Part shown: positions 1 to 64,000 of the stretch, in pieces
Position numbering within the stretch: position 1 is the first letter of the stretch
Layout of the letters: each line of letters starts with the position of its first letter
DNA from: Clostridia bacterium
Lineage (GTDB): Bacteria > Bacillota > Clostridia > Christensenellales > CAG-314
Assembly: GCA_028703495.1 (NCBI GenBank)
Contig: JAQVMT010000001.1
Coordinates: 1-64,000, forward strand
Length of the DNA stretch: 64,000 nt
Direction of reading: 5' to 3'
Notes under the pieces: generated by a model
What the model was told of the DNA's origin: nothing
The model's input: only the letters and a program-made list of their open reading frames with translations
Databases searched by the model: none
Made by a program: the position numbers and the translations under genes

Positions 1-2
1 AC

Positions 3-44
3 GCACTTGCTGCAATCCAAGCCGTGGAAAAGATCCCCGCGTAG
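3..44 (+). CDS. possible C-terminal tail of a gene entering from the left
   Basis: Frame 3 reads ALAAIQAVEKIPA followed by a TAG stop at 42-44. The composition would suit the last helix of a protein, but 13 residues are too few to identify a family. The only support is the open frame and a terminator-like hairpin on the same strand at 280-336. Confidence 0.22.
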   Translation, partial: ALAAIQAVEKIPA

Positions 45-116
45 TACAATTTCTTCCAAACAAAAAGCCTGACCAAAACGGAACAGCTTCGGGCAAAATT
101 TATACAAGCGTAATTC

Positions 117-255
117 ACGCAAGTACAGTAGAAAGTAAAAGCGTTCATTACGCAAACAGGAAAATGGTACAAGCGAAATAACGCAAGTACAGTAGAAAGT
201 AAAAGCGTTCATTACGCAAAACAGGAAAATGGCACAAGCGAAATAACGCAAGTAC
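117..255. repeat. 64-bp tandem repeat, two copies plus a partial third
   Basis: A unit starting with ACGCAAGTAC at 117 recurs at 181 and partly at 246 (periods 64 and 65 bp). The copies differ by one inserted A and one T/C change. It has no clear coding potential and lies beyond the leader-distal end of the CRISPR array. Confidence 0.8.
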
Positions 256-279
256 AAACCAAACGCGCACTTCAATTAT

Positions 280-336
280 ATATGCACCTTATGAGTCAGG
301 CACGAAAGTGAACAACGATTTGAGGTGCATATTTTT
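280..336 (+). terminator. terminator-like hairpin
   Basis: ATATGCACCT at 280-289 pairs with AGGTGCATAT at 323-332, with a small inner CAC-GAAA-GTG hairpin (301-310) in the loop. A T-run at 332-336 follows. It would end transcription of a plus-strand gene left of the window, and may also stop the leftward CRISPR transcript. Confidence 0.4.
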
Positions 337-364
337 ATGGAAAGAAGAAAGAGAATCAATATAC

Positions 365-728
365 ATTTACATTCCATTATGGTTGGATTAGATACGTTGT
401 TAGTTTGTCTTATTGTGCAATCTCTGATTGAATTTACATTCCATTATGGTTGGATTAGATACCACTTTAGATGGTTATGTGTTAACATATGATTCTAAAT
501 TTACATTCCATTATGGTTGGATTAGATACCTTCAATCGCTTGTTGTAAACGCAAAGCATTAATAATTTACATTCCATTATGGTTGGATTAGATACAATCT
601 GAAGCCGAAAAGCTCAAACTAAAGGAACTTAATTTACATTCCATTATGGTTGGATTAGATACATACCTCTTTGTAGCTCTCTTTCAAAAATAGCCCAATT
701 TAAATTCCATTATGGTTGGATTAGATAC
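365..728 (-). CRISPR. type I-B CRISPR array, 6 repeats and 5 spacers
   Basis: A 31-bp repeat occurs at 365-395, 432-462, 499-529, 565-595, 632-662 and 698-728, with spacers of 36, 36, 35, 36 and 35 bp. Read on the minus strand it starts GTATCTAATCC and ends GGAATGTAAAT. The ATGTAAAT-like end fits the 8-nt crRNA handle of type I-B repeats, so transcription should run leftward, as for the cas genes. The leader would then lie at about 729-1004. Five repeats are identical. The rightmost (leader-proximal) copy has one change inside the handle (ATTTAAAT for ATGTAAAT). The array is short, which fits the loss of cas1 and cas4. Confidence 0.95.
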
Positions 729-1004
729 TCGTGTTTGGGGCAAAAATGATATCAATTTGAATATAAATTGCTCATTCCCTTAAATTATACCACTCAAACT
801 ATGAGTTGTCTACGAAAAACGCGTACTTTTGAATGTCGATGATACGGCATTTTGACAATACCGACCATCGACAGACTTAAAAACAAAACAACATCAACAT
901 TGATTCGATGCCCAATCGCATAAACCTTTCATACTGGTGTCGGACAGGTTAGACTAGGGTATGCTGTTCGTTTTCATATCTTGCTACATCTCTTGTTCAA
1001 CTGG
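729..1004 (-). promoter_or_regulatory. probable CRISPR leader
   Basis: This AT-rich, non-coding stretch lies between the array and cas2, upstream of the array in the direction inferred from the repeat handle. No single promoter stands out, so the call rests on position and composition. Confidence 0.45.
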
Positions 1005-1280
1005 TCACACAAAATTGCTGGTTTGATCCTTGTATTCGGTGAGGAATTCCTTGTCGAGCCACTTAGGCGAGCGCGATCGGAATATGATACACGAATCATC
1101 GGCACGAAGCCATTGATTTAATTCATGTTTTAGTGCCAAGAGCTGGGCACTGTCCAACTCGCCCTCGAACACCGAATTCTGTATGTGTGAAAGATACCTT
1201 TTTGCTATCTTGAATACGTTTCGCAAAACCCTCGGTCCACCGTCGTCAATGGTTATATCATATAATAAAATCACATACAT
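1005..1280 (-). CDS. cas2: CRISPR-associated endoribonuclease Cas2
   Basis: This gives a 91-aa protein of normal Cas2 length. It opens MYVILLYDI, the beta-strand with the early Asp typical of the family, and continues with RVLRNVFKIAKRYLSHIQNSVFEGEL, here read in parts, matching the first helix and the conserved SVFEG segment. The start at 1280 is chosen over longer forms because GGAGG sits just ahead of it. Cas2 forms the structural core of the Cas1-Cas2 integrase that inserts new spacers. Here it appears intact, but its partner Cas1 is only a remnant at 1873-2028. It should therefore be unable to support spacer uptake unless another cas1 exists elsewhere in the genome. Confidence 0.93.
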   Translation of the reverse strand: MYVILLYDITIDDGGPRVLRNVFKIAKRYLSHIQNSVFEGELDSAQLLALKHELNQWLRADDSCIIFRSRSPKWLDKEFLTEYKDQTSNFV

Positions 1281-1385
1281 ATTTCCTCCAGATGCGATAA
1301 CGACACTTTTGCCGCATTTATCGGAATAAAGTATCGATATGCTTATGCGGCGAGAACCCTCGCCTCTGTCCTGTGCCAATCTCAA

Positions 1386-1872
1386 TCTATATTACACAGC
1401 CAAAAAAATCTTTACGTTTTTGTGCATTTTCACGCTTATGAGTTGTGCTTTTACACCTTAAATACAAAAGTAGAGCGAGTAAGCTTAAATATCCTCTTTA
1501 CCTTTTCTTATACCGTGTTTTTTTGTTAATAAGAATAAGTTAAAACGTATTGAACATCATTGCGATACATTGTGTATCCTTATCCGCACAACTCAAGGTC
1601 TTGACTCTATTGCTGTAAAAACTTAAATATAAAACTTCAATAAGCAAAGTTGTAAAGCCTCGGATTACAATACGAAATATTCGTAGTGGCATTAACGAAA
1701 AACCTAGTGCTTAGATTTGTATAAGGGTTTTGTCATTAGTGCTTTACCTTGTTAAAGATTTACGAAAAACCTAAAGCTTAGACTTGTAACCTCGGTGCCC
1801 ACAGCACTTTGCTCAACTTGCTTATCTTGTCTATAATGCTTCTCGCTATTATTCTTTGCGGCGGTTTACTTG
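1386..1872. other. non-coding stretch where the bulk of cas1 would be expected
   Basis: No plausible gene is seen. The only structure noticed is a 27-bp imperfect direct repeat (ACGAAAAACCTAGTGCTTAG and on) at 1695-1721 and 1762-1788. It separates cas2 from the cas1 remnant and does not contain recognisable Cas1 coding sequence. Confidence 0.6.
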
Positions 1873-2028
1873 TTACCACCAAATCTTTAAGGGCTTGTAG
1901 ACTGTATCTGCTGCGCCTGTAACGAAGGCTCTTGCAAGAAATACGCGCTTTGCATTATCGGTGTAGTGTTCTACCTGTCGAACAAGCAAATCTCCCGAAA
2001 CGCTCCTTTCGCGAGCATAGAAGTTACC
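1873..2028 (-). pseudogene. cas1: cas1 remnant with internal deletion
   Basis: The frame reads GNFYARERSVSGDLLV, then RQVEHYTDNAKRVFLARAFV, matching the part of type I-B Cas1 around residues 60-110 that normally reads GSFYPRE...SGDLLVKQ.EHY.D..KR..LAR.FV.GA. It then jumps directly to VYKPLKIWW and a stop, which matches the extreme C-terminus of Cas1. The central and C-terminal catalytic domain, roughly 200 residues with the metal-binding Glu/His/Asp, is absent. The N-terminal domain is also missing, because the remnant is joined at about 2028 to the truncated cas4. There is no start codon or ribosome binding site of its own. Confidence 0.85.
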
Positions 2029-2251
2029 GCTTTTTAACCTCGCAAACCACTCCGTTGTCGACGAAGTCAATGACGCAGTCTTGATCGACAAAGGTGTGCT
2101 TGGTTTTTCTGCCGTAGCTTTCCTCGTCGAGTAGCTTGCCTATTTTGACAAGTTGGCTGTCGCTTTCAAAAGATATATTGTGGAAGGACAACCAGACCTT
2201 GCGTTTGCATAGGAAAAAATACGAATATAACGTGCCTCCGATATTATTCAT
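2024..2251 (-). pseudogene. cas4: truncated cas4
   Basis: A 75-aa frame starts MNNIGGTLYSYFFLCKRKVW. This contains the first Fe-S cysteine of the Cas4 CKRQ/CKRKVW motif, and it ends VCEVKKR, the RecB-nuclease EVKK motif. Family members run about 160-200 aa; the second half with the C-terminal Cys cluster is gone. The deletion joins the EVKK codons directly to Cas1 codons in another frame, and a TAA follows at once. A clean 45-bp gap separates it from cas3, so it was once the next gene in the operon. It is very unlikely to be functional. Confidence 0.88.
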
Positions 2252-2296
2252 GAAGTCATTTCACCTTCTTTATTTTTGGTCTTCGGATGTTGCGTA

Positions 2297-4594
2297 CTAA
2301 ATGAATTCGCCTGTTTCTCCTACAGCATCCAAACCTGTAACATTGCTGTAATAGTTATTTGAGAAATAACAATCGTATATCGGTTCTTTTTTGCTAAGGC
2401 TTAATCCGCGGGAATACCTGTTAACGGATACGGTGAGCCTGCGCAGAGTCCGTATGTAATCGCTTTTGCATCGTTTTAGGTAGGAAATGTTACGCATAGC
2501 CGCTTGGTCCTTTTGTGGCAATTTGGCGGAGAGCCTTGACAAGGCGTTTATCTTTGAGGTCAATTTGTCGATTTCCTGCGTTATTTGATAGGCTTCCTCG
2601 TGCAAATTAAACGGTATTACGCATATGGTGTCCTCAATGCCTCGCAATCTTCGTCGTGCTTCGCTTGCATCGAAATACGCAGAATCCATTTCCGACATTA
2701 CGCGGTAAGTGTTTTCGAATCTCTTGTAATACTCGGTTTTCTTGATGCCGTCGGTTGCAAATACCTGTTCTATGTATGCCTGTTTGTCTGCCTCGGTAAA
2801 TGGTTTTTCTGTATATTCCGACAGGTATTTCACCGAACGGTCGTATATTTCATTGTCGTAGATTCTGCCACCCGCAGTATTCTTGGTATTATACACGATA
2901 ATGTTGGGAGCTTCCGCCGAGTATGCGCGCCCTCTGAAGCAACGCCCCATGCGTTGAATAAGACTGTCTGCCGTGGACATCTCGGTGTAGAGTATGTCGA
3001 AGTCGATGTCGAGCGACGCCTCCACAAGCTGTGTTGCAATCCAAATGCCGTGTTTTGTCTTATCTTTGGTTAAGGAAGTAATATCTAACTCCTTCTTGGC
3101 GCGGTCGGCTGCTATGAATCGGCTGTGGAGCAAATTCACCTTGTCTGTCGATTCAGCGATTTTTTTGTAGACCTCAACCGCCTTGCTTACGGTATTGCAC
3201 AGCACCAATACTTGCTTGTTTAATGCAGCGGCGGTAATTTCCTCGTAATTAAAATCGCCGTCTTTAAGAGTCACCCTGTGGCGCACGGTTTGAGTGAAAA
3301 AGGGTGCGGGACGGTCGAACGGTATATCCTTGGCACTCAACGCATCGGCAATAAACGGCGGCAATGTAGCCGTCATTATCATAAAAATACCGCCTAGCTT
3401 GTGCAACAGCTCCAAGCCGTACAGCAATTTAGCCACGATGTCGGGACTGTAGGATTGTATTTCGTCGATAACCAGCGCGGAATACGACAAGGTCGCCGCT
3501 ATCAATTCACTTCCTTTGGCGCGGTAGGCAAAGGCAAACAGCTGATCTATCGTGCAAACAGTCAGAGGAAAGGACAACTGCTTGGCGTTCTCGTACTTCT
3601 TCACGGCACTTTCAAAGCTCTGATCCTGCTCTGCTTCCTCGTTAGCCAAAAATTCCAACGCTCCCGAATGCAGTAAAATCGTGCTGTACTCCGGGTAGTA
3701 GTTGTTGTCTTTAATTCTTTTATAAATGGCATTGAGCGAAACCTTGAACGGCAGAGTATAAAAGCCCTTGCGCTTGCCTATCCACAGCAGTGCCGCTTCT
3801 GTTTTACCCATACCGGTGGAAGCCGTAATTACTGTGTTTTTTCCGCTAACGCTTTTTGCGTATGCTTGGCAGGGATTCAAAACGTACCCTTGTCGCTCGA
3901 AGTGCTTTTTAACGTTCTCCTCTGCATCGGAAGCAGGCATTTCGGTCACGCCTTCATACGCACTTGCGGCATAGTCGAGCTTGTTCAAAAGCCCCTTTAC
4001 AATGGCGTAACGTGTCCAAAGTCGTGGAAGATTGTCATTGTTGGAGGTCGCGAGCATATCGTAAATCGTGTTGTTGCGCACCTTGAGCGTTTCGTCGTAT
4101 ACGGCGGCAATCGGCTTTAGATCCTCTTCAGATACACTTCTGATGATTCCGTTCCTTTCGCCGATTCTGTCGGGTTGGATATCTCTGTTGTGGTGGCGGC
4201 AAATCGCCGTGATAAGCACCTTTAGATCGTCTTTGCCGCATGAGCCTTGGGACTTATACCATTCCGAGGGAACGAACGCCGCACTTAGAAAACCGTGAGG
4301 GATATCTCTTATCCCCAATCTTCCGTATATAGGACTTTTATTCAACTCCATCGGTGGCGTTTCGCCCTTTTGTTGATAGATGAAGCTTTGAAAAGCCGTG
4401 TTCATTTTCCCGAGGTCGTGGTAGTATGCGGCTTGGGCAATCAATTCCAGATTGCCCGTGCTTACCCGACTTTCGTTGCACTCCTTGAAATCGTCCAATA
4501 ACTGCAACAGCCGTTCGGTGTGACTTTGTATAGTTTCCTCGCACCCCTCGGGATTTAAGTCGCTTTTTGCTAAAAATTGCTCTTTATTTATCAT
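2297..4594 (-). CDS. cas3: CRISPR-associated helicase/nuclease Cas3
   Basis: The product is a 765-aa Cas3 with an N-terminal HD nuclease domain (HD at about residues 59-60 in YYHDLGK, and a HH pair in CRHHNR) and an SF2 helicase. Helicase motifs seen are STGMGKT (Walker A, about 258-265), VIDEIQ (motif II, about 375-379), MTATLP (motif III) and QRMGRCFRGR (motif VI). It unwinds and degrades target DNA after Cascade binding. The start at 4594 is used because its ATG overlaps the cas5 stop as ATGA; the frame runs open further upstream but that part lies inside cas5. All catalytic motifs look intact, so interference should work. Confidence 0.95.
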   Translation of the reverse strand: MINKEQFLAKSDLNPEGCEETIQSHTERLLQLLDDFKECNESRVSTGNLELIAQAAYYHDLGKMNTAFQSFIYQQKGETPPMELNKSPIYGRLGIRDIPHGFLSAAFVPSEWYKSQGSCGKDDLKVLITAICRHHNRDIQPDRIGERNGIIRSVSEEDLKPIAAVYDETLKVRNNTIYDMLATSNNDNLPRLWTRYAIVKGLLNKLDYAASAYEGVTEMPASDAEENVKKHFERQGYVLNPCQAYAKSVSGKNTVITASTGMGKTEAALLWIGKRKGFYTLPFKVSLNAIYKRIKDNNYYPEYSTILLHSGALEFLANEEAEQDQSFESAVKKYENAKQLSFPLTVCTIDQLFAFAYRAKGSELIAATLSYSALVIDEIQSYSPDIVAKLLYGLELLHKLGGIFMIMTATLPPFIADALSAKDIPFDRPAPFFTQTVRHRVTLKDGDFNYEEITAAALNKQVLVLCNTVSKAVEVYKKIAESTDKVNLLHSRFIAADRAKKELDITSLTKDKTKHGIWIATQLVEASLDIDFDILYTEMSTADSLIQRMGRCFRGRAYSAEAPNIIVYNTKNTAGGRIYDNEIYDRSVKYLSEYTEKPFTEADKQAYIEQVFATDGIKKTEYYKRFENTYRVMSEMDSAYFDASEARRRLRGIEDTICVIPFNLHEEAYQITQEIDKLTSKINALSRLSAKLPQKDQAAMRNISYLKRCKSDYIRTLRRLTVSVNRYSRGLSLSKKEPIYDCYFSNNYYSNVTGLDAVGETGEFI

Positions 4595-5370
4595 GCGGGA
4601 AATACTCCTATCAACTCCCCATCGACGATGTCCATAAGCGGGGCGTAGCTTAATTCGGTATCCGATTTTACACACCTTGCTCTTACCCGTTCGGAAATGC
4701 GCCTATATCCGTCCTTAACCTCGAAAACCTTGTTGAGAACATATTCCGTGGAGGAAGAATTACCCTCCAGAGCCTCATAATAATCTTGCGGAATCAAGGT
4801 GTCATAGCATAATATCGGATTTGTTTCAATATCCTCTTCGCTTGACAATTCCACCTCCTTAACCTCGTCAATTCGCAAAAGATCCTCGTGTCTGCCCAGC
4901 GAAGGGAAGATTTTTGGGTTTTTAAGTCCTTCCAATACCTCTTCGAAGTCCTCTTCCTCGGGGAAAATGTACAAGAGCAGCTCCAAATCTACCAGCAACT
5001 CAACATAGCCCAATCCGCGAGTTATTCCGTCCTTGCCTTCTTTTGTAAGCCCGAGTCGGTAAAAGTCATCGGCTGAACCGCCAATAAGCTCGTTGTCGTT
5101 TTCCTTGCGCGCCGTAAAATACTGATGGCGTGTTGCATCAAAGCTTATACCGAAGTAATACCTCGTATACATATCGCTGATCGAGGTATGATAACGTCCG
5201 GCTATCGAAACGTCCATCGAGTGATATTTTGTGTATCCGCAGGCTGTATGCACCATTCCGATAACGGTGGAATAAGGCGGCAGTTTGTAGCTGTCCTGAA
5301 TTGCAATTGCGGCGGGTTTTCGGAAGTTGGGCAGGTTTTGATACGCCCGAATCCTTATCGCCCTACGCAT
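4591..5370 (-). CDS. cas5: Cascade subunit Cas5 (type I-B)
   Basis: A 259-aa protein starts MRRAIRIRAYQNLPNFRKP. The segments YKLPPYSTVIGMVHTACG and TSISDMYTRYYFG are typical of the Cas5t branch found with Cst1/Cst2-type Cascades. Cas5 caps the 5' handle of the crRNA. The start at 5370 is selected because GGAGGAG lies 6 bases upstream and the ATG overlaps the end of cas7 (TATGCGTAG). Its stop overlaps the cas3 start, showing tight translational coupling across cas7-cas5-cas3. Confidence 0.93.
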   Translation of the reverse strand: MRRAIRIRAYQNLPNFRKPAAIAIQDSYKLPPYSTVIGMVHTACGYTKYHSMDVSIAGRYHTSISDMYTRYYFGISFDATRHQYFTARKENDNELIGGSADDFYRLGLTKEGKDGITRGLGYVELLVDLELLLYIFPEEEDFEEVLEGLKNPKIFPSLGRHEDLLRIDEVKEVELSSEEDIETNPILCYDTLIPQDYYEALEGNSSSTEYVLNKVFEVKDGYRRISERVRARCVKSDTELSYAPLMDIVDGELIGVFPA

Positions 5371-6256
5371 AGTACTCCTCCACATGCTTTTTGAGTATGT
5401 CGAAGAATTCACCCATATTTGTGCTGTGAAGGCTTTCGCTGATTTCTTTGCTATTGTAAAAGCTGCCGTCTATGTAGCCGCATACCGTACCTTCCTTCAG
5501 CTCTCCATACGAATCGATCACGCTTTGGAGCTTGCCGACTTCCAACTTGCCTTTGTCGAGTGTCAATCTGTTTTCGAAGAACGGATTTTTGCGCGTATAT
5601 ACGCCTCCGATAGCAAACACAGGTGCAAAATTCTCCCTTCTGCCCTTGATATCTCGATAAAGAGTGGCTATGGTATCCAACAAGGCGCAAACCCTTTTTG
5701 TCTTTTCCGTGTTCTCGATTTCGATATTTCCGTCTACCCCCACTCTGTCGAGGTCAACGGTAAGGGTATAGGTATAAAAAGACTTGTGAATCTCGCTTTG
5801 AACGATGCTGTTATTGGTGTTTAAACGCTTTGCCAAGCCCATATTGGTCAAAAAGTCCAAATCCGCCGAAAAGCTTTCCAAAGCAATCGCGTTGGAAAGA
5901 CGTGCCACCGCGGGGCGCACTGCCGCTCCTCCTGCTCTGTCTTCGCTCTTGGCTTTGGTCTTCATATATCCGAAAAGATCGATTTCGGGATACTTGTCGA
6001 TTGTCGCCTTGGGAGCAAATTGCACCACGGCTTCGCCGCTTCCGCCCTTGTAAAGCTCGGTTGTATCCCACCCAAGTTGGTTTATTATGTTATACCTTAT
6101 TGCCTGACGAGATATGTAGGAATAAGAGTTGCCGTCCCCTCGCGAAAGCTTTTTCAAAACCGTTATGTTACCGAAGCCCTCTCCGTAATTCGCGCTTTCC
6201 GCCTCAAAAATCAAACTTAACGTTAATCCCGGTTTCTTTGTCATATTATCTGTCAT
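5363..6256 (-). CDS. cas7: Cascade backbone subunit Cas7 (Cst2/DevR type)
   Basis: This 297-aa protein carries the early LSLIFEAESANYGEGFGNI segment and YSYISRQAIRYNII of the Cst2/DevR-type Cas7 family. It polymerises along the crRNA spacer and displays it for target pairing. AAGGAG precedes the ATG at 6256. The gap to cas8 upstream is 102 bp and contains no gene. The reading frame is complete, with length normal for the family. Confidence 0.93.
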   Translation of the reverse strand: MTDNMTKKPGLTLSLIFEAESANYGEGFGNITVLKKLSRGDGNSYSYISRQAIRYNIINQLGWDTTELYKGGSGEAVVQFAPKATIDKYPEIDLFGYMKTKAKSEDRAGGAAVRPAVARLSNAIALESFSADLDFLTNMGLAKRLNTNNSIVQSEIHKSFYTYTLTVDLDRVGVDGNIEIENTEKTKRVCALLDTIATLYRDIKGRRENFAPVFAIGGVYTRKNPFFENRLTLDKGKLEVGKLQSVIDSYGELKEGTVCGYIDGSFYNSKEISESLHSTNMGEFFDILKKHVEEYYA

Positions 6257-6358
6257 TTCAATTCTCCTTTTAATTCTTTTTCGCTTATTTCATAAATATG
6301 GAAGGTGTTTTCTTCCATAATCCGCTTCGAAATTGGAAGCTTCAAATTTTATAGTGCT

Positions 6359-8086
6359 TTATTTGTCTGTCGCGGTACTCTCTTTCTTGTCACCACCGAA
6401 ATTGCTGTTGAGTCCTATTACATACGCGTAGCCGATTTCCTTAAAGGTTTCCATTCCCGCAAATACGTTCATAAGCACCGAGGGTATTTCTCTGCCCATT
6501 CCGCCGTACATACGCGTAACCGTGTCGAGGAACATATCTCTGTTTCCGGTGGAAAGTGCATTGGTAAGCTTATACACATAACCGCGCATCTTGTTGTCGG
6601 CATCCATACCGAAATCCTTACGCAAAAGCTGTCCGTCGTACTTTGCGCGCTGAACCGTCTTTTTTATTTCTTCCATTGTCTTAATCTCCTTTCCGCGCTT
6701 TTGCGGATGTGCTTTATTAGAATCGTCCGTCACGCCTTGACTTGCTTCGACGGCTACGTTGTCTTTGAGAAGTTTCCATGCACCGATTTGTTTAACTGCA
6801 TTTTGAATTACCTGAACCTGTAAAACATTGTCTGTAACGAACGTGCTTGCACCGCCGCGTATAAGAGTATCGATAAGTATCCATTGATTGGTGAAATTAA
6901 GTACATTATCCACGACCTCTGCAAATACGTTGATATAATCTCCGTCGCGCAACTTAACTTTGGAATTAACCATTCTCGCCAAGCTGTCATTTGCGTTTTG
7001 AAAGATACTCAAAAGCGACTTGCCAACCACATTGGACGAGTAAAAACATCGTTTGGAATTAAAAATCAATGAAACAACTTCGATTCCGTCGCTTTGTTGA
7101 CGCGCCATTTCCTGAAGCTCGTAATCAATCATCAAATTGAATACGTTTCCACGCTTAAGTGTGGGATCCTTAGCGTATTTCTCGGCAAGCGTTGTGTTGA
7201 TTCCGACCAAGGATTCAATGCTTCCGTTTCGATTTACAAACAGCCTATCCTTGTAGTACGCGCCCGTATCCACGCAAAAAAATCCAAACGGCATAAATGC
7301 GTACACGAAAGCGCATAAGGGACAAATATACGAGTCGGCTTTTTTATTCCAAAAAGTCGAAGTTTTTTTGGACATATCGTCAATATAGGACTTAATGAAG
7401 GTCATCTCGATCATAGATCCCTTATTCTTTCCGAATTGCTCCCTACACTGCATACATGCGACGGATTTCTTACCGTCTTGATAGTCGGCTTCATTTTGAA
7501 TTTGCGCTTTGACCTTATCGAATAAAAAGTCTTTGATGCAATCCTCAAAGGTTATTCCTTTTTTTATCGAATAGCTTCCCTGACCGTAAGACAAAAAGGC
7601 AAATCCGTTGAAAAAGAATTGGAAATTCTCCCATACGCATTCGGCTATTGTCAAATACATCTCCATCTCAGAGTCGTTTTTGAGCGCGTTTTGTATGTTT
7701 TTCGCGGTAGCCAAGCGATCCTTGGGATAGTGTTCAAACAACTCTTTCAAGTCGCCTTTTTCGTAATTATCACAAACGGTTTGATGTGTTTTTCGATTCA
7801 AGTAGTTTTCGAAGTTTTTCTTCAACTCGTCCTCACCTGACTCGTCTACGTCAATTGCCATAAACCTTGCCATTTTGGACTCTTTGCCGAAACTATCGAT
7901 TATAAAACCGATGTAGTCGGTTGCAAGATCACGTTCGAAAAACTCTTTATTTATAACGATCTCATCGTTTTCGAGCCTATAACCGTCGTACCCGATGTAC
8001 TTTAAAAAACGCACAAGTCCGACAATTCCGGCGTTGAACAGAGCGGTATCGGTGCGAATGCGAATTTTGTCGCCGTCAACTCTCAT
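6359..8086 (-). CDS. cas8b: Cascade large subunit Cas8 (Cst1-type, CXXC-CXXC)
   Basis: The product is 575 aa. Two CxxC pairs, CMQC near residues 211-214 and CPLC near 255-258, form the zinc-ribbon-like pair that gives the Cst1 family its CXXC_CXXC name. The N-terminal segment ALFNAGIVGLVRFLKYIG is also typical. In type I-B systems this subunit recognises the PAM and helps recruit Cas3. The start at 8086 has GGAGGTGTTGC upstream and overlaps the cas6 stop by 11 bp. A T7 run lies in frame inside this gene, showing that longer homopolymers are represented correctly here. Confidence 0.92.
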   Translation of the reverse strand: MRVDGDKIRIRTDTALFNAGIVGLVRFLKYIGYDGYRLENDEIVINKEFFERDLATDYIGFIIDSFGKESKMARFMAIDVDESGEDELKKNFENYLNRKTHQTVCDNYEKGDLKELFEHYPKDRLATAKNIQNALKNDSEMEMYLTIAECVWENFQFFFNGFAFLSYGQGSYSIKKGITFEDCIKDFLFDKVKAQIQNEADYQDGKKSVACMQCREQFGKNKGSMIEMTFIKSYIDDMSKKTSTFWNKKADSYICPLCAFVYAFMPFGFFCVDTGAYYKDRLFVNRNGSIESLVGINTTLAEKYAKDPTLKRGNVFNLMIDYELQEMARQQSDGIEVVSLIFNSKRCFYSSNVVGKSLLSIFQNANDSLARMVNSKVKLRDGDYINVFAEVVDNVLNFTNQWILIDTLIRGGASTFVTDNVLQVQVIQNAVKQIGAWKLLKDNVAVEASQGVTDDSNKAHPQKRGKEIKTMEEIKKTVQRAKYDGQLLRKDFGMDADNKMRGYVYKLTNALSTGNRDMFLDTVTRMYGGMGREIPSVLMNVFAGMETFKEIGYAYVIGLNSNFGGDKKESTATDK

Positions 8087-8807
8087 GCAACACCTCCACT
8101 GCTTCAAACATTCCGAATCCAACCGAACACTTGCTTCCCATACCCGCTTGATACAGCAGATTCAGGTCGATAATATCGCCGGTCAAGATATACTCGCCGA
8201 TATTACTCTGAAACTTCAGTCCGTCGCTTCGAATAACCGTGACAGATGCCTTTTGCAGAGGGCGAAGCGCAATCTCTTTGTGCATGGGATCGTATCCTAT
8301 ATCGCGGCGTAATCTTGTCAGCGACGTATTAATACTCTGCGTAAACTCCTCGTCCTTGAAGGACAAAAATCTGTCCTTATTATCGGCAGTATGTACGCGC
8401 ACCAATAACGGACTCAAAAATTTAATCGCAAGAGTGTTTTGCATGAGGACCTTGCTGCTCATAATCGTGCATTTATTGAGTTTGATCCGCTGTCCCAGTT
8501 TCATTGGGTAGGTCTTACCCCGTGCGTTAACCGCAGAATTGTATAAACGCATGATAAACTCTTGATTTATACCCGATACGGTCACGCTCATGAGTAACGA
8601 CGGCACCGTCGTGTACTCTGCCTGAATACTCGCGCGCGGTAAATACACACTGAAAGTGAAACCTTTCATTTCAGTTCTTGCGTACAACGATGTAAAATAG
8701 TCGGGATATTTCTCGCTCAATATGCTTTTAAAAAAGCTCAATATCCCAAACCTGTAATCGTTATCTAACCGCTCCGTAAGCAATTCGAATTCCAACCTCA
8801 ACTTCAA
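8076..8807 (-). CDS. cas6: CRISPR pre-crRNA endoribonuclease Cas6
   Basis: A 243-aa protein ends with the glycine-rich RNA-binding loop GMGSKCSVGFGMFE, the hallmark of Cas6. It cuts the repeat transcript to leave the 8-nt handle on each crRNA. Translation probably starts at a TTG (8807) placed 9 bases after GGAGGT; no ATG fits as well. It is the first gene of the cas operon, behind the leader with two identical candidate operators (8844-8862, 8901-8919). Confidence 0.9.
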   Translation of the reverse strand: MKLRLEFELLTERLDNDYRFGILSFFKSILSEKYPDYFTSLYARTEMKGFTFSVYLPRASIQAEYTTVPSLLMSVTVSGINQEFIMRLYNSAVNARGKTYPMKLGQRIKLNKCTIMSSKVLMQNTLAIKFLSPLLVRVHTADNKDRFLSFKDEEFTQSINTSLTRLRRDIGYDPMHKEIALRPLQKASVTVIRSDGLKFQSNIGEYILTGDIIDLNLLYQAGMGSKCSVGFGMFEAVEVLHES

Positions 8808-8843
8808 ATTTCTTTACCTCCTGTCATTAATTGTGTTTATGTC

Positions 8844-8919
8844 AAGTCCGATTCGGCTTTTAGTTGGTTGTTTTTGCAGTGCCATGAATTAAGTATTATA
8901 AAGTCCGATTCGGCTTTTA
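8844..8919 (-). promoter_or_regulatory. cas promoter with two identical 19-bp candidate operators
   Basis: AAGTCCGATTCGGCTTTTA occurs exactly at 8844-8862 and 8901-8919, 57 bp apart. The core CCGA-T-TCGG is a near-perfect inverted repeat. On the minus strand a TATAAT box lies at 8900-8895, so the upstream copy would sit between -35 and -10 and the other in the leader of cas6. This placement is typical of repressor sites. The divergence-adjacent WYL regulator gene at 9042-10036 is the obvious candidate binder, by inference. Confidence 0.6.
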
Positions 8920-9041
8920 CTTCGATAATTGGTATGACCTAACAGATATTCCGTAATTAAAGCGAAACAACTTTTGTTTCAATGTGAAAATAACACTTTG
9001 GTTTAGATCCGCTTTTTTGTATAGCTAGGCATTTGTGCCAC

Positions 9042-10036
9042 TTATTTGGATTCGTTATATAAGTCGAAGAGCGTTTTTGTATAGGCGCGAAGCCCATTCA
9101 CCGTGCTGTCGGGCTTAATGACCTTCAATTGCTTGCCAAACGAACAGCACCAAGCATAGAATTGGGGACTTATTTGGACGGACGCTTCGAATCGAATCTT
9201 ATCGCAAACCTCGTTCATTTTGATGTTTTCGCCAAACTTATCCATAACGGGATTTAACAAAGACTTTTCGCATTCGAAGTCTACGACGGTTTCATCTCCG
9301 ACATACATTCCGAATACCTCCTTGCGATGCTGCTTCAAGTCGAATCTATCGATTTGTTCGGACCTTGCGGCATCGAGCGGTTCAACCTCCACATAGTCCA
9401 TTCTGTCTATGCGATAGTGCGCGAAATTGTCGGATTTATCACTGTAACAGATGACGTAGTAGTTGTCGCTCCAAAGCATAGTCGCGCATGGTGTAAGCAG
9501 ATACCTTTGCTTGTCCCGTCTGTAAACCTTTTCTTTGCTTGCGTTGTAATCGAAATATAGAAATGAAATCTTTTTGTGAAGTTTAATGGCTTTCTCAATT
9601 GAATCGATGCTGTAATAAACGTATTCGTTCGTATGCTTGGTCGTATTGAAGTCAACAATGCTGCCGGTTATTGTGCTCGCACAATTTTTTCCGCAAGAGA
9701 AAGGATTTTTTTGACCAAACGTTCGGTTTTTCTCTCGGTAATAAAGCTTGCGGCTTGCACTGCATCCGAAAGTATTCTAAGCTCCGGAGTACTGAACACC
9801 CTATCGGCAAAATAATAACAATTAGTTTGGTTGGCTCCTTTGACACACATCACCTCGAAGCCGTATTCTTTGAGGATTTTTACATCGTTGTAGAGCGTTC
9901 GTCTGTCGCATGGCGCACCGCGATTGGCGAGCTGCTCCAAAATCGTTTTTGACGACATCGGATTTTGTTCATCGCTGGACTCCTTTAGAAGCTCATAAAT
10001 TAACAGAATTCGAATTAAATGCGGCTGTTTCCCCAT
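9042..10036 (-). pseudogene. WYL-domain transcriptional regulator, frameshifted
   Basis: The N-terminal part (10036 to about 9690) is a winged HTH: GKQPHLIRILLIYELL and CDRRTLYNDVKILKEYGFEV. It stops at 9668. The remaining protein continues in another frame: IVDFNTTKHTNEYVYYS, KISFLYFDYNASKEKVY and the WYL-domain core LWSDNYYVICYSD, ending at 9042. An A6 run on the coding strand (T6 at about 9685-9690 of the plus strand) marks the break; one more A would read LAEKNCASTITGSIVDF and restore one 332-residue protein. The start at 10036 follows GGAGGAGGA. WYL regulators often control CRISPR-Cas operons, and this one lies directly upstream of cas6. It may be a real pseudogene, a slippage-expressed gene or a sequence error. 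Confidence 0.85.
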
Positions 10037-10059
10037 AATTTCCTCCTCCGTATACATTG

Positions 10060-10112
10060 ATTATACCACAATATTTCAATACGTCAAGAGCCGACCGTAC
10101 AAAACTTTGTAC
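10060..10112 (-). promoter_or_regulatory. promoter of the WYL gene with adjacent palindrome
   Basis: On the minus strand TTGACG (10087-10082), a 16-bp spacer and TATAAT (10065-10060) form a good sigma-A promoter. Just upstream of the -35 lies a perfect inverted repeat, GTACAAA-AC-TTTGTAC, at 10097-10112. It differs from the operators in front of cas6, so it may bind another regulator. Confidence 0.6.
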
Positions 10113-10564
10113 AACAAGAAAATAATTCGGGTAAGTTAGATCGTATAAGCGGAGATATAAACATATAAGATGTAGACAATGACGTATAACCGTATGTCAA
10201 TTAGGATGCCGCTATGCGTATATATAGTCAAAAGTTTGGGCTGAATTAAATCAATCTTTACAAAGCTGCTTTTAATTAACTAAAAATGACCGGCGGATTA
10301 TTGATGACGATTCTTCAAAAAGCAAATCCCCATTAGGGCGAACCACACGGGTTCGCCCAACAAAAGGAACTATGAACAACGCGGCACAGCTCAAAAACAT
10401 AGCCTTGCCGCTACTCACTAAAACGCAGCTCAACTGTATATAAAAGGTCGCGATGTTCGTCCTTGCAAGCAAGGGGTTATGAACGTGCCACGCAAAGAAT
10501 TGCGGCAGTGTTTACAATATGAATTCGGAGTCGCAACAGCCCTATAGGTGTGCAAAAACCTTGC
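10113..10564. other. intergenic region without a recognisable gene
   Basis: No convincing gene is seen. It contains one copy of the dispersed GGGCGAACC...GGTTCGCCC palindrome at 10336-10358, an element also present at 13696, 62231 and 62466. As the first structure downstream of the minus-strand dipeptidase gene, that hairpin could act as its transcription end. Confidence 0.5.
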
Positions 10565-11896
10565 TTAACGCGCCAGATTGTAGATTGCGACGAGGTAAAT
10601 CTCTGCCATTTTGGCAAACTTATCCAAGGAGATATACTCATTGGTTTGGTGCATAATCTTCTCATCGTCGGCAAATTCAGGACCGAATGCAAGGCAGTTG
10701 TCCATGCATTTGGCGTAGGTGCCGCCGCCGATTGCCATAGGCTTGGGATCTCCGCCCATAACCTCTTTATAAGCCGCGAGCAGATCCTTAACCAAGGGTG
10801 AGTCGGGCGAGATATACACGGACGCGCTCTTATGACCGCCGATAATCTTGAAATCGGGCGAGTTTTTGTGGATAAGCTCCTCGATTTTTGCGTGAGAATA
10901 GCTTACGGGAAAGCGGATATCGATGTCAAGCTGCAAATGTCTGTCTATGACCTTGACAACGTCGAGGCTGACGGAAATTTTACCGCTTTGCTTGTCCTCC
11001 AAATACAGTCCCCATTTTTCTCCGCAAAAGTCCACGCAAAGGTTATTTGCGATAAAGGTGAGAGGCTTGCTTTGCGGAAACAGCTTAGCAAGAGCCTTAA
11101 ATATCTTCCATGTTGCATTGTCGCCCAATTCGGGGACACTGCCGTGGGTGGCTTTTCCCGTTGCGGTGAGCTTTGTGTTTGTTCCGTCGAATTCGGCGGT
11201 AACATTGTCGAGAGCGACGTCCACCTTGCCTGCGACGACCGCCTCGCAGTAGTTGGGAACGATGTTAACCAAACTGCCTGCGGCTATGTCGATTACCTCG
11301 TCGGGGAGTATTCCTGCATCGAGCTTGATGCCGTAGACGCCCTTTTCGCAATTAATCAAGGGGAAGTTGCCATCGGGTGAAAACGCGACATCGGGCATTT
11401 TGCGTTTGGTTTTATAGTACTGCATACACTTCATACCCGTTTCCTCGTTGCAGCCGAAGATAAGGCGAATAGTTTTGGACGGCTTGAAGCCCGAGTCCAT
11501 AAGAGCCTTAAGCGCGAACATACATGCGATCATCGGACCCTTGTCGTCTACGGTGCCGCGTCCGTACATTTTGCCGTCGATAACCTCTCCCGCAAAGGGG
11601 GGCGCAATCCAACCGTCTTTGGAAACGGGAACGACATCGAGGTGTCCCAAAATACCTAAAACCTCCTTGCCGTTGCCGCAGTCGAGCTGTCCCGCGTAAT
11701 AGTCTATATTATCGGCGCGAAAGCCCATTTTTTCGCCTACGCTCAAAACGTAGTCCAAACAGTCACCGGTTTCTTTTCCGAAGGGATAGATGCCCTCGGA
11801 GGGTTTTTCCACGGTGTTAAATTTAATGGTTTCTTTAAGTACTTTCACCATTTCGGGAAAGCTGTCTTTCAATATTTTCTTTGCTTGTTCAGGCAT
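10565..11896 (-). CDS. pepV: M20 family dipeptidase (PepV/Sapep-like)
   Basis: The 443-aa protein has the M20 di-zinc peptidase motifs in order: GHLDVVP (first metal His and catalytic Asp), GRGTVDDKGP (bridging Asp), CNEETGMKC (catalytic Glu pair) and FSPDGNFP. The length and the GRGTVDDKGP wording match the PepV/Sapep dipeptidase branch rather than carboxypeptidase or acylase branches. It would hydrolyse cytoplasmic dipeptides, feeding the amino-acid fermentations in this window. The start at 11896 follows AAGGAG. It is divergent from gltX. Confidence 0.88.
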   Translation of the reverse strand: MPEQAKKILKDSFPEMVKVLKETIKFNTVEKPSEGIYPFGKETGDCLDYVLSVGEKMGFRADNIDYYAGQLDCGNGKEVLGILGHLDVVPVSKDGWIAPPFAGEVIDGKMYGRGTVDDKGPMIACMFALKALMDSGFKPSKTIRLIFGCNEETGMKCMQYYKTKRKMPDVAFSPDGNFPLINCEKGVYGIKLDAGILPDEVIDIAAGSLVNIVPNYCEAVVAGKVDVALDNVTAEFDGTNTKLTATGKATHGSVPELGDNATWKIFKALAKLFPQSKPLTFIANNLCVDFCGEKWGLYLEDKQSGKISVSLDVVKVIDRHLQLDIDIRFPVSYSHAKIEELIHKNSPDFKIIGGHKSASVYISPDSPLVKDLLAAYKEVMGGDPKPMAIGGGTYAKCMDNCLAFGPEFADDEKIMHQTNEYISLDKFAKMAEIYLVAIYNLAR

Positions 11897-11924
11897 ATCA
11901 TAATCTCCTTGTCCTAAAAATTAA

Positions 11925-11952
11925 GCCGATATGGCAAGAAAAGTATATCGGC
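11925..11952. other. 8-bp hairpin between divergent pepV and gltX
   Basis: GCCGATAT at 11925-11932 pairs with ATATCGGC at 11945-11952. It sits in the shared upstream region of two divergent genes and may be an operator. No T-box features were found in this 169-bp space. Confidence 0.35.
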
Positions 11953-12065
11953 AGGTTAATAAAGGTATAAATCCAAAATTAATTGAATTATTTACGGAAA
12001 TATTATACACTTTTTTTGTGATTTGTGCTATCATTTTGGGGTACTATTTGCGAAAAGAGGTAGTT

Positions 12066-13511
12066 ATGGACAAAATTATTAGAACTAGATTTGCACCCAG
12101 CCCGACGGGTTATATGCACATAGGCAACTTAAGGACTGCGCTTTACTCATATTTTTATGCGAAGGGACGCGGAGGGCAGTTTATACTGCGCATCGAAGAT
12201 ACCGACCAAAACCGCGAGGTCGAGGGAAGCTCTCAACTTATCATCGATACGCTTCACGAAACAGGTTTGATTTACGACGAGGGACCGGACATCGGCGGAC
12301 CCTACGCGCCGTATGTGCAGAGCCAACGCAAAACCGGCTATTTGGAGTATGCAAAGCAGCTTGTTGCGCAAGGCGATGCTTATTACTGCTTTTGCGACAA
12401 AGAGAGATTGGAAAGCCTTACCGACGAGAACGGTGCAAGAAAGTACGACAAGCACTGCTTGAGCCTTTCCTTAGAGGAGGTTCAACGCCGATTGGCTAAC
12501 GGTGAGTCTTATGTTATCCGCCAAAACATTCCCGACACGCATGAGGCAAACACCTATCACGATATGGTTTTTGGCGATATAACCGTGGACAGCTGCGAAA
12601 TGGAGGATCAAATTCTCATTAAATCAGACGGAATGCCGACCTATAACTTTGCAAACGTCATCGATGATCATCTTATGAACATCAACTGCGTAATGAGGGG
12701 AGCGGAATATCTTTCCAGCACACCCAAATACAATCTGCTTTACGATGCGTTCAAGTGGGAACGCCCCGTGTACATTCACCTTCCCAGCATTATGAGGGAT
12801 GCAACGCATAAGCTGAGCAAGCGCAACGGCGCGGCAGGTTACGGCGATCTCAAGGCTAAGGGTTTTTTACGCGAGGCAATCTTGAATTACATTGTATTGC
12901 TCGGTTGGTCGCCAAAAAACGATGTGGAAAAAATGTCCTTCGATGAAATGCTGCACGCGTTTAACCTCGAGGGAATCAGCAAGAGCAACGCCATTTTTGA
13001 CGAGGTCAAATTGAGGTGGCTCAACGGTCTTTACATCAAGGAGCTTCCGTTTGAGGAGTTTGTGGAGTACGCTACTCCTTGGTTGGATAAATCCTGTTGC
13101 CGTGGTCGTTTCGACTACGCCTACCTATGCAAGCTTATTCAGGGCAGAATCGACACACTCGAGGATATTATCGAGTTGGTGAGCTTTGTGGACAAATTCG
13201 GCGACTACGATTTGGAGTTGTATACAAACAAGAAGCAAAAGACTTCTCCCGAGGTCGCAAAGGAAATATTGCCAAAGGTTTTGGACTTTTTGACCGCCCA
13301 AACCGATTGGAGCGAGCAACAGCTCCACGATTCGGTCCTTGCCTTCGTCCAACAGCTGGGAGTTAAAAACGGCATAGTCCTTTGGCCGTTGAGGGTGGCT
13401 CTTTCGGGACTGATGTCCACGCCGGGCGGAGCAACAGAATTGCTCTACCTTTTTGGAAAGGAAGAAAGCCTTCGCAGAATCCGTTACAGTATAGATCTCT
13501 TAAATAAATAA
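12066..13511 (+). CDS. gltX: glutamate--tRNA ligase
   Basis: The 481-aa class I synthetase opens MDKIIRTRFAPSPTGYMHIG with the HIGH signature as MHIG, and carries the KMSKS-type loop HKLSKRNG near residue 245. It charges tRNA-Glu in the cytoplasm. The frame is open 45 codons further upstream, but GAGGT just before 12066 and the family's usual N-terminus fix this start. A strong hairpin follows the stop at 13541-13567. Confidence 0.95.
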   Translation: MDKIIRTRFAPSPTGYMHIGNLRTALYSYFYAKGRGGQFILRIEDTDQNREVEGSSQLIIDTLHETGLIYDEGPDIGGPYAPYVQSQRKTGYLEYAKQLVAQGDAYYCFCDKERLESLTDENGARKYDKHCLSLSLEEVQRRLANGESYVIRQNIPDTHEANTYHDMVFGDITVDSCEMEDQILIKSDGMPTYNFANVIDDHLMNINCVMRGAEYLSSTPKYNLLYDAFKWERPVYIHLPSIMRDATHKLSKRNGAAGYGDLKAKGFLREAILNYIVLLGWSPKNDVEKMSFDEMLHAFNLEGISKSNAIFDEVKLRWLNGLYIKELPFEEFVEYATPWLDKSCCRGRFDYAYLCKLIQGRIDTLEDIIELVSFVDKFGDYDLELYTNKKQKTSPEVAKEILPKVLDFLTAQTDWSEQQLHDSVLAFVQQLGVKNGIVLWPLRVALSGLMSTPGGATELLYLFGKEESLRRIRYSIDLLNK

Positions 13512-13540
13512 GCCGAAAGAGAGCGGAGCTTTCATAATGT

Positions 13541-13567
13541 GAGGCTGTTGCGTTAAGCAACAGCCTC
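13541..13567. terminator. 11-bp perfect hairpin after gltX
   Basis: GAGGCTGTTGC pairs perfectly with GCAACAGCCTC across a 5-nt loop, 30 bases after the gltX stop. There is no long T-run, so it may be a weak intrinsic terminator or an RNA-stabilising end. Confidence 0.55.
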
Positions 13568-13695
13568 ATGTATTTGAATCAGTAAAAAACCATATAGGCG
13601 AACCCGAGTTTTCACCTGTATGCCGAAAGCGAAGCTTCTATCGCCGACACGCTCATACAGTTGAAACCACCTCCTGCTCATGCATTTCCGTTCGT

Positions 13696-13720
13696 AGGGG
13701 GCGAACCCGTGTGTTCGCCC
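13696..13720. repeat. dispersed GCGAAC...GTTCGC palindromic repeat
   Basis: GGGGGCGAACCCGTGTGTTC followed by GCCC is one copy of a short element found four times in the window (also 10336-10358, 62231-62266, 62466-62504). The arms GGGCGAAC and GTTCGCCC form a hairpin. All copies are intergenic. Confidence 0.75.
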
Positions 13721-13918
13721 GTGTTTAGATGTCGTCTTCAATGAATTGTTAAGAAGCGGTGGTTGTATGGACATAAGTCACGTCGAAGCCGGTCGGGAGT
13801 ATTACCAACGAAGTCTAGCATAAGGGCTCAAATTTAAATGCATTTTCAAAATAAGCTTTAAAATACTCGTTATGATGATTGACAAATCAAAGCAAAGATA
13901 ATATAATGTAAGTGGTTC

Positions 13919-13994
13919 GGGCAGTTAGCTCAGTTGGGAGAGCGTCTCCTTGACGTGGAGAGGGTCGGGGGTTCGAGTCCCTTATTGCCCACCA
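13919..13994 (+). tRNA. tRNA-Val (GAC anticodon), CCA encoded
   Basis: The cloverleaf is complete: acceptor GGGCAGT/ATTGCCC, D-arm GCTC/GAGC, anticodon stem TCTCC/GGAGA with loop TTGACGT (anticodon GAC), a 5-nt variable loop, and T-arm GGGGG/CCCTT with loop TTCGAGT. The discriminator is A, and CCA is encoded. It reads valine codons GUC/GUU. The terminator at 14000-14032 follows. Confidence 0.96.
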
Positions 13995-14306
13995 TTTTCG
14001 GCGAACAAGTCTTTTTGCTTGTTCGCCTTTTTGTAGCCGCAAAGCGACTGCAAGAAAGCCAAACTGCGCTTATAGACATTATTCGCCTTAGCGTTAGCGG
14101 TAATGGAGAACGAAATATGTATCGCTCCGCTTATTAGTTGAAAGCTTATTTAAAACGTTTGAACTTCGCTCCGCTCCTTCGTTGCATTCCGTTGCACTTC
14201 ATTTCACTTCGCCGAGTCCCTTATTGCCCACCATTTTCGGCGAACAAGTCTTTTTGCTTGTTTGCCTTTCTTGCAGTCGCAAAGCGACTGCAAGAAAGGC
14301 AAACTG
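13974..14306. repeat. direct repeat of the tRNA-Val 3' end and terminator
   Basis: The segment 13974-14066 (last 21 nt of the tRNA with CCA, the terminator and about 35 bp more) recurs at 14213-14306 with a few changes. The second copy carries a stronger hairpin, CTTGCAGTCGC-AAA-GCGACTGCAAG. The 146 bp between copies hold no gene. It could be an integration scar, because tRNA 3' ends are common attachment sites, or a simple tandem duplication like those at other gene ends here. Confidence 0.85.
14000..14032 (+). terminator. Rho-independent terminator of tRNA-Val
   Basis: GGCGAACAAG at 14000-14009 pairs perfectly with CTTGTTCGCC at 14018-14027, followed by five T residues. It begins 5 bases after the tRNA 3' end. 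Confidence 0.9.
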
Positions 14307-14337
14307 AAGATTATGTCCGCGTCCCGATTGCAAATTA

Positions 14338-14453
14338 AAGTGCGTAAGCTCTTTTTGAACTTACGCACTTATTATTACGCTCGCTTATATAAGAAAAGCT
14401 TATACTTGTGAGAATATCCCCTGTTCCCGTGGGCATTTGTCGTTCACGGGAAC
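14338..14453. terminator. two hairpins at the end of the giant protease gene
   Basis: AAGTGCGTAAG (14338-14348) pairs perfectly with CTTACGCACTT (14360-14370). GTTCCCGTG (14423-14431) pairs with CACGGGAAC (14445-14453). Both lie within 135 bp downstream of the minus-strand gene that ends at 14470 and are its likely transcript end. Neither has a clear T-run on that strand. Confidence 0.5.
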
Positions 14454-14469
14454 GCTAAATCGGTTGCAA

Positions 14470-17400
14470 TTATTGCTTGTTCTTTTTTTGTTTTGTAACG
14501 AACAAGACCACTATTGCCGATATAAATAATGCTAACGCAATAATGATGGCGGGATACTTGGGCATAAAGCTCTTCGAAACCGCTTCATCAATTGCTCCTT
14601 TGGCGATATTGCTTTCAACTTCGCTTTCAATAACGTCGCCGTTCGCGTTGTCGCTTGCATTATTATCGCTTGCGGTATTTTGATTGTCATTGTTACTTGC
14701 AGTACAAATTTCTGCGTTATACAACAATTCGTAATTGCTTACCTTTAGTTTGTCGTTTTCGGACAGCATTCCGTAAGCCTGCTTTGCAGCGTAGACTTCA
14801 TTTGTTGTATAGCTCACATTGCCAAGCTTGGAAATAAGCCCTTCAACATGCTTTGCGGAAGTATTAAGCAAAATGTTTTCGCCTTGATCGTTTGTTGCGT
14901 ATATCGTTTTAAAGTAACTCGTCCAAATAAAATTGTCATAAAACTTTCCGTTTTGAGGACGATATAGCGTCAATTCAAGGTCAGCTTCAATATTATCCAC
15001 GAAGTTGTCATAGTAATAGTCTTGTTTTTTACGCCACAAGCCGTTTAGTACCGGAGCATTACTTGACAGGCATATAACTTCTTTTAAATTGTCAACGCCG
15101 TATAATGCTCTGTCGCCAACAGCCAGAAGTGATTTCGGCAGAGTGACCTTTGTCAATGCTTTATTTGCGCCGAAGGAATTCGGAGCCAGGAAAAGCACTC
15201 CCTCCGGTACGATATACTCAGTATCGGTTTTAGCGACCGAATAAAGTATAAGCGTTGTCATTTCCTTGTTAAACAGAACTCCGTCTATTATCGTGAAGTA
15301 CGGATTGTCTTCGGCAACAATAATGCTATTTAAGCTATCGCACCCCGCAAACACCGAGTAAAAGTCCAAATTCTTAATATTTGAAGGGATATATATCTCT
15401 CTTAGCGAAACACATAGAGCAAAGGCAGAACCGCCAATCGTAACCAAGCTTTCAGGTAAATCAAGCTTTTCGATGCTTTCACACGAGTAAAATGCATAGC
15501 TGCCGATTTCCATAAGTCCTTCGGGTAAAGTAACGGTGACTAAAGACTTACAGTAATAGAAGGCATAATCGCCTATCCTTTCCAGTATCGGAGCTTCGCC
15601 GTCAAAGGTTAACGATTGCATTCCACTAAATCTCAAGAAACAGTTATTCGGTATTTCCTTAACATTTGAGGATAACACGACACCCTTAAGCAAGGGCTTT
15701 TCGTATTGCCAGTCGAAATTTCCGCCAACTACCGAACTGCCCGGATCCAACGAGCCTGCGTTAACCACGTATAAGGCGTTATCGTATGAGAAGGCGTTCT
15801 CATCTATCGTAACAACAGTGGAGGGCATTACATAAATTCCGTCATAATCCCAAGCGGAAGGTTGTTTGTAAACTCTTGTCATTGCTTTGTCGTACATTAC
15901 ACCGTACTCGTCAACCGTTAAGTAGGGGTTGTTCGCATCAACCGTCCAGCGCTTCAACATACTAGCGGCATTCGATACGTAACCTGCAATGTAATCTACC
16001 CTTCCTGCGAAATAGACTGTGGTTAGTTTTGGACAGCTGTTGAATACAAAGAAATCCAAATAACCCAAATCCTTGTGGAAATATACTTCCTCCAATTCGG
16101 GACAAGCAGAGAAAGCAGATCCGTTAATTCCGCCTATGTTGCCGTAAAAATGAACGGTTTTGAGTGGAATTCCCGAAAAATCAACGTTGTATTCATTCAT
16201 ATAGCTTCCGATAGTACCGATATTGCCGTAGAAGGAAACCGTATTCAGTGCGTTCATTCCGGTAAATGAATTATAAAGACCGCTAAAATCTCCGTAGATT
16301 TCTACGCTCGTTACGTTTTCAAGTAGGTTAAATGAATGACTACCAAGTGCTGTAACGTTAGCAGGAAGTATGATTTCGGTGAAGCCAAGATTGCGTACAA
16401 ACGCCATTCCGCTTATTGAATGAACATATTCAAATGAGTTAAACTCACCCAACGCAGTACATTCAAAGAAGCATCTATCCGGTATCGTCGGGCAATTGCT
16501 TGACCAATTCACCACGGCAAGCTTTGTACAATTACTAAAGCAGCTACTGCCGACAGAGGTAACGGTATTAGGTAGAGTAACCGAGGTTAATCCGCTCTTA
16601 TAGAACGCTTCGTCACCGATAGTAACTAACCCGTCATTGAACGTCACGTCGGAAAGATTGATGCACCCATAAAAGGCTCTGGCTAATACTGTTTTGACAT
16701 CCGCTCCGAAGATTATTCCTTCGATCGCGGTATTGGCAAAAGCCTTACTGCCGATTGTATGAACGCCGTTTGGAATAACCACTTGCTTTGCCGCACCTTC
16801 ATATGCGGTTAATACGCCGTTTTCAATGATAAATCCGGTATATTCGGTTAAGTAAGCTACAAGCTCTTTCCAACCCTCGGCGTTTGCATATGCATCTAAA
16901 CTGCCGGTAGGTACGCTTATCGAATATCCTGAAGGCACATTTAAGAAAGCATTCTTTCCAAGCACGGGCGGAACGTGACCAAACAGGTTTAGACGTCTTA
17001 ACGAACAGGATGCAAATGCTTCGTTACCGATACTGCTTACTCCTTCTGCAAGGTGCACCAAAACCAACGACTTGCAATAATAGAAAGCTCTGTCTTCTAC
17101 AGCGGTTAGTTTATATCCCGTATATAATTCCTGCAAATCACTGTATGCAAATGCTTCCGCACCGATAGCTTTGATTTTCAAGGGCAAGTTTATTATGCGC
17201 GATTTTCCGGAATAGGACGTTAACACATTGTCCTCACTTACTGTAAAGACGCTTATATCCTCCAATCTATCTACGTAATCGGTATATAAACGAGAATAAG
17301 CGGCTACGCAACCTTCGGGAACATAGATCCTTCCGTTTTCGGTTTTTGAAAATGCGTTTGCGCCTATTGCGGCAGGTTCTCTTCTGTTTAGAGTTATACT

Positions 17401-20400
17401 TTTAAGCACAAAGCATTCGTCAAAAGCTCTTTGACCTAAGCTGGTTACCGTATCGGGCAACTCCACAAAAGCCAATGAGGAGCATTTGTAAAATGCGTTG
17501 CTACCAATAGTAGCCAGTGCCGTATCTTCTAGGTTAATGTATTTTAGCGCGCCGCAATCCTCAAACGCACATAGTCCTATTGATTGTATGCGGGGGGAAA
17601 GCTCAACTTTTACTAACTGAGTACAAAATCGAAATGCCATCGATTGTATTGCCGTTACGGTTGAAGGAAGCTTGACGCTTTGCAGAGAGGAATTATAGAA
17701 CATACTCTCGCCGACATATGCGATTTTGGTATCCTCAAGGTTGACCGAGCGAATATTAATACAATTAACAAATGCGGCAGACTCCAAAACCATCAGGGTT
17801 GACGGAAGTCTCAAATCAGTGATTCCTTTTACATATTGGAAGGCATTGTTTCCGATACTTACCAACTTGGTATTTTCAAGATTAATTTCACTCAGTTTAT
17901 TGTCATTGAGAAAAGCCCCCGATCCTATTGAAGTCAGGGTTGAAGGCAATACCACTTTTTTCAACGAGCCACAATGACCGAAAACGTATTGAGCGATAGT
18001 CGTAATGCCCTCTGGAATCACAACCTCTTCTATCGCGGTTCCGTCAAAAAGCCAGCCGTATGTTAAATCGCAATTTGGTGACAGTCTGACAGTCTTAAGG
18101 CTCGAGCATTCATAAAAAACACCGTTAGCCATATAGGTCACACTGTCAGGAATATAGATTTCGGTTAAAGAAGCGCATCCGTAAAAAGCAGATTGACGTA
18201 GATAGACAAGCTTCGTCGGGAACTCCATTTCGCTTAAGTTTTTACAGTAAGCAAATGCGCATCCGCCTATGCTAGTCAAAGACTGCGGGAAAGAAACCTT
18301 TTTTATTTCATCGTGGTAAGCGAAGATTCCGTTAGCCATCGTGCTGATATTTCTGATGGCGGTTACGCCGTCGGGAATAATGACATGTTCTGCGTTTCCC
18401 GTATATGCCGTGATCGTTCCATTGCTGATTACGAAGTCACTTGGAGAAGATTCACTGTTTATCTCGAGCTTATCGGTGTTTTGAATCGAGCTTTTCTCGC
18501 CATTGCCAGTCGAATTTCCGATGTTTTCTTGTTCATCCATAGAAATGGAGTAAACAGAATAATTCATCGCGTAATCCTGTAAAACAAAGGTTAACTTATT
18601 GTTTATGAGCTTGCTCATATAGTCGGTTACGTCGATTGTTACGATGTTATTACTGTTCCTTTCAAACTCATATATCGGGCGAGCATAGTCATCTATCGGA
18701 ATTAATTCATTTCCTGCGTTCATAGTATAGAACTGCATATTCATAAGATAGTGATTATCACAAATCTCAAAATCTGCGTACGTCCTTCCGTTTTCCTCTC
18801 TGATTTTTGCATCAATCAAGGTAGGCGCCTCAAAATCTATGTATACAGGGAAGCTAATTGAATCCTTTACGTTTCTTATGGGTTCATCGTATGCTAATTC
18901 CGCCGTAATTGTAACTATAACCTTTTGGTTGTTTGCCAACATCAGCATTGAAGGAGAGAAGCCAAGGTTGTGTGCGGTGTTAGAGTTAACATAACTCTTC
19001 CTTGCCGTCGGCGCGTAGCTATCCATATAGACCGTTCCGTTATACGCGTCTTCGATATAGTATGTCAAGTTATAGCAGTTTCTGAGTAATCCGAAGTAAA
19101 CCGATACAAACTCGCTTGCACAGTTACTGAATACGCTAATTGCATTTTTATCGGCATCGGGAGCAACCTCTTTTGCTCCTTCGGGTAAAACGTAAACGTA
19201 AGTGCCCATTTTGATTAAATCACTGCGATTAAATACTGCAATCGGAGCAACAGGATATACCAGAGCTTTTTCTTCGTCATAAATAGTAGCGTCAAATATA
19301 GGAGCTTCCGTCCAATCGCCATAAAAACCGAGGAATGGAATGGATATGTCTACCCCGCTTTTATTTGCGGCAAGCAAGGATACGAAGCCCTCTATATACC
19401 AGCCGTATTTGAAGTTGTTATCAAAATAAGCTCTACTTTGTTCGCCCAACACAACGGACAACGAGATTTCTGCAGTCATTCCTGCCTTTACTCGCACATT
19501 CATTCCGTCAATTTCGCCGTTTTTAACCTTTACCGAAACGGAATAGTCTGTTTGTTCAAACATTAATCCATTTAAAGAAAAGCCGTCAATGCCTAACTGT
19601 GGTGCAATTAAAGTCAAATCAAGCAAATAACTTAAATCCGTGTCGCCGAAGTTCATCAGGTTGAATCTCAGATTATACTTGCCCTCTTTATCCTTGTCGT
19701 CACCAAGTTCAAGCTTGGTCTTGTCTGTTCCGTTAACGGTGAGTACTGCGGTTGTACTTAAAGCGGCGTCCAAATTCATAATGCCCGACCCCTGCTTCCT
19801 CACAGAAGCGGGTACGCCGTTGGTATCCACTACAATCGAAGACGTACTCATAACAAGTTGATAAACCATTGCTCTTACTTCTTTTGCCGTAAAATGAGGG
19901 AATATACTTTTAACATATTGACGAACGGCAGTTGCTGCCCCTGCCATATTGGGAGATGCCATACTGGTTCCGCTCATTTCAACATAGTATGCGCCCGAAG
20001 AAGAAGGCACGGACGAATAAATCGCACCACCCGGAGCGGTGATTTCCGGCTTTAGTTTCAGGTCGGGTGTTGGTCCCCAGCTTGAAAAATCCGACAAATA
20101 CGGACCGGAGTAATTATCTACTGAAAAATTAATGATACCCGTTCCTGCTTTTTCAAGCATTAAGCCGTCAGCTAGAGATATACCCGCTGTCGGTATTGAA
20201 AGCTCGTCGATCTGCATACGGATCAAACCGTCAGTGTTATTATACACCAAGCATGCTATTGCGCCTTTATTAGAGGCATTCAGTTGTTTTTGTTGGAAGG
20301 ACAACCCGAAGCCTCTTTGCGTAACGGCAATTTTACCCGTAACGTCTATGTTTTCATATGAGCTTTCTACTCCACCGCCGGGAATGTACACAAACTCATA

Positions 20401-21837
20401 CGCTTTGTTCATTTCGTTTGCCAACATTTCTTCCACGAAATTATATAAATTTCCTTGCGAATTTGCAGCATCGTAAAAGAAAATAGGATTTTTTTCATAC
20501 CTAAGGTAAGGAATTAAACCCTTGTCGACACTTGCGGTGTTGAGTGCGGCATCATACGTACCGGGCATACCGACAGTACCATTGTCGGGGTTAGTCGAAA
20601 CGTCCGAACCATAATAGGAATTCATACCTGTACTGTAATAGTTTCCGCAAGAGGTTATCAGAGTAATTCCGGCTTCTTTAAGACTGTCAAAAGCCTCGTT
20701 TATGTATTCATTCTGGGCATAAACCTCTCTGCTAAATCCGCAAGGGCTTCCCAAGCTCATATTGATTACGTCTGCGCCCAAAAGTACTGCGTCATCTAGA
20801 GCGGCGGCAATATCCATAAAGTTTGCATTTGGAGAAACATCCGAAAAGACCTTCATTATCGCAAGCTGGGCATTCGGCACAACACCGCGAATAGTGTCTC
20901 CGTTTCCCGAAATAATACCGGCAACGTGAGTTCCGTGTGAATTACCCAAGGTTTGCACGGATGTGGCACTAGGAATAACGTCCATATCGAAATCGGCATA
21001 GTCAAAACCGTAAATTACCTTATCGTTTACACTGACCATATCTGAGGTAAAGCCTGAATCCAAACCACTCGTAAAGGGATGTAGGTTTTGAGATAGTCCT
21101 GAAATGTCAGAGTTTGTCAAAGAAAGCTGACCCGTCGGCATCTGGGTAAATGCCGGGTGCAAATAATCCAATCCTGTGTCAAGAATGGCTACTAACATTC
21201 CGTCACCCAAATACTCGGATTCATTCAATAACATTCCATTATCGTCATACAAGCCACTTAATCCGCTTGTTAAATATGCTTGTGCTTCCGCAGAAACCTC
21301 TGGAACGGTGTATTCCATTGCAATATCAACACTTATAACACCGTCTAGACGCGATAACAATGATAAATCGCCGTATCTTACACGAACAGCCAAGCCGCAA
21401 AATACCGTTTCATACGAGTATTTGTATTCTGCTTTTACACCGGCGGCTGCAATCGCCTGAATTACTCTTTGTTGTACTCTACGCGCATTTCTCAAAATGC
21501 TAGCTGCTTCCGAAGAGTTAATAAACTCCTCAATCGAACCGAATTCGGTTTGCGAATTAAACGCATCTACAAGCGATACCCCTTCAGTTCTTATTATCGT
21601 CCAATACTCTTGGTCGTCTGATGTTTGAGTTGTGATATCGACAATCTCATTTGAAAACATTTCTGCCATCAAACCGTTAAGCTGATTTACATCTATTCCA
21701 TTTGTTAGGTTGATGAATTCAACACTACGAGCTAGATCCGCATCACGTTCGACACTGGCAGATACTGTAAAAGTACCTATCAGCATAAGAACGACAGCGG
21801 CGGCAAGCATCATCACGATGCTTATTCTCTTGTTCAT
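14470..21837 (-). CDS. giant cell-surface subtilase with BspA-type leucine-rich repeats
   Basis: The product is 2455 aa. A signal peptide (ISIVMMLAAAVVLMLIGTFT) leads into an S8 protease domain with Asp220 (AILDTGLD), His301 (NSHGTHVAG) and Ser625 (GTSMASPNMAG). A PA-like insert (KIAVTQRGFG...) lies between His and Ser, as in lactocepin and C5a-peptidase types. Beta-sandwich regions follow, then from about residue 1130 a long array of BspA LRR_5 repeats (pattern ...IGSxAFxxCxxLxxVxLPxxVxxIG...). A single TM helix near the C-terminus (IIIALALFISAIVVLFV) ends in KQKKNKQ; no LPxTG is seen. It is predicted to be an outward-facing protease bound to the membrane. The gene is 12 bp behind the lipoprotein at 21850 and likely cotranscribed. 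TTCTCCTCC on the plus strand provides its ribosome binding site. Confidence 0.9.
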   Translation of the reverse strand: MNKRISIVMMLAAAVVLMLIGTFTVSASVERDADLARSVEFINLTNGIDVNQLNGLMAEMFSNEIVDITTQTSDDQEYWTIIRTEGVSLVDAFNSQTEFGSIEEFINSSEAASILRNARRVQQRVIQAIAAAGVKAEYKYSYETVFCGLAVRVRYGDLSLLSRLDGVISVDIAMEYTVPEVSAEAQAYLTSGLSGLYDDNGMLLNESEYLGDGMLVAILDTGLDYLHPAFTQMPTGQLSLTNSDISGLSQNLHPFTSGLDSGFTSDMVSVNDKVIYGFDYADFDMDVIPSATSVQTLGNSHGTHVAGIISGNGDTIRGVVPNAQLAIMKVFSDVSPNANFMDIAAALDDAVLLGADVINMSLGSPCGFSREVYAQNEYINEAFDSLKEAGITLITSCGNYYSTGMNSYYGSDVSTNPDNGTVGMPGTYDAALNTASVDKGLIPYLRYEKNPIFFYDAANSQGNLYNFVEEMLANEMNKAYEFVYIPGGGVESSYENIDVTGKIAVTQRGFGLSFQQKQLNASNKGAIACLVYNNTDGLIRMQIDELSIPTAGISLADGLMLEKAGTGIINFSVDNYSGPYLSDFSSWGPTPDLKLKPEITAPGGAIYSSVPSSSGAYYVEMSGTSMASPNMAGAATAVRQYVKSIFPHFTAKEVRAMVYQLVMSTSSIVVDTNGVPASVRKQGSGIMNLDAALSTTAVLTVNGTDKTKLELGDDKDKEGKYNLRFNLMNFGDTDLSYLLDLTLIAPQLGIDGFSLNGLMFEQTDYSVSVKVKNGEIDGMNVRVKAGMTAEISLSVVLGEQSRAYFDNNFKYGWYIEGFVSLLAANKSGVDISIPFLGFYGDWTEAPIFDATIYDEEKALVYPVAPIAVFNRSDLIKMGTYVYVLPEGAKEVAPDADKNAISVFSNCASEFVSVYFGLLRNCYNLTYYIEDAYNGTVYMDSYAPTARKSYVNSNTAHNLGFSPSMLMLANNQKVIVTITAELAYDEPIRNVKDSISFPVYIDFEAPTLIDAKIREENGRTYADFEICDNHYLMNMQFYTMNAGNELIPIDDYARPIYEFERNSNNIVTIDVTDYMSKLINNKLTFVLQDYAMNYSVYSISMDEQENIGNSTGNGEKSSIQNTDKLEINSESSPSDFVISNGTITAYTGNAEHVIIPDGVTAIRNISTMANGIFAYHDEIKKVSFPQSLTSIGGCAFAYCKNLSEMEFPTKLVYLRQSAFYGCASLTEIYIPDSVTYMANGVFYECSSLKTVRLSPNCDLTYGWLFDGTAIEEVVIPEGITTIAQYVFGHCGSLKKVVLPSTLTSIGSGAFLNDNKLSEINLENTKLVSIGNNAFQYVKGITDLRLPSTLMVLESAAFVNCINIRSVNLEDTKIAYVGESMFYNSSLQSVKLPSTVTAIQSMAFRFCTQLVKVELSPRIQSIGLCAFEDCGALKYINLEDTALATIGSNAFYKCSSLAFVELPDTVTSLGQRAFDECFVLKSITLNRREPAAIGANAFSKTENGRIYVPEGCVAAYSRLYTDYVDRLEDISVFTVSEDNVLTSYSGKSRIINLPLKIKAIGAEAFAYSDLQELYTGYKLTAVEDRAFYYCKSLVLVHLAEGVSSIGNEAFASCSLRRLNLFGHVPPVLGKNAFLNVPSGYSISVPTGSLDAYANAEGWKELVAYLTEYTGFIIENGVLTAYEGAAKQVVIPNGVHTIGSKAFANTAIEGIIFGADVKTVLARAFYGCINLSDVTFNDGLVTIGDEAFYKSGLTSVTLPNTVTSVGSSCFSNCTKLAVVNWSSNCPTIPDRCFFECTALGEFNSFEYVHSISGMAFVRNLGFTEIILPANVTALGSHSFNLLENVTSVEIYGDFSGLYNSFTGMNALNTVSFYGNIGTIGSYMNEYNVDFSGIPLKTVHFYGNIGGINGSAFSACPELEEVYFHKDLGYLDFFVFNSCPKLTTVYFAGRVDYIAGYVSNAASMLKRWTVDANNPYLTVDEYGVMYDKAMTRVYKQPSAWDYDGIYVMPSTVVTIDENAFSYDNALYVVNAGSLDPGSSVVGGNFDWQYEKPLLKGVVLSSNVKEIPNNCFLRFSGMQSLTFDGEAPILERIGDYAFYYCKSLVTVTLPEGLMEIGSYAFYSCESIEKLDLPESLVTIGGSAFALCVSLREIYIPSNIKNLDFYSVFAGCDSLNSIIVAEDNPYFTIIDGVLFNKEMTTLILYSVAKTDTEYIVPEGVLFLAPNSFGANKALTKVTLPKSLLAVGDRALYGVDNLKEVICLSSNAPVLNGLWRKKQDYYYDNFVDNIEADLELTLYRPQNGKFYDNFIWTSYFKTIYATNDQGENILLNTSAKHVEGLISKLGNVSYTTNEVYAAKQAYGMLSENDKLKVSNYELLYNAEICTASNNDNQNTASDNNASDNANGDVIESEVESNIAKGAIDEAVSKSFMPKYPAIIIALALFISAIVVLFVTKQKKNKQ

Positions 21838-21849
21838 TTTTTCTCCTCC

Positions 21850-24800
21850 TTAATACTGCATAAATGGGCTTTTATTGCCCAATACATACTGTTTGCAAGC
21901 CATAGGGCTGAATATAAACACCGATAATGAATTATTCGTGTGTATAGGCTCCGTTACCGAGTTGTCATACATGTAATTGTCCTTGATCTCGAATGCGGAT
22001 GTCTTTTCGTTGTTGCCGTCGGTAAATACCACATGCGTGTATCTTGAAGAGATTTGCATATAGTAGTAATCCTTAGCTCCGAGCATTTCTTCGGTAATTT
22101 GTGTTCCGGGGAACGCGGTTAGCGGTACTTCAACGCCGTTTTCGATGTAGTAAGCGTAGTAATACATTGTTGTCCACTTGTCGTCAATGTTTTTAAATGC
22201 GATTGTAAAGTTGGGGTAAATAGCTACCGTTACCGAGTTGTCATACATGTAATTGTCCTTGATCTCGAATGCGGATGTCTTTTCGTTGTTGCCGTCGGTA
22301 AATACCACATGCGTGTATCTTGAAGAGATCTGCATATAGTAGTAATCCTTAGCTCCGAGCATTTCTTCGGTAATCGGAGTTCCCGGGAACGCGGTTAGCG
22401 GTACTTCAACGCCGTTTTCGATGTAGTAAGCGTAGTAATACATTGTTGCCCACTTGTCGTCAATGTTTTTAAATGCGATTGTAAAGTTGGGGTAAATAGC
22501 TACCGTTACCGAGTTGTCATACATGTAATTGTCCTTGATCTCGAATGCGGATGTCTTTTCGTTGTTGCCGTCGGTAAATACCACATGCGTGTATCTTGAA
22601 GAGATCTGCATATAGTAGTAATCCTTAGCTCCGAGCATTTCTTCGGTAATCGGAGTTCCCGGGAACGCGGTTAGCGGTACTTCAACGCCGTTTTCGATGT
22701 AGTAAGCGTAGTAATACATTGTTGCCCACTTGTCGTCAATGTTTTTAAATGCGATTGTATAATTTGTGAATATAGGTTCTCCTGAAGTAATATTCGGGAA
22801 CAATTTCCAAGAATCCGCGTTCTTATATGCATCTACAGAACCAACCGGAACGGTTATGGTAACATTTTCCGAAACACCCGTAAACACAGTTACGTCCTCG
22901 ATTGTAGGAGGCACAGGATTTAAAGACGTTATATCCTGAATAGAGAAGCAATCCAAAAACGCATTTGTGCGGATAAAGTTCACATTTTTAGGAATTTCTA
23001 CATATTTTAAAGCCGAGCATTCAGCAAATAAGTATCCACCAAACTGCGTCAATGCACAATTGTCCGCAAACTTGACAGAAGTTAATTTTGTACAATCCTT
23101 GAATACGGAGCAGAGTCCATATTGTCCTGCTTGTCCTAAAGCAGCAAGCGTAGCGGGAAAAGTGATATCTACCAGCCCGGACATTTGAAAAGCAAATTCA
23201 CCGATATAAGACAATTTGGTATCTTCAAAGTTGATATCGAATAGTGAATCGCAACCCAAAAACGCTATTGCATGGATTTTTTCCAATGTGGTCGGAAGCA
23301 CAACTTTTGTAACGTTTTTATATCTAAAAATATTTGCGCCTGCTAATTTACCCGCAGATATTTCTTTCACGCCTTCGGGTATGACCACAACTCCGCCCTT
23401 ACCATTGTATTCGACCAAAACGCCGTTTTCTACGACAAACTCCAAGCGGAAGTCTGCCACGAGGACAGTATCGGATTCGATAAAGAACTCATTAAAGTCC
23501 ACTATTTTATCGTTGTACATCCAACCGCAGAAAACAAAGCCCTCCGATACAGGGTCTTCGGGAAGCTCCCAATATCCGTTTTTCGTGACCTTGATAATTC
23601 TATATACATCTTCACCCACCATAAAAGTAACCGTCCAATAGTTCACTTCAACGGCATTTATTTTATTATAGGCTTCGGCATATGCGATTCCGACAGCTCT
23701 TGTTCCAATCGCGTTGTTCAAGTTCTCGATACCCTGAGTATAAATATTTTGAACAAGTGCCCAATTTTCCGTGGAATAATCCGCTTCCTTAAGTGATTCT
23801 ACATAATTAGTGAGTTCCCTTATTCTTACGGACTTTTGTAACTCGCCTTGTGCAATGTCTTCTTCTTTTGTAAAGACATTGTCTACTCCCTTATAGAAGT
23901 CATTTGCGGTTTTCTCGGGATATGGTAAACCGCCCTCGTATTCGCTAATTACTTGGCACGCATATTCATAAAGACGAATAATCTCCGCCCAGTCTTCCTG
24001 CCAATATTCTTCAACGCTTAATGCATCCATAAATGCTTGCATTTCTTGAGGGATGGTCTTTACTTCGTCCATAGCGGCTTTTGCCGACGAGGCAAGCTCG
24101 ACTATTTCTATTTCATTTTCTGCCGACGAAATAAGCAACTCATATTCTGAGCAAATATCTGTAATTGCTGTCCATGCGGCGTAAGTATAATGATATCTAT
24201 ATGACGGCTGTGCTTTTTGCGCTTTATAGTCCTTGATTTCCGCTATGTAATGCGCTTTAGCCAGATTGATATCATATTCAAATACCGCATAGAGAACTAT
24301 GTCCGAAGTAACAGGAGTCGAAAAATTATACTCTGTTCCGTCTTTCGATACCCATCCCTTAAAAACGTGGAATTGCATTTCGGGATTAGGTGTGTTTTCG
24401 ATCAACTCACCATATTTCACCACTGTTGAATACAGAATTTCGTTATTTGCCATGAAAACAACACTAAAAGTCTGCACTTCCCATAGCGCAGTTAGATGCA
24501 TGTCTTGAGTAACGGGATCTTCAAAGTTCCACATCGTTGCGTCAGGTAGCATCCAGCCTTTAAGTACAAACCCGACATATTCGCATTTAGGAATCGATAG
24601 CTTACTTCCGTAGGCAACGTTTTGACTTTCAACGTCACTTCCGCCTGCAGAATCGAATGTGACCGTAAGCATTATCGCTTTCCAATCGGCGGTAAGGATA
24701 ATGCCCGCAACTACCGGAACATTAAAATTGTAAGTAGCGCCGTCTAGTAACCAACCATTGAAAATGTAGCCCGTCTTAACGGGATCCGCAGGACGTTGCG

Positions 24801-25383
24801 CCCATCCGTTGAGCAAAACCAATTGAGATGGAATCGCACTTCCTCCCGCACTGTCGAAGGAAACAGTAGCATATGTAATCGTTTCCTCCCAAACGGCAAT
24901 CAATACTATGTCTTCGTATACAGGACTAGAAAAGTCATATAATTCGCCGCCTACGGTATTCCATCCTATCAAATCGTACCCGATTTGCGTAGGCTCTTGA
25001 GGGCATATTGCTTTTTTGCCGTACTCCACTTCCTGCGTGGAGACTTCGCTTCCGCCCGCACTATAGAAACGAACGGTTAGGTACCGTCTTTGCCACTGTG
25101 CAATAAGAGTAACGTCGGCTTCAATAGCCGTTTCAAAGTTGAACTCTATTCCGCCGCAGTACCACCCGATGAACACATACCCATCTTTAGATGGCTCCTT
25201 TAGCTCCGGTGCTTCGGCACCAAGCTGAACTATCTGTTCCCCTAGTAAACTACCATCGGTATCCACATAGGATATTGTTACCGTCGTAGGTTTGTCCGCG
25301 CCACAGCCGACAATTACCATGCAAACTACCAGCAACAAAACAATAGTCATTGCCCCTAGCAATTTCTTTTTCTCGATTTTCAT
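21850..25383 (-). CDS. lipoprotein with InlB-type repeats, LRR and three tandem starch-binding-like modules
   Basis: The product is 1177 aa. The signal MKIEKKKLLGAMTIVLLLVV ends in a lipobox IVGC, so it should be a lipid-anchored surface protein. Five InlB/Listeria-Bacteroides repeats (GYxFxGWxxxGxxYxFxxPVxxDxxLxAxW) are followed by a helical FIVAR-like stretch, one more InlB repeat, and a short BspA LRR region. Three 92-residue copies of a module opening TIAFKNIDDKWATMYYYAYY complete the protein. That module's pattern of aromatic residues, PGTPITEEM, YYYMQIS and VVFTDGNNEKT resembles CBM26-type starch-binding domains; this is inference. The start at 25383 follows AAGGAGG. It leads an operon with the giant protease. 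Confidence 0.85.
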   Translation of the reverse strand: MKIEKKKLLGAMTIVLLLVVCMVIVGCGADKPTTVTISYVDTDGSLLGEQIVQLGAEAPELKEPSKDGYVFIGWYCGGIEFNFETAIEADVTLIAQWQRRYLTVRFYSAGGSEVSTQEVEYGKKAICPQEPTQIGYDLIGWNTVGGELYDFSSPVYEDIVLIAVWEETITYATVSFDSAGGSAIPSQLVLLNGWAQRPADPVKTGYIFNGWLLDGATYNFNVPVVAGIILTADWKAIMLTVTFDSAGGSDVESQNVAYGSKLSIPKCEYVGFVLKGWMLPDATMWNFEDPVTQDMHLTALWEVQTFSVVFMANNEILYSTVVKYGELIENTPNPEMQFHVFKGWVSKDGTEYNFSTPVTSDIVLYAVFEYDINLAKAHYIAEIKDYKAQKAQPSYRYHYTYAAWTAITDICSEYELLISSAENEIEIVELASSAKAAMDEVKTIPQEMQAFMDALSVEEYWQEDWAEIIRLYEYACQVISEYEGGLPYPEKTANDFYKGVDNVFTKEEDIAQGELQKSVRIRELTNYVESLKEADYSTENWALVQNIYTQGIENLNNAIGTRAVGIAYAEAYNKINAVEVNYWTVTFMVGEDVYRIIKVTKNGYWELPEDPVSEGFVFCGWMYNDKIVDFNEFFIESDTVLVADFRLEFVVENGVLVEYNGKGGVVVIPEGVKEISAGKLAGANIFRYKNVTKVVLPTTLEKIHAIAFLGCDSLFDINFEDTKLSYIGEFAFQMSGLVDITFPATLAALGQAGQYGLCSVFKDCTKLTSVKFADNCALTQFGGYLFAECSALKYVEIPKNVNFIRTNAFLDCFSIQDITSLNPVPPTIEDVTVFTGVSENVTITVPVGSVDAYKNADSWKLFPNITSGEPIFTNYTIAFKNIDDKWATMYYYAYYIENGVEVPLTAFPGTPITEEMLGAKDYYYMQISSRYTHVVFTDGNNEKTSAFEIKDNYMYDNSVTVAIYPNFTIAFKNIDDKWATMYYYAYYIENGVEVPLTAFPGTPITEEMLGAKDYYYMQISSRYTHVVFTDGNNEKTSAFEIKDNYMYDNSVTVAIYPNFTIAFKNIDDKWTTMYYYAYYIENGVEVPLTAFPGTQITEEMLGAKDYYYMQISSRYTHVVFTDGNNEKTSAFEIKDNYMYDNSVTEPIHTNNSLSVFIFSPMACKQYVLGNKSPFMQY
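21935..22762 (-). repeat. three 276-bp in-frame tandem repeats
   Basis: The period is exactly 276 bp (92 codons): the sequence TACCGAGTTG lies at 21955, 22231 and 22507. Copies are almost identical, including silent positions. The C-terminal copy differs by a few codons (WTTM for WATM, GTQI for GTPI). The near identity points to recent expansion. Confidence 0.92.
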
Positions 25384-25693
25384 GTGATCCTCCTTATAGA
25401 TCTTATATTGATTTATATTTTTACGCATATCAAATGCGTTAAAATTGCTTTCTGTATATCACTTAGATATAAGAGCTTCTGATTCTGTATATTCTGCGAA
25501 TGAATTATAGTAAATAGCTTTCTCAAAATCGGCAGCTATAAGCAATATACTTTAATCGGGCATTTTTGGGCAATATGCGCAAATGATGCCGACTAAAACT
25601 GTATAAGCACACGTGGAGTAGCAATCGATTTGTTAACATACCGACGTGTCCGATACGCTTTTTGCATATAAATTCATCACACATTCTTGTCGA

Positions 25694-26173
25694 TTACGCC
25701 TGCTCCTCGCTCTTGGTGCACTCAAGCGCCTCAATTAGAGCCTTACTAAGTTCATGGATTCTTACTTGACATTCTTGAGAATAAGATGCATCCATTACCT
25801 CTTTTGCAATACCTACCGCCAAGTTCTCATACTCAAGCATGTTGTCATGACCTTTAGGCAATATTTCAACCCACACGAATCTTCTGTTCTTATCATCGGC
25901 GTACCGTTGCACGTAGCCAAGCTTAATCAAGTCATCAACCACCCTTGACATATTGGGATATGAAGCATCTGCCATTGCCGCAAGATTCATCATACACTGC
26001 TTGCCGTTATCGCGCAATACACCCATCACCCTTAATTGCAACGGACTTAGTACCCCGATGTTATGAAGAGCCTCCCACGTTTTCTTTTGCACGGGAGCCG
26101 CAAGCCTTTGCCGTATAAGCAGTTGTAGCTTGTCTATCACACAGCCAAGCTCATCGTAAAACATTTTTTCCAT
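25694..26173 (-). CDS. MarR-family transcriptional regulator
   Basis: The protein is about 159 aa with the MarR winged-helix core: LSPLQLRVMGVLRDNG, ASYPNMSRVVDDLIKLGYV (recognition helix) and RYADDKNRRFVWVEILPKG (wing). The start at 26173 is preferred because AGGTGG lies 8 bases upstream; a GTG at 26185 is possible. It lies 310 bp upstream of the lipoprotein-protease pair on the same strand and could control it. The ligand cannot be told from sequence. Confidence 0.87.
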   Translation of the reverse strand: MEKMFYDELGCVIDKLQLLIRQRLAAPVQKKTWEALHNIGVLSPLQLRVMGVLRDNGKQCMMNLAAMADASYPNMSRVVDDLIKLGYVQRYADDKNRRFVWVEILPKGHDNMLEYENLAVGIAKEVMDASYSQECQVRIHELSKALIEALECTKSEEQA

Positions 26174-26185
26174 CCTTTTCACCAC

Positions 26186-27101
26186 CTGTTAATCTTTATA
26201 TAAATAATTCGGAGTTATATCCTCCAAAATTATGCTATATACCGTCTATCGAGACTAATACTATTTCTAATCCACTTCTTATTTCGACATTTTCATCAGT
26301 GTCTTTTTGTCTTATATTCACAAAAGTGCTCGTACGTAGTTTATGCTACGCCCTGCGCTTTTTAATAGTTTGATCCTCAAAAATCCACTCGCCAAAATGT
26401 CGATATTTAGTGGTACTTGCTATATGCTTGTTTTGCATTATAATTTAGCGAAATAGCGTAGTACACTAATCGTCTAATACTATCATCATATATTATAATC
26501 ATAGCATAGAAACATTGCCGTGTCAATTGATTTATTCAAGATTAAACTCTTATTTGCGCGAAACACGGATAAAATTATACGTGTCAATGCCACAAAATCA
26601 CTTATTTTTGTGTCGGATTAACAAGCATACAAGTATAATATTGTATTATGGCTTCGTTGTCGCAAAATCACTTATTCTTGGTCGGATTTACATGCATATA
26701 AGAAAGTATGAAAAAATGGATTCGATGGAATAAACTTCGCAAAGGAAGAAGCGCGAATTTGCCGATTGTGCATTTGAAATTAATTATGCATCAAAATAAT
26801 TTATAAGCTAACCTGATTTTAAGGCTTGCAATGCGAGTATGACTATGATATAATTACAAGCAATTAAGACGTAATTATGCAATTGTATTCTCGGCAAGCA
26901 CGAAATTAGATGGCGTGCCAAAGCACGCAGAACAAACGGCAACATGGTGACCGAGTGCATTTTGTATTTGCTCGTGTGCTTTGCCCAAAACCGAAAAACT
27001 GATATAAATATTATATAGATATAATGAGTTGAAAGGTCGGAGTTTTGATTAAAAGTGTGAATCGAAAGCGCGCGCGGCGGCTTTACTCGGAGGAAGAGAA
27101 T
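26186..27101. other. AT-rich intergenic region with a promoter and imperfect repeats
   Basis: No gene is recognised. About 47 bp starting ACAAAATCACTTATTTTTGT at 26591 recurs imperfectly near 26660-26707, about 69 bp away. A plus-strand promoter lies at 26826-26854. Confidence 0.5.
26826..26854 (+). promoter_or_regulatory. sigma-A promoter ahead of the tandem acetyltransferase gene
   Basis: TTGCAA, a 17-bp spacer and TATAAT. The spacer and flanks closely resemble the promoter at 28675-28703 (shared TTGCAATGCGAGT and a TATG just before the -10). Confidence 0.75.
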
Positions 27102-27944
27102 ATGATTGATGCAGTATTGGATAATGAACGATGTAGCATTATTGACTTTTTAGCCAATGATACCACTTTAAGCATGCCCGACGCGCGTTTTTGCATTGAA
27201 AAGAGCGGTAGTGTAATCGCATATAAAAACAAAAGCTCTGAGATAGTCGGCTGTGGTACATTTCGTTTGTGGGGAAAGAACAGGAATAAGGCAGACGTGT
27301 ATATTTACGTTTCATCCACAGCAAGGCTATTCGGGACGGGTAACATGCTGTTGAAAGCATTGATTGATACCCCGCAAGCAAGTGCTTTAGAGTTCATCAG
27401 CACAAAAGTCGAAACAAATCATTCGGATTCATTAGTATTTTTTCAAAAAGCAGGTTTTGAACCCTGGTATACGGAATATATACTTTGGCATAACGGAACA
27501 AGGCAATCTGAAAGTAATTTGAATTTCGAAAACTATCAATCCAAATATTTTGAACAGTACGTTGATGCAATTCGTAGCAGTTTTTATGAGCTTAGAAGAT
27601 CAAATGATTTTCAACCCTACTATTGCTGTGAAAAATGTCTGGAAAAACAAGAGGAATTGGAAAACAATAAAAACAATATATATGTAATAATTAAAGACGA
27701 AAAACTCATCGCCTCGGTTACAATTATTGACAATTTTATTGAGGATGTTTTCGTTGTATCCGATTATCGGGGAAGAGGAATTGGCAGGGAAATGATGTGT
27801 TTTGCTGTCAATAAAGTGATCGACAGCACAAACAGTCCCGCATACCTTAGTTCAATAAAATGGAACGTCGGGCCATTGCATTTATATCGAGGCGTGGGGT
27901 TTGAAATTTCCAAGACGATTCACTATTTAAGGTTGTTTCGATGA
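27102..27944 (+). CDS. tandem-domain GNAT acetyltransferase
   Basis: The product is 280 aa. The C-terminal GNAT domain is clear: VFVVSDYRGRGIGREMMCF (acetyl-CoA loop as RGRGIG) and LYRGVGFEISKTIHY. The first half has a weaker GNAT pattern (IVGCGTFRLWG, ARLFGTGNMLLKALI, FFQKAGFEPWY), so this is a duplicated-domain protein with one probably degenerate site. Substrate unknown. The start at 27102 has GGAGG 8 bases upstream; a TTG at 27045 could extend it by 19 residues. Confidence 0.8.
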   Translation: MIDAVLDNERCSIIDFLANDTTLSMPDARFCIEKSGSVIAYKNKSSEIVGCGTFRLWGKNRNKADVYIYVSSTARLFGTGNMLLKALIDTPQASALEFISTKVETNHSDSLVFFQKAGFEPWYTEYILWHNGTRQSESNLNFENYQSKYFEQYVDAIRSSFYELRRSNDFQPYYCCEKCLEKQEELENNKNNIYVIIKDEKLIASVTIIDNFIEDVFVVSDYRGRGIGREMMCFAVNKVIDSTNSPAYLSSIKWNVGPLHLYRGVGFEISKTIHYLRLFR

Positions 27945-27981
27945 ATAGCTTACATACAGTTTATGAATTAGGGAGGAGAAG

Positions 27982-28494
27982 ATGAGTTTTATTGAACTAG
28001 CGGAAAAGCGATATTCCGTGAGAAAATTTTCGGATAAACAGGTAGAACAGGAAAAGTTAGATTTAATTTTAAGAGCAGGGCAGGCGGCACCTACCGCATG
28101 TAATAATCAGCCACAAAGAATTTATGTGCTTAAAAGTCCTGAGGCATTAGAGAAATTGCAAAAATGTAAAATGTCTCATTTCGGAGAAACACTTGCGATT
28201 CTTGTATGTGCCGACATGAAAGCCTGTTGGAAACGTGAGTACGACGGTAAATTGAGCGGAGACATAGATGCAGCCATTGTAACAACGCACTTGATGCTTG
28301 CCGCTCAAGAATTGGGAATTGGGTCAACATGGGTAATGCATTTCATTCCGGAAGCTGTGCGAGTCGAATTCGGACTCCCTGATAATGAAGAACCGATCAG
28401 CCTATTGGTGATGGGATATGCGGCAACCGATTCAAAACCTGCTCTGCTTCATATGCAAAGGAAAGACCTCAAAGAAATCGTGACGGTGCTATAA
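27982..28494 (+). CDS. nitroreductase-family FMN oxidoreductase
   Basis: This gives a 170-aa nitroreductase-fold protein. RYSVRKFSDKQVE and AGQAAPTACNNQPQ at the N-terminus form the FMN-binding segment (R-S-x-R and P-x-x-x-N-x-Q-P). ELGIGSTWV and LLVMGYAA are also typical. Family members reduce nitro compounds, quinones or flavins with NAD(P)H; the substrate is not predictable. GGGAGGAG precedes the ATG. It lies 37 bp after the acetyltransferase gene, probably in the same transcript. Confidence 0.88.
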   Translation: MSFIELAEKRYSVRKFSDKQVEQEKLDLILRAGQAAPTACNNQPQRIYVLKSPEALEKLQKCKMSHFGETLAILVCADMKACWKREYDGKLSGDIDAAIVTTHLMLAAQELGIGSTWVMHFIPEAVRVEFGLPDNEEPISLLVMGYAATDSKPALLHMQRKDLKEIVTVL

Positions 28495-28674
28495 GCTTAA
28501 CATGTCGGGAAAATTATGTGAATAACCTCACCCTCGACAACATTTTTTGTGCATAACAATATAAACCCTTAAAGTGCAACCCGTCGTGGCTGCTCTTTTC
28601 CTATCCTAAAATCTACGCCAAAGATGCTTTGCGAATGCGTGGTGAAGATATATATTAAAGTAGTAAATAACGAC

Positions 28675-28703
28675 TTGCAATGCGAGTTTGATTATGGTAC
28701 AAT
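28675..28703 (+). promoter_or_regulatory. sigma-A promoter ahead of the frameshifted acetyltransferase gene
   Basis: TTGCAA, a 17-bp spacer and TACAAT, very similar to 26826-26854. Confidence 0.7.
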
Positions 28704-28789
28704 CATGCAAAAAATCGTAGTATGACGAAGAATATGTTTTTGATAAGGATTATATCAAATTAAGTTTTATTTGCGCAAAAGGAGGAGAG

Positions 28790-29235
28790 ATGATATTTTA
28801 TAATACCGATAATCTAAAGGACAATGAAATATTATTACGTATTGTAAAAGCTGCCGATGCACAGCCTGAAAAGCGCTGGCTTCCGGCATACTATTTCGAT
28901 ATTTGTTTGCTTGATGGCACAAAAGTCGGTACATGCGACTTGCGCATTGGACACAACGACAAAACTTATATCGGAGGCAACATCGGGTATGAAATCGATG
29001 AACAATACCGAGGTCACAATTATGCGGCAAAAGCTTGTTTCTTGCTGTTCTTGCTTGCAAAAAACACGGTATGGAATATTTATTTATAAGTTGTGCTCCG
29101 GACAATATTCCCTCTTATAAAACGTGTGAAAAGTGTAATGGAACATTGATTGAGATTGCAGACATACCCGAGGACAATGAGATGTACGCCGAGGGAAAAA
29201 GACAAGAGAGAGTTTACAAATTTACGTTGATGTAA
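28790..29235 (+). pseudogene. GNAT acetyltransferase, frameshifted at an A6 run
   Basis: The first part (28790-29089) gives GYEIDEQYRGHNYAAKAC, the acetyl-CoA-binding GNAT core, then runs out of frame. From about 29047 the next frame gives KKHGMEYLFISCAPDNIPSY and KTCEKCNGTLIEI, the expected GNAT C-terminus, ending at 29235. The break lies on GCAAAAAAC: a seventh A would read LAKKHGMEYL and give one protein of about 149 aa. It has a good AAAGGAGGAG site and its own promoter. Either a recent pseudogene, slippage-dependent expression, or an indel error. Confidence 0.82.
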
Positions 29236-29419
29236 AGCAATTCTTAAGATAAAACAAATTAAGAACAATCTCCACGTGAGCTAATTTACAGTTTGTCAAG
29301 CATGACATTTTAAAGCACATTGAGTATAGTTATGGAATAATTGTCAAGCCGACAAATCGAAATTCAACCGAGTAATCAAATATTATAGCGATGAAAAAAG
29401 TATTGCAGGGGAAGCGAAA

Positions 29420-29971
29420 ATGAAGTTTGAAAAAACCATAACGCTAAAAAACGGAAGAGAATGTGTGTTAAAAAATGCAAACCAAACAGATGCAAAGGAA
29501 GTGCATGACTTCTTTAATTTGACGCACTCCCAAACAGACTTTCTGTTATCATATCCCGATGAAAACAGTTATGATGTCGAGCAAGAGCGGCAATTTTTGA
29601 TTGCAAAGGAACTTAGTCCGAATGAGATTGAACTATGTGCAGTGGTAGACGGACGAATTGTTGGAACGGCAGGTATTGAGGCAGTCGGGAGAAAAGACAA
29701 GGTAAAACATCGTGCGGAGTTCGGAATCAGCATCGAAAAAGATTACCGGGGGTTGGGCATTGGCGGAGCATTGCTAAAAACCTGTATTGAATGTGCTAAA
29801 AGGGTTGGCTATCTTCAGTTGGAGCTTAATGTAGTAGCAGACAATACCTCTGCAATATCACTTTATAAAAAAGAAGGCTTCGTGGAATATGGTCGAAATC
29901 CTAGGGGCTTTCGTTCTCGTATAAGCGGCTGGCAAGAAGTCATTCTAATGTATTTAGCACTTGATAAATAA
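29420..29971 (+). CDS. GNAT family N-acetyltransferase
   Basis: This gives a 183-aa single-domain GNAT with AEFGISIEKDYRGLGIGGAL (acetyl-CoA loop RGLGIG) and LQLELNVVADNTSAISLYKK, followed by EGFVEYG, the standard C-terminal strand-helix pattern. It is the third acetyltransferase in a row. Its ribosome binding site is weak (GGGGAAG). Substrate unknown. Confidence 0.88.
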   Translation: MKFEKTITLKNGRECVLKNANQTDAKEVHDFFNLTHSQTDFLLSYPDENSYDVEQERQFLIAKELSPNEIELCAVVDGRIVGTAGIEAVGRKDKVKHRAEFGISIEKDYRGLGIGGALLKTCIECAKRVGYLQLELNVVADNTSAISLYKKEGFVEYGRNPRGFRSRISGWQEVILMYLALDK

Positions 29972-30129
29972 AGTGTTCTTCACCGACAGAGCATTATGAG
30001 CTCAACAACAATTTGACAAAAATCAGCTTATCGAGCCGAATCCGATAAACACATAAAGAGTAACCTTGTCTTCGTTGTACTATTCTCGGCGAGCAAGGCT
30101 AACAACTATTAATTAGGGAGGAAGAGAGA

Positions 30130-30614
30130 ATGGCAAAAGAAAAAATAGCGTTTGGTGAGTTTTTTCGAATGTTGGGACGGAGTACCGCGAGTATGTTGAA
30201 GGCTTGAACAACACTCTGATTGAGCTTGGCTGTGAGTTGGTTGTCAAGGAAGCCAAAAACGGTTATGCCGTGTCTTATCAATATAAGAAGAAAGCTGTAA
30301 TGAACTGGGTGTTTAGAAAGGCGGGAGTATATGCACGAATTTACGGCGACAATGCCGGCAAATACCAAAACACAATCCACGATCTTCCTCGTGATATGCA
30401 AGAGTTAATGACCTCGTCACGTGATTGCAAGAGGCTGATTAACCCTGAAGAATGCAGCGATGCTTGCGTTCAGGGAATTATCTATTCGCTAATTGGCGAA
30501 ACATACAAAAAATGCCGTTATGACGGGATGTATTTCCTCTTGACAAATCAAAGGGCAAAGTATATAACCGACTTGGTGTGTGCAGAGGTCAATATTCGCA
30601 GGTCGTTATCATAA
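30130..30614 (+). pseudogene. conserved hypothetical protein, frameshifted at a T6 run
   Basis: From ATG 30130 (GGGAGG upstream) the frame reads MAKEKIAFGEFF and soon stops at 30207. The rest, in another frame, reads SNVGTEYREYVEGLNNTLIE, then GCELVVKEAKNGYAVSYQYK and CKRLINPEECSDACVQG, ending at 30614. One more T in the T6 run at about 30161-30166 would join both parts into about 161 aa. I recall similar uncharacterised Firmicutes proteins with the CKRLI-P-C and YKKCRY cysteine motifs, but know no function. Confidence 0.75.
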
Positions 30615-31555
30615 CGGATTTGATACAATAATTGAATAGTCTGCGTTTATTGACAAATTCGTCTAAAAAAGCAAATCGCCAAATTTACACATTAATTTGC
30701 TGCAAAATATGTTCTATGCAATAAAAATAAAGATTCTACGAATTCTACGGCAAAATTCCACGAGTAGAGGATTTTTTTCGTTTTCAATCGTTTTCCACGG
30801 CAAATCGTTTGCCAAAAAGTATCAATATTCTACGAATTTCCATAAGTGTAGACAAAAAACGCTTGCAAAATCCCAATTGCTAGGGTATAGTTTTAGTGTG
30901 CAGAACAATTTAAATCGTTTGACAAAAGCTCGGTTTGATATGAGCTTAGAGGCAATGATGGAAAACAATAGAAAGAGTTTATAAAGAAACTCAAATACCA
31001 TAGCTTGGTTCAAAAAGCTACAAATACCAAGCAGTGACATTAATTTACTCAAAGTAGAGCAATCAAGAAATCTCATGTTATGAAAAGCCCCCACAAGAAA
31101 AGTTCGACAATTCTGGACAATGCATTTTAATACGCGACAACCCGATATAGGAAAATGTAAGTTTTAGCTTTGCTAATCGGGATAAGGGCATTAAAAAACG
31201 CGACAACCCGATATAGGAAAATGTAAGTTTTAGCTTTGCTGATCGGGAAACAACATTCGGGAATAAAATACTATAGTATATTTATTATAACACAATACTA
31301 AGCAACTTCCAATTATATAAATTCGGCGATTGGGTTTATAAAGGCAGAAGCGGATTAGTATGAACACACCAATCGCAGTCGGAATACATTCGGGTAAAAC
31401 AACGCTTTCGAGCGTGCTACGCAAAACCTCCTTGTCTCGTTTCCTAGTTAACTAGGCTTGGAGTTGGGCGAGGGAGGCGCGTGGAGTTCATTGCTCTTAT
31501 TCGGATGCTGACTGTTGTCGGCACAAAAACTAAAAAAACAAGGAGAAAAACGATA
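30615..31555. other. intergenic region with a promoter and duplicated hairpins
   Basis: No convincing gene. It holds a promoter-like TTGCAA-17-TATAGT at 30863-30891 with no clear coding sequence behind it. A 50-bp segment at 31132-31181 is repeated at 31198-31247; each copy has CCCGAT and ATCGGG arms that can pair. The leader of the lipoprotein gene follows. Confidence 0.5.
31132..31247. repeat. tandemly duplicated hairpin, 66-bp period
   Basis: ACGCGACAACCCGATATAGG and the following 30 bp occur at 31132 and 31198 with one change. CCCGAT (5') and ATCGGG (3') close a loop of about 30 nt in each copy. Confidence 0.8.
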
Positions 31556-34225
31556 ATGAAAAAATTTGCGATTATATTGATTGCATTGATTTGTCTTACG
31601 CTTGTATTTACGGCTTGCGAGGGAAACGGTGCAAAAAAGACCTTAACGGTCAATGTTAACGACAGCGCGCTGGGCGAGGCGTTCGGCGGTGGAAATTACG
31701 AAGTCGGTGCGATAGTGCAGGTGTCAGCCTTAGCAAAAGCCGACGGTGTCTTCGAGGGTTGGTACGCGATGGGCGTGAAGCTGAGCGGTGGAGCCGAATA
31801 CAGCTTTATGATGCCTTCCGCGGATTACATAATCGAAGCAAGGTTTTTGAAAAAAGACGTGACATACTTCACGGTAACCTTCAAAAATGCCGATGGCAGC
31901 GTGCTTGAAACCCAAACGGTGGAAAAAGGCAAGGGCGCGACGGCTCCCGAAGATCCTACGATGGCATCCGATGCCGAACACGATTATATTTTTGTCGGTT
32001 GGGACAGCGCATTCGACAACGTAACCGCAGACATAACGGTTACCGCGCAGTTTAGAGACGTTTTGAGAAGCTACACTCTTACTGTTAATGCGCAAGGCGG
32101 CGGCAGCGTCGCACCGAGCGGCGGAGTCTACGCCGTCCACAGTCAAATAACGGTAACCGCCACGCCGAACGAGGGATACAAGCTTGTCGGTTGGTACGAG
32201 GGCGAAACGCTGTTGAGCGAAAGCGCGACCTACACCTTCGATATGCCTGCAAGAGATCTGACGATCGCGGCTGTGTTCGAGGAAATATCTAAATACACGT
32301 TAACCATATCTGCGACAGAGGGAGGTTCTGTTTCGGGAACGCCAAGCGGCGATTACTACGCAAATACGAAAGTTGAGCTCACCGCCACGCCGAACGAGGG
32401 ATACAAGCTTGTCGGTTGGTACGAGGGCGAAACGCTGTTGAGCGAAAGCGCGACCTACACCTTCGATATGCCTGCAAGAGATCTGACGATCGCGGCTGTG
32501 TTTAAGGACGACACAACGCCGGAACCTTCCGCAGGGCTGAAGTTCACTCTGTTGAGCAGTAAAACCGCATACGGAGTAAGCGTGGGCACTAGCACTGCAA
32601 ACGGAGCAACGGAGATAGTAATTCCAAGCACCTATAACGATCTTCCTGTGACAAAAATCGCAGACTATGGCTTTTATGATAACTACAACGGAAACAACTA
32701 CGCAAGAACAAACAACATAACCCAAATAATCATTCCAGATAGCGTCGTTAGTATTGGTTCCAGTGCGTTCGAACGGTGCAGTAGCTTACCCCAAATAACC
32801 ATTCCAAATAGTGTCACAAGTATCGGTTCTTCTGCGTTTTATTCTTGCAGAAGTTTAAGCAGTATAAACACAAATAATGCAAGTATACCCGAGGGCAACG
32901 GAATATATGTAATTGACAAGGACGGGAACGTCGTTAAGGAAAACGGAATTGCAGTGGTGGTTAAAAGCGGCGATTCGCACACATTAAACTTTGCGGGTGG
33001 AGCGGTAACAACATTAACCATCCCCCAAAGCGTGACTAGTATCGGTTCTTCTGCGTTCCATGGTTGCAGTGGCTTAACCCAAATAACCATTCCAGATAGC
33101 GTCGTTAGTATTGGTTTTCGTGCGTTCTCAAGTTGCAGTGGCTTAACCCAAATAACCATTCCAAGTAGCGTCATTAGCATTGGTTCTTCTGCGTTCTCTC
33201 AGTGCAGTGGCTTAACCCAAATAACCATTCCAAGTAGCGTCGTTAGTATTGGCTCTTATGCGTTCTCTAGTTGCAGTAGCTTAACCCAAATAACCATTCC
33301 AAATAGCGTCATTAGTATTGGCTCTTCTGCGTTCTCTAGTTGCAGTAGCTTAAGCAGTATAAACACAAATCATGCAAGCATACCCGAGGGCAACGGAATA
33401 TATGTAATTGACAAGGACGGGAACGTTGTTAAAGAAAACGGAATTGCAGTGGTGGTTAAAAGCGGCGATTCGCACACATTAAACTTTGCGGGTGAAGCGG
33501 TAACAACATTAACCATCCCCCAAAGCGTGACAAGTATCGGTTTTTATGCGTTCTATTATTGCAGTAGCTTAACCCAAATAACCATTCCAAGCAGTGTGAC
33601 GGATATCGGTTCTATTGCGTTCTTCGGTTGCAGTAGTTTAAGCAGTATAAACACAAATCATGCAAGCATACCCGAGGGCAACGGAATATATGTAATTGAC
33701 AAGGACGGGAACGTTGTTAAAGAAAACGGAATTGCAGTGGTGGTTAAAAGCGGCGATTCGCACACATTAAACTTTGCGGGTGGAGCGGTAACAACATTAA
33801 CCATTCCCCAAAGCGTGACTAGTATCGGTTCTGCTGCGTTCGAGAATTGCAGTGGCTTAACCCAAATAACCATTCCAAGCAGCGTGACGGATATCGGTTC
33901 TGCTGCGTTCTCTCAGTGCAGAGGCTTAACCCAAATAACCATTCCAAGCAGCGTGACGGATATCGGTTCTTATGCGTTCTCTCAGTGCAGAGGCTTAACC
34001 CAAATAACCATTCCAGATAGCGTCGTTAGTATTGGTTTTCGTGCGTTCTCAAGTTGCAGTGGCTTAAACCTAATAACCATTCCAGAAAGCGTGACGAGTA
34101 TCGGTTCTTATGCGTTCGATGGATGCAGTAACTTAACCATATATGCAGAAGCGATAAGCAAGCCAAATGGCTGGTATAGCGACTGGAACTCTCTCTCGTC
34201 CTGTAATATGGGGGTGTACGCTTAG
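31556..34225 (+). CDS. BspA/InlB-repeat surface lipoprotein (first part of a split gene)
   Basis: The product is 889 aa up to the frameshift. MKKFAIILIALICLTLVFTA followed by C is a lipoprotein signal. Residues 30-330 are repeats of the type GYKLVGWYEGETLLSESATY and GGSVAPSGG (InlB and related bacterial surface repeats). The rest is a BspA-type LRR array with the unit LTQITIPSSVTSIGSSAFSQ. Three nearly identical 186-bp cassettes (32861, 33356, 33644) encode ASIPEGNGIYVIDKDGNVVK inserts. The start at 31556 follows AAGGAG. The frame ends at 34225 after a (CT)4 tract near 34189-34197; the remaining domain continues in the next frame. Confidence 0.87.
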   Translation: MKKFAIILIALICLTLVFTACEGNGAKKTLTVNVNDSALGEAFGGGNYEVGAIVQVSALAKADGVFEGWYAMGVKLSGGAEYSFMMPSADYIIEARFLKKDVTYFTVTFKNADGSVLETQTVEKGKGATAPEDPTMASDAEHDYIFVGWDSAFDNVTADITVTAQFRDVLRSYTLTVNAQGGGSVAPSGGVYAVHSQITVTATPNEGYKLVGWYEGETLLSESATYTFDMPARDLTIAAVFEEISKYTLTISATEGGSVSGTPSGDYYANTKVELTATPNEGYKLVGWYEGETLLSESATYTFDMPARDLTIAAVFKDDTTPEPSAGLKFTLLSSKTAYGVSVGTSTANGATEIVIPSTYNDLPVTKIADYGFYDNYNGNNYARTNNITQIIIPDSVVSIGSSAFERCSSLPQITIPNSVTSIGSSAFYSCRSLSSINTNNASIPEGNGIYVIDKDGNVVKENGIAVVVKSGDSHTLNFAGGAVTTLTIPQSVTSIGSSAFHGCSGLTQITIPDSVVSIGFRAFSSCSGLTQITIPSSVISIGSSAFSQCSGLTQITIPSSVVSIGSYAFSSCSSLTQITIPNSVISIGSSAFSSCSSLSSINTNHASIPEGNGIYVIDKDGNVVKENGIAVVVKSGDSHTLNFAGEAVTTLTIPQSVTSIGFYAFYYCSSLTQITIPSSVTDIGSIAFFGCSSLSSINTNHASIPEGNGIYVIDKDGNVVKENGIAVVVKSGDSHTLNFAGGAVTTLTIPQSVTSIGSAAFENCSGLTQITIPSSVTDIGSAAFSQCRGLTQITIPSSVTDIGSYAFSQCRGLTQITIPDSVVSIGFRAFSSCSGLNLITIPESVTSIGSYAFDGCSNLTIYAEAISKPNGWYSDWNSLSSCNMGVYA

Positions 34226-34997
34226 TGCAGACAAAACGTATGTAGTATCCTTTACCAAGACAAATACAAGTCCTAGTGTATTAAAGGGACTTCAACCACC
34301 GATAAGGGCAGATTATGTATTTATTGCGTGGTATGAAAGCAGTAGCTTTGAAGGAATCGCAATAACAGATTTATCGACAGTAGCCGATGGCACAGTGTTA
34401 TATGCAAGATATGTACCGAAAGATGAAGCAACAGCAGAAACAATCGGGCTTAAGTACACATTAATTAACGATAACACGGAATACGAAGTAAGCATAGGAA
34501 CGGCATGGTCTAGTGTCATAGTAATTCCAAGCACCTATAACGGTCTTCCTGTGACAAAAATCGCAAACAACGGCTTTTATGATTGCTACAGCGGAAACAA
34601 CGGCGCAAGAACAAACAACATAACCCAAATAACCATTCCAAGCAATGTGACGAGTATCGGCGATAGTGCGTTCCGTGGTTGCAGTAGCTTAACCCAAATA
34701 ACCCTTGAAGAAAACAGTCGACTCACAACTATCGGCTCTTATGCGTTCTATGGTTGCAGTAGCTTAACTCAAATAACCATTCCAAGCAGTGTGACGAGTA
34801 TCGGCTCTTATGCGTTCTATGGTTGCAGTAGCTTAACCCAAATAGTATTTGAGGATACCGAATATTGGTTCAGAACGACAAGCTCGAGCGACTTTGAGAA
34901 CAAAATAAACGGAACCTTTACCGACCTTTCAAACCCGACAGATAATGCCAACTACTTTAAGTCCACATACGCAAATTACGGTTGGTATAAGCTGTGA
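34167..34997 (+). CDS. C-terminal part of the split BspA/InlB lipoprotein
   Basis: It has no ribosome binding site of its own. From about 34198 it reads RPVIWGCTLSADKTYVVSF, then ADYVFIAWYESSSFEGIAIT (InlB-type repeat) and more LTQITIPSSVTSIGSYAFYG units. It ends with FKSTYANYGWYKL at 34997. The junction TGGAACTCTCTCTCG would read WNSLSRPVIWG with one more CT unit, giving a single protein of about 1147 aa. It therefore belongs to the gene at 31556, separated by loss of a dinucleotide or by phase variation. Confidence 0.8.
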   Translation: MAGIATGTLSRPVIWGCTLSADKTYVVSFTKTNTSPSVLKGLQPPIRADYVFIAWYESSSFEGIAITDLSTVADGTVLYARYVPKDEATAETIGLKYTLINDNTEYEVSIGTAWSSVIVIPSTYNGLPVTKIANNGFYDCYSGNNGARTNNITQITIPSNVTSIGDSAFRGCSSLTQITLEENSRLTTIGSYAFYGCSSLTQITIPSSVTSIGSYAFYGCSSLTQIVFEDTEYWFRTTSSSDFENKINGTFTDLSNPTDNANYFKSTYANYGWYKL

Positions 34998-35432
34998 TAA
35001 GAATCATTCTTACTATATACCTTCTATAAATTAAACTCCTTCTAATCTCTTTTCCCAAGCAATCGGCGTTTCGGGTGCGTGGTGGGGCTATGGCTCCCGT
35101 TACGTCGATTGCATCTTGGTTTACCTGCGCCGTAAAAATCTCGCATAACCTTCGGCAAAGACAAACAACATCGGCTTCGGAGCTTGGGCTTGGGCATCGG
35201 TTATGCCGCAATTAATCTAAGCTTGCAATGTTATTTGACAAAGCCGCGTGCGTGTGGTAAAATAATCGTGCGATGTGTTTAACCTATATCAATCCACGCG
35301 ATGATTTCGGTGTTGTCGGCGGTAAGCCGAATAACCGCGGTGTGTTTATATCAATCCACGCACCGAATATATTAAAAGCCTCATAATAATGCTTATTGTT
35401 TATCGGCGTTTGCCGCTTATGGTTGGAGCTTT
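34998..35432. other. intergenic region before the HTH membrane protein
   Basis: No gene is seen. A 15-bp motif TATATCAATCCACGC occurs at about 35288-35302 and 35348-35362 behind GTGTTTA; it recalls part of a type I-C CRISPR repeat, but nothing else is conserved. The 20-bp neighbourhoods otherwise differ. Confidence 0.45.
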
Positions 35433-36875
35433 ATGGAATCGAATCTGGGACGGAAAATTAAAATACTGCGCAAGGAATACAATCTCACTCAACAGCAGTT
35501 GGCGGAGATATTGCATATGTCCAACAAAACCGTCAGCAAGTGGGAGAACGGGGGCAGTATTCCCGATTGCCAATCGCTTACCATTATGTCCAAGGAATTT
35601 GCCATTCCCGTGGAGTTTTTGACAAACGACAAAATTCCCTATACCGAGGTTTACGATTATTTCCACTCTGCTTTGCCGCTTCCGAGCGCGGACGCTACTC
35701 TCGACAATGTTATTGAAGATATTCAACCGCAAACTCCCGTAAAAAGGTCGTTTTTCGGCAATAAAAAGCTTGTTATGCTTTTGGGCTTTGTCTGTGTGAT
35801 TCTTATTTCCTTTGTAGTTGTTCTGTCGGTCTTGACTTTGCGCGGTTCGCAAACGACTGCCGAAACCGTGTACAAAACCGCTTGCGACGGAATTGTCGGA
35901 ATCAAAGCCGTTGACGGCGATGGAAAAGAGAGTTTTTCTTTGGGAGTTTTCCTTTCCGAAAACAAGCTGCTTGCGCCATTTTCGGTAGTTGCGGGAAGCA
36001 CGCAAATCCTTGTATATTACAATAATGCGGCGCATTCCGTGACCTCGGTTGCCGACTTTAATGCGCAAGCCGGAATCGCGGTTATAAACTCCCCGATCGA
36101 CGGTACGCTTTTTGCCGTGCGCCACAAGCCAAAAGCCGCATCGGCTGTCTATTCCATAGGCTTTCCCGATGGTGACAGTGTGGCTTCGGGCGTCCCCGTC
36201 ATTTCAGAGGGAGTTGTTTCCGCCTCCAATTTCAGGCTTTGGGAGGGCGCGACAACATTCGCGGCAACCGGCTTGAGCAACTTCGATTCGGTACTGCTCA
36301 ACTCCGACTGCGAGTTGCTCGGTGTGTATTCGCCCTCGTTCGCTCAAGGCTTCGATGGACAACCCGTAATTCCTGCCTCGTTGTTCGCTGTCGTTTCCGC
36401 AGATTATTCCTATTCGATCGCAGAGGTGAACGCCCGAAATTCGAGCTATTCGGTTGTCTTTAAGGACTGGGACAACAGCGTGCTTGCCACGCAAACGGTT
36501 ACCTACGGCGGATCGGCAACCGCTCCCGATGCGCCCAAACGTTCGGGCAACGCCCAGTATGAATACGTATTTGCAGGCTGGGATGCCGACTTCTCGAGGG
36601 TTACGCAAAACACCGTCGTCACAGCTGTCTATACACCAAAAGCCGTTAATTACGCGCTTTCCGTCAACCGCACAAACGGCGGCAAGGTGTCAGTTTCCGG
36701 CGCGGTTTGCGCGTTCGGATCATCGGTTTCCGTTATCGCCACTCCCGACGAGGGCTTCGTTTTTTCAGGCTTTTACGACTCCTCGAACAAACTGCTTTCA
36801 ACCAACCTTAAATACACCTTCACAATGCCTGCAAACGATGTCGTAATCTTTGCCGTGTTTCAACCCGAACAGTAA
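35433..36875 (+). CDS. transmembrane HTH protein with degenerate trypsin-like ectodomain and InlB-type repeats
   Basis: The product is 480 aa. Residues 5-60 are an XRE HTH (LRKEYNLTQQQLAEILHMSN, KTVSKWENG). Residues 112-136 are one TM helix (LVMLLGFVCVILISFVVV). Residues 144-335 follow the HtrA/trypsin layout: SLGVFLSENKLLAPFSVVAG for GSGVIIS..GyIlTN.HVV.G, AGIAVI for DLAVL, VYSIGFPDG, SEGVVSA, and SNFDSVLLNSDCELLGV for GNSGGPLLN..GEVIG. All three catalytic positions appear replaced, so it is a pseudoprotease. Residues 355-480 are InlB/surface repeats like those of the lipoprotein at 31556. Predicted to be a membrane-spanning regulator whose outer part senses a ligand; the target is unknown. 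Confidence 0.85.
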   Translation: MESNLGRKIKILRKEYNLTQQQLAEILHMSNKTVSKWENGGSIPDCQSLTIMSKEFAIPVEFLTNDKIPYTEVYDYFHSALPLPSADATLDNVIEDIQPQTPVKRSFFGNKKLVMLLGFVCVILISFVVVLSVLTLRGSQTTAETVYKTACDGIVGIKAVDGDGKESFSLGVFLSENKLLAPFSVVAGSTQILVYYNNAAHSVTSVADFNAQAGIAVINSPIDGTLFAVRHKPKAASAVYSIGFPDGDSVASGVPVISEGVVSASNFRLWEGATTFAATGLSNFDSVLLNSDCELLGVYSPSFAQGFDGQPVIPASLFAVVSADYSYSIAEVNARNSSYSVVFKDWDNSVLATQTVTYGGSATAPDAPKRSGNAQYEYVFAGWDADFSRVTQNTVVTAVYTPKAVNYALSVNRTNGGKVSVSGAVCAFGSSVSVIATPDEGFVFSGFYDSSNKLLSTNLKYTFTMPANDVVIFAVFQPEQ

Positions 36876-36944
36876 ATTTTTTTGAATATCCCGATGGCTT
36901 TTGGACGTTTTCCGTGTGTTTTTTCCGCTTTTTTTCATACAAAT

Positions 36945-37130
36945 AACGCTTGATTTTGTATTGGCTAGATCCAAACAAAAAAAGCTCGATGTAGAATTTT
37001 TGAGATTCAAACAAAACACTATATTTTGTATTACCGAGTGCTTTTACGCGCTGTTAATCCAAACAAAAAGCTTGATTTTGTATTGCCGAGTCTGGATTTT
37101 CCAAATAGATTCAAAGTTGTGACAAACATA
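36945..37130. repeat. degenerate tandem repeat after the HTH membrane protein gene
   Basis: The words CAAACAAAA(A)AGCT and GATTTTGTATTG recur at about 36947/36974, 37010/37022 and 37060/37071, giving units of roughly 40-60 bp. It is AT-rich and has no gene. Confidence 0.5.
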
Positions 37131-37135
37131 TACGG

Positions 37136-37289
37136 TTTAAAAAAACGCCCGACGTTATGTCAAGCGTTTTAGTTTTATCTATTGATATCCGATAATCGGA
37201 GTTTTATGCTATTTAAAAAAACGCCCGACGTTATGTCAAGCGTTTTAGTTTTATCTATTGATATCCGATAATCGGAGTTTTATGCTATT
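37136..37289. repeat. 76-bp tandem duplication covering the iorB 3' end and hairpin
   Basis: TTTAAAAAAACGCCCGACG and the following sequence to TATGCTATT occur at 37136-37213 and 37212-37289 with no differences noticed. The right copy contains the iorB stop codon (37285-37287). Each unit holds AAAACGC...GCGTTTT, a likely terminator stem for iorB, and the imperfect ATCCGATAATCGGA palindrome. Confidence 0.9.
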
Positions 37290-37878
37290 CGCAATCGTAT
37301 CCCGCCTTGAAAGCGGCGATATTGACGTCGATAAAGCGCGGTTTAACGTTCTCCGCGATTATGCTTTGCCAATCGATTCCCTCGAGTCCTGTCTTTTTGA
37401 CCGCCGCACCTAGAATTACCACGTTCATAACCTTCGGATTGCCCAACTCTTCGGCGATGTTGTTTGCGTTGATGACAGTCACCTCGGCTTGCGCTTTGAG
37501 TGCTTCAAGCACTCCCTTCGGGTACTCCCTATCGCCCATAGTGATGGGAATACCCGGGATTTCAAAGTCGTTAACGATAATTTTGCCGTCCTTGGCAAGA
37601 TAATCGATATATCTCATAGCCTCCATTTTTTCGAAGGCAACAATGAGGTCGGCTTTCCCTTTTTCGATAACGGGCGAATATACTTTATCCTTTGAAAAGC
37701 GAATATGCGTTGTTACCGAGCCGCCTCTTTGGCTCATTCCGTGGATTTCGCTCATTTTGACATCGTATCCGCTTTGTTCAAGTCCGGCGGACATAATTTT
37801 TCCGGCAAGAATAGTGCCTTGACCGCCTACTCCCACCAACAAAACGCTAAGAGTTTTGTTTTCACAATCATTTTTCAC
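37285..37878 (-). CDS. iorB: indolepyruvate:ferredoxin oxidoreductase, beta subunit
   Basis: This gives a 197-aa gamma-domain protein of the 2-oxoacid:ferredoxin oxidoreductase family: LLVGVGGQGTILAGKIMSAG and MSEIHGMSQRGGSVTTHIRF are the conserved motifs. With IorA it oxidatively decarboxylates aryl pyruvates from aromatic amino acids, giving aryl-acetyl-CoA and reduced ferredoxin. The start is a GTG at 37878 behind AGGAGG; the ORF extends upstream only within iorA. It starts 5 bp after the iorA stop, so the two are cotranslated. Confidence 0.93.
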   Translation of the reverse strand: MKNDCENKTLSVLLVGVGGQGTILAGKIMSAGLEQSGYDVKMSEIHGMSQRGGSVTTHIRFSKDKVYSPVIEKGKADLIVAFEKMEAMRYIDYLAKDGKIIVNDFEIPGIPITMGDREYPKGVLEALKAQAEVTVINANNIAEELGNPKVMNVVILGAAVKKTGLEGIDWQSIIAENVKPRFIDVNIAAFKAGYDCE

Positions 37879-37883
37879 GTTCC

Positions 37884-39677
37884 TTACCTCCTTTCGATAG
37901 CGTTCAATTTGCATATGCTCATACAAACGCCGCAGCCCACGCAAGTGCCCTTGTCGATGAATGCCTTGCCTTCGACCATCATTATGGCGGGGCAGCCGCA
38001 CTTCACGCACATTTTGCAGCCCACGCATTTGTCGTTAACTATGCATTTTGACTTAAACGCTTCGGGGAACTGTTCGTTATCCAAAGCGGACAGCTTTTTC
38101 AGCACGCAGGGGTATTTTGTGATAATTACGCTTGCTTTGGGACTTGTTTTTGCCTTGTTTAGGGTGTCTACCACAGCTTTTCTATCATTGGGGTCGATAA
38201 CGTAAACGTCTTCGATGCCGATGGCTCTTACAATCGCTTCGATATCCGATATGTGCGCGCTTTCGCCGCTTAGCGTAAATCCGCTGCCGGGGTTTTGCTG
38301 GTGACCGGTCATTCCCGTTATTCTGTTGTCCAGAATAATCGTAATATTGCTACCCTTATTGTAAACCACATCCAAAAGCGAGGTAATGCCGCTGTGGAAG
38401 AAGGTAGAATCGCCCAAGACCGATACAACTCTCTTTTTATTTTCGGGGTTAAGATCCAAAGCCTTTTGCATACCCGAACCACTGCTGATGCTTGCGCCCA
38501 TACAGCAGTTGAAATCCATAGCGTTGTAAGGAGGAGCGAAGCCCAAGGTGTAGCAGCCTATATCGCCCGAGACGACGACGTCCTTCATCTTGCCTAACTC
38601 ATAAAAGACGGCTCTGTGCGGACAACCCGCGCAAAAGGCGGGCGGACGAGGAACGACGAAGTCTGCATTCGGTTTGCGCGAAGCATTTTCCGAGCCCGTA
38701 ACGCACATTCTTACCACGTCGGCGGTTAATTCGCCGTAAGCGGGGAAAAACGCATCGCCTTGCGCATTGTACTTGCCGAACAGCTTGGAGGAGTAGCCGA
38801 GCATACGTACGGCTTCCTCTATGTAACAGTCGTTTTCCTCCAAAACGTAAATTTTGTCGGCGGATTTACAAATGCCGTCGATTAATTCCATAGGAAGAGG
38901 ATAACTGAATCCGATTTTGAGGTAATTTGCATCGTTGCCGAAAACCTCCTTGGCGTAGTTAAAGCACATTCCGCTTGCAATGATGGTGGTTTTGCTGTTA
39001 TTGTCGGTTATGATATTAAACTCCGAAGTGTTTACCTGCTTTTTGAGAATGTCCATTCTCTTTTCCACATAAGTGCGTCTTATACGCGCATTCGCAGGTA
39101 CGGTAACATACTTTGCAGCGTCTTTTTTGTAAAGCTTTACGGGTACTTCGGCTCTATCGGAGAGCGCAACAAGGCTCTTGGAGTGGCAAACTCTCGTGGT
39201 CACGCGAACAAGCACGGGTGTATCGTATTCTTCGGAAAGCGTGAATGCGTACTTAACCATATCAATGCACTCTTGAGAATCCGAAGGCTCCAACATGGGA
39301 ACTTTTGCGGCGCGTGCGTAATTTCTGTTATCCTGCTCGTTTTGAGAGGAGTGTTGACCGGGCTCGTCGGCGGTGACAACAACTAAGCCTGCGTTGATAC
39401 CGGTATAAGATACGGTAAAAAACGGATCGGCGGCAACGTTAAGACCGACGTGCTTCATTGCGGCAAATGCTCTTGCTCCGCCGACTGCACAACCGATGGC
39501 ATATTCCATAGCCACTTTCTCGTTGGGTGCCCATTCGGAGTTCACCTCAGTGTAATGCGCGAGATTTTCAAGTATTTCCGTACTCGGGGTTCCGGGATAT
39601 GCCGCGGCAAAATGCGTACCTGCTTCGTAAACGCCTCTGGCAATCGCTTCGTTTCCCGTCATTAAGGTTTTTTTCAT
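37884..39677 (-). CDS. iorA: indolepyruvate:ferredoxin oxidoreductase, alpha subunit
   Basis: This gives a 597-aa subunit. The N-terminal pyrimidine-binding region starts MTGNEAIARGVYEAGTHFAA. The TPP-binding region has GDIGCYTLGFAPPYNAMD and VVSVLGDSTFFHSGI. The C-terminus carries two [4Fe-4S] clusters (CVGCKMCVKCGC and CVGCGVCMSIC). The full gene is present at normal family length. Electrons go to ferredoxin. ACCTCC on the plus strand supplies the ribosome binding site. It is divergent from the lysine operon. Confidence 0.95.
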   Translation of the reverse strand: MKKTLMTGNEAIARGVYEAGTHFAAAYPGTPSTEILENLAHYTEVNSEWAPNEKVAMEYAIGCAVGGARAFAAMKHVGLNVAADPFFTVSYTGINAGLVVVTADEPGQHSSQNEQDNRNYARAAKVPMLEPSDSQECIDMVKYAFTLSEEYDTPVLVRVTTRVCHSKSLVALSDRAEVPVKLYKKDAAKYVTVPANARIRRTYVEKRMDILKKQVNTSEFNIITDNNSKTTIIASGMCFNYAKEVFGNDANYLKIGFSYPLPMELIDGICKSADKIYVLEENDCYIEEAVRMLGYSSKLFGKYNAQGDAFFPAYGELTADVVRMCVTGSENASRKPNADFVVPRPPAFCAGCPHRAVFYELGKMKDVVVSGDIGCYTLGFAPPYNAMDFNCCMGASISSGSGMQKALDLNPENKKRVVSVLGDSTFFHSGITSLLDVVYNKGSNITIILDNRITGMTGHQQNPGSGFTLSGESAHISDIEAIVRAIGIEDVYVIDPNDRKAVVDTLNKAKTSPKASVIITKYPCVLKKLSALDNEQFPEAFKSKCIVNDKCVGCKMCVKCGCPAIMMVEGKAFIDKGTCVGCGVCMSICKLNAIERR

Positions 39678-39710
39678 AATACCTCCTTTGAATGCAAACT
39701 TGTATTAATG

Positions 39711-39733
39711 CGAAGGATTGCATAAATCCTTCG
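39711..39733 (-). promoter_or_regulatory. hairpin in the iorA leader
   Basis: CGAAGGATT and AATCCTTCG form a perfect 9-bp stem around a 5-nt loop, 34 bases upstream of the iorA start. A likely RNA or operator element; no known riboswitch was recognised. Confidence 0.4.
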
Positions 39734-40161
39734 ATGTTTATATTTTATAAAGATCGCAAAAGTCCGATATTCGCCTATCTTCCTTTTTATTATAAAGGCA
39801 AAACCGCGGTTTGTCCCGATTATGAACAAAATAATAATATCCGAACATTATCATTTATGTAATGACTTATCAAGTTATAGCAAAAAAATCGTACTTGAAA
39901 AATATATAACTTACCGTTTATCAAATTGCACCGCCAAACAGAGGGGAATTACTCCAAGTGTTTGGCTTTAAAAGAACTCTTGTTATCCTTTGATTCTTTA
40001 CATGAAAATACTTTATTAAGCACGATAATTTAAGTTGCGATCTATTTCCGTTAATTGCCAAGGCATCCTTCTCAACTAAATTCCACTGTGGAACTTACTT
40101 TGGCAATAGACTTTAAAAAATCGTTGCTCGGTGCGAATGGAAAAAATATTATTCATTTTGC
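39734..40161. other. intergenic region between iorA and the lysine operon promoter
   Basis: No gene. It contains the dispersed palindromic element at 40050-40111 and a possible minus-strand -10 box (TATAAT at 39794-39789) for iorA. Confidence 0.5.
40050..40111. repeat. 62-bp dispersed imperfect palindrome, copy 1
   Basis: It begins GTTAATTGCCAAGG and ends ACTTTGGCAATAGAC, with an inner TTCCACTGTGGAA palindrome. The reverse complement of 52294-52355 matches it over the whole length with about ten differences. It is intergenic and non-coding, like a small MITE or REP-type element. Confidence 0.75.
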
Positions 40162-40191
40162 TTGACAATGGGTTTTGAATTGTGCTATAAT
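40162..40191 (+). promoter_or_regulatory. lysine operon promoter
   Basis: TTGACA at 40162-40167, an 18-bp spacer and TATAAT at 40186-40191: both boxes are consensus sigma-A. It starts a leader of about 295 nt before kal. Confidence 0.88.
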
Positions 40192-40248
40192 TTAGAGGTT
40201 AAAGCGTGAGCGTTGATCTTTGCTCGTCGCTTTAATTATCGGGTTTAT

Positions 40249-40407
40249 AATTGAGGTCGCGATCGGCAAGGTACCGCTCTTTTTCTTGACGGAGTTGGGG
40301 TGTGAATGTGTCGTTCGCCGAAAGGGTTGTGCGCCGTTATTTCGCGCTTCTCTTGGGAGCAAGGCTCAGTGCTTTGCTACTGTCACGAGTTCGTGATGCG
40401 CTGTTTG
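40249..40407 (+). promoter_or_regulatory. lysine riboswitch (L box) aptamer
   Basis: Conserved L-box pieces are in the right order: AGGTCGCG after the P1 strand, CAAGGTA, CGCCGAAAGGG, CTTGGGAGCAAGG with a closing CTTTGCT (P4), then TACTGTCACGAG-TTCG-TGATGCGCT (P5 and core). The wording CACTGTCACG...CGTGGAGAGC of the Thermotoga aptamer is closely mirrored. P1 would pair AATTG (40249-40253) with CTGTT (40401-40405), with one U-U mismatch, so P1 is weak. The terminator's 5' arm uses the same bases, which predicts read-through when lysine is bound. Confidence 0.85.
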
Positions 40408-40438
40408 ATGATTTTCAAACGGCGCTTTTTGTTTTTTT
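40398..40438 (+). terminator. riboswitch terminator of the lysine operon
   Basis: GCGCTGTTTG at 40398-40407 pairs with CAAACGGCGC at 40416-40425 (one G-U pair), followed by TTTTTGTTTTTTT. It stands directly on the 3' side of the aptamer and 55 bases before kal. Confidence 0.92.
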
Positions 40439-40493
40439 GCGAATTCGCTCGGCTATAATCGCCCTTAGAAGGGGCTTTAAGGAGGAATGATAT

Positions 40494-40877
40494 ATGAAAT
40501 CAATTATTAGATTGAGAATGAGTACGGGCGACGCGCATTACGGCGGCGAGCTTGTGGACGGCGCAAGGATGCTACAGCTGTTCGGCGATGTTGCGACCGA
40601 ATTATTGATAATCAACGACGGCGACGAGGGACTGTTTTGCGCATACGACAATGTGGAGTTTCTTGCACCTGTGTACGCAGGCGACTATATCGAGGCAAGC
40701 GGCGAAATCACTCATATTGGCAATACCAGCCGTAAAATGTCTTTTGTCGCCAAAAAGGTCATAGCTCCACGCAAGGATATCAACGACAGCGCGTGCGATG
40801 TACTCGCCGAACCCGTAGTGGTGTGTCGTGCAAGCGGTACCTGCGTCGTTCCCAAAGCAAAACAGCGCAAGGCGTAA
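40494..40877 (+). CDS. kal: 3-aminobutyryl-CoA ammonia-lyase
   Basis: This gives a 127-aa hotdog-fold protein beginning [20 protein letters not shown], with the helix [19 protein letters not shown] and [20 protein letters not shown], matching Kal of lysine fermenters in length and sequence style. It removes ammonia from 3-aminobutyryl-CoA to give crotonyl-CoA. It is the first gene of the operon, with AAGGAGG in front. Its 3' end is duplicated downstream. Confidence 0.93.
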
Positions 40878-40978
40878 TTCCAAACAAGCAGCCGATGCTA
40901 GTGGCAACGTTTCCGCAAAACCAATAATCGTGCAAGCGGTACCTGCGTTGTACCCAAAGTAAAACAGCCAAGGCGTAA
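40827..40978. repeat. duplication of the kal 3' end
   Basis: The last 51 bp of kal including its TAA (40827-40877) recur at 40929-40978 with about five differences. The copy is out of any reading frame with a start and lies between kal and kce. Confidence 0.85.
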
Positions 40979-41056
40979 AGCAAGCATATTTTTTATTGAT
41001 TGTTTTACCTGTTGCACAAAGAATGAATTAACCGGAAATTAAGGAGAAAAAGAAAG

Positions 41057-41875
41057 ATGGATAAATTGATTATAACCGCGGCTATTTGCGGCGCGGAGGT
41101 TACAAAGGAACACAACGAGGCTGTGCCTTACACCGTCGAGGAGATTGCGCGTGAGGCGCGTTTGGCTTACGAAGCAGGTGCAAGCATTATTCACCTTCAC
41201 GTTAGGGAGGACGACGGCACGCCGACACAGAGCGCGAAACGTTTTCGCGAATGTATGGAGGCGATAAAGGCCTGCTGCGGCGATGTGATTGTACAACCCT
41301 CTACGGGTGGAGCAGTCGGAATGAGCAACGATGAACGGCTTGAACCGATAACCTTACTGCCCGAAATGGCAACGTTGGACTGCGGAACGTGCAACTTCGG
41401 CGGCGATGACATCTTCGTCAACACCGAAAACACCATTATTGAGTTTGCGCAAAGAATGAAGCCTTTGGGAATCAAACCCGAGGTCGAGGTTTTCGACAAG
41501 GGCATGATCGATATGGCTATCCGATTGGCAAAAAAGGGCATAATTCCCACTCCGATGCACTTCAATTTGGTCATGGGCGTTAACGGCGGTATCAGCGGTA
41601 CGCCGCGCGACCTGCTGTTTATGGTCGAGAGCCTGCCTGCGGGAAGCACCTTCACCGTGTCGGGTGTCGGCAGATGTCAGCTTGCGATGAATACTATGTC
41701 TATTCTTTTGGGCGGCCACGTCAGAGTGGGCTTTGAAGACAACGTTAACCTTGCAAAGGGCGTAAAAGCCAAGTCAAATGCCGATTTTGTAACAAGAATC
41801 AGAGAAATTGCATTTACTTTAGGTAGAGAAACGGCAACGCCGTCCGAAGCAAGAGCTATTTTGGGTCTGAAATAG
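41057..41875 (+). CDS. kce: 3-keto-5-aminohexanoate cleavage enzyme
   Basis: This gives a 272-aa BKACE/DUF849 TIM-barrel enzyme. The zinc-binding HLH lies at residues 46-48 (SIIHLHVRE), and QPSTGGAVGMSNDERLEP, MHFNLVMGVNGG and TVSGVGRCQL are further family motifs. With acetyl-CoA it splits 3-keto-5-aminohexanoate into acetoacetate and 3-aminobutyryl-CoA, the substrate of the preceding gene's product. AAGGAG lies upstream. Family members can act on other beta-keto acids, but the neighbours fix the assignment. Confidence 0.95.
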   Translation: MDKLIITAAICGAEVTKEHNEAVPYTVEEIAREARLAYEAGASIIHLHVREDDGTPTQSAKRFRECMEAIKACCGDVIVQPSTGGAVGMSNDERLEPITLLPEMATLDCGTCNFGGDDIFVNTENTIIEFAQRMKPLGIKPEVEVFDKGMIDMAIRLAKKGIIPTPMHFNLVMGVNGGISGTPRDLLFMVESLPAGSTFTVSGVGRCQLAMNTMSILLGGHVRVGFEDNVNLAKGVKAKSNADFVTRIREIAFTLGRETATPSEARAILGLK

Positions 41876-41914
41876 TCCGAAACCGTAAAATCGGCGTGAC
41901 TGATTTGACTTTGT

Positions 41915-42047
41915 GCCAAAATCCGCAGGTTTGCATTTACGGCGGGAGCTATTGCGGACTGTCCAAATCGATTTAAATCGGTGTGTTTAATATGCCTTCG
42001 CGCCGAAACCCGTACGTTTGCATTTACGGGAGCTATTGCGGACTGCC
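41915..42047. repeat. 87-bp offset direct repeat before the hexapeptide protein gene
   Basis: About 45 bp with the core GTTTGCATTTACGG and GGGAGCTATTGCGGACTG occur at 41915-41963 and 42002-42047, with a 3-bp gap and several changes. Both copies lie between kce and the start of the next gene. Confidence 0.75.
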
Positions 42048-42108
42048 CGATATCAATTGCTTTGACAAAAGCTTGCGCTTAAGGTCTTTCGTTGCCGACG
42101 GAGGGTTT

Positions 42109-42963
42109 ATGCGAGTAATTATGTGCCATTGCAATGCTATCGACCTTGAAATAAAGTCCCGTGCAAAAATCGTCGGCAATTCGATTGTCACGCTCGGCGC
42201 AATCGTCGGCAATTCCCGACTTTTCAAGTGCTTTGTCGGGAGAAATACGATAATTATCGATTCGAATGCAGTCAATTCGCTTTTTATAGGCGTAAGGACG
42301 GAAAACAGCAAAATCACGCGTTCTCACGTTGTCGAAGCAAAAATAACTGACTCGGTTGTATCGGACACAAAAATCACCGAATCGTCCCACATAGAGGCTT
42401 CGAAGCTCTACCGTTCTGCCGTTGTCGGAGCGGCGGTAATAAACTCGGTCATGTCGGGCTCTGTAATCGGTGAGAAATGCACGGTCGAAGGCTCCGAGGT
42501 TACGGATTCGACCGTCGGAAAAAACGTTGTTATCGCAAAAAGCAAGGTTAATACGTCCGAAATCGGCGAAAACACCACCATTGGTACTATGGCTCATTTG
42601 CGCGAAAAGGTCCGCGTGGGTAAAAATTGCCGCATTGGCAACTTTGTGGAAATCAAAAACTCCACGCTCGGCGACTTTGTCAAAGCCGCGCATTTGGCGT
42701 ACATCGGAGACGCGACTGTCGGAAACGAATGTAACATCGGGTGTGGAGTCGTCTTTGCCAACTTCGACGGCAAGCGTAAGCACCGCACGACGGTCGGCAA
42801 CAACTGCTTTTTGGGCTGTAACTGCAACCTCGTTGCGCCGCTTACCATCGGCAACAACTGCTTTTTGGGCGCGGGTACGACACTCACAAGGAATTTGCCC
42901 GATGACAGCTTCGCCTGCGAAAAGCGCGAAATTATCATCAAGAAAAACACTTTTTGCAAATAA
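42109..42963 (+). CDS. GlmU C-terminal-like left-handed beta-helix acetyltransferase
   Basis: This gives a 284-aa hexapeptide-repeat protein without the uridylyltransferase domain. Its last 120 residues parallel the GlmU acetyltransferase core: HLREKVRVG, NFVEIKNSTLGDFVKAAHLA (with the equivalent of catalytic His363), YIGDATVGNECNIGCG, NFDGKRKHRTTVGNN and GAGTTLTRNLP. The first half is a looser beta-helix (VTDSTVGKNVVIAKSKV). Equivalents of the GlmU acetyl-CoA and sugar-binding residues look present, so acetyl transfer is likely; the acceptor is uncertain. The start at 42109 follows GACGGAGGG. It lies inside the lysine operon between kce and kdd, where no such gene is normally known to me. 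Confidence 0.78.
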   Translation: MRVIMCHCNAIDLEIKSRAKIVGNSIVTLGAIVGNSRLFKCFVGRNTIIIDSNAVNSLFIGVRTENSKITRSHVVEAKITDSVVSDTKITESSHIEASKLYRSAVVGAAVINSVMSGSVIGEKCTVEGSEVTDSTVGKNVVIAKSKVNTSEIGENTTIGTMAHLREKVRVGKNCRIGNFVEIKNSTLGDFVKAAHLAYIGDATVGNECNIGCGVVFANFDGKRKHRTTVGNNCFLGCNCNLVAPLTIGNNCFLGAGTTLTRNLPDDSFACEKREIIIKKNTFCK

Positions 42964-43101
42964 AAACGATAATCGAGAAAATATACTTTTAGTTAACAAA
43001 AAAGATTATCAAAAAACACTTATAAACAATAAAACGGCTTTGCCGATTGTATGAATAGTATTAATACTATTAATAATAGATTACAAACAACGGAGGAAAA
43101 T

Positions 43102-44145
43102 ATGGATATTTTAAAGGGAAACAAATACGGAACACACAGAGTTATCGAGCCGAAGGGCGTTTTGACGCAAGCCGCATACAAAATCGACAACGATATGAGC
43201 AAGCATTACAGCAACGAAATCATCGTCGACGTAATAAGCCTCAATATCGACAGCGCGTCCTTTACGCAAATAAAGACCGAACAACAGGGCGATGAGAGCA
43301 AGATTGCGGCAAAAATTATGGAGATCGTTAACGAAAGAGGCAAAATGCAAAACCCTGTCACGGGAAGCGGCGGAATGTTCATCGGAAAAGTCGCATACAT
43401 CGGCGAGGATCTCAAGAACAGAGATTTGAAGGTCGGCGACAAAATCGCAAGCTTGGTGTCGCTAAGCTTGACTCCTTTGAAAATCGAAAGCATAACCGCC
43501 GTTCACACCGCTATCGAAAGAGTGGACGTCGTTGCAAAAGCAGTGCTGTTTGAAAGTGGCATTTATGCTAAGCTTCCCTCGGATATGAGCGAGCAATTGG
43601 CTCTGGCTGCTTTGGACGTAGCCGGCGCACCCGCGCAAACACGTAAGCTGGTTAAAGAGGGCGACAGCGTTCTGGTTTTGGGCGCAGCGGGAAAGAGCGG
43701 CGTTTTGTGTTGCTATGAAGCCAAGAAAAAGGTCGGTGCAAAGGGTAACGTCGTTGCCGTTGTAAGAAAGCCCGCTTACATTGAAAAGCTCAAGAATTTA
43801 GGGGTTATCGATAACGCAATCATCGCAAGCGCAACCGAACCCGTGGATGTTTTGGAGAAGGCGTTGGCTGTCAATGGTGGCAAGGAATACGACGTTTCGA
43901 TATCCTGCGTTAACGCTCCCAACACTGAAATGGCGTGTATTCTTCCCGTTCGCGACGATGGTATCGTCTACTTCTTCTCGATGGCAACCAGCTTCACAAA
44001 AGCCGCGTTGGGTGCGGAAGGCGTAGGCAAGGATGTTACGATGATCGTCGGCAACGGCTATACCAAAAATCACGCCGAAATTACCTTGGACGACTTGAGA
44101 GAGAGCGCGGCTATCCGCTCACTTTTCGAGGATACTTACAATTAA
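43102..44145 (+). CDS. kdd: L-erythro-3,5-diaminohexanoate dehydrogenase
   Basis: This gives a 347-aa MDR-like dehydrogenase: MDILKGNKYGTHRVIEPKGV at the N-terminus is characteristic of Kdd, and VLVLGAAGKSGVLCCYEAKK is the Rossmann NAD-binding turn. It oxidatively deaminates 3,5-diaminohexanoate to 3-keto-5-aminohexanoate with NAD+, feeding kce. CGGAGG precedes the start at 43102; the upstream 17 codons of open frame lack a site. Confidence 0.95.
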   Translation: MDILKGNKYGTHRVIEPKGVLTQAAYKIDNDMSKHYSNEIIVDVISLNIDSASFTQIKTEQQGDESKIAAKIMEIVNERGKMQNPVTGSGGMFIGKVAYIGEDLKNRDLKVGDKIASLVSLSLTPLKIESITAVHTAIERVDVVAKAVLFESGIYAKLPSDMSEQLALAALDVAGAPAQTRKLVKEGDSVLVLGAAGKSGVLCCYEAKKKVGAKGNVVAVVRKPAYIEKLKNLGVIDNAIIASATEPVDVLEKALAVNGGKEYDVSISCVNAPNTEMACILPVRDDGIVYFFSMATSFTKAALGAEGVGKDVTMIVGNGYTKNHAEITLDDLRESAAIRSLFEDTYN

Positions 44146-44320
44146 AATAGCTTAAGCGCGAATTTATTAGCGGATTGTGTTACAAGCAAGACGAATCGAG
44201 CTTAATCACGCGGTGCCGATTGGCGGTTTGACAGTCGGCAGATTAAACAAAGGATTATTTTGTATTCCGATTGACCTTAGACGATTTTTGAGGTTGACGG
44301 TGAAATAAAAGAGGTATATT

Positions 44321-45553
44321 ATGAATGAAAAACAGAAAAAGATGTTTCCCGACGTAACCGAGGCACAATGGAACGATTGGAAATGGCAATTAAAGAATAG
44401 AATCGAAACGGTGGACGAGCTGAAAAAGTACGTCGATTTAACCGAGGAGGAAGAAGAAGGTGTCAAGGCTTGCTTGGGCCACTTGAGAATGGCTATCACG
44501 CCCTATTACCTTTCGCTTATCGACGGTGGTGCGGACGATCCCGTGCGCATACAAGCTATTCCCACGGCGAATGAGCTTAACGTAGCGCCTGCGGATTTGT
44601 GCGATCCTCTGCACGAGGATGCCGACAGCCCCACAAAGGGCTTGACTCACCGCTATCCCGACAGAGTCCTGCTTTTGGTGACCGATCAATGCAGTATGTA
44701 CTGCCGCCACTGCACGAGAAGGCGTTTTGCAGGTCAACACGATGCAAGCTTGCCCGTGGAACAGATCGATAAGGGTATTGAGTATATAAGACAGCACACC
44801 GAGGTTCGCGACGTGCTGCTAAGCGGCGGCGATGCGTTGATGCTCTCCGACGACCGTTTGGAGTACATTATCAAGAAACTGCGCGAAATCGACCACGTCG
44901 AAATTATTCGCATAGGCACGAGAGTTCCCGTCGTTATGCCTCAAAGGATAACAGACGAGCTATGCAATATGCTCAAAAAGTATCACCCTATTTGGCTGAA
45001 CACCCACTTCAACCATTATAAGGAAATCACGCCCGACAGCCGCGCTGCCTGCGAGAAAATGGCGAATGCCGGTATTCCCTTGGGAAATCAAAGCGTGTTG
45101 CTCCGCAATGTCAACGATGATGTTACCATAATGAAAAAGCTGGTGCATGAGCTTGTCAAAATCCGCGTGCGCCCCTACTATATCTATCAATGCGACCTTA
45201 GCGAGGGACTTTTGCACTTCCGCACACCCGTGAGCAAGGGAATCGAGATTATCGAGGGACTTCGCGGCCACACCAGCGGCTTTTGCGTTCCTACCTTTGT
45301 TGTAGACGCGCCCGGCGGTGGCGGTAAGATACCCGTAATGCCCAACTACATAATAAGTCAATCGCCCGAACGCGTGATTTTGCGCAACTTCGAGGGTGTT
45401 ATCACCGCTTATTCGCAACCCACGAACTATACAAGCCGTAATATGGCGACCGAGCAAACCGAAGGCGTTATCTCCGTTTTAGAGGGCAACCGAGAAAGCT
45501 TGGAACCGAGCAATCTCATCCGCCACAAAAGAAATTCAAAGCATAACGGATAG
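44321..45553 (+). CDS. kamA: lysine 2,3-aminomutase
   Basis: This gives a 410-aa radical-SAM enzyme. CSMYCRHC (Cys124, Cys128, Cys131) binds the [4Fe-4S] cluster; [12 protein letters not shown] and [14 protein letters not shown] are SAM- and PLP-domain motifs of this family. It converts L-lysine to L-beta-lysine, the first step of the pathway. AGAGGT lies upstream. An unexplained 175-bp gap precedes it, with no clear terminator. Confidence 0.97.
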
Positions 45554-45700
45554 TACGGTTTTAGCTTATTAATACGCAGTTTTGCGAAAAGAAGCTATGA
45601 GCATAACGGTTATGCCGTTAAGGCTTTTTGTTGCGAGTTTGAAAGCTCCGCAGTATAAAGCCCGTAAATCATTTTAAACAAAAGCTAAGGAAGTAAAAAT

Positions 45701-47269
45701 ATGGGAAAATTGGCATTGGACACAGAAAAAATCAAACAAGCAAGGGGCTATGCCGGAAAGGTTGCCGCCGATATGCAGCAGTTTATCGACCTTCACACCA
45801 CCGTTTCCGTGGAAAGAGCGGTTTTACGGCTATTGGGTGTGGACGGCGTTAACGCAGAGGGCGTACCCTTGCCGAACGTGGTTGTGGATGCACTTCAAAA
45901 TGCCGACAGGCTTTGCAACGGCGCCGCCTACCACGTCGGTTGTGCTGTGAGTCATTTAAATATCACTCCGCAACAGCTTGCCGAGGGTATCGATGACGGC
46001 AGTATCGACCTACGTTCTCTGCCATTGATCGACCGCGAGGATGCCGAACGCGCAATCGCGCCCTACGTCGATAAGCAGATCGCACATATTAAAGAGCGCA
46101 GAGCCGAACGCACGGCTTACCTCGACAGCTTCAAGGAAAGCGACCTACCATATTTGTACTGCATAGTCGCGACGGGCAATATCTATGAGGACATCGTTCA
46201 GGCAACCGCAGCCGCAAAGCAGGGTGCCGACATAATCGCAGTTATCCGCACGACGGGGCAAAGTCTGTTGGACTATGTGCCGTTCGGGGCGACCACCGAG
46301 GGATTCGGCGGCACCTACGCCACGCAGGAGAACTTCCGCCTTATGCGTGAGGCGCTGGACAAGGTAGGCGAGCAGGAGCATAGGTATATTCGACTTTGCA
46401 ACTACTGCTCGGGACTTTGCATGCCCGAAATCGCCGCTATGGGCGCGATAGAAAGACTGGACGTTATGCTTAACGATGCTCTTTACGGCATACTGTTCCG
46501 CGATATAAATATGCAGCGCACGATGATCGATCAGTATTTTTCGCGCGTTATCAACGGCTTTGCCGGCGTTATCATCAACACGGGTGAGGACAACTACCTT
46601 ACAACCGCCGATGCCGTAAGCTCGGCGCATACCGTGCTTGCAAGTCAAATGCTCAATGAGCAGTTCGCGCTGCTTGCGGGACTTCCCGAGGAGCAGATGG
46701 GGTTGGGACACGCGTTTGAAATCGATCCCGACTATCCCGACGGCTTTTTGTACGAGTTGGCACAGGCGCAGATGGCAAGGGAAATTTTCCCCGATGCACC
46801 TCTCAAATATATGCCTCCCACAAAATATATGACAGGCAATATCTTCAAGGGCAACGTTCAGGACGCGCTTTTCAATATGGTTACAATAATGACCCACCAA
46901 AAGATACATCTTTTGGGTATGCTGACTGAAGCCATTCATACGCCGTTTATGAGCGATCGCGCTCTTGCCATCGAAAACGCAAAGTATATTTACACGACGA
47001 TGCGGCATTTGGGCGACGAAATCGAGTTCAAGGAGGGTGGCATTATCCAAAAAAGAGCCGCCGAGGTGCTGGACAAAGCCTCCGAGCTGCTTAAAGAAAT
47101 TCAGGATTTGGGACTTTTCAACACCATTCAGCGCGGTATTTTTGCCGATGTCAAACGTCCGATAAACGGTGGAAAGGGACTGGACGGCGTTGCGGTCAAG
47201 AGCATGACCTACTTCAATCCCTTTATCGAGCGTATGCTTAATGCAAACGAAGGAGGAGTAAAACAATGA
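45701..47269 (+). CDS. kamD: beta-lysine 5,6-aminomutase, alpha subunit
   Basis: This gives a 522-aa protein with the full KamD pattern: ARGYAGKVAADMQQFIDLHT, TGQSLLDYVPFGATTEGFGG and TYATQENFRLMREALD. It forms the TIM barrel of the adenosylcobalamin- and PLP-dependent mutase that moves the terminal amino group to C5, giving 3,5-diaminohexanoate. Its stop overlaps the kamE start by 4 bp. Confidence 0.97.
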   Translation: MGKLALDTEKIKQARGYAGKVAADMQQFIDLHTTVSVERAVLRLLGVDGVNAEGVPLPNVVVDALQNADRLCNGAAYHVGCAVSHLNITPQQLAEGIDDGSIDLRSLPLIDREDAERAIAPYVDKQIAHIKERRAERTAYLDSFKESDLPYLYCIVATGNIYEDIVQATAAAKQGADIIAVIRTTGQSLLDYVPFGATTEGFGGTYATQENFRLMREALDKVGEQEHRYIRLCNYCSGLCMPEIAAMGAIERLDVMLNDALYGILFRDINMQRTMIDQYFSRVINGFAGVIINTGEDNYLTTADAVSSAHTVLASQMLNEQFALLAGLPEEQMGLGHAFEIDPDYPDGFLYELAQAQMAREIFPDAPLKYMPPTKYMTGNIFKGNVQDALFNMVTIMTHQKIHLLGMLTEAIHTPFMSDRALAIENAKYIYTTMRHLGDEIEFKEGGIIQKRAAEVLDKASELLKEIQDLGLFNTIQRGIFADVKRPINGGKGLDGVAVKSMTYFNPFIERMLNANEGGVKQ

Positions 47270-48060
47270 GCGGCGGACTTTACAACACCCACAAGGGCGA
47301 TTTCGATACAAAGAAGGACTTGACCAAGCTTCGCGCCTACGGCGACACGATGAACGACGGCAAAATTCAGATGAGCTTTACTCTCCCGATCAAAAACGAC
47401 GATAAGGGAATGGCTTGCGCTACACAGCTTGCCAAAAGCATGGGACTTGAAGAGCCAAACGTTGCATACCGAAAGAGCCTAGACGACGAGTTTACCTTTT
47501 ATGTGGTTTACGGCACATGCGCGTACAGCGTGGATTATACCAAAATAACCGTAGCCGCCGTCGAGCAGGATACTATGTCCATTCCCCAAACAAATGAGTT
47601 TATCCGCAAGAATATCGGCAGAAAGGTTGTGGTTATCGGTGCAAGCACGGGAACCGACGCCCACACCGTGGGAATAGACGCAATTATGAATATGAAGGGA
47701 TTTGCCGGACACTACGGTTTGGAGCGGTACGATATGCTTACGACCTACAACCTAGGCAGTCAGATCTCCAACGAGGACTTCATCGACAAAGCCTTGGAGG
47801 TCAACGCAGACGTGCTTTTGGTTTCGCAAACGGTCACGCAAAAGGATATTCATATCCAAAATCTCACGAATTTAATCGAATTGCTGGAAGCAAGGGGACT
47901 TCGCGAACGCTTCATCGTAATCTGCGGCGGTGCGCGAATCACTCATGAATTGGCAAAGGAGTTGGGCTTCGATGCAGGCTTCGGCGCAAATACCTATGCC
48001 GACGATGTAGCCACCTTCTTCGTAAATATGCTAGCCGAAAGAGTCAAGGGCGCGGTTTAG
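47266..48060 (+). CDS. kamE: beta-lysine 5,6-aminomutase, beta subunit (B12-binding)
   Basis: This gives a 264-aa subunit. The cobalamin-binding DxHxxG is DAHTVG at residues 131-136, and a lysine stands at 144 (MNMKG), the position that holds PLP in the characterised Clostridium enzyme. The Rossmann domain continues to the end (FIVICGGARITHELAKELGF). It partners KamD. Confidence 0.97.
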   Translation: MSGGLYNTHKGDFDTKKDLTKLRAYGDTMNDGKIQMSFTLPIKNDDKGMACATQLAKSMGLEEPNVAYRKSLDDEFTFYVVYGTCAYSVDYTKITVAAVEQDTMSIPQTNEFIRKNIGRKVVVIGASTGTDAHTVGIDAIMNMKGFAGHYGLERYDMLTTYNLGSQISNEDFIDKALEVNADVLLVSQTVTQKDIHIQNLTNLIELLEARGLRERFIVICGGARITHELAKELGFDAGFGANTYADDVATFFVNMLAERVKGAV

Positions 48061-48113
48061 TCTTCGCTTTAATTAGCAGGAGCGATACCTTTCCGCCCGA
48101 CATTATACCGACC

Positions 48114-48301
48114 TTAAAACGGCGAAAGGGTATCTTATTGCATTACGATAATAATTTTGTTGCACGACAAAAGGGCGAAAATAAGTGTTTCCAAATGCGT
48201 TAGTGCCGCAGGAACGTTAAACTCGGAATTACGGCAAAACGGCGAAAAGTTTTCCTTGTGTTACGTATTAATTTGGTTGCATGGCTAAAACGGCAAAAAG
48301 G
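48114..48301. repeat. diverged direct repeat between kamE and the MutS-like gene
   Basis: About 66 bp beginning AAAACGGCGAAA at 48114 recurs at 48234 with the shared words TTACG, TAATTT, GTTGCA and a final GGC-AAAA. Identity is moderate, roughly 70 percent by eye. Confidence 0.6.
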
Positions 48302-48311
48302 AGTGGACTGT

Positions 48312-49835
48312 ATGATTGATTTGGAGCAAAAGAAAGCCATCGGTTTTTCCTACGTTGTCGAAAACGAAACGATGGGAAAGCTCGGCGAGGATTATTTTAA
48401 GCAACATTCCCTGTACACCTCGGCACAAACCGAGGATTTGTCTGCGGAATACGACAATATCGACATACTTTTGGCTTGCAATGATATTTCCGTGCTCAAA
48501 ACCTTGGAATTTGCGTTAAAAACCGGCAAAAACATCACGAATACTATAAAGAAACTGGGCAGCTTTGTGTTGACCGAGCTTGAATTGTTCCACATAAAGG
48601 AGTTTATGTTGCTTTGTTCAAGCGCGAAAACGTTGCTCGAACGGATTCCCCTCTCAAATATACACATAAACGACGTTACCGATGCTTTGAAAATACTCGA
48701 CAAGGGCGAAACCCTGTCGCCGTCGTTTGCCGTCTACGACAGCTTTGACAGCCGACTTGTAAACATTCGCAAGCAGAAACGCAAGTTTTCCGCAACCGTA
48801 GCACAATTGATAAGAAATTTGGCGGACGAGCGTATCGATTCGCAAATGATATACGCTAAGGAGCAGTACGACCTTTGGGCAACGCGCGAAAACCAAATTG
48901 TTTTCGAGGTTTTGACCGCGCTTTCGGATCGGCTTGCGGCGTATAAGGAAACTCTCTTGCAAAACTCCAAAATGCTGGGGCATATCGAAACGCTAATCTT
49001 TAAAGCAAACATCGCCAAAAAATCGGGCGCGATTCGCCCGATTTTAATTCAATCGACAAGCACCTCTACAAGCAACCTTGACGTTTCAGGTGCGAACCAT
49101 TCGGACGGTTGTAGCAAGAGCTGCGGTTCGTGCGATAGCGAGAACACAAGCAACCTCGGCGTTACCTTTGAGCAGATGTACAATCCATACTATAAATCGC
49201 TACTAAACGGTCGCAGCTACACGCCGATCGACATATCGCTTTGCGTGGGTTCGACGGTTATAAGCGGCGCAAATATGGGCGGAAAGAGTTTCACACTCAA
49301 CACGGTGGCTCTCAACTGCTATTTGGTGACACGCGGTATGTACGTTTACGCCCAAAGTGCGGCTTTGCCCGTATTCGACGAGATTTTCCTTTTAAGCAAG
49401 GAAAACGAGGGACTTGTCGACGGCTTAAGCTCCTTCGGAACGGAGATCGTGCGACTTAACGGCGTACTCGAAAGCATCGAAAAGGGCTTCTGCTTGGTGC
49501 TTATCGACGAGTTCGCACGCGGAACAAACACGGGCGAGGGTACCTCGATTGCCTGCGGTGTCGTGCGCTACTTCAACCAACGCCGTTGCGTAAGCCTTTT
49601 TACCACGCACTTTGACGGAGTTGCCGGCTATGCCGCCGCACATTACCGCGTGAAAGGGCTTAAAGAGGACGTTACAAACGTCGGCACGGTCTACGATATT
49701 ATGAATTACTCCCTCGAACGACAGGCGGGCGATTGGGTCGATAAACAGGCAATTCGCATTTGCGAGCTTCTAAAACTGTCACCGAAACTTCTAAAGGAAA
49801 TAAAGGAAATCGACAAATTCCGAAACGGCGGCTGA
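48312..49835 (+). CDS. kamC: MutS-like ATPase of lysine aminomutase clusters
   Basis: This gives a 507-aa protein with a MutS ATPase domain: Walker A GANMGGKSFTLN (about 319-330), Walker B LVLIDEFARGTNTGEG, and LFTTHFDGV. The N-terminal mismatch-recognition domain of true MutS is missing. MutS/MutL-like genes accompany kamDE in several lysine fermenters and may serve aminomutase reactivation; that role is inference. An unusual serine/threonine-rich insert ahead of Walker A holds CSKSCGSC (about 267-274). No MutL-like partner is seen here. The start at 48312 follows AAGGAGTGG. Confidence 0.82.
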   Translation: MIDLEQKKAIGFSYVVENETMGKLGEDYFKQHSLYTSAQTEDLSAEYDNIDILLACNDISVLKTLEFALKTGKNITNTIKKLGSFVLTELELFHIKEFMLLCSSAKTLLERIPLSNIHINDVTDALKILDKGETLSPSFAVYDSFDSRLVNIRKQKRKFSATVAQLIRNLADERIDSQMIYAKEQYDLWATRENQIVFEVLTALSDRLAAYKETLLQNSKMLGHIETLIFKANIAKKSGAIRPILIQSTSTSTSNLDVSGANHSDGCSKSCGSCDSENTSNLGVTFEQMYNPYYKSLLNGRSYTPIDISLCVGSTVISGANMGGKSFTLNTVALNCYLVTRGMYVYAQSAALPVFDEIFLLSKENEGLVDGLSSFGTEIVRLNGVLESIEKGFCLVLIDEFARGTNTGEGTSIACGVVRYFNQRRCVSLFTTHFDGVAGYAAAHYRVKGLKEDVTNVGTVYDIMNYSLERQAGDWVDKQAIRICELLKLSPKLLKEIKEIDKFRNGG

Positions 49836-49930
49836 TTTTGTCTTCGACGGTCTTTGCCACAGGCTTCAATAACCGAAGGGTTAATCGGGAAATTGCTCAC
49901 GATTAAATTTAACCTTACTAAGACAAATAA

Positions 49931-50080
49931 TTGACAATTGCCGATATTTGTGTTAATTTATATTCGGTACTTTGCTTGCCCACACAAGCTTGGTATAGAA
50001 AAGGCATATAAAAATGTTGTAATCTCCAAAAATAGGCCTTTTAAGGGCTGTCGTTACATAAACGGCAGCCCTTTTTCTGT
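49931..50080 (+). ncRNA. candidate small RNA between the lysine operon and pckG
   Basis: TTGACA (49931-49936), 17 bp and TAATTT (49954-49959) could start a transcript near 49966 that ends at the strong terminator 50045-50076, giving about 110 nt. GAAAAGGC and GGCCTTTT in the middle may pair. No known RNA family is recognised. The terminator may instead just end the lysine operon. Confidence 0.3.
50045..50076 (+). terminator. Rho-independent terminator
   Basis: GGGCTGTCGTT pairs with AACGGCAGCCC (one G-U pair) around a 5-nt loop, followed by TTTTT. It is 210 bases after the MutS-like gene. Confidence 0.85.
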
Positions 50081-50156
50081 GCGAATCCCTTCGCAAATTT
50101 TATTCGATATACAAACAAGAATTATTTGTAGTTATCCTTTCGGATCCTTAACCGCG

Positions 50157-50278
50157 CGGAAAAGCACTTAAGTTGATTTACTTCGATAAAACAACTTCAA
50201 ATTCTTTTCAACGTCGCCAACCGCAAGGAAAAGCACTTATGTGTTTATCTTAGATAAACTACTTCAAATTCTCTTTCA
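50157..50278. repeat. duplication of the pckG 3' end
   Basis: AGGAAAAGCACTTATGTG... to the last codons of pckG (50223-50278) is matched at 50157-50213 by GCGGAAAAGCACTTAAGTTG... and CAACTTCAAATTCTTTTCAA. The unit is about 66 bp with some small gaps. The copy lies just downstream of pckG on its coding strand. Confidence 0.75.
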
Positions 50279-52010
50279 GTGTCTTGAGTTGTGCGGCAAG
50301 CTTTTGAGGAAGCTTATCGCCGAATTTCTTGAAGTGTTCCTCCACAGAGGCAGCTTCGTCGCGCCAAATATTCCTGTCTACAGTCAGAATGTCCTTTAGA
50401 TTCTCCTCCGTGATGTCCAAACCCTTGACGTTGATGTCCTCGGGCGACGGAACGTAACCGATAGGCGTATCCACCGCTCCGATTTTGCCTTCGCATCTGT
50501 CGATAATCCAATCCAAAACACGAACGTTGTCGCCGAAGCCGGGCCAAATGAAGTTGCCGTCATCGTCAAGACGGAACCAGTTTACATTGAAAATCTTGGG
50601 AGCGTTGGCATCGCCCTCGCCCATATCGATCCAGTGTTGGAAATAGTCGCCCATGTTGTAGCCGCAGAAGGGTAGCATAGCCATAGGATCGCGCCTTAGG
50701 ACGCCGACTGCACCCGTTGCCGCCGCCGTCGTTTCACTTGCCATTGATGCGCCCACGAACACACCGTTAACCCAATCCTTAGATTGATACACCAAGGGTG
50801 CGGTTTTTGCACGTCTGCCGCCGAAGATGATAGCCGAAAGCTTAACTCCGTCGGGGTCTTCGAATTTATCCGAAATGCAGGGGCAGTTGATTGCGGGCGC
50901 GGTAAAACGACTGTTGGGGTGCGCACCCTTTGTTCCGTCCGCAGAATCCCACTTTTCGCCCTTCCAGTTGATGGCGTTTTTAGGCGGATTCTTGTCCATT
51001 CCTTCCCACCAAACTGTGTTATTATCGGTATTTAATACCACGTTGGTAAAGATACTGTCCTTTCTCGTACTCAACAGAGCGTTGGGGTTAGACTTCATAT
51101 TAGTGCCTGGCGCAACGCCGAAAAAGCCGTTTTCGGGGTTAACCGCGTAAAAGCCGCCGTCCTTCCCCTTCCTTATCCAAGCGATATCGTCGCCGACAGT
51201 TTCGATTTTGTAGCCCTTGTCCAAATACTCCTTAGGAGGGATTAGCATTGCAAGGTTGGTTTTTCCGCACGCGCTAGGGAACGCCGCCGCAACATATCTC
51301 GTTACGCCGTCAGGCTTGGTTATGCCGAGAATCAGCATATGCTCAGCCATCCAGCCCTCGTTTTTGGCTTGGAAGCTGGCGATTCTCAATGCAAAACACT
51401 TCTTTCCCAACAACACATTGCCGCCGTAGCCGCTGTTAACCGACCAAATAGCGTTGTCTTCCGGGAAGTGGCAAATGTAACGCTTACTCTCGTCAAGCTC
51501 TGCCTTGGCGTGGAAGCCGCGCACAAAGTCGTTGCTTTCTCCCAGCTGCTCTAAAACCTTATCGCCCACTCTGGTCATAATAATCATCGATAAAACAACG
51601 TAAATGCTGTCGGTGACCTCGATTCCGATTTTGGAAAAATTACTTCCAATTGCACCCATAGAATAGGGAATGATGTACATAGTCCTTCCCTTCATGCAGC
51701 CATCGTAAATCCCCTCAAGAAGCTTGTATGCCTCCTGCGGCTCCATCCAGTTGTTTGTGGGTCCCGCATCCTCTTTCTTTTTGCAACAAATAAATGTCCT
51801 GCCCTCAACCCTCGCGACATCGTTTAACGCCGAACGGTGAAGATAGCAATTTGGCAGAAGCTCCTCGTTGAGCTTGATCATCTCACCCGTTTGCATAGCC
51901 TCTTTGCGAAGCTCCTCAATCTGAGCCTTATCACCGGTAATCCAAATAACCCTGTCAGGCTTTGCCAAAGCAACGCAGTTATCCACAAATGCCTTTACCT
52001 TTCGATTCAT
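50259..52010 (-). CDS. pckG: phosphoenolpyruvate carboxykinase (GTP)
   Basis: This gives a 583-aa GTP-type PEPCK. FPSACGKTN (about 244-252) is the kinase P-loop with the reactive Cys; RYVAAAFPSACG, MYIIPYSMG and FGGRRAKTAPLVYQSKDW are further family motifs. It interconverts oxaloacetate and PEP using GTP/GDP. ACCTCC on the plus strand (GGAGGT) precedes the start. In a fermenter it can run toward oxaloacetate and GTP, or support gluconeogenesis from amino acids. Confidence 0.97.
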   Translation of the reverse strand: MNRKVKAFVDNCVALAKPDRVIWITGDKAQIEELRKEAMQTGEMIKLNEELLPNCYLHRSALNDVARVEGRTFICCKKKEDAGPTNNWMEPQEAYKLLEGIYDGCMKGRTMYIIPYSMGAIGSNFSKIGIEVTDSIYVVLSMIIMTRVGDKVLEQLGESNDFVRGFHAKAELDESKRYICHFPEDNAIWSVNSGYGGNVLLGKKCFALRIASFQAKNEGWMAEHMLILGITKPDGVTRYVAAAFPSACGKTNLAMLIPPKEYLDKGYKIETVGDDIAWIRKGKDGGFYAVNPENGFFGVAPGTNMKSNPNALLSTRKDSIFTNVVLNTDNNTVWWEGMDKNPPKNAINWKGEKWDSADGTKGAHPNSRFTAPAINCPCISDKFEDPDGVKLSAIIFGGRRAKTAPLVYQSKDWVNGVFVGASMASETTAAATGAVGVLRRDPMAMLPFCGYNMGDYFQHWIDMGEGDANAPKIFNVNWFRLDDDGNFIWPGFGDNVRVLDWIIDRCEGKIGAVDTPIGYVPSPEDINVKGLDITEENLKDILTVDRNIWRDEAASVEEHFKKFGDKLPQKLAAQLKTLKENLK

Positions 52011-52478
52011 AGAACACCTCCGAACAAATTAATAACACAAAAACCTCGAAAATTGTCATTTTCGAGTTTAACAGTCATACATAAATAATATTGCTAATAC
52101 TACCGCGGCATTTGACATCAGCCATATGCACACGCATAACCAACCGACAAAACGCCTTCGAAAAGCGATTACGAAGCCCGCTCGTTACGCCTCTTTCGTT
52201 TATAACGACTGCCAAAGGTATTATATACCATTGCACCCAAAATAACAACCAAATTACGCCGACATTTAAATATTGCGCATGGGATATAGATCGGTTAATT
52301 GCCAAAGTCAGTTCCACGGTGGATTTTAGTTGTGGAAGCAACCTTGGCAATTAACGGCGACAATTTCTTAAGTAGCAAGGTTTGGAGCTGTCCAAAAGTC
52401 GGTAACGGCAAAGTTAACGTCAAGGGTTGTAGATAATCGGTAGAGATTTTTCGTTGTAAAGCCTTTATCGCAGGCAAA
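52011..52478. other. intergenic region upstream of pckG
   Basis: No gene. It contains copy 2 of the 62-bp palindromic element (52294-52355) and presumably the pckG promoter. Confidence 0.5.
52294..52355. repeat. 62-bp dispersed imperfect palindrome, copy 2
   Basis: GTTAATTGCCAAAG at the left and CTTGGCAATTAAC at the right are terminal inverted repeats. In reverse orientation it matches 40050-40111 across the whole length. Confidence 0.78.
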
Positions 52479-52898
52479 TTAGCGACTTTTCAACAGCCGA
52501 AGGGTGTTGCAAATCCGCCGAAAGCCCTCGTCCGCGTCGTTCGTATCGGCAACCGCCTTTTCCATAGGGCAAATGCCCGTGTTTGCGCGGTTTAGTATCT
52601 TATCGGTCAAGACGTCGTATTCGAAGTAAATATTGCGGTTGCTCAAAATGGTTTGTGCGCTCTTAGACAGTACTTTCGCGTAGACTGCCGTTATGCCTGC
52701 TCTTACAAACAGCAGAGCGGCAGCCTTTCCCACAATCAAGTCCGCCACGCAAAAGCCGCACAAATTTCTGCCTTAGCCGATAAAATCAACCATAGGGGCG
52801 ATTCCGCGTTTATCGCTTGTCAGGACAAGACCGTCTTTGCACAGCGCAATAGTATGACCTTCCAAGCTTTTTTTTGCCAAAATCAAATCCTTGTTCAT
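52479..52898 (-). pseudogene. DUF1893 family protein with in-frame stop
   Basis: From ATG 52898 the frame reads MNKDLILAKKSLEGHTIALC and DKRGIAPMVDFIG, then a TAA at about 52775-52777, then GRNLCGFCVADLIVGKAAAL and VYAKVLSKSAQTILSN in the same frame to 52479. The full length of 139 codons fits DUF1893. The stop replaces a residue in a loop that is often EGK in the family, so a single substitution (for example GAA or AAA to TAA) explains it. It follows the ECF-like gene by 17 bp. Function unknown; either a fresh pseudogene or two fragments. Confidence 0.8.
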
Positions 52899-52915
52899 AA
52901 TTAGCATGGTATCGA

Positions 52916-53497
52916 TTATTCGTTTTTGTCACTTTCGAGAAGTTTTTTAAGTCCCATTACTATAAACGGGACAAGGACGGCTTGAAGTAAAATTCCCAAA
53001 AGACCCGTTTGAATTTGGTTCCAAATCAAAGCAGGTGTAAAGGGCGTAATCGATTGGAAAATCACAACCGACAGCATAAATACAGCTCTGCCGCACACTG
53101 CCGCAAGCAAGACTGCCGGAAATGCCATCCAACCGTTTTCGGATATCCTTTGTGTAAACAGACCGGAGATTGCAGCAAATACAGCCAACTCAACCATCAT
53201 AAACGGAAGCCTTGCCGCCGCGGGCATCGCCGATCCCCAAATCGAGCTAACCAAAAAGCTGACCACGGGCGCGGTAAGCCCTATTCCAAGTCCCCACCAA
53301 AAGCCCAGCAAGCAACCGCCGAGCAGCACGGGCAGATACATCGGCAACCACTGAACGCCGCCGCTTTGTCCGAGCGCAAGGTGTACCAACTGCGGCAACA
53401 GCACGGCAAGCGCAACCACGCCGACGGATATGGCGGCTTTAATGGTTATTTTCTTCTTTAAAGCAAAATTCTTTTTTGTTAATGCGTTTTCAATCAT
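52916..53497 (-). CDS. ECF-transporter S-component-like membrane protein
   Basis: This gives a 193-aa protein with about six hydrophobic helices (ISVGVVALAVLLPQLVHLAL, YLPVLLGGCLLGFWWGLGIG, VVSFLVSSIWG, MVELAVFAAISGLF, and so on). Length, helix pattern and the glycine-rich second/third helix pair are as in ECF substrate-binding (S) subunits. The substrate cannot be told, and no EcfA/T genes are nearby, so it would use shared energising modules. AAAGGAG precedes the start. Confidence 0.72.
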   Translation of the reverse strand: MIENALTKKNFALKKKITIKAAISVGVVALAVLLPQLVHLALGQSGGVQWLPMYLPVLLGGCLLGFWWGLGIGLTAPVVSFLVSSIWGSAMPAAARLPFMMVELAVFAAISGLFTQRISENGWMAFPAVLLAAVCGRAVFMLSVVIFQSITPFTPALIWNQIQTGLLGILLQAVLVPFIVMGLKKLLESDKNE

Positions 53498-53588
53498 TAT
53501 ATAGACTCCTTTGTGTTTTTTGATGAGAGTTTTACTACTTGTGTATTTTTACAGTAGTATTTTTTGTGTTAATCCGACGATTTTCGAG

Positions 53589-53678
53589 GCAAGCCGAAAC
53601 AGGCAACGAAAGCCTCATTTATCGATGCAAGCTAAAATAGGCAACGAAAGCCCATTTTTCGATTGCAAACCAAAGCAG
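53589..53678. repeat. 38-bp tandem repeat
   Basis: GCAAGCCGAAACAGGCAACG at 53589 recurs at 53627 (GCAAGCTAAAATAGGCAACG) and begins again at 53665. It fills part of the 303-bp gene-free space between the ECF-like gene and the aldo/keto reductase gene. Confidence 0.75.
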
Positions 53679-53800
53679 TACGCCTATCTCATTTTAGCGA
53701 TTGTGCAAAATAATCCGAAACCGTCGGAGGAAAGCGGAATCGCTTGCGTACGTTATTGCCATTGATTAGAATGCTATCTTTGCAGGTAAATTAACTCCGA

Positions 53801-54913
53801 TTACTTTTCGAACTCCTCTTTAATGTCTTTGAGCAGTTTTCTTATCGGAAGATGCTGGGGACAAGCAGCTTCGCATTGACCGCAGTCGATGCAATCGGAG
53901 GCTTTGCCGCCGTTTTTGGTACATACCTCGTGGTAGTAGTAATTTGCGTTCCAATTGTGGTAGAGGTCTTTGGTATTCATACAAGCGAACAAATCGGGAA
54001 TGGATATGTTCATCGGACAGCCCGCCGTGCAGTATCTGCAAGCCGTACAGGGTATCAGGTGCATAGCCGCGAAGATATCCTTAACCTTTGCAATTGCATC
54101 AAGCTCCATTTCATTTAAAGGCTTGAAGTTTTGCATAGTGGCGATATTGTCCTCCATTTGCGATAGGTTGCTCATTCCCGAAAGAACCATTAAAATGCCG
54201 TCCAAGCCTGCTGCAAACCGCATAGCATAGCTTGCGTTGCTTCCGCCGTGCAAATTTTGGAATATTTCGGTCGCCTTTTCCGGCAAATTTACGAGGCTGC
54301 CGCCCTTTATCGGTTCCATAACGATGACGGGCTTACCATGCTTTACGCACACCTCGTAGCACTTGCGCGATTGCACGGCTATGTCGTCGAAATCCATATA
54401 GTTCAGCTGTATTTGCACTACCTCGACCTGCGGATATTCAGACAGAATCTGATCCAAGACCTCGGCTCTATCGTGGAAGGAAATTCCGAAGTGTTTGATT
54501 TTACCCTCTCTTTTAAGCTCCAATGCTTGTTCATAAGCGCGACACTGTTTAAACTTCTCGAAATACTCCGCGTTTTGGGCGTGCATCAGATAAAAATCGA
54601 AGTAATCTACGCCGCAAAGCTTCAGTTGGCTGATAAAGAAAGGTCGAATGTCCTCGGCGGTATTGAAGTAATTATCGGTAAGCTTGTTCGTAAGAATGAA
54701 CTCCTCACGCGGATAACGCGCCGAAAGGCAGTCGCGTATTGCCGTCTCGCTCAAGCCGCCCAAATAACCGTGAGCAGTGTCGAAATAGTTAAAACCGGCT
54801 TTGATAAACGCGTCGATCATCTTGGAAAACTCCTCGTAATCCACTTTTTCTTTGGATATCATTGGCAAACGCATACAGCCGAATCCGAAGTTGTTCTTGA
54901 TTTTTTCAAACAT
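53801..54913 (-). CDS. ferredoxin-fused aldo/keto reductase
   Basis: This gives a 370-aa protein. The AKR barrel starts FGFGCMRLPMI, with the catalytic Asp-Tyr region NYFDTAHGYLGGLSE (Asp and Tyr present), KLTDNYFN and HFGISFHDRAEVL. The C-terminus has ferredoxin-like clusters, CTACRYCTAGC and CIDCGQCEAAC. Such proteins are common in anaerobes; the substrate is unknown. Third gene of a likely operon with 55019-56167 and the flavodoxin gene. Confidence 0.9.
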   Translation of the reverse strand: MFEKIKNNFGFGCMRLPMISKEKVDYEEFSKMIDAFIKAGFNYFDTAHGYLGGLSETAIRDCLSARYPREEFILTNKLTDNYFNTAEDIRPFFISQLKLCGVDYFDFYLMHAQNAEYFEKFKQCRAYEQALELKREGKIKHFGISFHDRAEVLDQILSEYPQVEVVQIQLNYMDFDDIAVQSRKCYEVCVKHGKPVIVMEPIKGGSLVNLPEKATEIFQNLHGGSNASYAMRFAAGLDGILMVLSGMSNLSQMEDNIATMQNFKPLNEMELDAIAKVKDIFAAMHLIPCTACRYCTAGCPMNISIPDLFACMNTKDLYHNWNANYYYHEVCTKNGGKASDCIDCGQCEAACPQHLPIRKLLKDIKEEFEK

Positions 54914-55018
54914 AGTTTTTTCTCCTTATCCTAATACAAACGTCGTTAGGGATATTTATCCTCCGCGTCCGTTGAAGTCGATCGATATTGTACATTATAC
55001 TATAAATCTGCGCAAACG

Positions 55019-56167
55019 TCATGGCTTTTTGAAGATTTTTCGAGCTTGGCGCATATTTTCGATTATATTAACGCCAAAGGGGCAACGCCTTTCGCAGGCT
55101 CCGCACTCAATGCAATCGCAGGCTTTGGCGGTTAAGGCTGCGTAGTGTTCGCGAACGGTTTCCGGGATAGCCCCTTGTGTCTTCGCTAAATTCAAGAATT
55201 TCGTAACCGTTGCTATGTCGATACCTTTGGGGCAGGGAGCGCAGTGTCCGCAGTACATACAGTTGCCGCTCCATTTTATTTTGGGGAAGGTGGCAAAAAC
55301 CCTTGCATAGTCCTTTTCCTCAACGGTCGCGTTTTCGAAATCAAGAGTTTTTTTAAGGTCGTCTGCCGACCTTGCGCCGGACATAACCGAAGCAACGCCC
55401 GGTCGCGAAAGTGCGTAAGCAATGCATTGCGCAACGCTCATCGCAACGCCTGCGGGAGAATCCGCCGTCAAAAGTTGTCCCCCTCCGAAAGCCTTCATAA
55501 CCGTAATGCCCACGCCCGAGCTTTGACAGAGCTCATACAGCTTTTCGCGCGAGGGGTCGAGGTTGAAAAGAGGCTTCTCATAGCTTTCGCTTGCCCAAAG
55601 AGCTTCTACATCCTCGTCACCGGGCAGTAAATCGTAGCATGGATTGACCGAAAACATCAAAACGTCGATGAGTCCGCTTTCGACTGCTTCAAGGGCGATT
55701 ATCGGATTATGACTGCTAATGCCGACCGAGCGTACGACTCCCTGTCGCTTGAGGTCTTGCGCATATTTCATAATGCCGTCGTCTACAATTTGACGCCAAA
55801 GCTCTACGCTGTCGACGTAGTGTATCATTCCCACGTCCAAATAGTCCGTGTCGAGCTGTTTAAGCGAAAGTTCAAGGTTTTGCTTAACCTCGTCAATATT
55901 TCTTGTGACCGCATACTGATCGTTTTGCCATTTCGTGCATAAATGCGATTGCAAAACGAATTGCTTGCGAACGGACTGAAGCGCGCTTCCCACGCGGTAC
56001 CGCATATCGGGATTCGGACTGTATAAATCCATTACGTTAATGCCCGCATTCAACGCAATTTCAAACAGCTTATCGGTTTCGGCTTGACTCTTTCCGATAA
56101 ACCCTTCGCACCCCAATCCCAATTCACTTACCGTTATGCCGGTATTGCCTAATTCTCTGTATTTCAT
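55019..56167 (-). CDS. ferredoxin-fused aldo/keto reductase
   Basis: This gives a 382-aa paralogue of the preceding gene type: ELGLGCEGFIGKSQAETDKL, NVMDLYSPNPDMR (the AKR Asp-Tyr segment), VRSVGISSHNPIIALEAVES, and the C-terminal CMYCGHCAPC and CIECGACERRC cluster motifs. It differs clearly from the 53801 protein, so the pair is not a recent duplicate. It is 105 bp upstream of it on the same strand. Confidence 0.9.
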   Translation of the reverse strand: MKYRELGNTGITVSELGLGCEGFIGKSQAETDKLFEIALNAGINVMDLYSPNPDMRYRVGSALQSVRKQFVLQSHLCTKWQNDQYAVTRNIDEVKQNLELSLKQLDTDYLDVGMIHYVDSVELWRQIVDDGIMKYAQDLKRQGVVRSVGISSHNPIIALEAVESGLIDVLMFSVNPCYDLLPGDEDVEALWASESYEKPLFNLDPSREKLYELCQSSGVGITVMKAFGGGQLLTADSPAGVAMSVAQCIAYALSRPGVASVMSGARSADDLKKTLDFENATVEEKDYARVFATFPKIKWSGNCMYCGHCAPCPKGIDIATVTKFLNLAKTQGAIPETVREHYAALTAKACDCIECGACERRCPFGVNIIENMRQARKIFKKP

Positions 56168-56358
56168 ATTGCACCTTAATTGAAATTAATTCCGCTCCTG
56201 CTCAACGGCAGAAGCCCAAAAACGTTGAGTTTTTCAAACTCTATATCCATCTGTCTTTCACACTCCGCCGACCATGGACGGCAGGAGGTTTATATTTGTT
56301 ATACAAATCTCGTTGATAATAGTTGCCGCATAGCAATTAATGTCACTGCTGAAAGGAT

Positions 56359-56865
56359 TTATCTGTTTTTCAAGAAGGCTTGCGTAACACTCCGTGCCGA
56401 GTCTACATTGCTTCCAACGATTGACAAGCCGTCCTCCACGTTTGCCGCGGGGCAAAGCTTCCTTATATCCTTGACACTTGAGCCGAATCCGCTACCCTCA
56501 TGAGTGCAAAACGGCACGATGGTTTTGCCCGAAAAGTCATAGCATTCCAAAAACGTCATAACCGCCATCGGGACGGTTCCCCAATAGTTTGGAAAGCCCA
56601 AATATACTGTGTCGTATGCATCAATGTTTTGTGGCGCGTTCAGAATATTGGGGCGGGCGTTTGCCTTTTGGTCCTTTAGTGCCTGATCGATGCACTCGTT
56701 ATAGCTATCCGAATAGGGCATTTCCTGTTCGATTTTGAACATATCACCGCCGACATAAGTCTTGATATACTCCGCAATCACCTCTGTGTTTCCCTTTTTT
56801 AAAACAACAAACGCTCCCTTAGAGTAGTTTTCCGCCGCTCTCGAATAAAAAGCAATTAAATTCAT
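56359..56865 (-). CDS. flavodoxin
   Basis: This gives a 168-aa flavodoxin-like protein: MNLIAFYSRAAENYSKGAFV at the N-terminus (short FMN phosphate loop), AYDTVYLGFPNYWGTVPMAV and GKTIVPFCTHEGSGFGSSVK are the FMN-binding segments. It could carry electrons for the two cluster-containing reductases encoded downstream. The start at 56865 follows GGGAGGT; the open frame ahead of it is not needed. LysR divergent upstream. Confidence 0.9.
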   Translation of the reverse strand: MNLIAFYSRAAENYSKGAFVVLKKGNTEVIAEYIKTYVGGDMFKIEQEMPYSDSYNECIDQALKDQKANARPNILNAPQNIDAYDTVYLGFPNYWGTVPMAVMTFLECYDFSGKTIVPFCTHEGSGFGSSVKDIRKLCPAANVEDGLSIVGSNVDSARSVTQAFLKNR

Positions 56866-57048
56866 AAAAATACCTCCCGATTCTCTCCGCTCTTTAGTAA
56901 TTGACAAAGCCTTGATCGGCTCATCCTCTTTTGCTCCACTCATACCATTTGTGTATTTGGTCGATTAAGCTGTTCCGTTAACCTACGGGTATCGTGAGTA
57001 CCGAGTGCTTTCCGCTTGCCGATTACCGAAGTTGCTCGAATATACTCA

Positions 57049-57117
57049 ATTATACACCAAAACCGTTTGACATGCAAGTTCGAATTTGCTAATATAGTAT
57101 TAACCACAAGTTAATAC
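57049..57117 (-). promoter_or_regulatory. flavodoxin promoter and LysR-type operator
   Basis: On the minus strand TTGCAT (57077-57072), 17 bp and TATAAT (57054-57049) form a promoter. Twenty bases upstream lies a perfect inverted repeat, GTATTAA-N7-TTAATAC (57097-57117), which contains the T-N11-A pattern of LysR sites. Confidence 0.7.
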
Positions 57118-57371
57118 CAACCGATATGCTCGCATATACGCATAACAGAATATATACGCGCGTACACGCGCGAATCAATATATATAAGAAACAGACTGTT
57201 TAGTCGGAACGGCTATTCGAATGTCGTATGCAAATTACCGCAATGGCTTCCGCTACCGATTTTTACTGCGGAGCGCGCAATGGCAAAGCCGTTTGTTTTG
57301 TCACGCACGTATCGATGAGTGAATTTGCACACTCGGCGGTATTGCAAAAAATCGGAATCGGAGGAAAGAAT

Positions 57372-58268
57372 ATGTACAATCCATTATTACGGACGTTTAT
57401 CGGGGTTGCCGATTGCGGGAGTTTTACAAAGGCGGCGGAAGCATTGTATATTTCCCCGACCTCGGTTATGAAGCAGATTAATTCCTTAGAGGATCATTTG
57501 GGCTTGAAGCTGTTTGACAGAAAGCCCAATGGTGTGACCTTGACCTTTGTAGGCAGATCCGTATACAAGGATGCGAGGTTTATTATCGATTACTCCGCAA
57601 ACGCTTTGTCGGCGGCGGTTAAGCTTACGGAGGAGTACGAAAAGACCTTCTGTATCGGGACCTCTTTATTGAATCCTGCAAAGCCATTCATGGACATTTG
57701 GTACAGGCACAACAAGGATTTTGCCGATTACAAGCTACATTTGGTGCCTTTCGACGACAATCACAAAAATATTATGAACGAGATCAACTCGCTCGGGGAA
57801 AAGTTCGATTTTCTTATCGGCGTTTGCGACTCGAAATTATGGCTCAATAAATGTAATATGCTCTTCTTGGGCAGGTATCGAAAAATGTGTGCGGTATCAA
57901 AAAGTCACCGCTTGGCAAGTAAAGCTTTCCTTACCTTCGATGATTTGAGCGGTGAAACGTTGATGATGGTGTCTAAAGGCGATTCCGATACCAATGATTC
58001 TATAAGAAAAGACATAGAAACCAATCACCCTACCATAAAAATTGAAGACACCGCATACTTTTACGATATGTCGGTTTTCAACAGATGTGCCGAAAGCAAC
58101 AACGTGCTCTTAACATTAGAGTGTTGGAAGGATGTCCACCCTAATTTGGTTACGATCCCTGTCGAGTGGGACTATTCCATTCCCTACGGCTTGTTGTACG
58201 CACTCAACCCTCCCGAGGACATTCTGCGGTTCGTCCGCACAATCGAAAAAGCGCGGACCGATGTTTAG
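57372..58268 (+). CDS. LysR-family transcriptional regulator
   Basis: This gives a 298-aa regulator. The HTH reads LLRTFIGVADCGSFTKAAEA, then LYISPTSVMKQINSLEDHLG and LKLFDRKPNGV, typical LysR wording. The effector domain follows. The start at 57372 comes after GGAGGAAAG; 48 open codons upstream are unlikely to be used. Divergent from the flavodoxin-reductase operon, which it probably controls through the palindrome at 57097-57117. Confidence 0.93.
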   Translation: MYNPLLRTFIGVADCGSFTKAAEALYISPTSVMKQINSLEDHLGLKLFDRKPNGVTLTFVGRSVYKDARFIIDYSANALSAAVKLTEEYEKTFCIGTSLLNPAKPFMDIWYRHNKDFADYKLHLVPFDDNHKNIMNEINSLGEKFDFLIGVCDSKLWLNKCNMLFLGRYRKMCAVSKSHRLASKAFLTFDDLSGETLMMVSKGDSDTNDSIRKDIETNHPTIKIEDTAYFYDMSVFNRCAESNNVLLTLECWKDVHPNLVTIPVEWDYSIPYGLLYALNPPEDILRFVRTIEKARTDV

Positions 58269-58442
58269 CGACGACAAGATTGCTGTCGATTGCATATATC
58301 GAACGCAACAGCCGTTTATGACATAAGCCGTAAGAAGAATTTGGGGCGGTGAATGATTTCGTCGTATGATTTTGGCAGACTTGAGGCGCAAAAAAACTTT
58401 GCAAAATTACACAAAATAATTTGAAAAAATCGCGAAAAACGT

Positions 58443-58471
58443 TTGACAATGAAAAAGGGTTGTGGTAATAT
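58443..58471 (+). promoter_or_regulatory. rRNA operon promoter P1
   Basis: TTGACA, 17 bp, TAATAT, preceded by GCGAAAAACGT. The same GCGAAAAACGTTTGACA block precedes P2, so one promoter arose from or matches the other. Confidence 0.8.
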
Positions 58472-58643
58472 ATCAAAGCTGTCGCGAGGGAGCGGCGCTT
58501 GGCAAGTGAAAGCAGGTCGAACGCCGAGATCGGGCGCGTGTGCCGCGAGGTTGCACGCAGGTCGAATCGAAAATCCCATTCGCAAAAGCGGTTCCAAAAT
58601 CTGAAAAAAAGTCAAAAAACTTCAAAAAAAGTGCGAAAAACGT

Positions 58644-58673
58644 TTGACAAAGAGATAGGAGCTGTGATAAGAT
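58644..58673 (+). promoter_or_regulatory. rRNA operon promoter P2
   Basis: TTGACA, 18 bp, TAAGAT, again behind GCGAAAAACGT. About 338 bp of leader lie between it and the 23S gene; no 16S or tRNA sequence is in this stretch. Confidence 0.75.
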
Positions 58674-59011
58674 ATTTAGGCTGACGTGAGCGGGGGACAC
58701 AAACACAGCTAAACAAGCTGTTCGAGTGAGCTTCGCGGGGCGGAAGGAATACGGCTGAAAGGCTGTGCGAATTTCGACAAAGCGGCGGTACTGCGCAGGT
58801 GCGCGGGTGTGTACATTGACAACTGCATATAACAAACTTAATTAAAGAAGCAAATTAAAATTAGACACGAGACGAATACTTTAAATGTAGATTACAGACA
58901 AAGTGAAGTCGAAGTGTTAATATGCATTATTACAATTTTATTGCGATTTTGAGTTAAGAGTTAAAACAAAAAATCTTATTTAAAATACTGAGGATAAATA
59001 TTATATTATAC

Positions 59012-61914
<2,903 letters not shown>

Positions 61915-62028
61915 AATATAATATAAGGGAATTAATTAAGGGAAGGATATGCAGTTATTTGTGTACACATACGTGCGCGCATGATTTAGATTGCTAACGG
62001 GTGCGAATGCATTCGAGAGTATATACCA

Positions 62029-62146
62029 TTGCGGTGACGATAGCGAGGAGGAACCACCTGTTCTCATCTCGAACACAGAAGTTAAGCTCTTCAGCGCAGA
62101 AAGTACTTGGCTGGTGACGGCCCGGGAGGATATGACGTTGCCGCAT
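62029..62146 (+). rRNA. 5S ribosomal RNA
   Basis: About 118 nt with the conserved GAGGAACCACCTGTTCTCAT and CGAACACAGAAGTTAAGCTC (loop A to helix III) and closing TGCGGT/GCCGCA helix I. It is 115 bp after the 23S gene, without a tRNA between. Confidence 0.94.
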
Positions 62147-62151
62147 CCATT

Positions 62152-62180
62152 AACCACTTGCATACGCAGGTGGTTTTTTC
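62152..62180 (+). terminator. Rho-independent terminator of the rRNA operon
   Basis: AACCACTTGC-ATAC-GCAGGTGGTT stem with one G-U pair, followed by a T-run, directly after the 5S gene. Confidence 0.9.
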
Positions 62181-62230
62181 ATGCTCTTCTACATTGACTG
62201 ACTGTCGGTAGTGAGCTTCTGACTTTTTTA

Positions 62231-62504
62231 TTCGTAGGGGCGAAGCCGTGTGTTCGCCCGCAGATTGCATGCACGGCGCATTTTTTGATTTATTTTTACA
62301 AAAGGTTCAACGATATTTACCTACACCTCGAATCTAAGGGAAGATATTATCCTCATTTATCCTAAAATCTAAGGAAATTACTACTTTCATAAACCCAAAT
62401 CTAAGGAAATATACTATTTGCATTTACTCTAAATCTAAGGGGAATAAGTCGTTTGCTTTACCCTTTATTCGTAGGAGCGAACCCGTGTGTTCGCCCGCAG
62501 ATTG
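62231..62504. repeat. two copies of the dispersed GCGAAC palindrome flanking a tandem array
   Basis: TTCGTAGGGGCGAAGCCGTG... at 62231-62266 and TTATTCGTAGGAGCGAACCC... at 62466-62504 both continue GTGTGTTCGCCCGCAGATTG, here read in parts. They flank the tandem repeat at 62331-62465. Confidence 0.8.
62331..62465. repeat. 32-35-bp tandem repeat, four copies
   Basis: AATCTAAGG begins units at 62331, 62366, 62398 and 62432. Units keep AATCTAAGG(G)AA plus a T-rich end and have diverged elsewhere. The stretch 62181-62874 otherwise has no recognisable gene. Confidence 0.75.
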
Positions 62505-62874
62505 ACCTCACGGATAAACAAATATAAGGTTGCTTATTCTTTGTTCGACTATTTTGAGGCATAGCAGTAGCCCGAACTGAAGGTTGCTATTTTATTGCTT
62601 CTGGCTACATATGAATGCGGTAATTAGTGCGAGCAAACAATACTATGTCGTATGTTGTCTTATTTTGCGTATGTATTTCCTTTTTTCTGAATTTGGATTA
62701 TAATTGATGCAATCACGGTATCAAATGAATGCCCGTTATACGCAGGTTTTACGGAAGATAGCTTTTCCCGAGCTAAAAACAGCGCAGGTGCGCAATCTCG
62801 GGGAAATTTGTTTTCCGTTTTTTGCGTCTTTCGGACAAATTCAAGCGAATTTAAATCTAATGGGGGATTGAAAT

Positions 62875-63654
62875 ATGGCAAGAAAAATTGTTATCACTAG
62901 CGGAAAAGGTGGAGTGGGAAAAACCACGTTGACGGCGAGTTTGGGGTATAAGCTTGCGCGTTTGGGCATGAGAGTGGCTCTGGTGGATATGGATTTGGGA
63001 CTTAACAACCTCGATGTGACTATGGGCATCGAGAATCGAATAGTTTTCGATTTACTTGACGTCGTCGAGGGAAGGTGTCGCGTGAAGCAGGCACTAATAC
63101 AGCACGAGGAGCTGTTGAATCTGTACATAATGCCCAACTGCCATTTCGAGAGAAAGACCATAACCGCTCACGGTTTGAAGGAGGTAATCGGCAAGATGAG
63201 CGAATTGTTCGACTTTATACTTTTGGACTGTCCGGCGGGTGTGGACATCGGCTTCCATAGGTCGGTCGTGTGCGCCGACGAGGCGATCGTCGTGACTACT
63301 CCGCATATAACGAGTATTCGCGATTCGGACAAGGTCGCGGGAATCCTTAAAACCTATGAATTGAACGCTATATATTCGGTCGTAAACCGACTGCGTGGCG
63401 ATTTGGTTGCAAGCGGCGAGATGGTGGATGCTTACGAGATCTTCGATATGCTCAAACTCAAGCCCTTGGGAATTATTCCCGAAAGCGATAACATCAACCT
63501 CTATAACCTATCCGATTTGGACGGCGCAAGCGGTTATCCGTATGAGGTGCTTGCCGGCAATTTGCTTGACGGAACAGGCACAATGTTGGACTGCACGCAA
63601 AGATACAGCGGTTTTATCGGTCGTATTCGGAGAAATCTGAAAAGAAATGCATAA
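62875..63654 (+). CDS. minD: septum site-determining protein MinD
   Basis: This gives a 259-aa ParA/MinD ATPase: KGGVGKTT deviant Walker A at residues 10-17, RVALVDMDLGLNNLDVTMG (MinD signature), FILLDCPAGVDIGF (Walker B) and a basic amphipathic C-terminal helix SGFIGRIRRNLKRNA for membrane binding. It positions the division septum with MinC/MinE. No minC or minE is seen in the window. The last 78 bp are duplicated right behind the gene. Confidence 0.94.
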   Translation: MARKIVITSGKGGVGKTTLTASLGYKLARLGMRVALVDMDLGLNNLDVTMGIENRIVFDLLDVVEGRCRVKQALIQHEELLNLYIMPNCHFERKTITAHGLKEVIGKMSELFDFILLDCPAGVDIGFHRSVVCADEAIVVTTPHITSIRDSDKVAGILKTYELNAIYSVVNRLRGDLVASGEMVDAYEIFDMLKLKPLGIIPESDNINLYNLSDLDGASGYPYEVLAGNLLDGTGTMLDCTQRYSGFIGRIRRNLKRNA

Positions 63655-63752
63655 TCACGTTACCGAACGCGACCGGCACAATGTTGGACTGCACGCAAAG
63701 ATACAGCGGTTTTATCGGTCGTATTCGGAGAAATCTGAAAAGATATGCATAA
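63577..63752. repeat. duplication of the minD 3' end
   Basis: 63577-63654, ending at the minD TAA, recurs at 63675-63752 (98-bp offset) with one change (AGAAATGC to AGATATGC). The copy has no start and is not expressed as a separate gene as far as can be seen. Confidence 0.95.
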
Positions 63753-63921
63753 CAGGTAACGCAATTTAATTTAACAATTTATGCTAAGTGTCCTCTTATC
63801 GGTAAAATAAGACGTAGTGGTATCAGGATAGTGTTTGATTTTGCTTGCAATCAGGCAAAAATGGCGTTATAAGCTTTTATTTGAGGTCATAGGTGAAAGA
63901 CTAAATTATTAAAGGAGAAAT

Positions 63922-64000
63922 ATGAGAAAGGTTTCAATTCAAAAAAATCAACTGAAACGTATGCGCAGCGTACTTAGTCAAGACAAGAGGAATCAAAACA
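63922..64000 (+). CDS. start of an unidentified gene, cut by the window end
   Basis: AAGGAG is well placed before ATG 63922. The 26 visible residues start MRKVSIQKNQLKRMRSVLSQ and are strongly basic. Too little is present for identification. It follows minD, so it may belong to the same division-related cluster. Confidence 0.55.
   Translation, partial: MRKVSIQKNQLKRMRSVLSQDKRNQN

Follow-up and report, generated by a model that had tools for sequence, protein, structure and literature searches.

A type I-B CRISPR-Cas locus of a Clostridia bacterium with truncated cas4 and cas1 genes, probably recently decayed, and uninterrupted interference genes

In this study, which was based on a window of 64,000 nucleotides at the start of a 279-kb contig from a Clostridia bacterium (genome of 2.17 Mb in 54 contigs, 92.8% complete), we describe a type I-B CRISPR-Cas locus that, with a probability that we put at about 85%, decayed recently: its adaptation was lost, its interference is probably still usable and its spacer memory is fixed. 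The operon lies on the minus strand in the order cas6-cas8b1-cas7-cas5-cas3-[cas4-cas1]-cas2-array. The type I-B effector set of Cas8b, Cas7 (Cst2/DevR), Cas5b, Cas6 and Cas3 was found in one operon with NCBIfam and Pfam matches above the curated cut-offs, and an array of six repeats and five spacers with matching repeats adjoins the cas genes. In the cas4-cas1-cas2 adaptation module, cas2 has its full length while cas4 and cas1 are truncated and, judged by these sequence features, the locus is a decayed rather than a complete type I-B system. Its parts are given below, with a conserved site defined as a position that is 95% conserved in the relatives.

365..728, minus strand: CRISPR array of six 31-nt repeats with five spacers of 35-36 nt
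729..1004, minus strand: putative leader, assigned from its position alone between the array and cas2
1005..1280, minus strand: cas2, 91 aa, full length (PF09827 5.7e-18, TIGR01573 6.6e-10; conserved sites 14/14)
1281..1872, no strand: AT-rich filler of 592 bp between the cas1 stop and cas2, delimited by comparing the gap with intact relatives
1873..1905, minus strand: C-terminal end of cas1 (TVYKPLKIWW with its stop), in frame with the internal remnant across a deletion (relatives' Cas1 C-termini)
1906..2031, minus strand: cas1 internal remnant SGNFYARE...VTGAAD (TIGR03641 1.4e-11; conserved sites 7/7)
2030..2251, minus strand: cas4 N-terminal remnant to EVKK, then R and a stop at 2026-2024 (PF01930 4.4e-15; conserved sites 12/13)
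2297..4675, minus strand: cas3, HD and helicase, uninterrupted (TIGR01587 5.2e-77, TIGR01596 7.5e-20; conserved sites 97/99)
4591..5412, minus strand: cas5b, uninterrupted (TIGR01895 1e-29; conserved sites 18/23)
5363..6256, minus strand: cas7 (Cst2/DevR) (TIGR02585 9.9e-59; conserved sites 68/70)
6359..8122, minus strand: cas8b1 (Cst1) (TIGR01908 1e-7; conserved sites 10/10)
8076..8807, minus strand: cas6 (TIGR01877 6.4e-22; conserved sites 6/6)

The original prediction held that cas4 stops at EVKK and runs on, out of frame, into Cas1 at GNFYARE, which was borne out by the frames, the coordinates and the PF01930 and TIGR03641 matches: the Cas4 homology (2251-2030, minus strand) runs for 74 residues up to EVKK, after which come a single foreign residue (R) and the stop codon, and the Cas1 homology (2031-1906, minus strand) lies in another frame. 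The tail at 1905-1873 shares its frame with the internal Cas1 piece. It can be recognised as the Cas1 C-terminus because the protein ends in Y-x-x-FKIWW-stop in all five intact same-order relatives (L017, L018, L019, L021 and L022), in which cas4, cas1 and cas2 are consecutive; this confirmed the predicted jump from VTGAAD to a terminal VYKPLKIWW and the original stop. In tblastn, the tail matched the Cas1 of three of these five relatives with E values of 0.005-0.03. Reading it as contiguous Cas1 residues (NILRNLKYY) gave a worse fit. When the cas4-cas1 region was aligned with intact type I-B relatives, as had been proposed, approximately 490 and 620 bp were missing. These sizes are arithmetic against L017, the closest intact relative; the first deletion takes in the second half of cas4 with the opening quarter of cas1, and the second comprises the cas1 core. 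Only seven of the 75 conserved Cas1 columns are left, without the conserved catalytic core of a functional Cas1 integrase, and the metal-site region (Glu, His, Asp/Glu) presumably falls in the deleted part. The remnants of both genes together still keep 19 of 20 conserved sites and therefore the loss looks recent, the deletions probably being young.

The two predicted deletions, one across the end of cas4 and the start of cas1 and the other in the catalytic core, were both found, but a third rearrangement had been overlooked. The distance from the cas1 stop to the cas2 ATG is 592 bp in the window; in 90 loci with intact genes its median is 4 bp and it never exceeds 254 bp. The GC content of this filler is 36% compared with 45% for the window. 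Searches of its own genome returned no copy beyond one weak 38-bp match, there was no match among plasmids and phages, no RNA family was matched and no convincing similarity to Cas1 was detected. An origin as mobile or foreign DNA was rejected on these results. The filler holds a 31-nt direct repeat (1691-1721 and 1758-1788, 67-nt spacing) with 27 of 31 positions identical, while the best of 300 mononucleotide shuffles reached 21. The period of this repeat is the same as that of the CRISPR array; a relic array was nevertheless rejected because the motif is unlike the array repeat (p 0.41). The motif was absent from the relatives' loci fetched by then and from viral_contigs.

The interference genes (cas6, cas8, cas7, cas5 and cas3) are all single open frames whose matches start within the first 4% and reach at least 93% of each family model. 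The claim that cas2, cas3, cas5, cas6, cas7, cas8 and the array remain was thus correct in that the reading frames are uninterrupted, with cas5 being the weakest in conserved sites: its 18 of 23 is the lowest value among 123. This shortfall looks lineage-specific, because the next-lowest values (0.79 in L022 and 0.83 in L017) belong to loci with intact cas4 and cas1. With uninterrupted effector genes, Cas6 and Cas3, the five stored spacers can probably still be transcribed, processed and used; since the loss looks young, however, the intact interference genes are no proof of continuing selection. The five spacers of the array, which had also been foreseen, lie between six repeats at 365-728, and the leader-proximal repeat (698-728) bears one substitution. 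No second array with the repeat of this one was found in the genome. None of the five spacers had an exact match to its 26-nt piece in viral_contigs, the whole array did not match phages and the spacers gave only weak short matches in their own genome. At the contig end to the left of the array, positions 112-256 hold a 64-65 bp unit in tandem copies.

The sequence shows two deletions, of which one joined the first half of cas4 to an internal part of cas1 and the other took most of the cas1 core, and 592 bp of unrelated DNA separates the cas1 stop from cas2. The search for another cas1, which had been suggested as a check, found none: when the entire 92.8% complete genome was searched with a Cas1 profile, the fragment was the single match, while the same search was positive in nine of 14 control genomes. 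Given the known function of Cas1, and because no Cas1 was found elsewhere, a Cas4-Cas1-Cas2 integration complex would be unable to form. The predicted consequence, a system that still uses its five spacers but gains none, is a reasonable one. The spacers would probably still serve interference, and the memory could lose spacers but not update them.

It could be argued that the deletions arose from mis-joining in the metagenome assembly or from a chimera of strains, as the genome is divided into 54 contigs and this contig starts 365 bp from the array. We consider this improbable because the two clean junctions and the 592 bp with no genomic copy all lie inside one 279-kb contig, and similar independent deletions were found in other genomes. 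The chance that a Cas1 encoded in the missing part of the draft supplies adaptation in trans, so that the array still grows, is comparably small. Approximately 7% of the genome is unseen and such cases are known, with the L192 and L203 genomes carrying an intact Cas1 at another locus, but neither another Cas1 nor another array with this repeat was found here, and the array has few repeats, the leader-proximal one with a substitution. Far less credible still is the view that the small open reading frames, a 75-aa Cas4 head and a 72-aa Cas1 piece, are functional mini-proteins. The conserved sites kept in the remnants would fit with it; the few Cas1 columns retained, the out-of-frame fusion and the different leftover pieces in other damaged loci argue against it. 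The recent loss of adaptation by deletion remains our preferred reading.

Loci related to that of the window were collected from 80 relatives found via cas7, from 391, 206 and 28 genomes (the class and two families, overlapping) and from six order relatives, which together with the window gave 125 non-redundant loci that were scored with family models. A first contig scan with cas3 had found no relative, and when 41 genomes of the family were searched with cas8, the window was the single match. Fifteen loci were excluded by hand: 14 in which the contig ended before the adaptation genes, and L039, an ambiguous case, which was rejected as an adaptation-less locus because its contig ends in an array and an intact cas1 lies on another contig of the genome. 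Among the 110 scorable loci, all found through cas7 so that those that lost cas7 are unseen, cas4 and cas1 were intact in 92. Large adaptation lesions were present in 11 (the window, L044, L059, L064, L069, L075, L186, L192, L195, L198 and L203), a transposase-bearing insertion in cas1 in one (L185) and small frame lesions in cas1 in four (L051, L054, L084 and L091); two were set aside (L061, with no cas2 match, and L200, with the contig end past cas1).

Interference sequence was also lost in just one of the 11 loci with large lesions (cas3 in L192), and the other ten lost adaptation genes only (sign test, 10 to 0, p 0.002; 7 to 0, p 0.016, without the window, L195 and L203). Only large lesions distinguish the adaptation genes, since small frame lesions also occur in cas3, cas6 and cas8. 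No intact Cas1 was found elsewhere in nine of the 11 genomes, and one was present for L192 and L203; the latter is a second locus, which may never have had an adaptation module. In L195, the loss of the module adjoins IS-like genes. Across this I-B family, the cas4-cas1-cas2 end is subject to recurrent deletions, gene losses and IS insertions. In L185 (10224-12742, oriented along cas7), approximately 1.4 kb is inserted in cas1 with a transposase-like ORF on the opposite strand, and the genome has another intact Cas1. In L198 (9485-18729, same orientation), a cas4 stub precedes two arrays that differ in their repeat, one of 41 repeats and then one of 93; no Cas1 was found in this genome, which is listed as 100% complete.

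Short arrays accompany the large adaptation lesions, with two exceptions, and we regard this as suggestive. The six large-lesion loci with a complete local array and no other Cas1 have 4, 6, 6, 8, 34 (L186) and 41 (L198) repeats, whereas among 50 complete arrays from intact loci the median is 38.5 and the range 7-92 (one-sided p 0.0037; 0.013 without the window). Compared with all 79 intact loci that have arrays, where the cut arrays are lower bounds, p was 0.013. Thirteen intact loci with no array in the fetched stretch were dropped, as were the lesion loci L064, L192 and L195 (no array), L075 (cut) and L203 (another Cas1). For L198, the 41-repeat array was used, as its repeat end resembles that of the family, unlike the adjacent 93-repeat one. 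An earlier, smaller set (four deletion loci against 29 complete arrays) had given a cleaner contrast than the final one.

The close relatives L051, L069 and L070 offer a view of such losses between sister loci. L070 is intact and L051 has a 10-bp deletion in cas1; measured against L070, L069 carries independent deletions of 160 bp in cas4 and 202 bp in cas1, together with a premature stop close to the end. On the L069 branch, dN/dS was approximately 0.16 for the interference genes plus cas2 and 0.09 for the leftover broken cas4/cas1. The former could not be taken as a sign of selection after the loss, being no lower than the latter; most of the branch probably predates the loss because the broken genes have an equally low ratio. 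These values bear on whether the loss is a selected end state, in which a fixed-memory system is kept for interference or another role. The recurrence in 11 of 110 loci, with interference loss in only one of them and a sign test that stood at 9 to 0 when the window was left out (p 0.004), speaks for this, but finding loci through cas7 misses those without it, the remnants in the window are too fresh to reveal selection, the L069 ratios say little about it and neutral decay would look no different after a young loss. We therefore find a selected end state rather unlikely, even if less so than the other alternatives. It is a tentative proposal, somewhat better placed than the latter, that adaptation loss is a recurrent step in this family, which tends to strike the cas4-cas1-cas2 end, spares interference and precedes a contraction of the array, the fixed-memory state arising repeatedly across Clostridia.

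Compared with the intact type I-B arrangement (cas6-cas8b1-cas7-cas5-cas3-cas4-cas1-cas2), the locus is alike in gene content, order, profile matches and its array of 31-nt repeats, and differs by the truncated cas4 and cas1 remnants and the 592 bp between cas1 and cas2. Adaptation-less I-B loci are already known. PMC6079278 describes additional type I-B cas operons without the adaptation module in Clostridioides difficile, which like the present locus have interference without a working cas4-cas1-cas2 set; there, the genes are missing and a full operon is also present in most strains, whereas here cas4 and cas1 survive as remnants, cas2 is intact and a search for another Cas1 found none. Similarly, according to PMC12596717, provirus-encoded type I-B systems of haloarchaea have interference and lack the adaptation genes, but these are virus-borne and often paired with a complete plasmid system, and no such partner was found for the window. 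PMC8730458 reviews how adaptation modules were lost in other subtypes, and the dynamics of spacer loss are treated in PMC8047081. In the literature searched, which left most subscription journals outside, no study was found that surveys recurrent deletions of cas4-cas1 together with array length in this I-B family. The decay of this locus is ordinary and probably recent, belongs to a known kind and has a recurrent pattern behind it. Loci of this sort amount to natural knockouts of cas1 whose history can still be read, and a comparison of adaptation-less and intact sister loci (e.g., L069 and L070) would gauge how long interference and spacer memory persist without new spacers.

Upstream of cas6, a WYL-type transcriptional regulator (9042-10057) is split by a frameshift, with its HTH part at 9668-10057 and its WYL part at 9042-9479 and upstream. 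Similar regulators matching both halves were present in the fetched stretches of three of the 124 other loci.

Follow-up and report, generated by a model that had tools for sequence, protein, structure and literature searches.

Membrane-bound transcription regulators are a described class, the TTRs, of which ToxR, CadC and TcpP are the best studied (PMC10269533). TTRs carry a cytoplasmic DNA-binding domain, a transmembrane (TM) helix and an extracytoplasmic part in a single protein (PMC10269533), and the same plan is predicted for a protein encoded in the 64,000-nucleotide stretch of Clostridia bacterium DNA analyzed here (the window). Of the two traits of a TTR, the first is a chain that carries both a DNA-binding domain and one or more TM helices, and the window protein has this; the second is control of transcription from the membrane, for which it offers a candidate operator at its own promoter. 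Its DNA-binding domain is of the XRE type and not a winged helix-turn-helix (HTH), and its proposed sensor consists of an S1C trypsin-like domain with InlB repeats behind it. A word search of the main text of PMC10269533 returned no mention of trypsin or XRE.

An S1C domain in a signaling role is known from RsgI9, an anti-sigma factor of Clostridium thermocellum, whose extracellular S1C protease-like domain is reported to bind polysaccharide; in its family, signals are relayed through intramembrane and Clp proteolysis (PMC12203970). RsgI9 is a membrane signaling protein with an extracellular S1C domain, as is proposed for the window protein, and it provided the top Foldseek match (7sjy). However, the domains of RsgI9 include an anti-sigma domain and a periplasmic domain that is autocleaved, whereas the window protein has a DNA-binding HTH as output, with the XRE HTH taking the N-terminal place that the anti-sigma domain has in RsgI. 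Unlike RsgI9, the window protein is without NTF2 and without the RsgI N-terminal domain; Pfam and NCBIfam gave no match in it to either the RsgI N-terminal domain or the autocleaved periplasmic domain.

The ectodomain also shares its fold and sequence profile with the HtrA/DegS/DegP serine proteases (S1C), among which DegS is likewise membrane-tethered and likewise signals. The window protein differs from these proteases in that the catalytic triad is lost, an HTH lies N-terminal and InlB repeats lie C-terminal; the C-terminal PDZ domain present in many HtrAs was not found, and two InlB-type repeats stand there instead. By this comparison, the nearest known precedents appear to be RsgI9 for the outside half and the TTRs for the whole plan.

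Domain layout and the trypsin-like ectodomain

The open reading frame, its coordinates and the order of its domains (XRE HTH, one TM helix, trypsin-like domain, two InlB-type repeats) are as the original prediction gave them (Table 1). The 480-aa protein has one strong hydrophobic segment (residues 113-131, mean Kyte-Doolittle 3.26) and this is preceded by the Lys/Arg-rich stretch VKRSFFGNKK, a positive charge from which the N-terminus can be placed, most likely, inside the cell. The two C-terminal repeats, which the original prediction had assigned to the type present in the neighboring lipoprotein, do have their best match within the genome in that lipoprotein (46% identity, E 1e-32); the next best matches reach 37-39% identity.

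Table 1. Features of the regulator gene and its upstream region (window positions)
Feature	Position	Strand	Basis or detail
Near-consensus sigma-70-type promoter, TTGACA-17-TAAAAT, TG before -10	35235..35263	+	11/12, consensus match only
Candidate operator half 1, TATATCAATCCACGC	35285..35299	+	15-bp exact direct repeat
Candidate operator half 2, TATATCAATCCACGC	35347..35361	+	62 bp on, about 6 helical turns
Whole gene, XRE HTH - TM - pseudo-S1C trypsin - two InlB-type repeats	35433..36875	+	480 aa
XRE/Cro-type helix-turn-helix, residues 9-62	35457..35618	+	Pfam HTH_3, E 2.6e-11
Single TM helix, about residues 113-136	35769..35840	+	Hydropathy 3.26
HtrA/S1C trypsin-like ectodomain without catalytic triad, about residues 141-337	35853..36443	+	HMM, AF2, Foldseek
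Ser184 replacing catalytic His	35982..35984	+	Alignment
Gly214 replacing catalytic Asp	36072..36074	+	Alignment
Phe284 replacing nucleophile Ser (GNSGG to SNFDS)	36282..36284	+	Alignment
Repeat 1, Flg_new (List_Bact_rpt), residues 339-394	36447..36614	+	Pfam, E 5e-7
Repeat 2, Flg_new_2 (divergent InlB B-repeat), residues 407-479	36651..36869	+	Pfam, E 5.5e-15

Pfam gave no match in the middle of the protein, even at a loose cut-off, and NCBIfam and PDB sequence searches with the ectodomain alone gave nothing useful. When 396 genomes of the order were scanned with the ectodomain by itself, the hits were HtrA-like proteins, with E values of 1e-7 and weaker. When the ectodomain was compared with a trypsin-domain HMM made from 31 domains, from which the window protein and three HTH-TM relatives had been left out, it scored 46.6 bits (E 3.2e-13), whereas none of 2000 shuffled sequences scored above 11 bits. 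AlphaFold (AF2) run on the whole protein from its single sequence was unusable (pLDDT 39), but a model from a 35-sequence alignment reached pLDDT 86 and pTM 0.80. Foldseek against the PDB with this model returned S1C/HtrA chains (probability 1.00, TM about 0.70), led by 7sjy, the S1C-NTF2 part of RsgI9, and followed by DegQ, HtrA1 and DegS. The comparison of a predicted structure with HtrA, which the original prediction had proposed as a check, finds the trypsin-like double barrel of the S1C/HtrA group, whereas a middle domain not folding into such a barrel would have refuted that prediction. The HMM score and the modeled structure show that the HtrA/S1C trypsin fold of the middle domain is real. 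The closest fold is that of RsgI9, and ligand binding by the window ectodomain is putative. The domain is missed by Pfam because it has diverged so far, which suggests that other such sensors may be overlooked.

In the same alignment of 35 sequences the catalytic columns H54, D84 and S154 (alignment numbering), which correspond to residues 184, 214 and 284, are at least 90% conserved. None of the His-Asp-Ser triad that characterizes S1C/HtrA proteases is present in the window protein (S184, G214, F284), and the Gly after the catalytic Ser is replaced by Asp. The predicted replacement of all three catalytic positions is thereby confirmed, although finer points of the motifs as first read need correction: it is a Gly that stands in for the Asp (AQAGIAV), and N283, the Asn that precedes the missing Ser, is retained. 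Replacement of the whole triad strongly suggests that protease activity has been lost in this ectodomain.

Relatives with the same layout

Full-length matches to an HTH-TM-S1C profile were found in 4 of the 396 genomes of the order, those being the window genome and genomes G305, G259 and G393. The window's own row was included in building this profile; the 31-domain HMM is the independent test of the S1C domain. No further full-length member was present among the matches listed for 391 genomes of the class, or among those listed at E 1e-40 for 398 genomes of the phylum. Within the window's own family, an ectodomain search found only the window protein itself (1 of 41 genomes), and thus no close relative of it. 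A related-locus search of genome contigs gave one short and uninformative match (Terrimonas, 44% over 41 aa). Genomes G006, G076 and G054 were considered as sources of additional members and rejected, as their proteins are TM-S1C only, with no in-frame HTH.

The three related proteins have the same four-part order as the window protein, with Flg_new repeats behind the S1C domain in all four, but they are longer (884-1483 aa compared to 480 aa) and carry more repeats. In G305 (L050) and G259 (L051) the triad is intact, with NYHV, DIAII or DVAII, and GNSGG, and Trypsin_2 matches at about 1e-29. In G393 (L053) the His is replaced by Ser, while the Asp and Ser appear to be kept. The original prediction knew of no described family with this layout, but three further genomes of the order have it, and in two of these the triad is intact. 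Homologues with an intact triad had also been named as a refutation of the prediction. The existence of such homologues does argue against a family that is intrinsically dead, but it leaves the loss of the active site in the window protein itself unaffected. The XRE-TM-S1C-InlB layout hence exists with an active-looking protease, and catalysis appears to have been lost to a differing degree in two members. With two relatives intact and one lacking only the His, protease activity was probably lost secondarily in the window protein.

In the ectodomain tree the degenerate members have long branches (8.04 for the window protein and 3.5 for G393, compared to 0.27 and 0.14 in the intact pair), which is as expected after loss of catalysis with the fold kept. 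The three proteins from G305, G259 and G393 (f28) form one group (94/89). Placing all four ectodomains in one clade was neither rejected nor supported (AU p 0.155). Either a sister relationship to the f28 group or a separate fusion could account for the window protein. It is possible, though we hold it only tentatively, that the XRE-TM-S1C-InlB family of one-component regulators records an extracellular protease, wired directly to a DNA-binding domain, that was turned stepwise (intact, His lost, all lost) into a pure pseudoprotease receptor.

Directly behind the regulator gene in G305 and G259 lies a gene for a 155-aa protein of no known family, which is absent behind the window gene. This protein is probably a membrane protein and has no Pfam match (L104 12433-12897, L105 7449-7916). 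It is a possible partner of the intact HTH-TM-S1C-InlB protein.

The order is rich in XRE-TM proteins that bear LRR_5 and/or InlB repeats, which make up 6 of the 10 long XRE-TM proteins scanned (L113, L114, L117, L119, L121, L125). Like the window protein, these join an XRE domain and TM segment(s) to BspA-type LRR and/or InlB modules; unlike it, they are without a trypsin-like domain and several have more than one TM segment. One of them, in genome G031 of the window's own family (L121 1558-4761), is a 1068-aa XRE-TM protein with five Flg_new repeats and LRR_5 and no protease domain, and it reads as a surface-module regulator of the same plan as the window protein, minus the protease domain. 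This suggests that the joining of XRE-TM to surface modules recurs in the order and that the window protein belongs to that habit. In two other proteins (L030, L032) a single chain holds an intact HtrA domain and BspA-type LRRs together with a TM segment and a lengthy region resembling a coiled coil, and we know of no described family with that layout.

Upstream region and gene neighborhood

The 15-bp direct repeat TATATCAATCCACGC is the longest exact repeat in the 432-bp region upstream of the regulator gene. None of 2000 Markov sequences of the region reached an exact repeat of 15 bp, the maximum being 13, and the 2.17-Mb genome has two exact copies of it, both upstream of the regulator. An upstream RNA element was considered and set aside, as there is no Rfam match in the region. 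A different block is shared by the three relatives upstream of the gene; its core is dyad-like, reading TCAAC-N5-GTTGA in two of them (G305 and G259) and being imperfect in G393. The block, GAAATTCAACYNNTRGTTGAGA(A), precedes all three HTH-TM-S1C genes (L104 7788-7984, L105 11269-11489, L106 8142-8464, imperfect in L106), and it is a candidate operator of the G305/G259/G393 group. The direct repeats of the window differ from it in form and place. Both the direct repeats and the relatives' block are consistent with, rather than proof of, autoregulation.

Upstream of the regulator lies a lipoprotein gene with three InlB-type repeats and LRR_5 (31556-34225), which is continued in another frame by an overlapping ORF (34167-34997). 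The break, at 34167-34225, falls on a short CT run (AACTCTCTCTCG); it could be a frameshift or come from an assembly error, or the surface protein could be switched by slippage. The original prediction had the regulator possibly controlling this neighbor, and had proposed as a check a search for the same architecture beside BspA-like genes. When the loci of the relatives in G305, G259 and G393 were examined, their gene neighbors were not BspA/LRR genes, so that a BspA-like neighbor is not conserved among these loci. Nothing like TATATCAATCCACGC is found before the lipoprotein gene, the two upstream regions have no word longer than 10 bp in common, operator-like or otherwise, and there is no second-site operator in the genome. 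Control of the lipoprotein gene at 31556 was therefore set aside as unsupported.

Downstream of the regulator is a convergent gene pair that resembles indolepyruvate oxidoreductase (names from sequence), and behind the regulator gene a 76-bp block with terminator-like stems occurs in two perfect tandem copies (37136-37289). The window also holds a cluster of surface-protein genes, in which 14470-21837 encodes a 2455-aa protein that reads as a protease of the subtilisin type with an extended stretch of BspA-type LRRs after it, and a large InlB/LRR surface protein gene (21850-25428) contains 276-bp tandem repeats (2.9 copies, 98%, 21951-22759). A type I-like CRISPR-Cas cluster with genes reading like cas3, cas5, cas7, cas8 and cas6 lies on the minus strand at 2297-8807, and a CRISPR array at 355-731 has at least six repeats of ATTTACATTCCATTATGGTTGGATTAGATAC with 66-67 bp spacing. 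A reading of the direct repeats upstream of the regulator as CRISPR remnants was rejected, as the array repeat differs and BLAST of the region finds no related array. A defense-system reading of the regulator was likewise rejected, as PADLOC matches were only to XRE or trypsin domains of other proteins.

Proposed function and significance

A one-component sensor running from the outside to DNA is the most economical reading of the layout. We consider it fairly probable that the protein is a membrane-bound one-component regulator in which the dead S1C domain binds outside and signals via the helix to the XRE domain, with its own promoter as first target. Of the original prediction, the layout, the trypsin fold and the dead triad are upheld, but control of the neighboring surface protein finds no support. 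In the proposed mechanism the XRE domain would lie in the cytoplasm, joined by one TM helix to an S1C/HtrA-type pseudoenzyme outside that is extended by the two InlB-type repeats. The pseudoprotease ectodomain would bind a peptide, glycan or wall fragment, and binding would alter how the HTH domains associate or where they lie at the membrane, thereby changing transcription of the target or targets. The first of these would probably be the gene itself, via the pair of 15-bp direct repeats that follows its promoter. Such a protein may have derived from, or arisen in parallel to, the HTH-TM-active protease-InlB protein still found in relatives. The intact relatives also count against this mechanism, in that the ancestral signal could be proteolysis rather than binding.

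The order's other S1C proteins (L030, L032, L056, L063) are tethered by a TM helix or lipobox and carry InlB/LRR modules with no HTH, and RodZ is an established case of an HTH used for protein contacts. Both facts would fit a membrane-tethered scaffold or adhesin, in which the dead S1C domain and the InlB repeats bind a partner or substrate outside while the XRE domain serves as an anchor in the cytoplasm with little or no role in gene control. However, the HTH_3 domain shows good conservation (E 2.6e-11), the promoter of the gene itself is closely followed by operator-like repeats and the relatives have a block in common upstream, and we consider such a scaffold unlikely. A relay by regulated proteolysis as in RsgI, where ligand is bound, other proteases cut at the membrane and the freed HTH goes to DNA, would have its precedent in RsgI9, which is the best structural match, has an S1C sensor and belongs to a family signaling by intramembrane/Clp proteolysis (PMC12203970). 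The RsgI N-terminal and autocleavage domains were not seen in the window protein with Pfam and NCBIfam, however, and a cleavage site in it is hypothetical; we consider this relay distinctly unlikely.

The very long window branch (8.04), the lack of a conserved close homologue (1 of 41 family genomes) and the frameshift split in the neighboring LRR gene are what one might expect of a decaying gene, an HTH-TM-protease whose ectodomain has drifted after the protease became dispensable and which has no present sensory function. However, the 480 codons are without a stop, AF2 still yields a confident barrel, the HTH and both repeats score normally and a near-consensus promoter is kept. The open reading frame and the kept fold core speak against simple decay, which we regard as very improbable.

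Each half of the protein is already known; a single XRE regulator that joins them, and that stands in both live-looking and dead forms, was not found in the open-licence papers searched. No bacterial pseudoproteases with gene-control roles were found in that literature either, and they seem to be hardly described. The reading of the window protein as a membrane-bound one-component regulator would extend the RsgI9 precedent, in which the S1C domain is the sensor, beyond anti-sigma factors to a protein that binds DNA. Probably the window protein represents an uncommon form of gene regulator that sits in the membrane and responds to the cell's surroundings. Because one order holds this four-part protein both in intact and in dead form, proteolysis and mere binding can be compared as signals. 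If true, the stepwise loss of catalysis would show, in bacteria, how an enzyme turned into the sensor part of a transcription factor.
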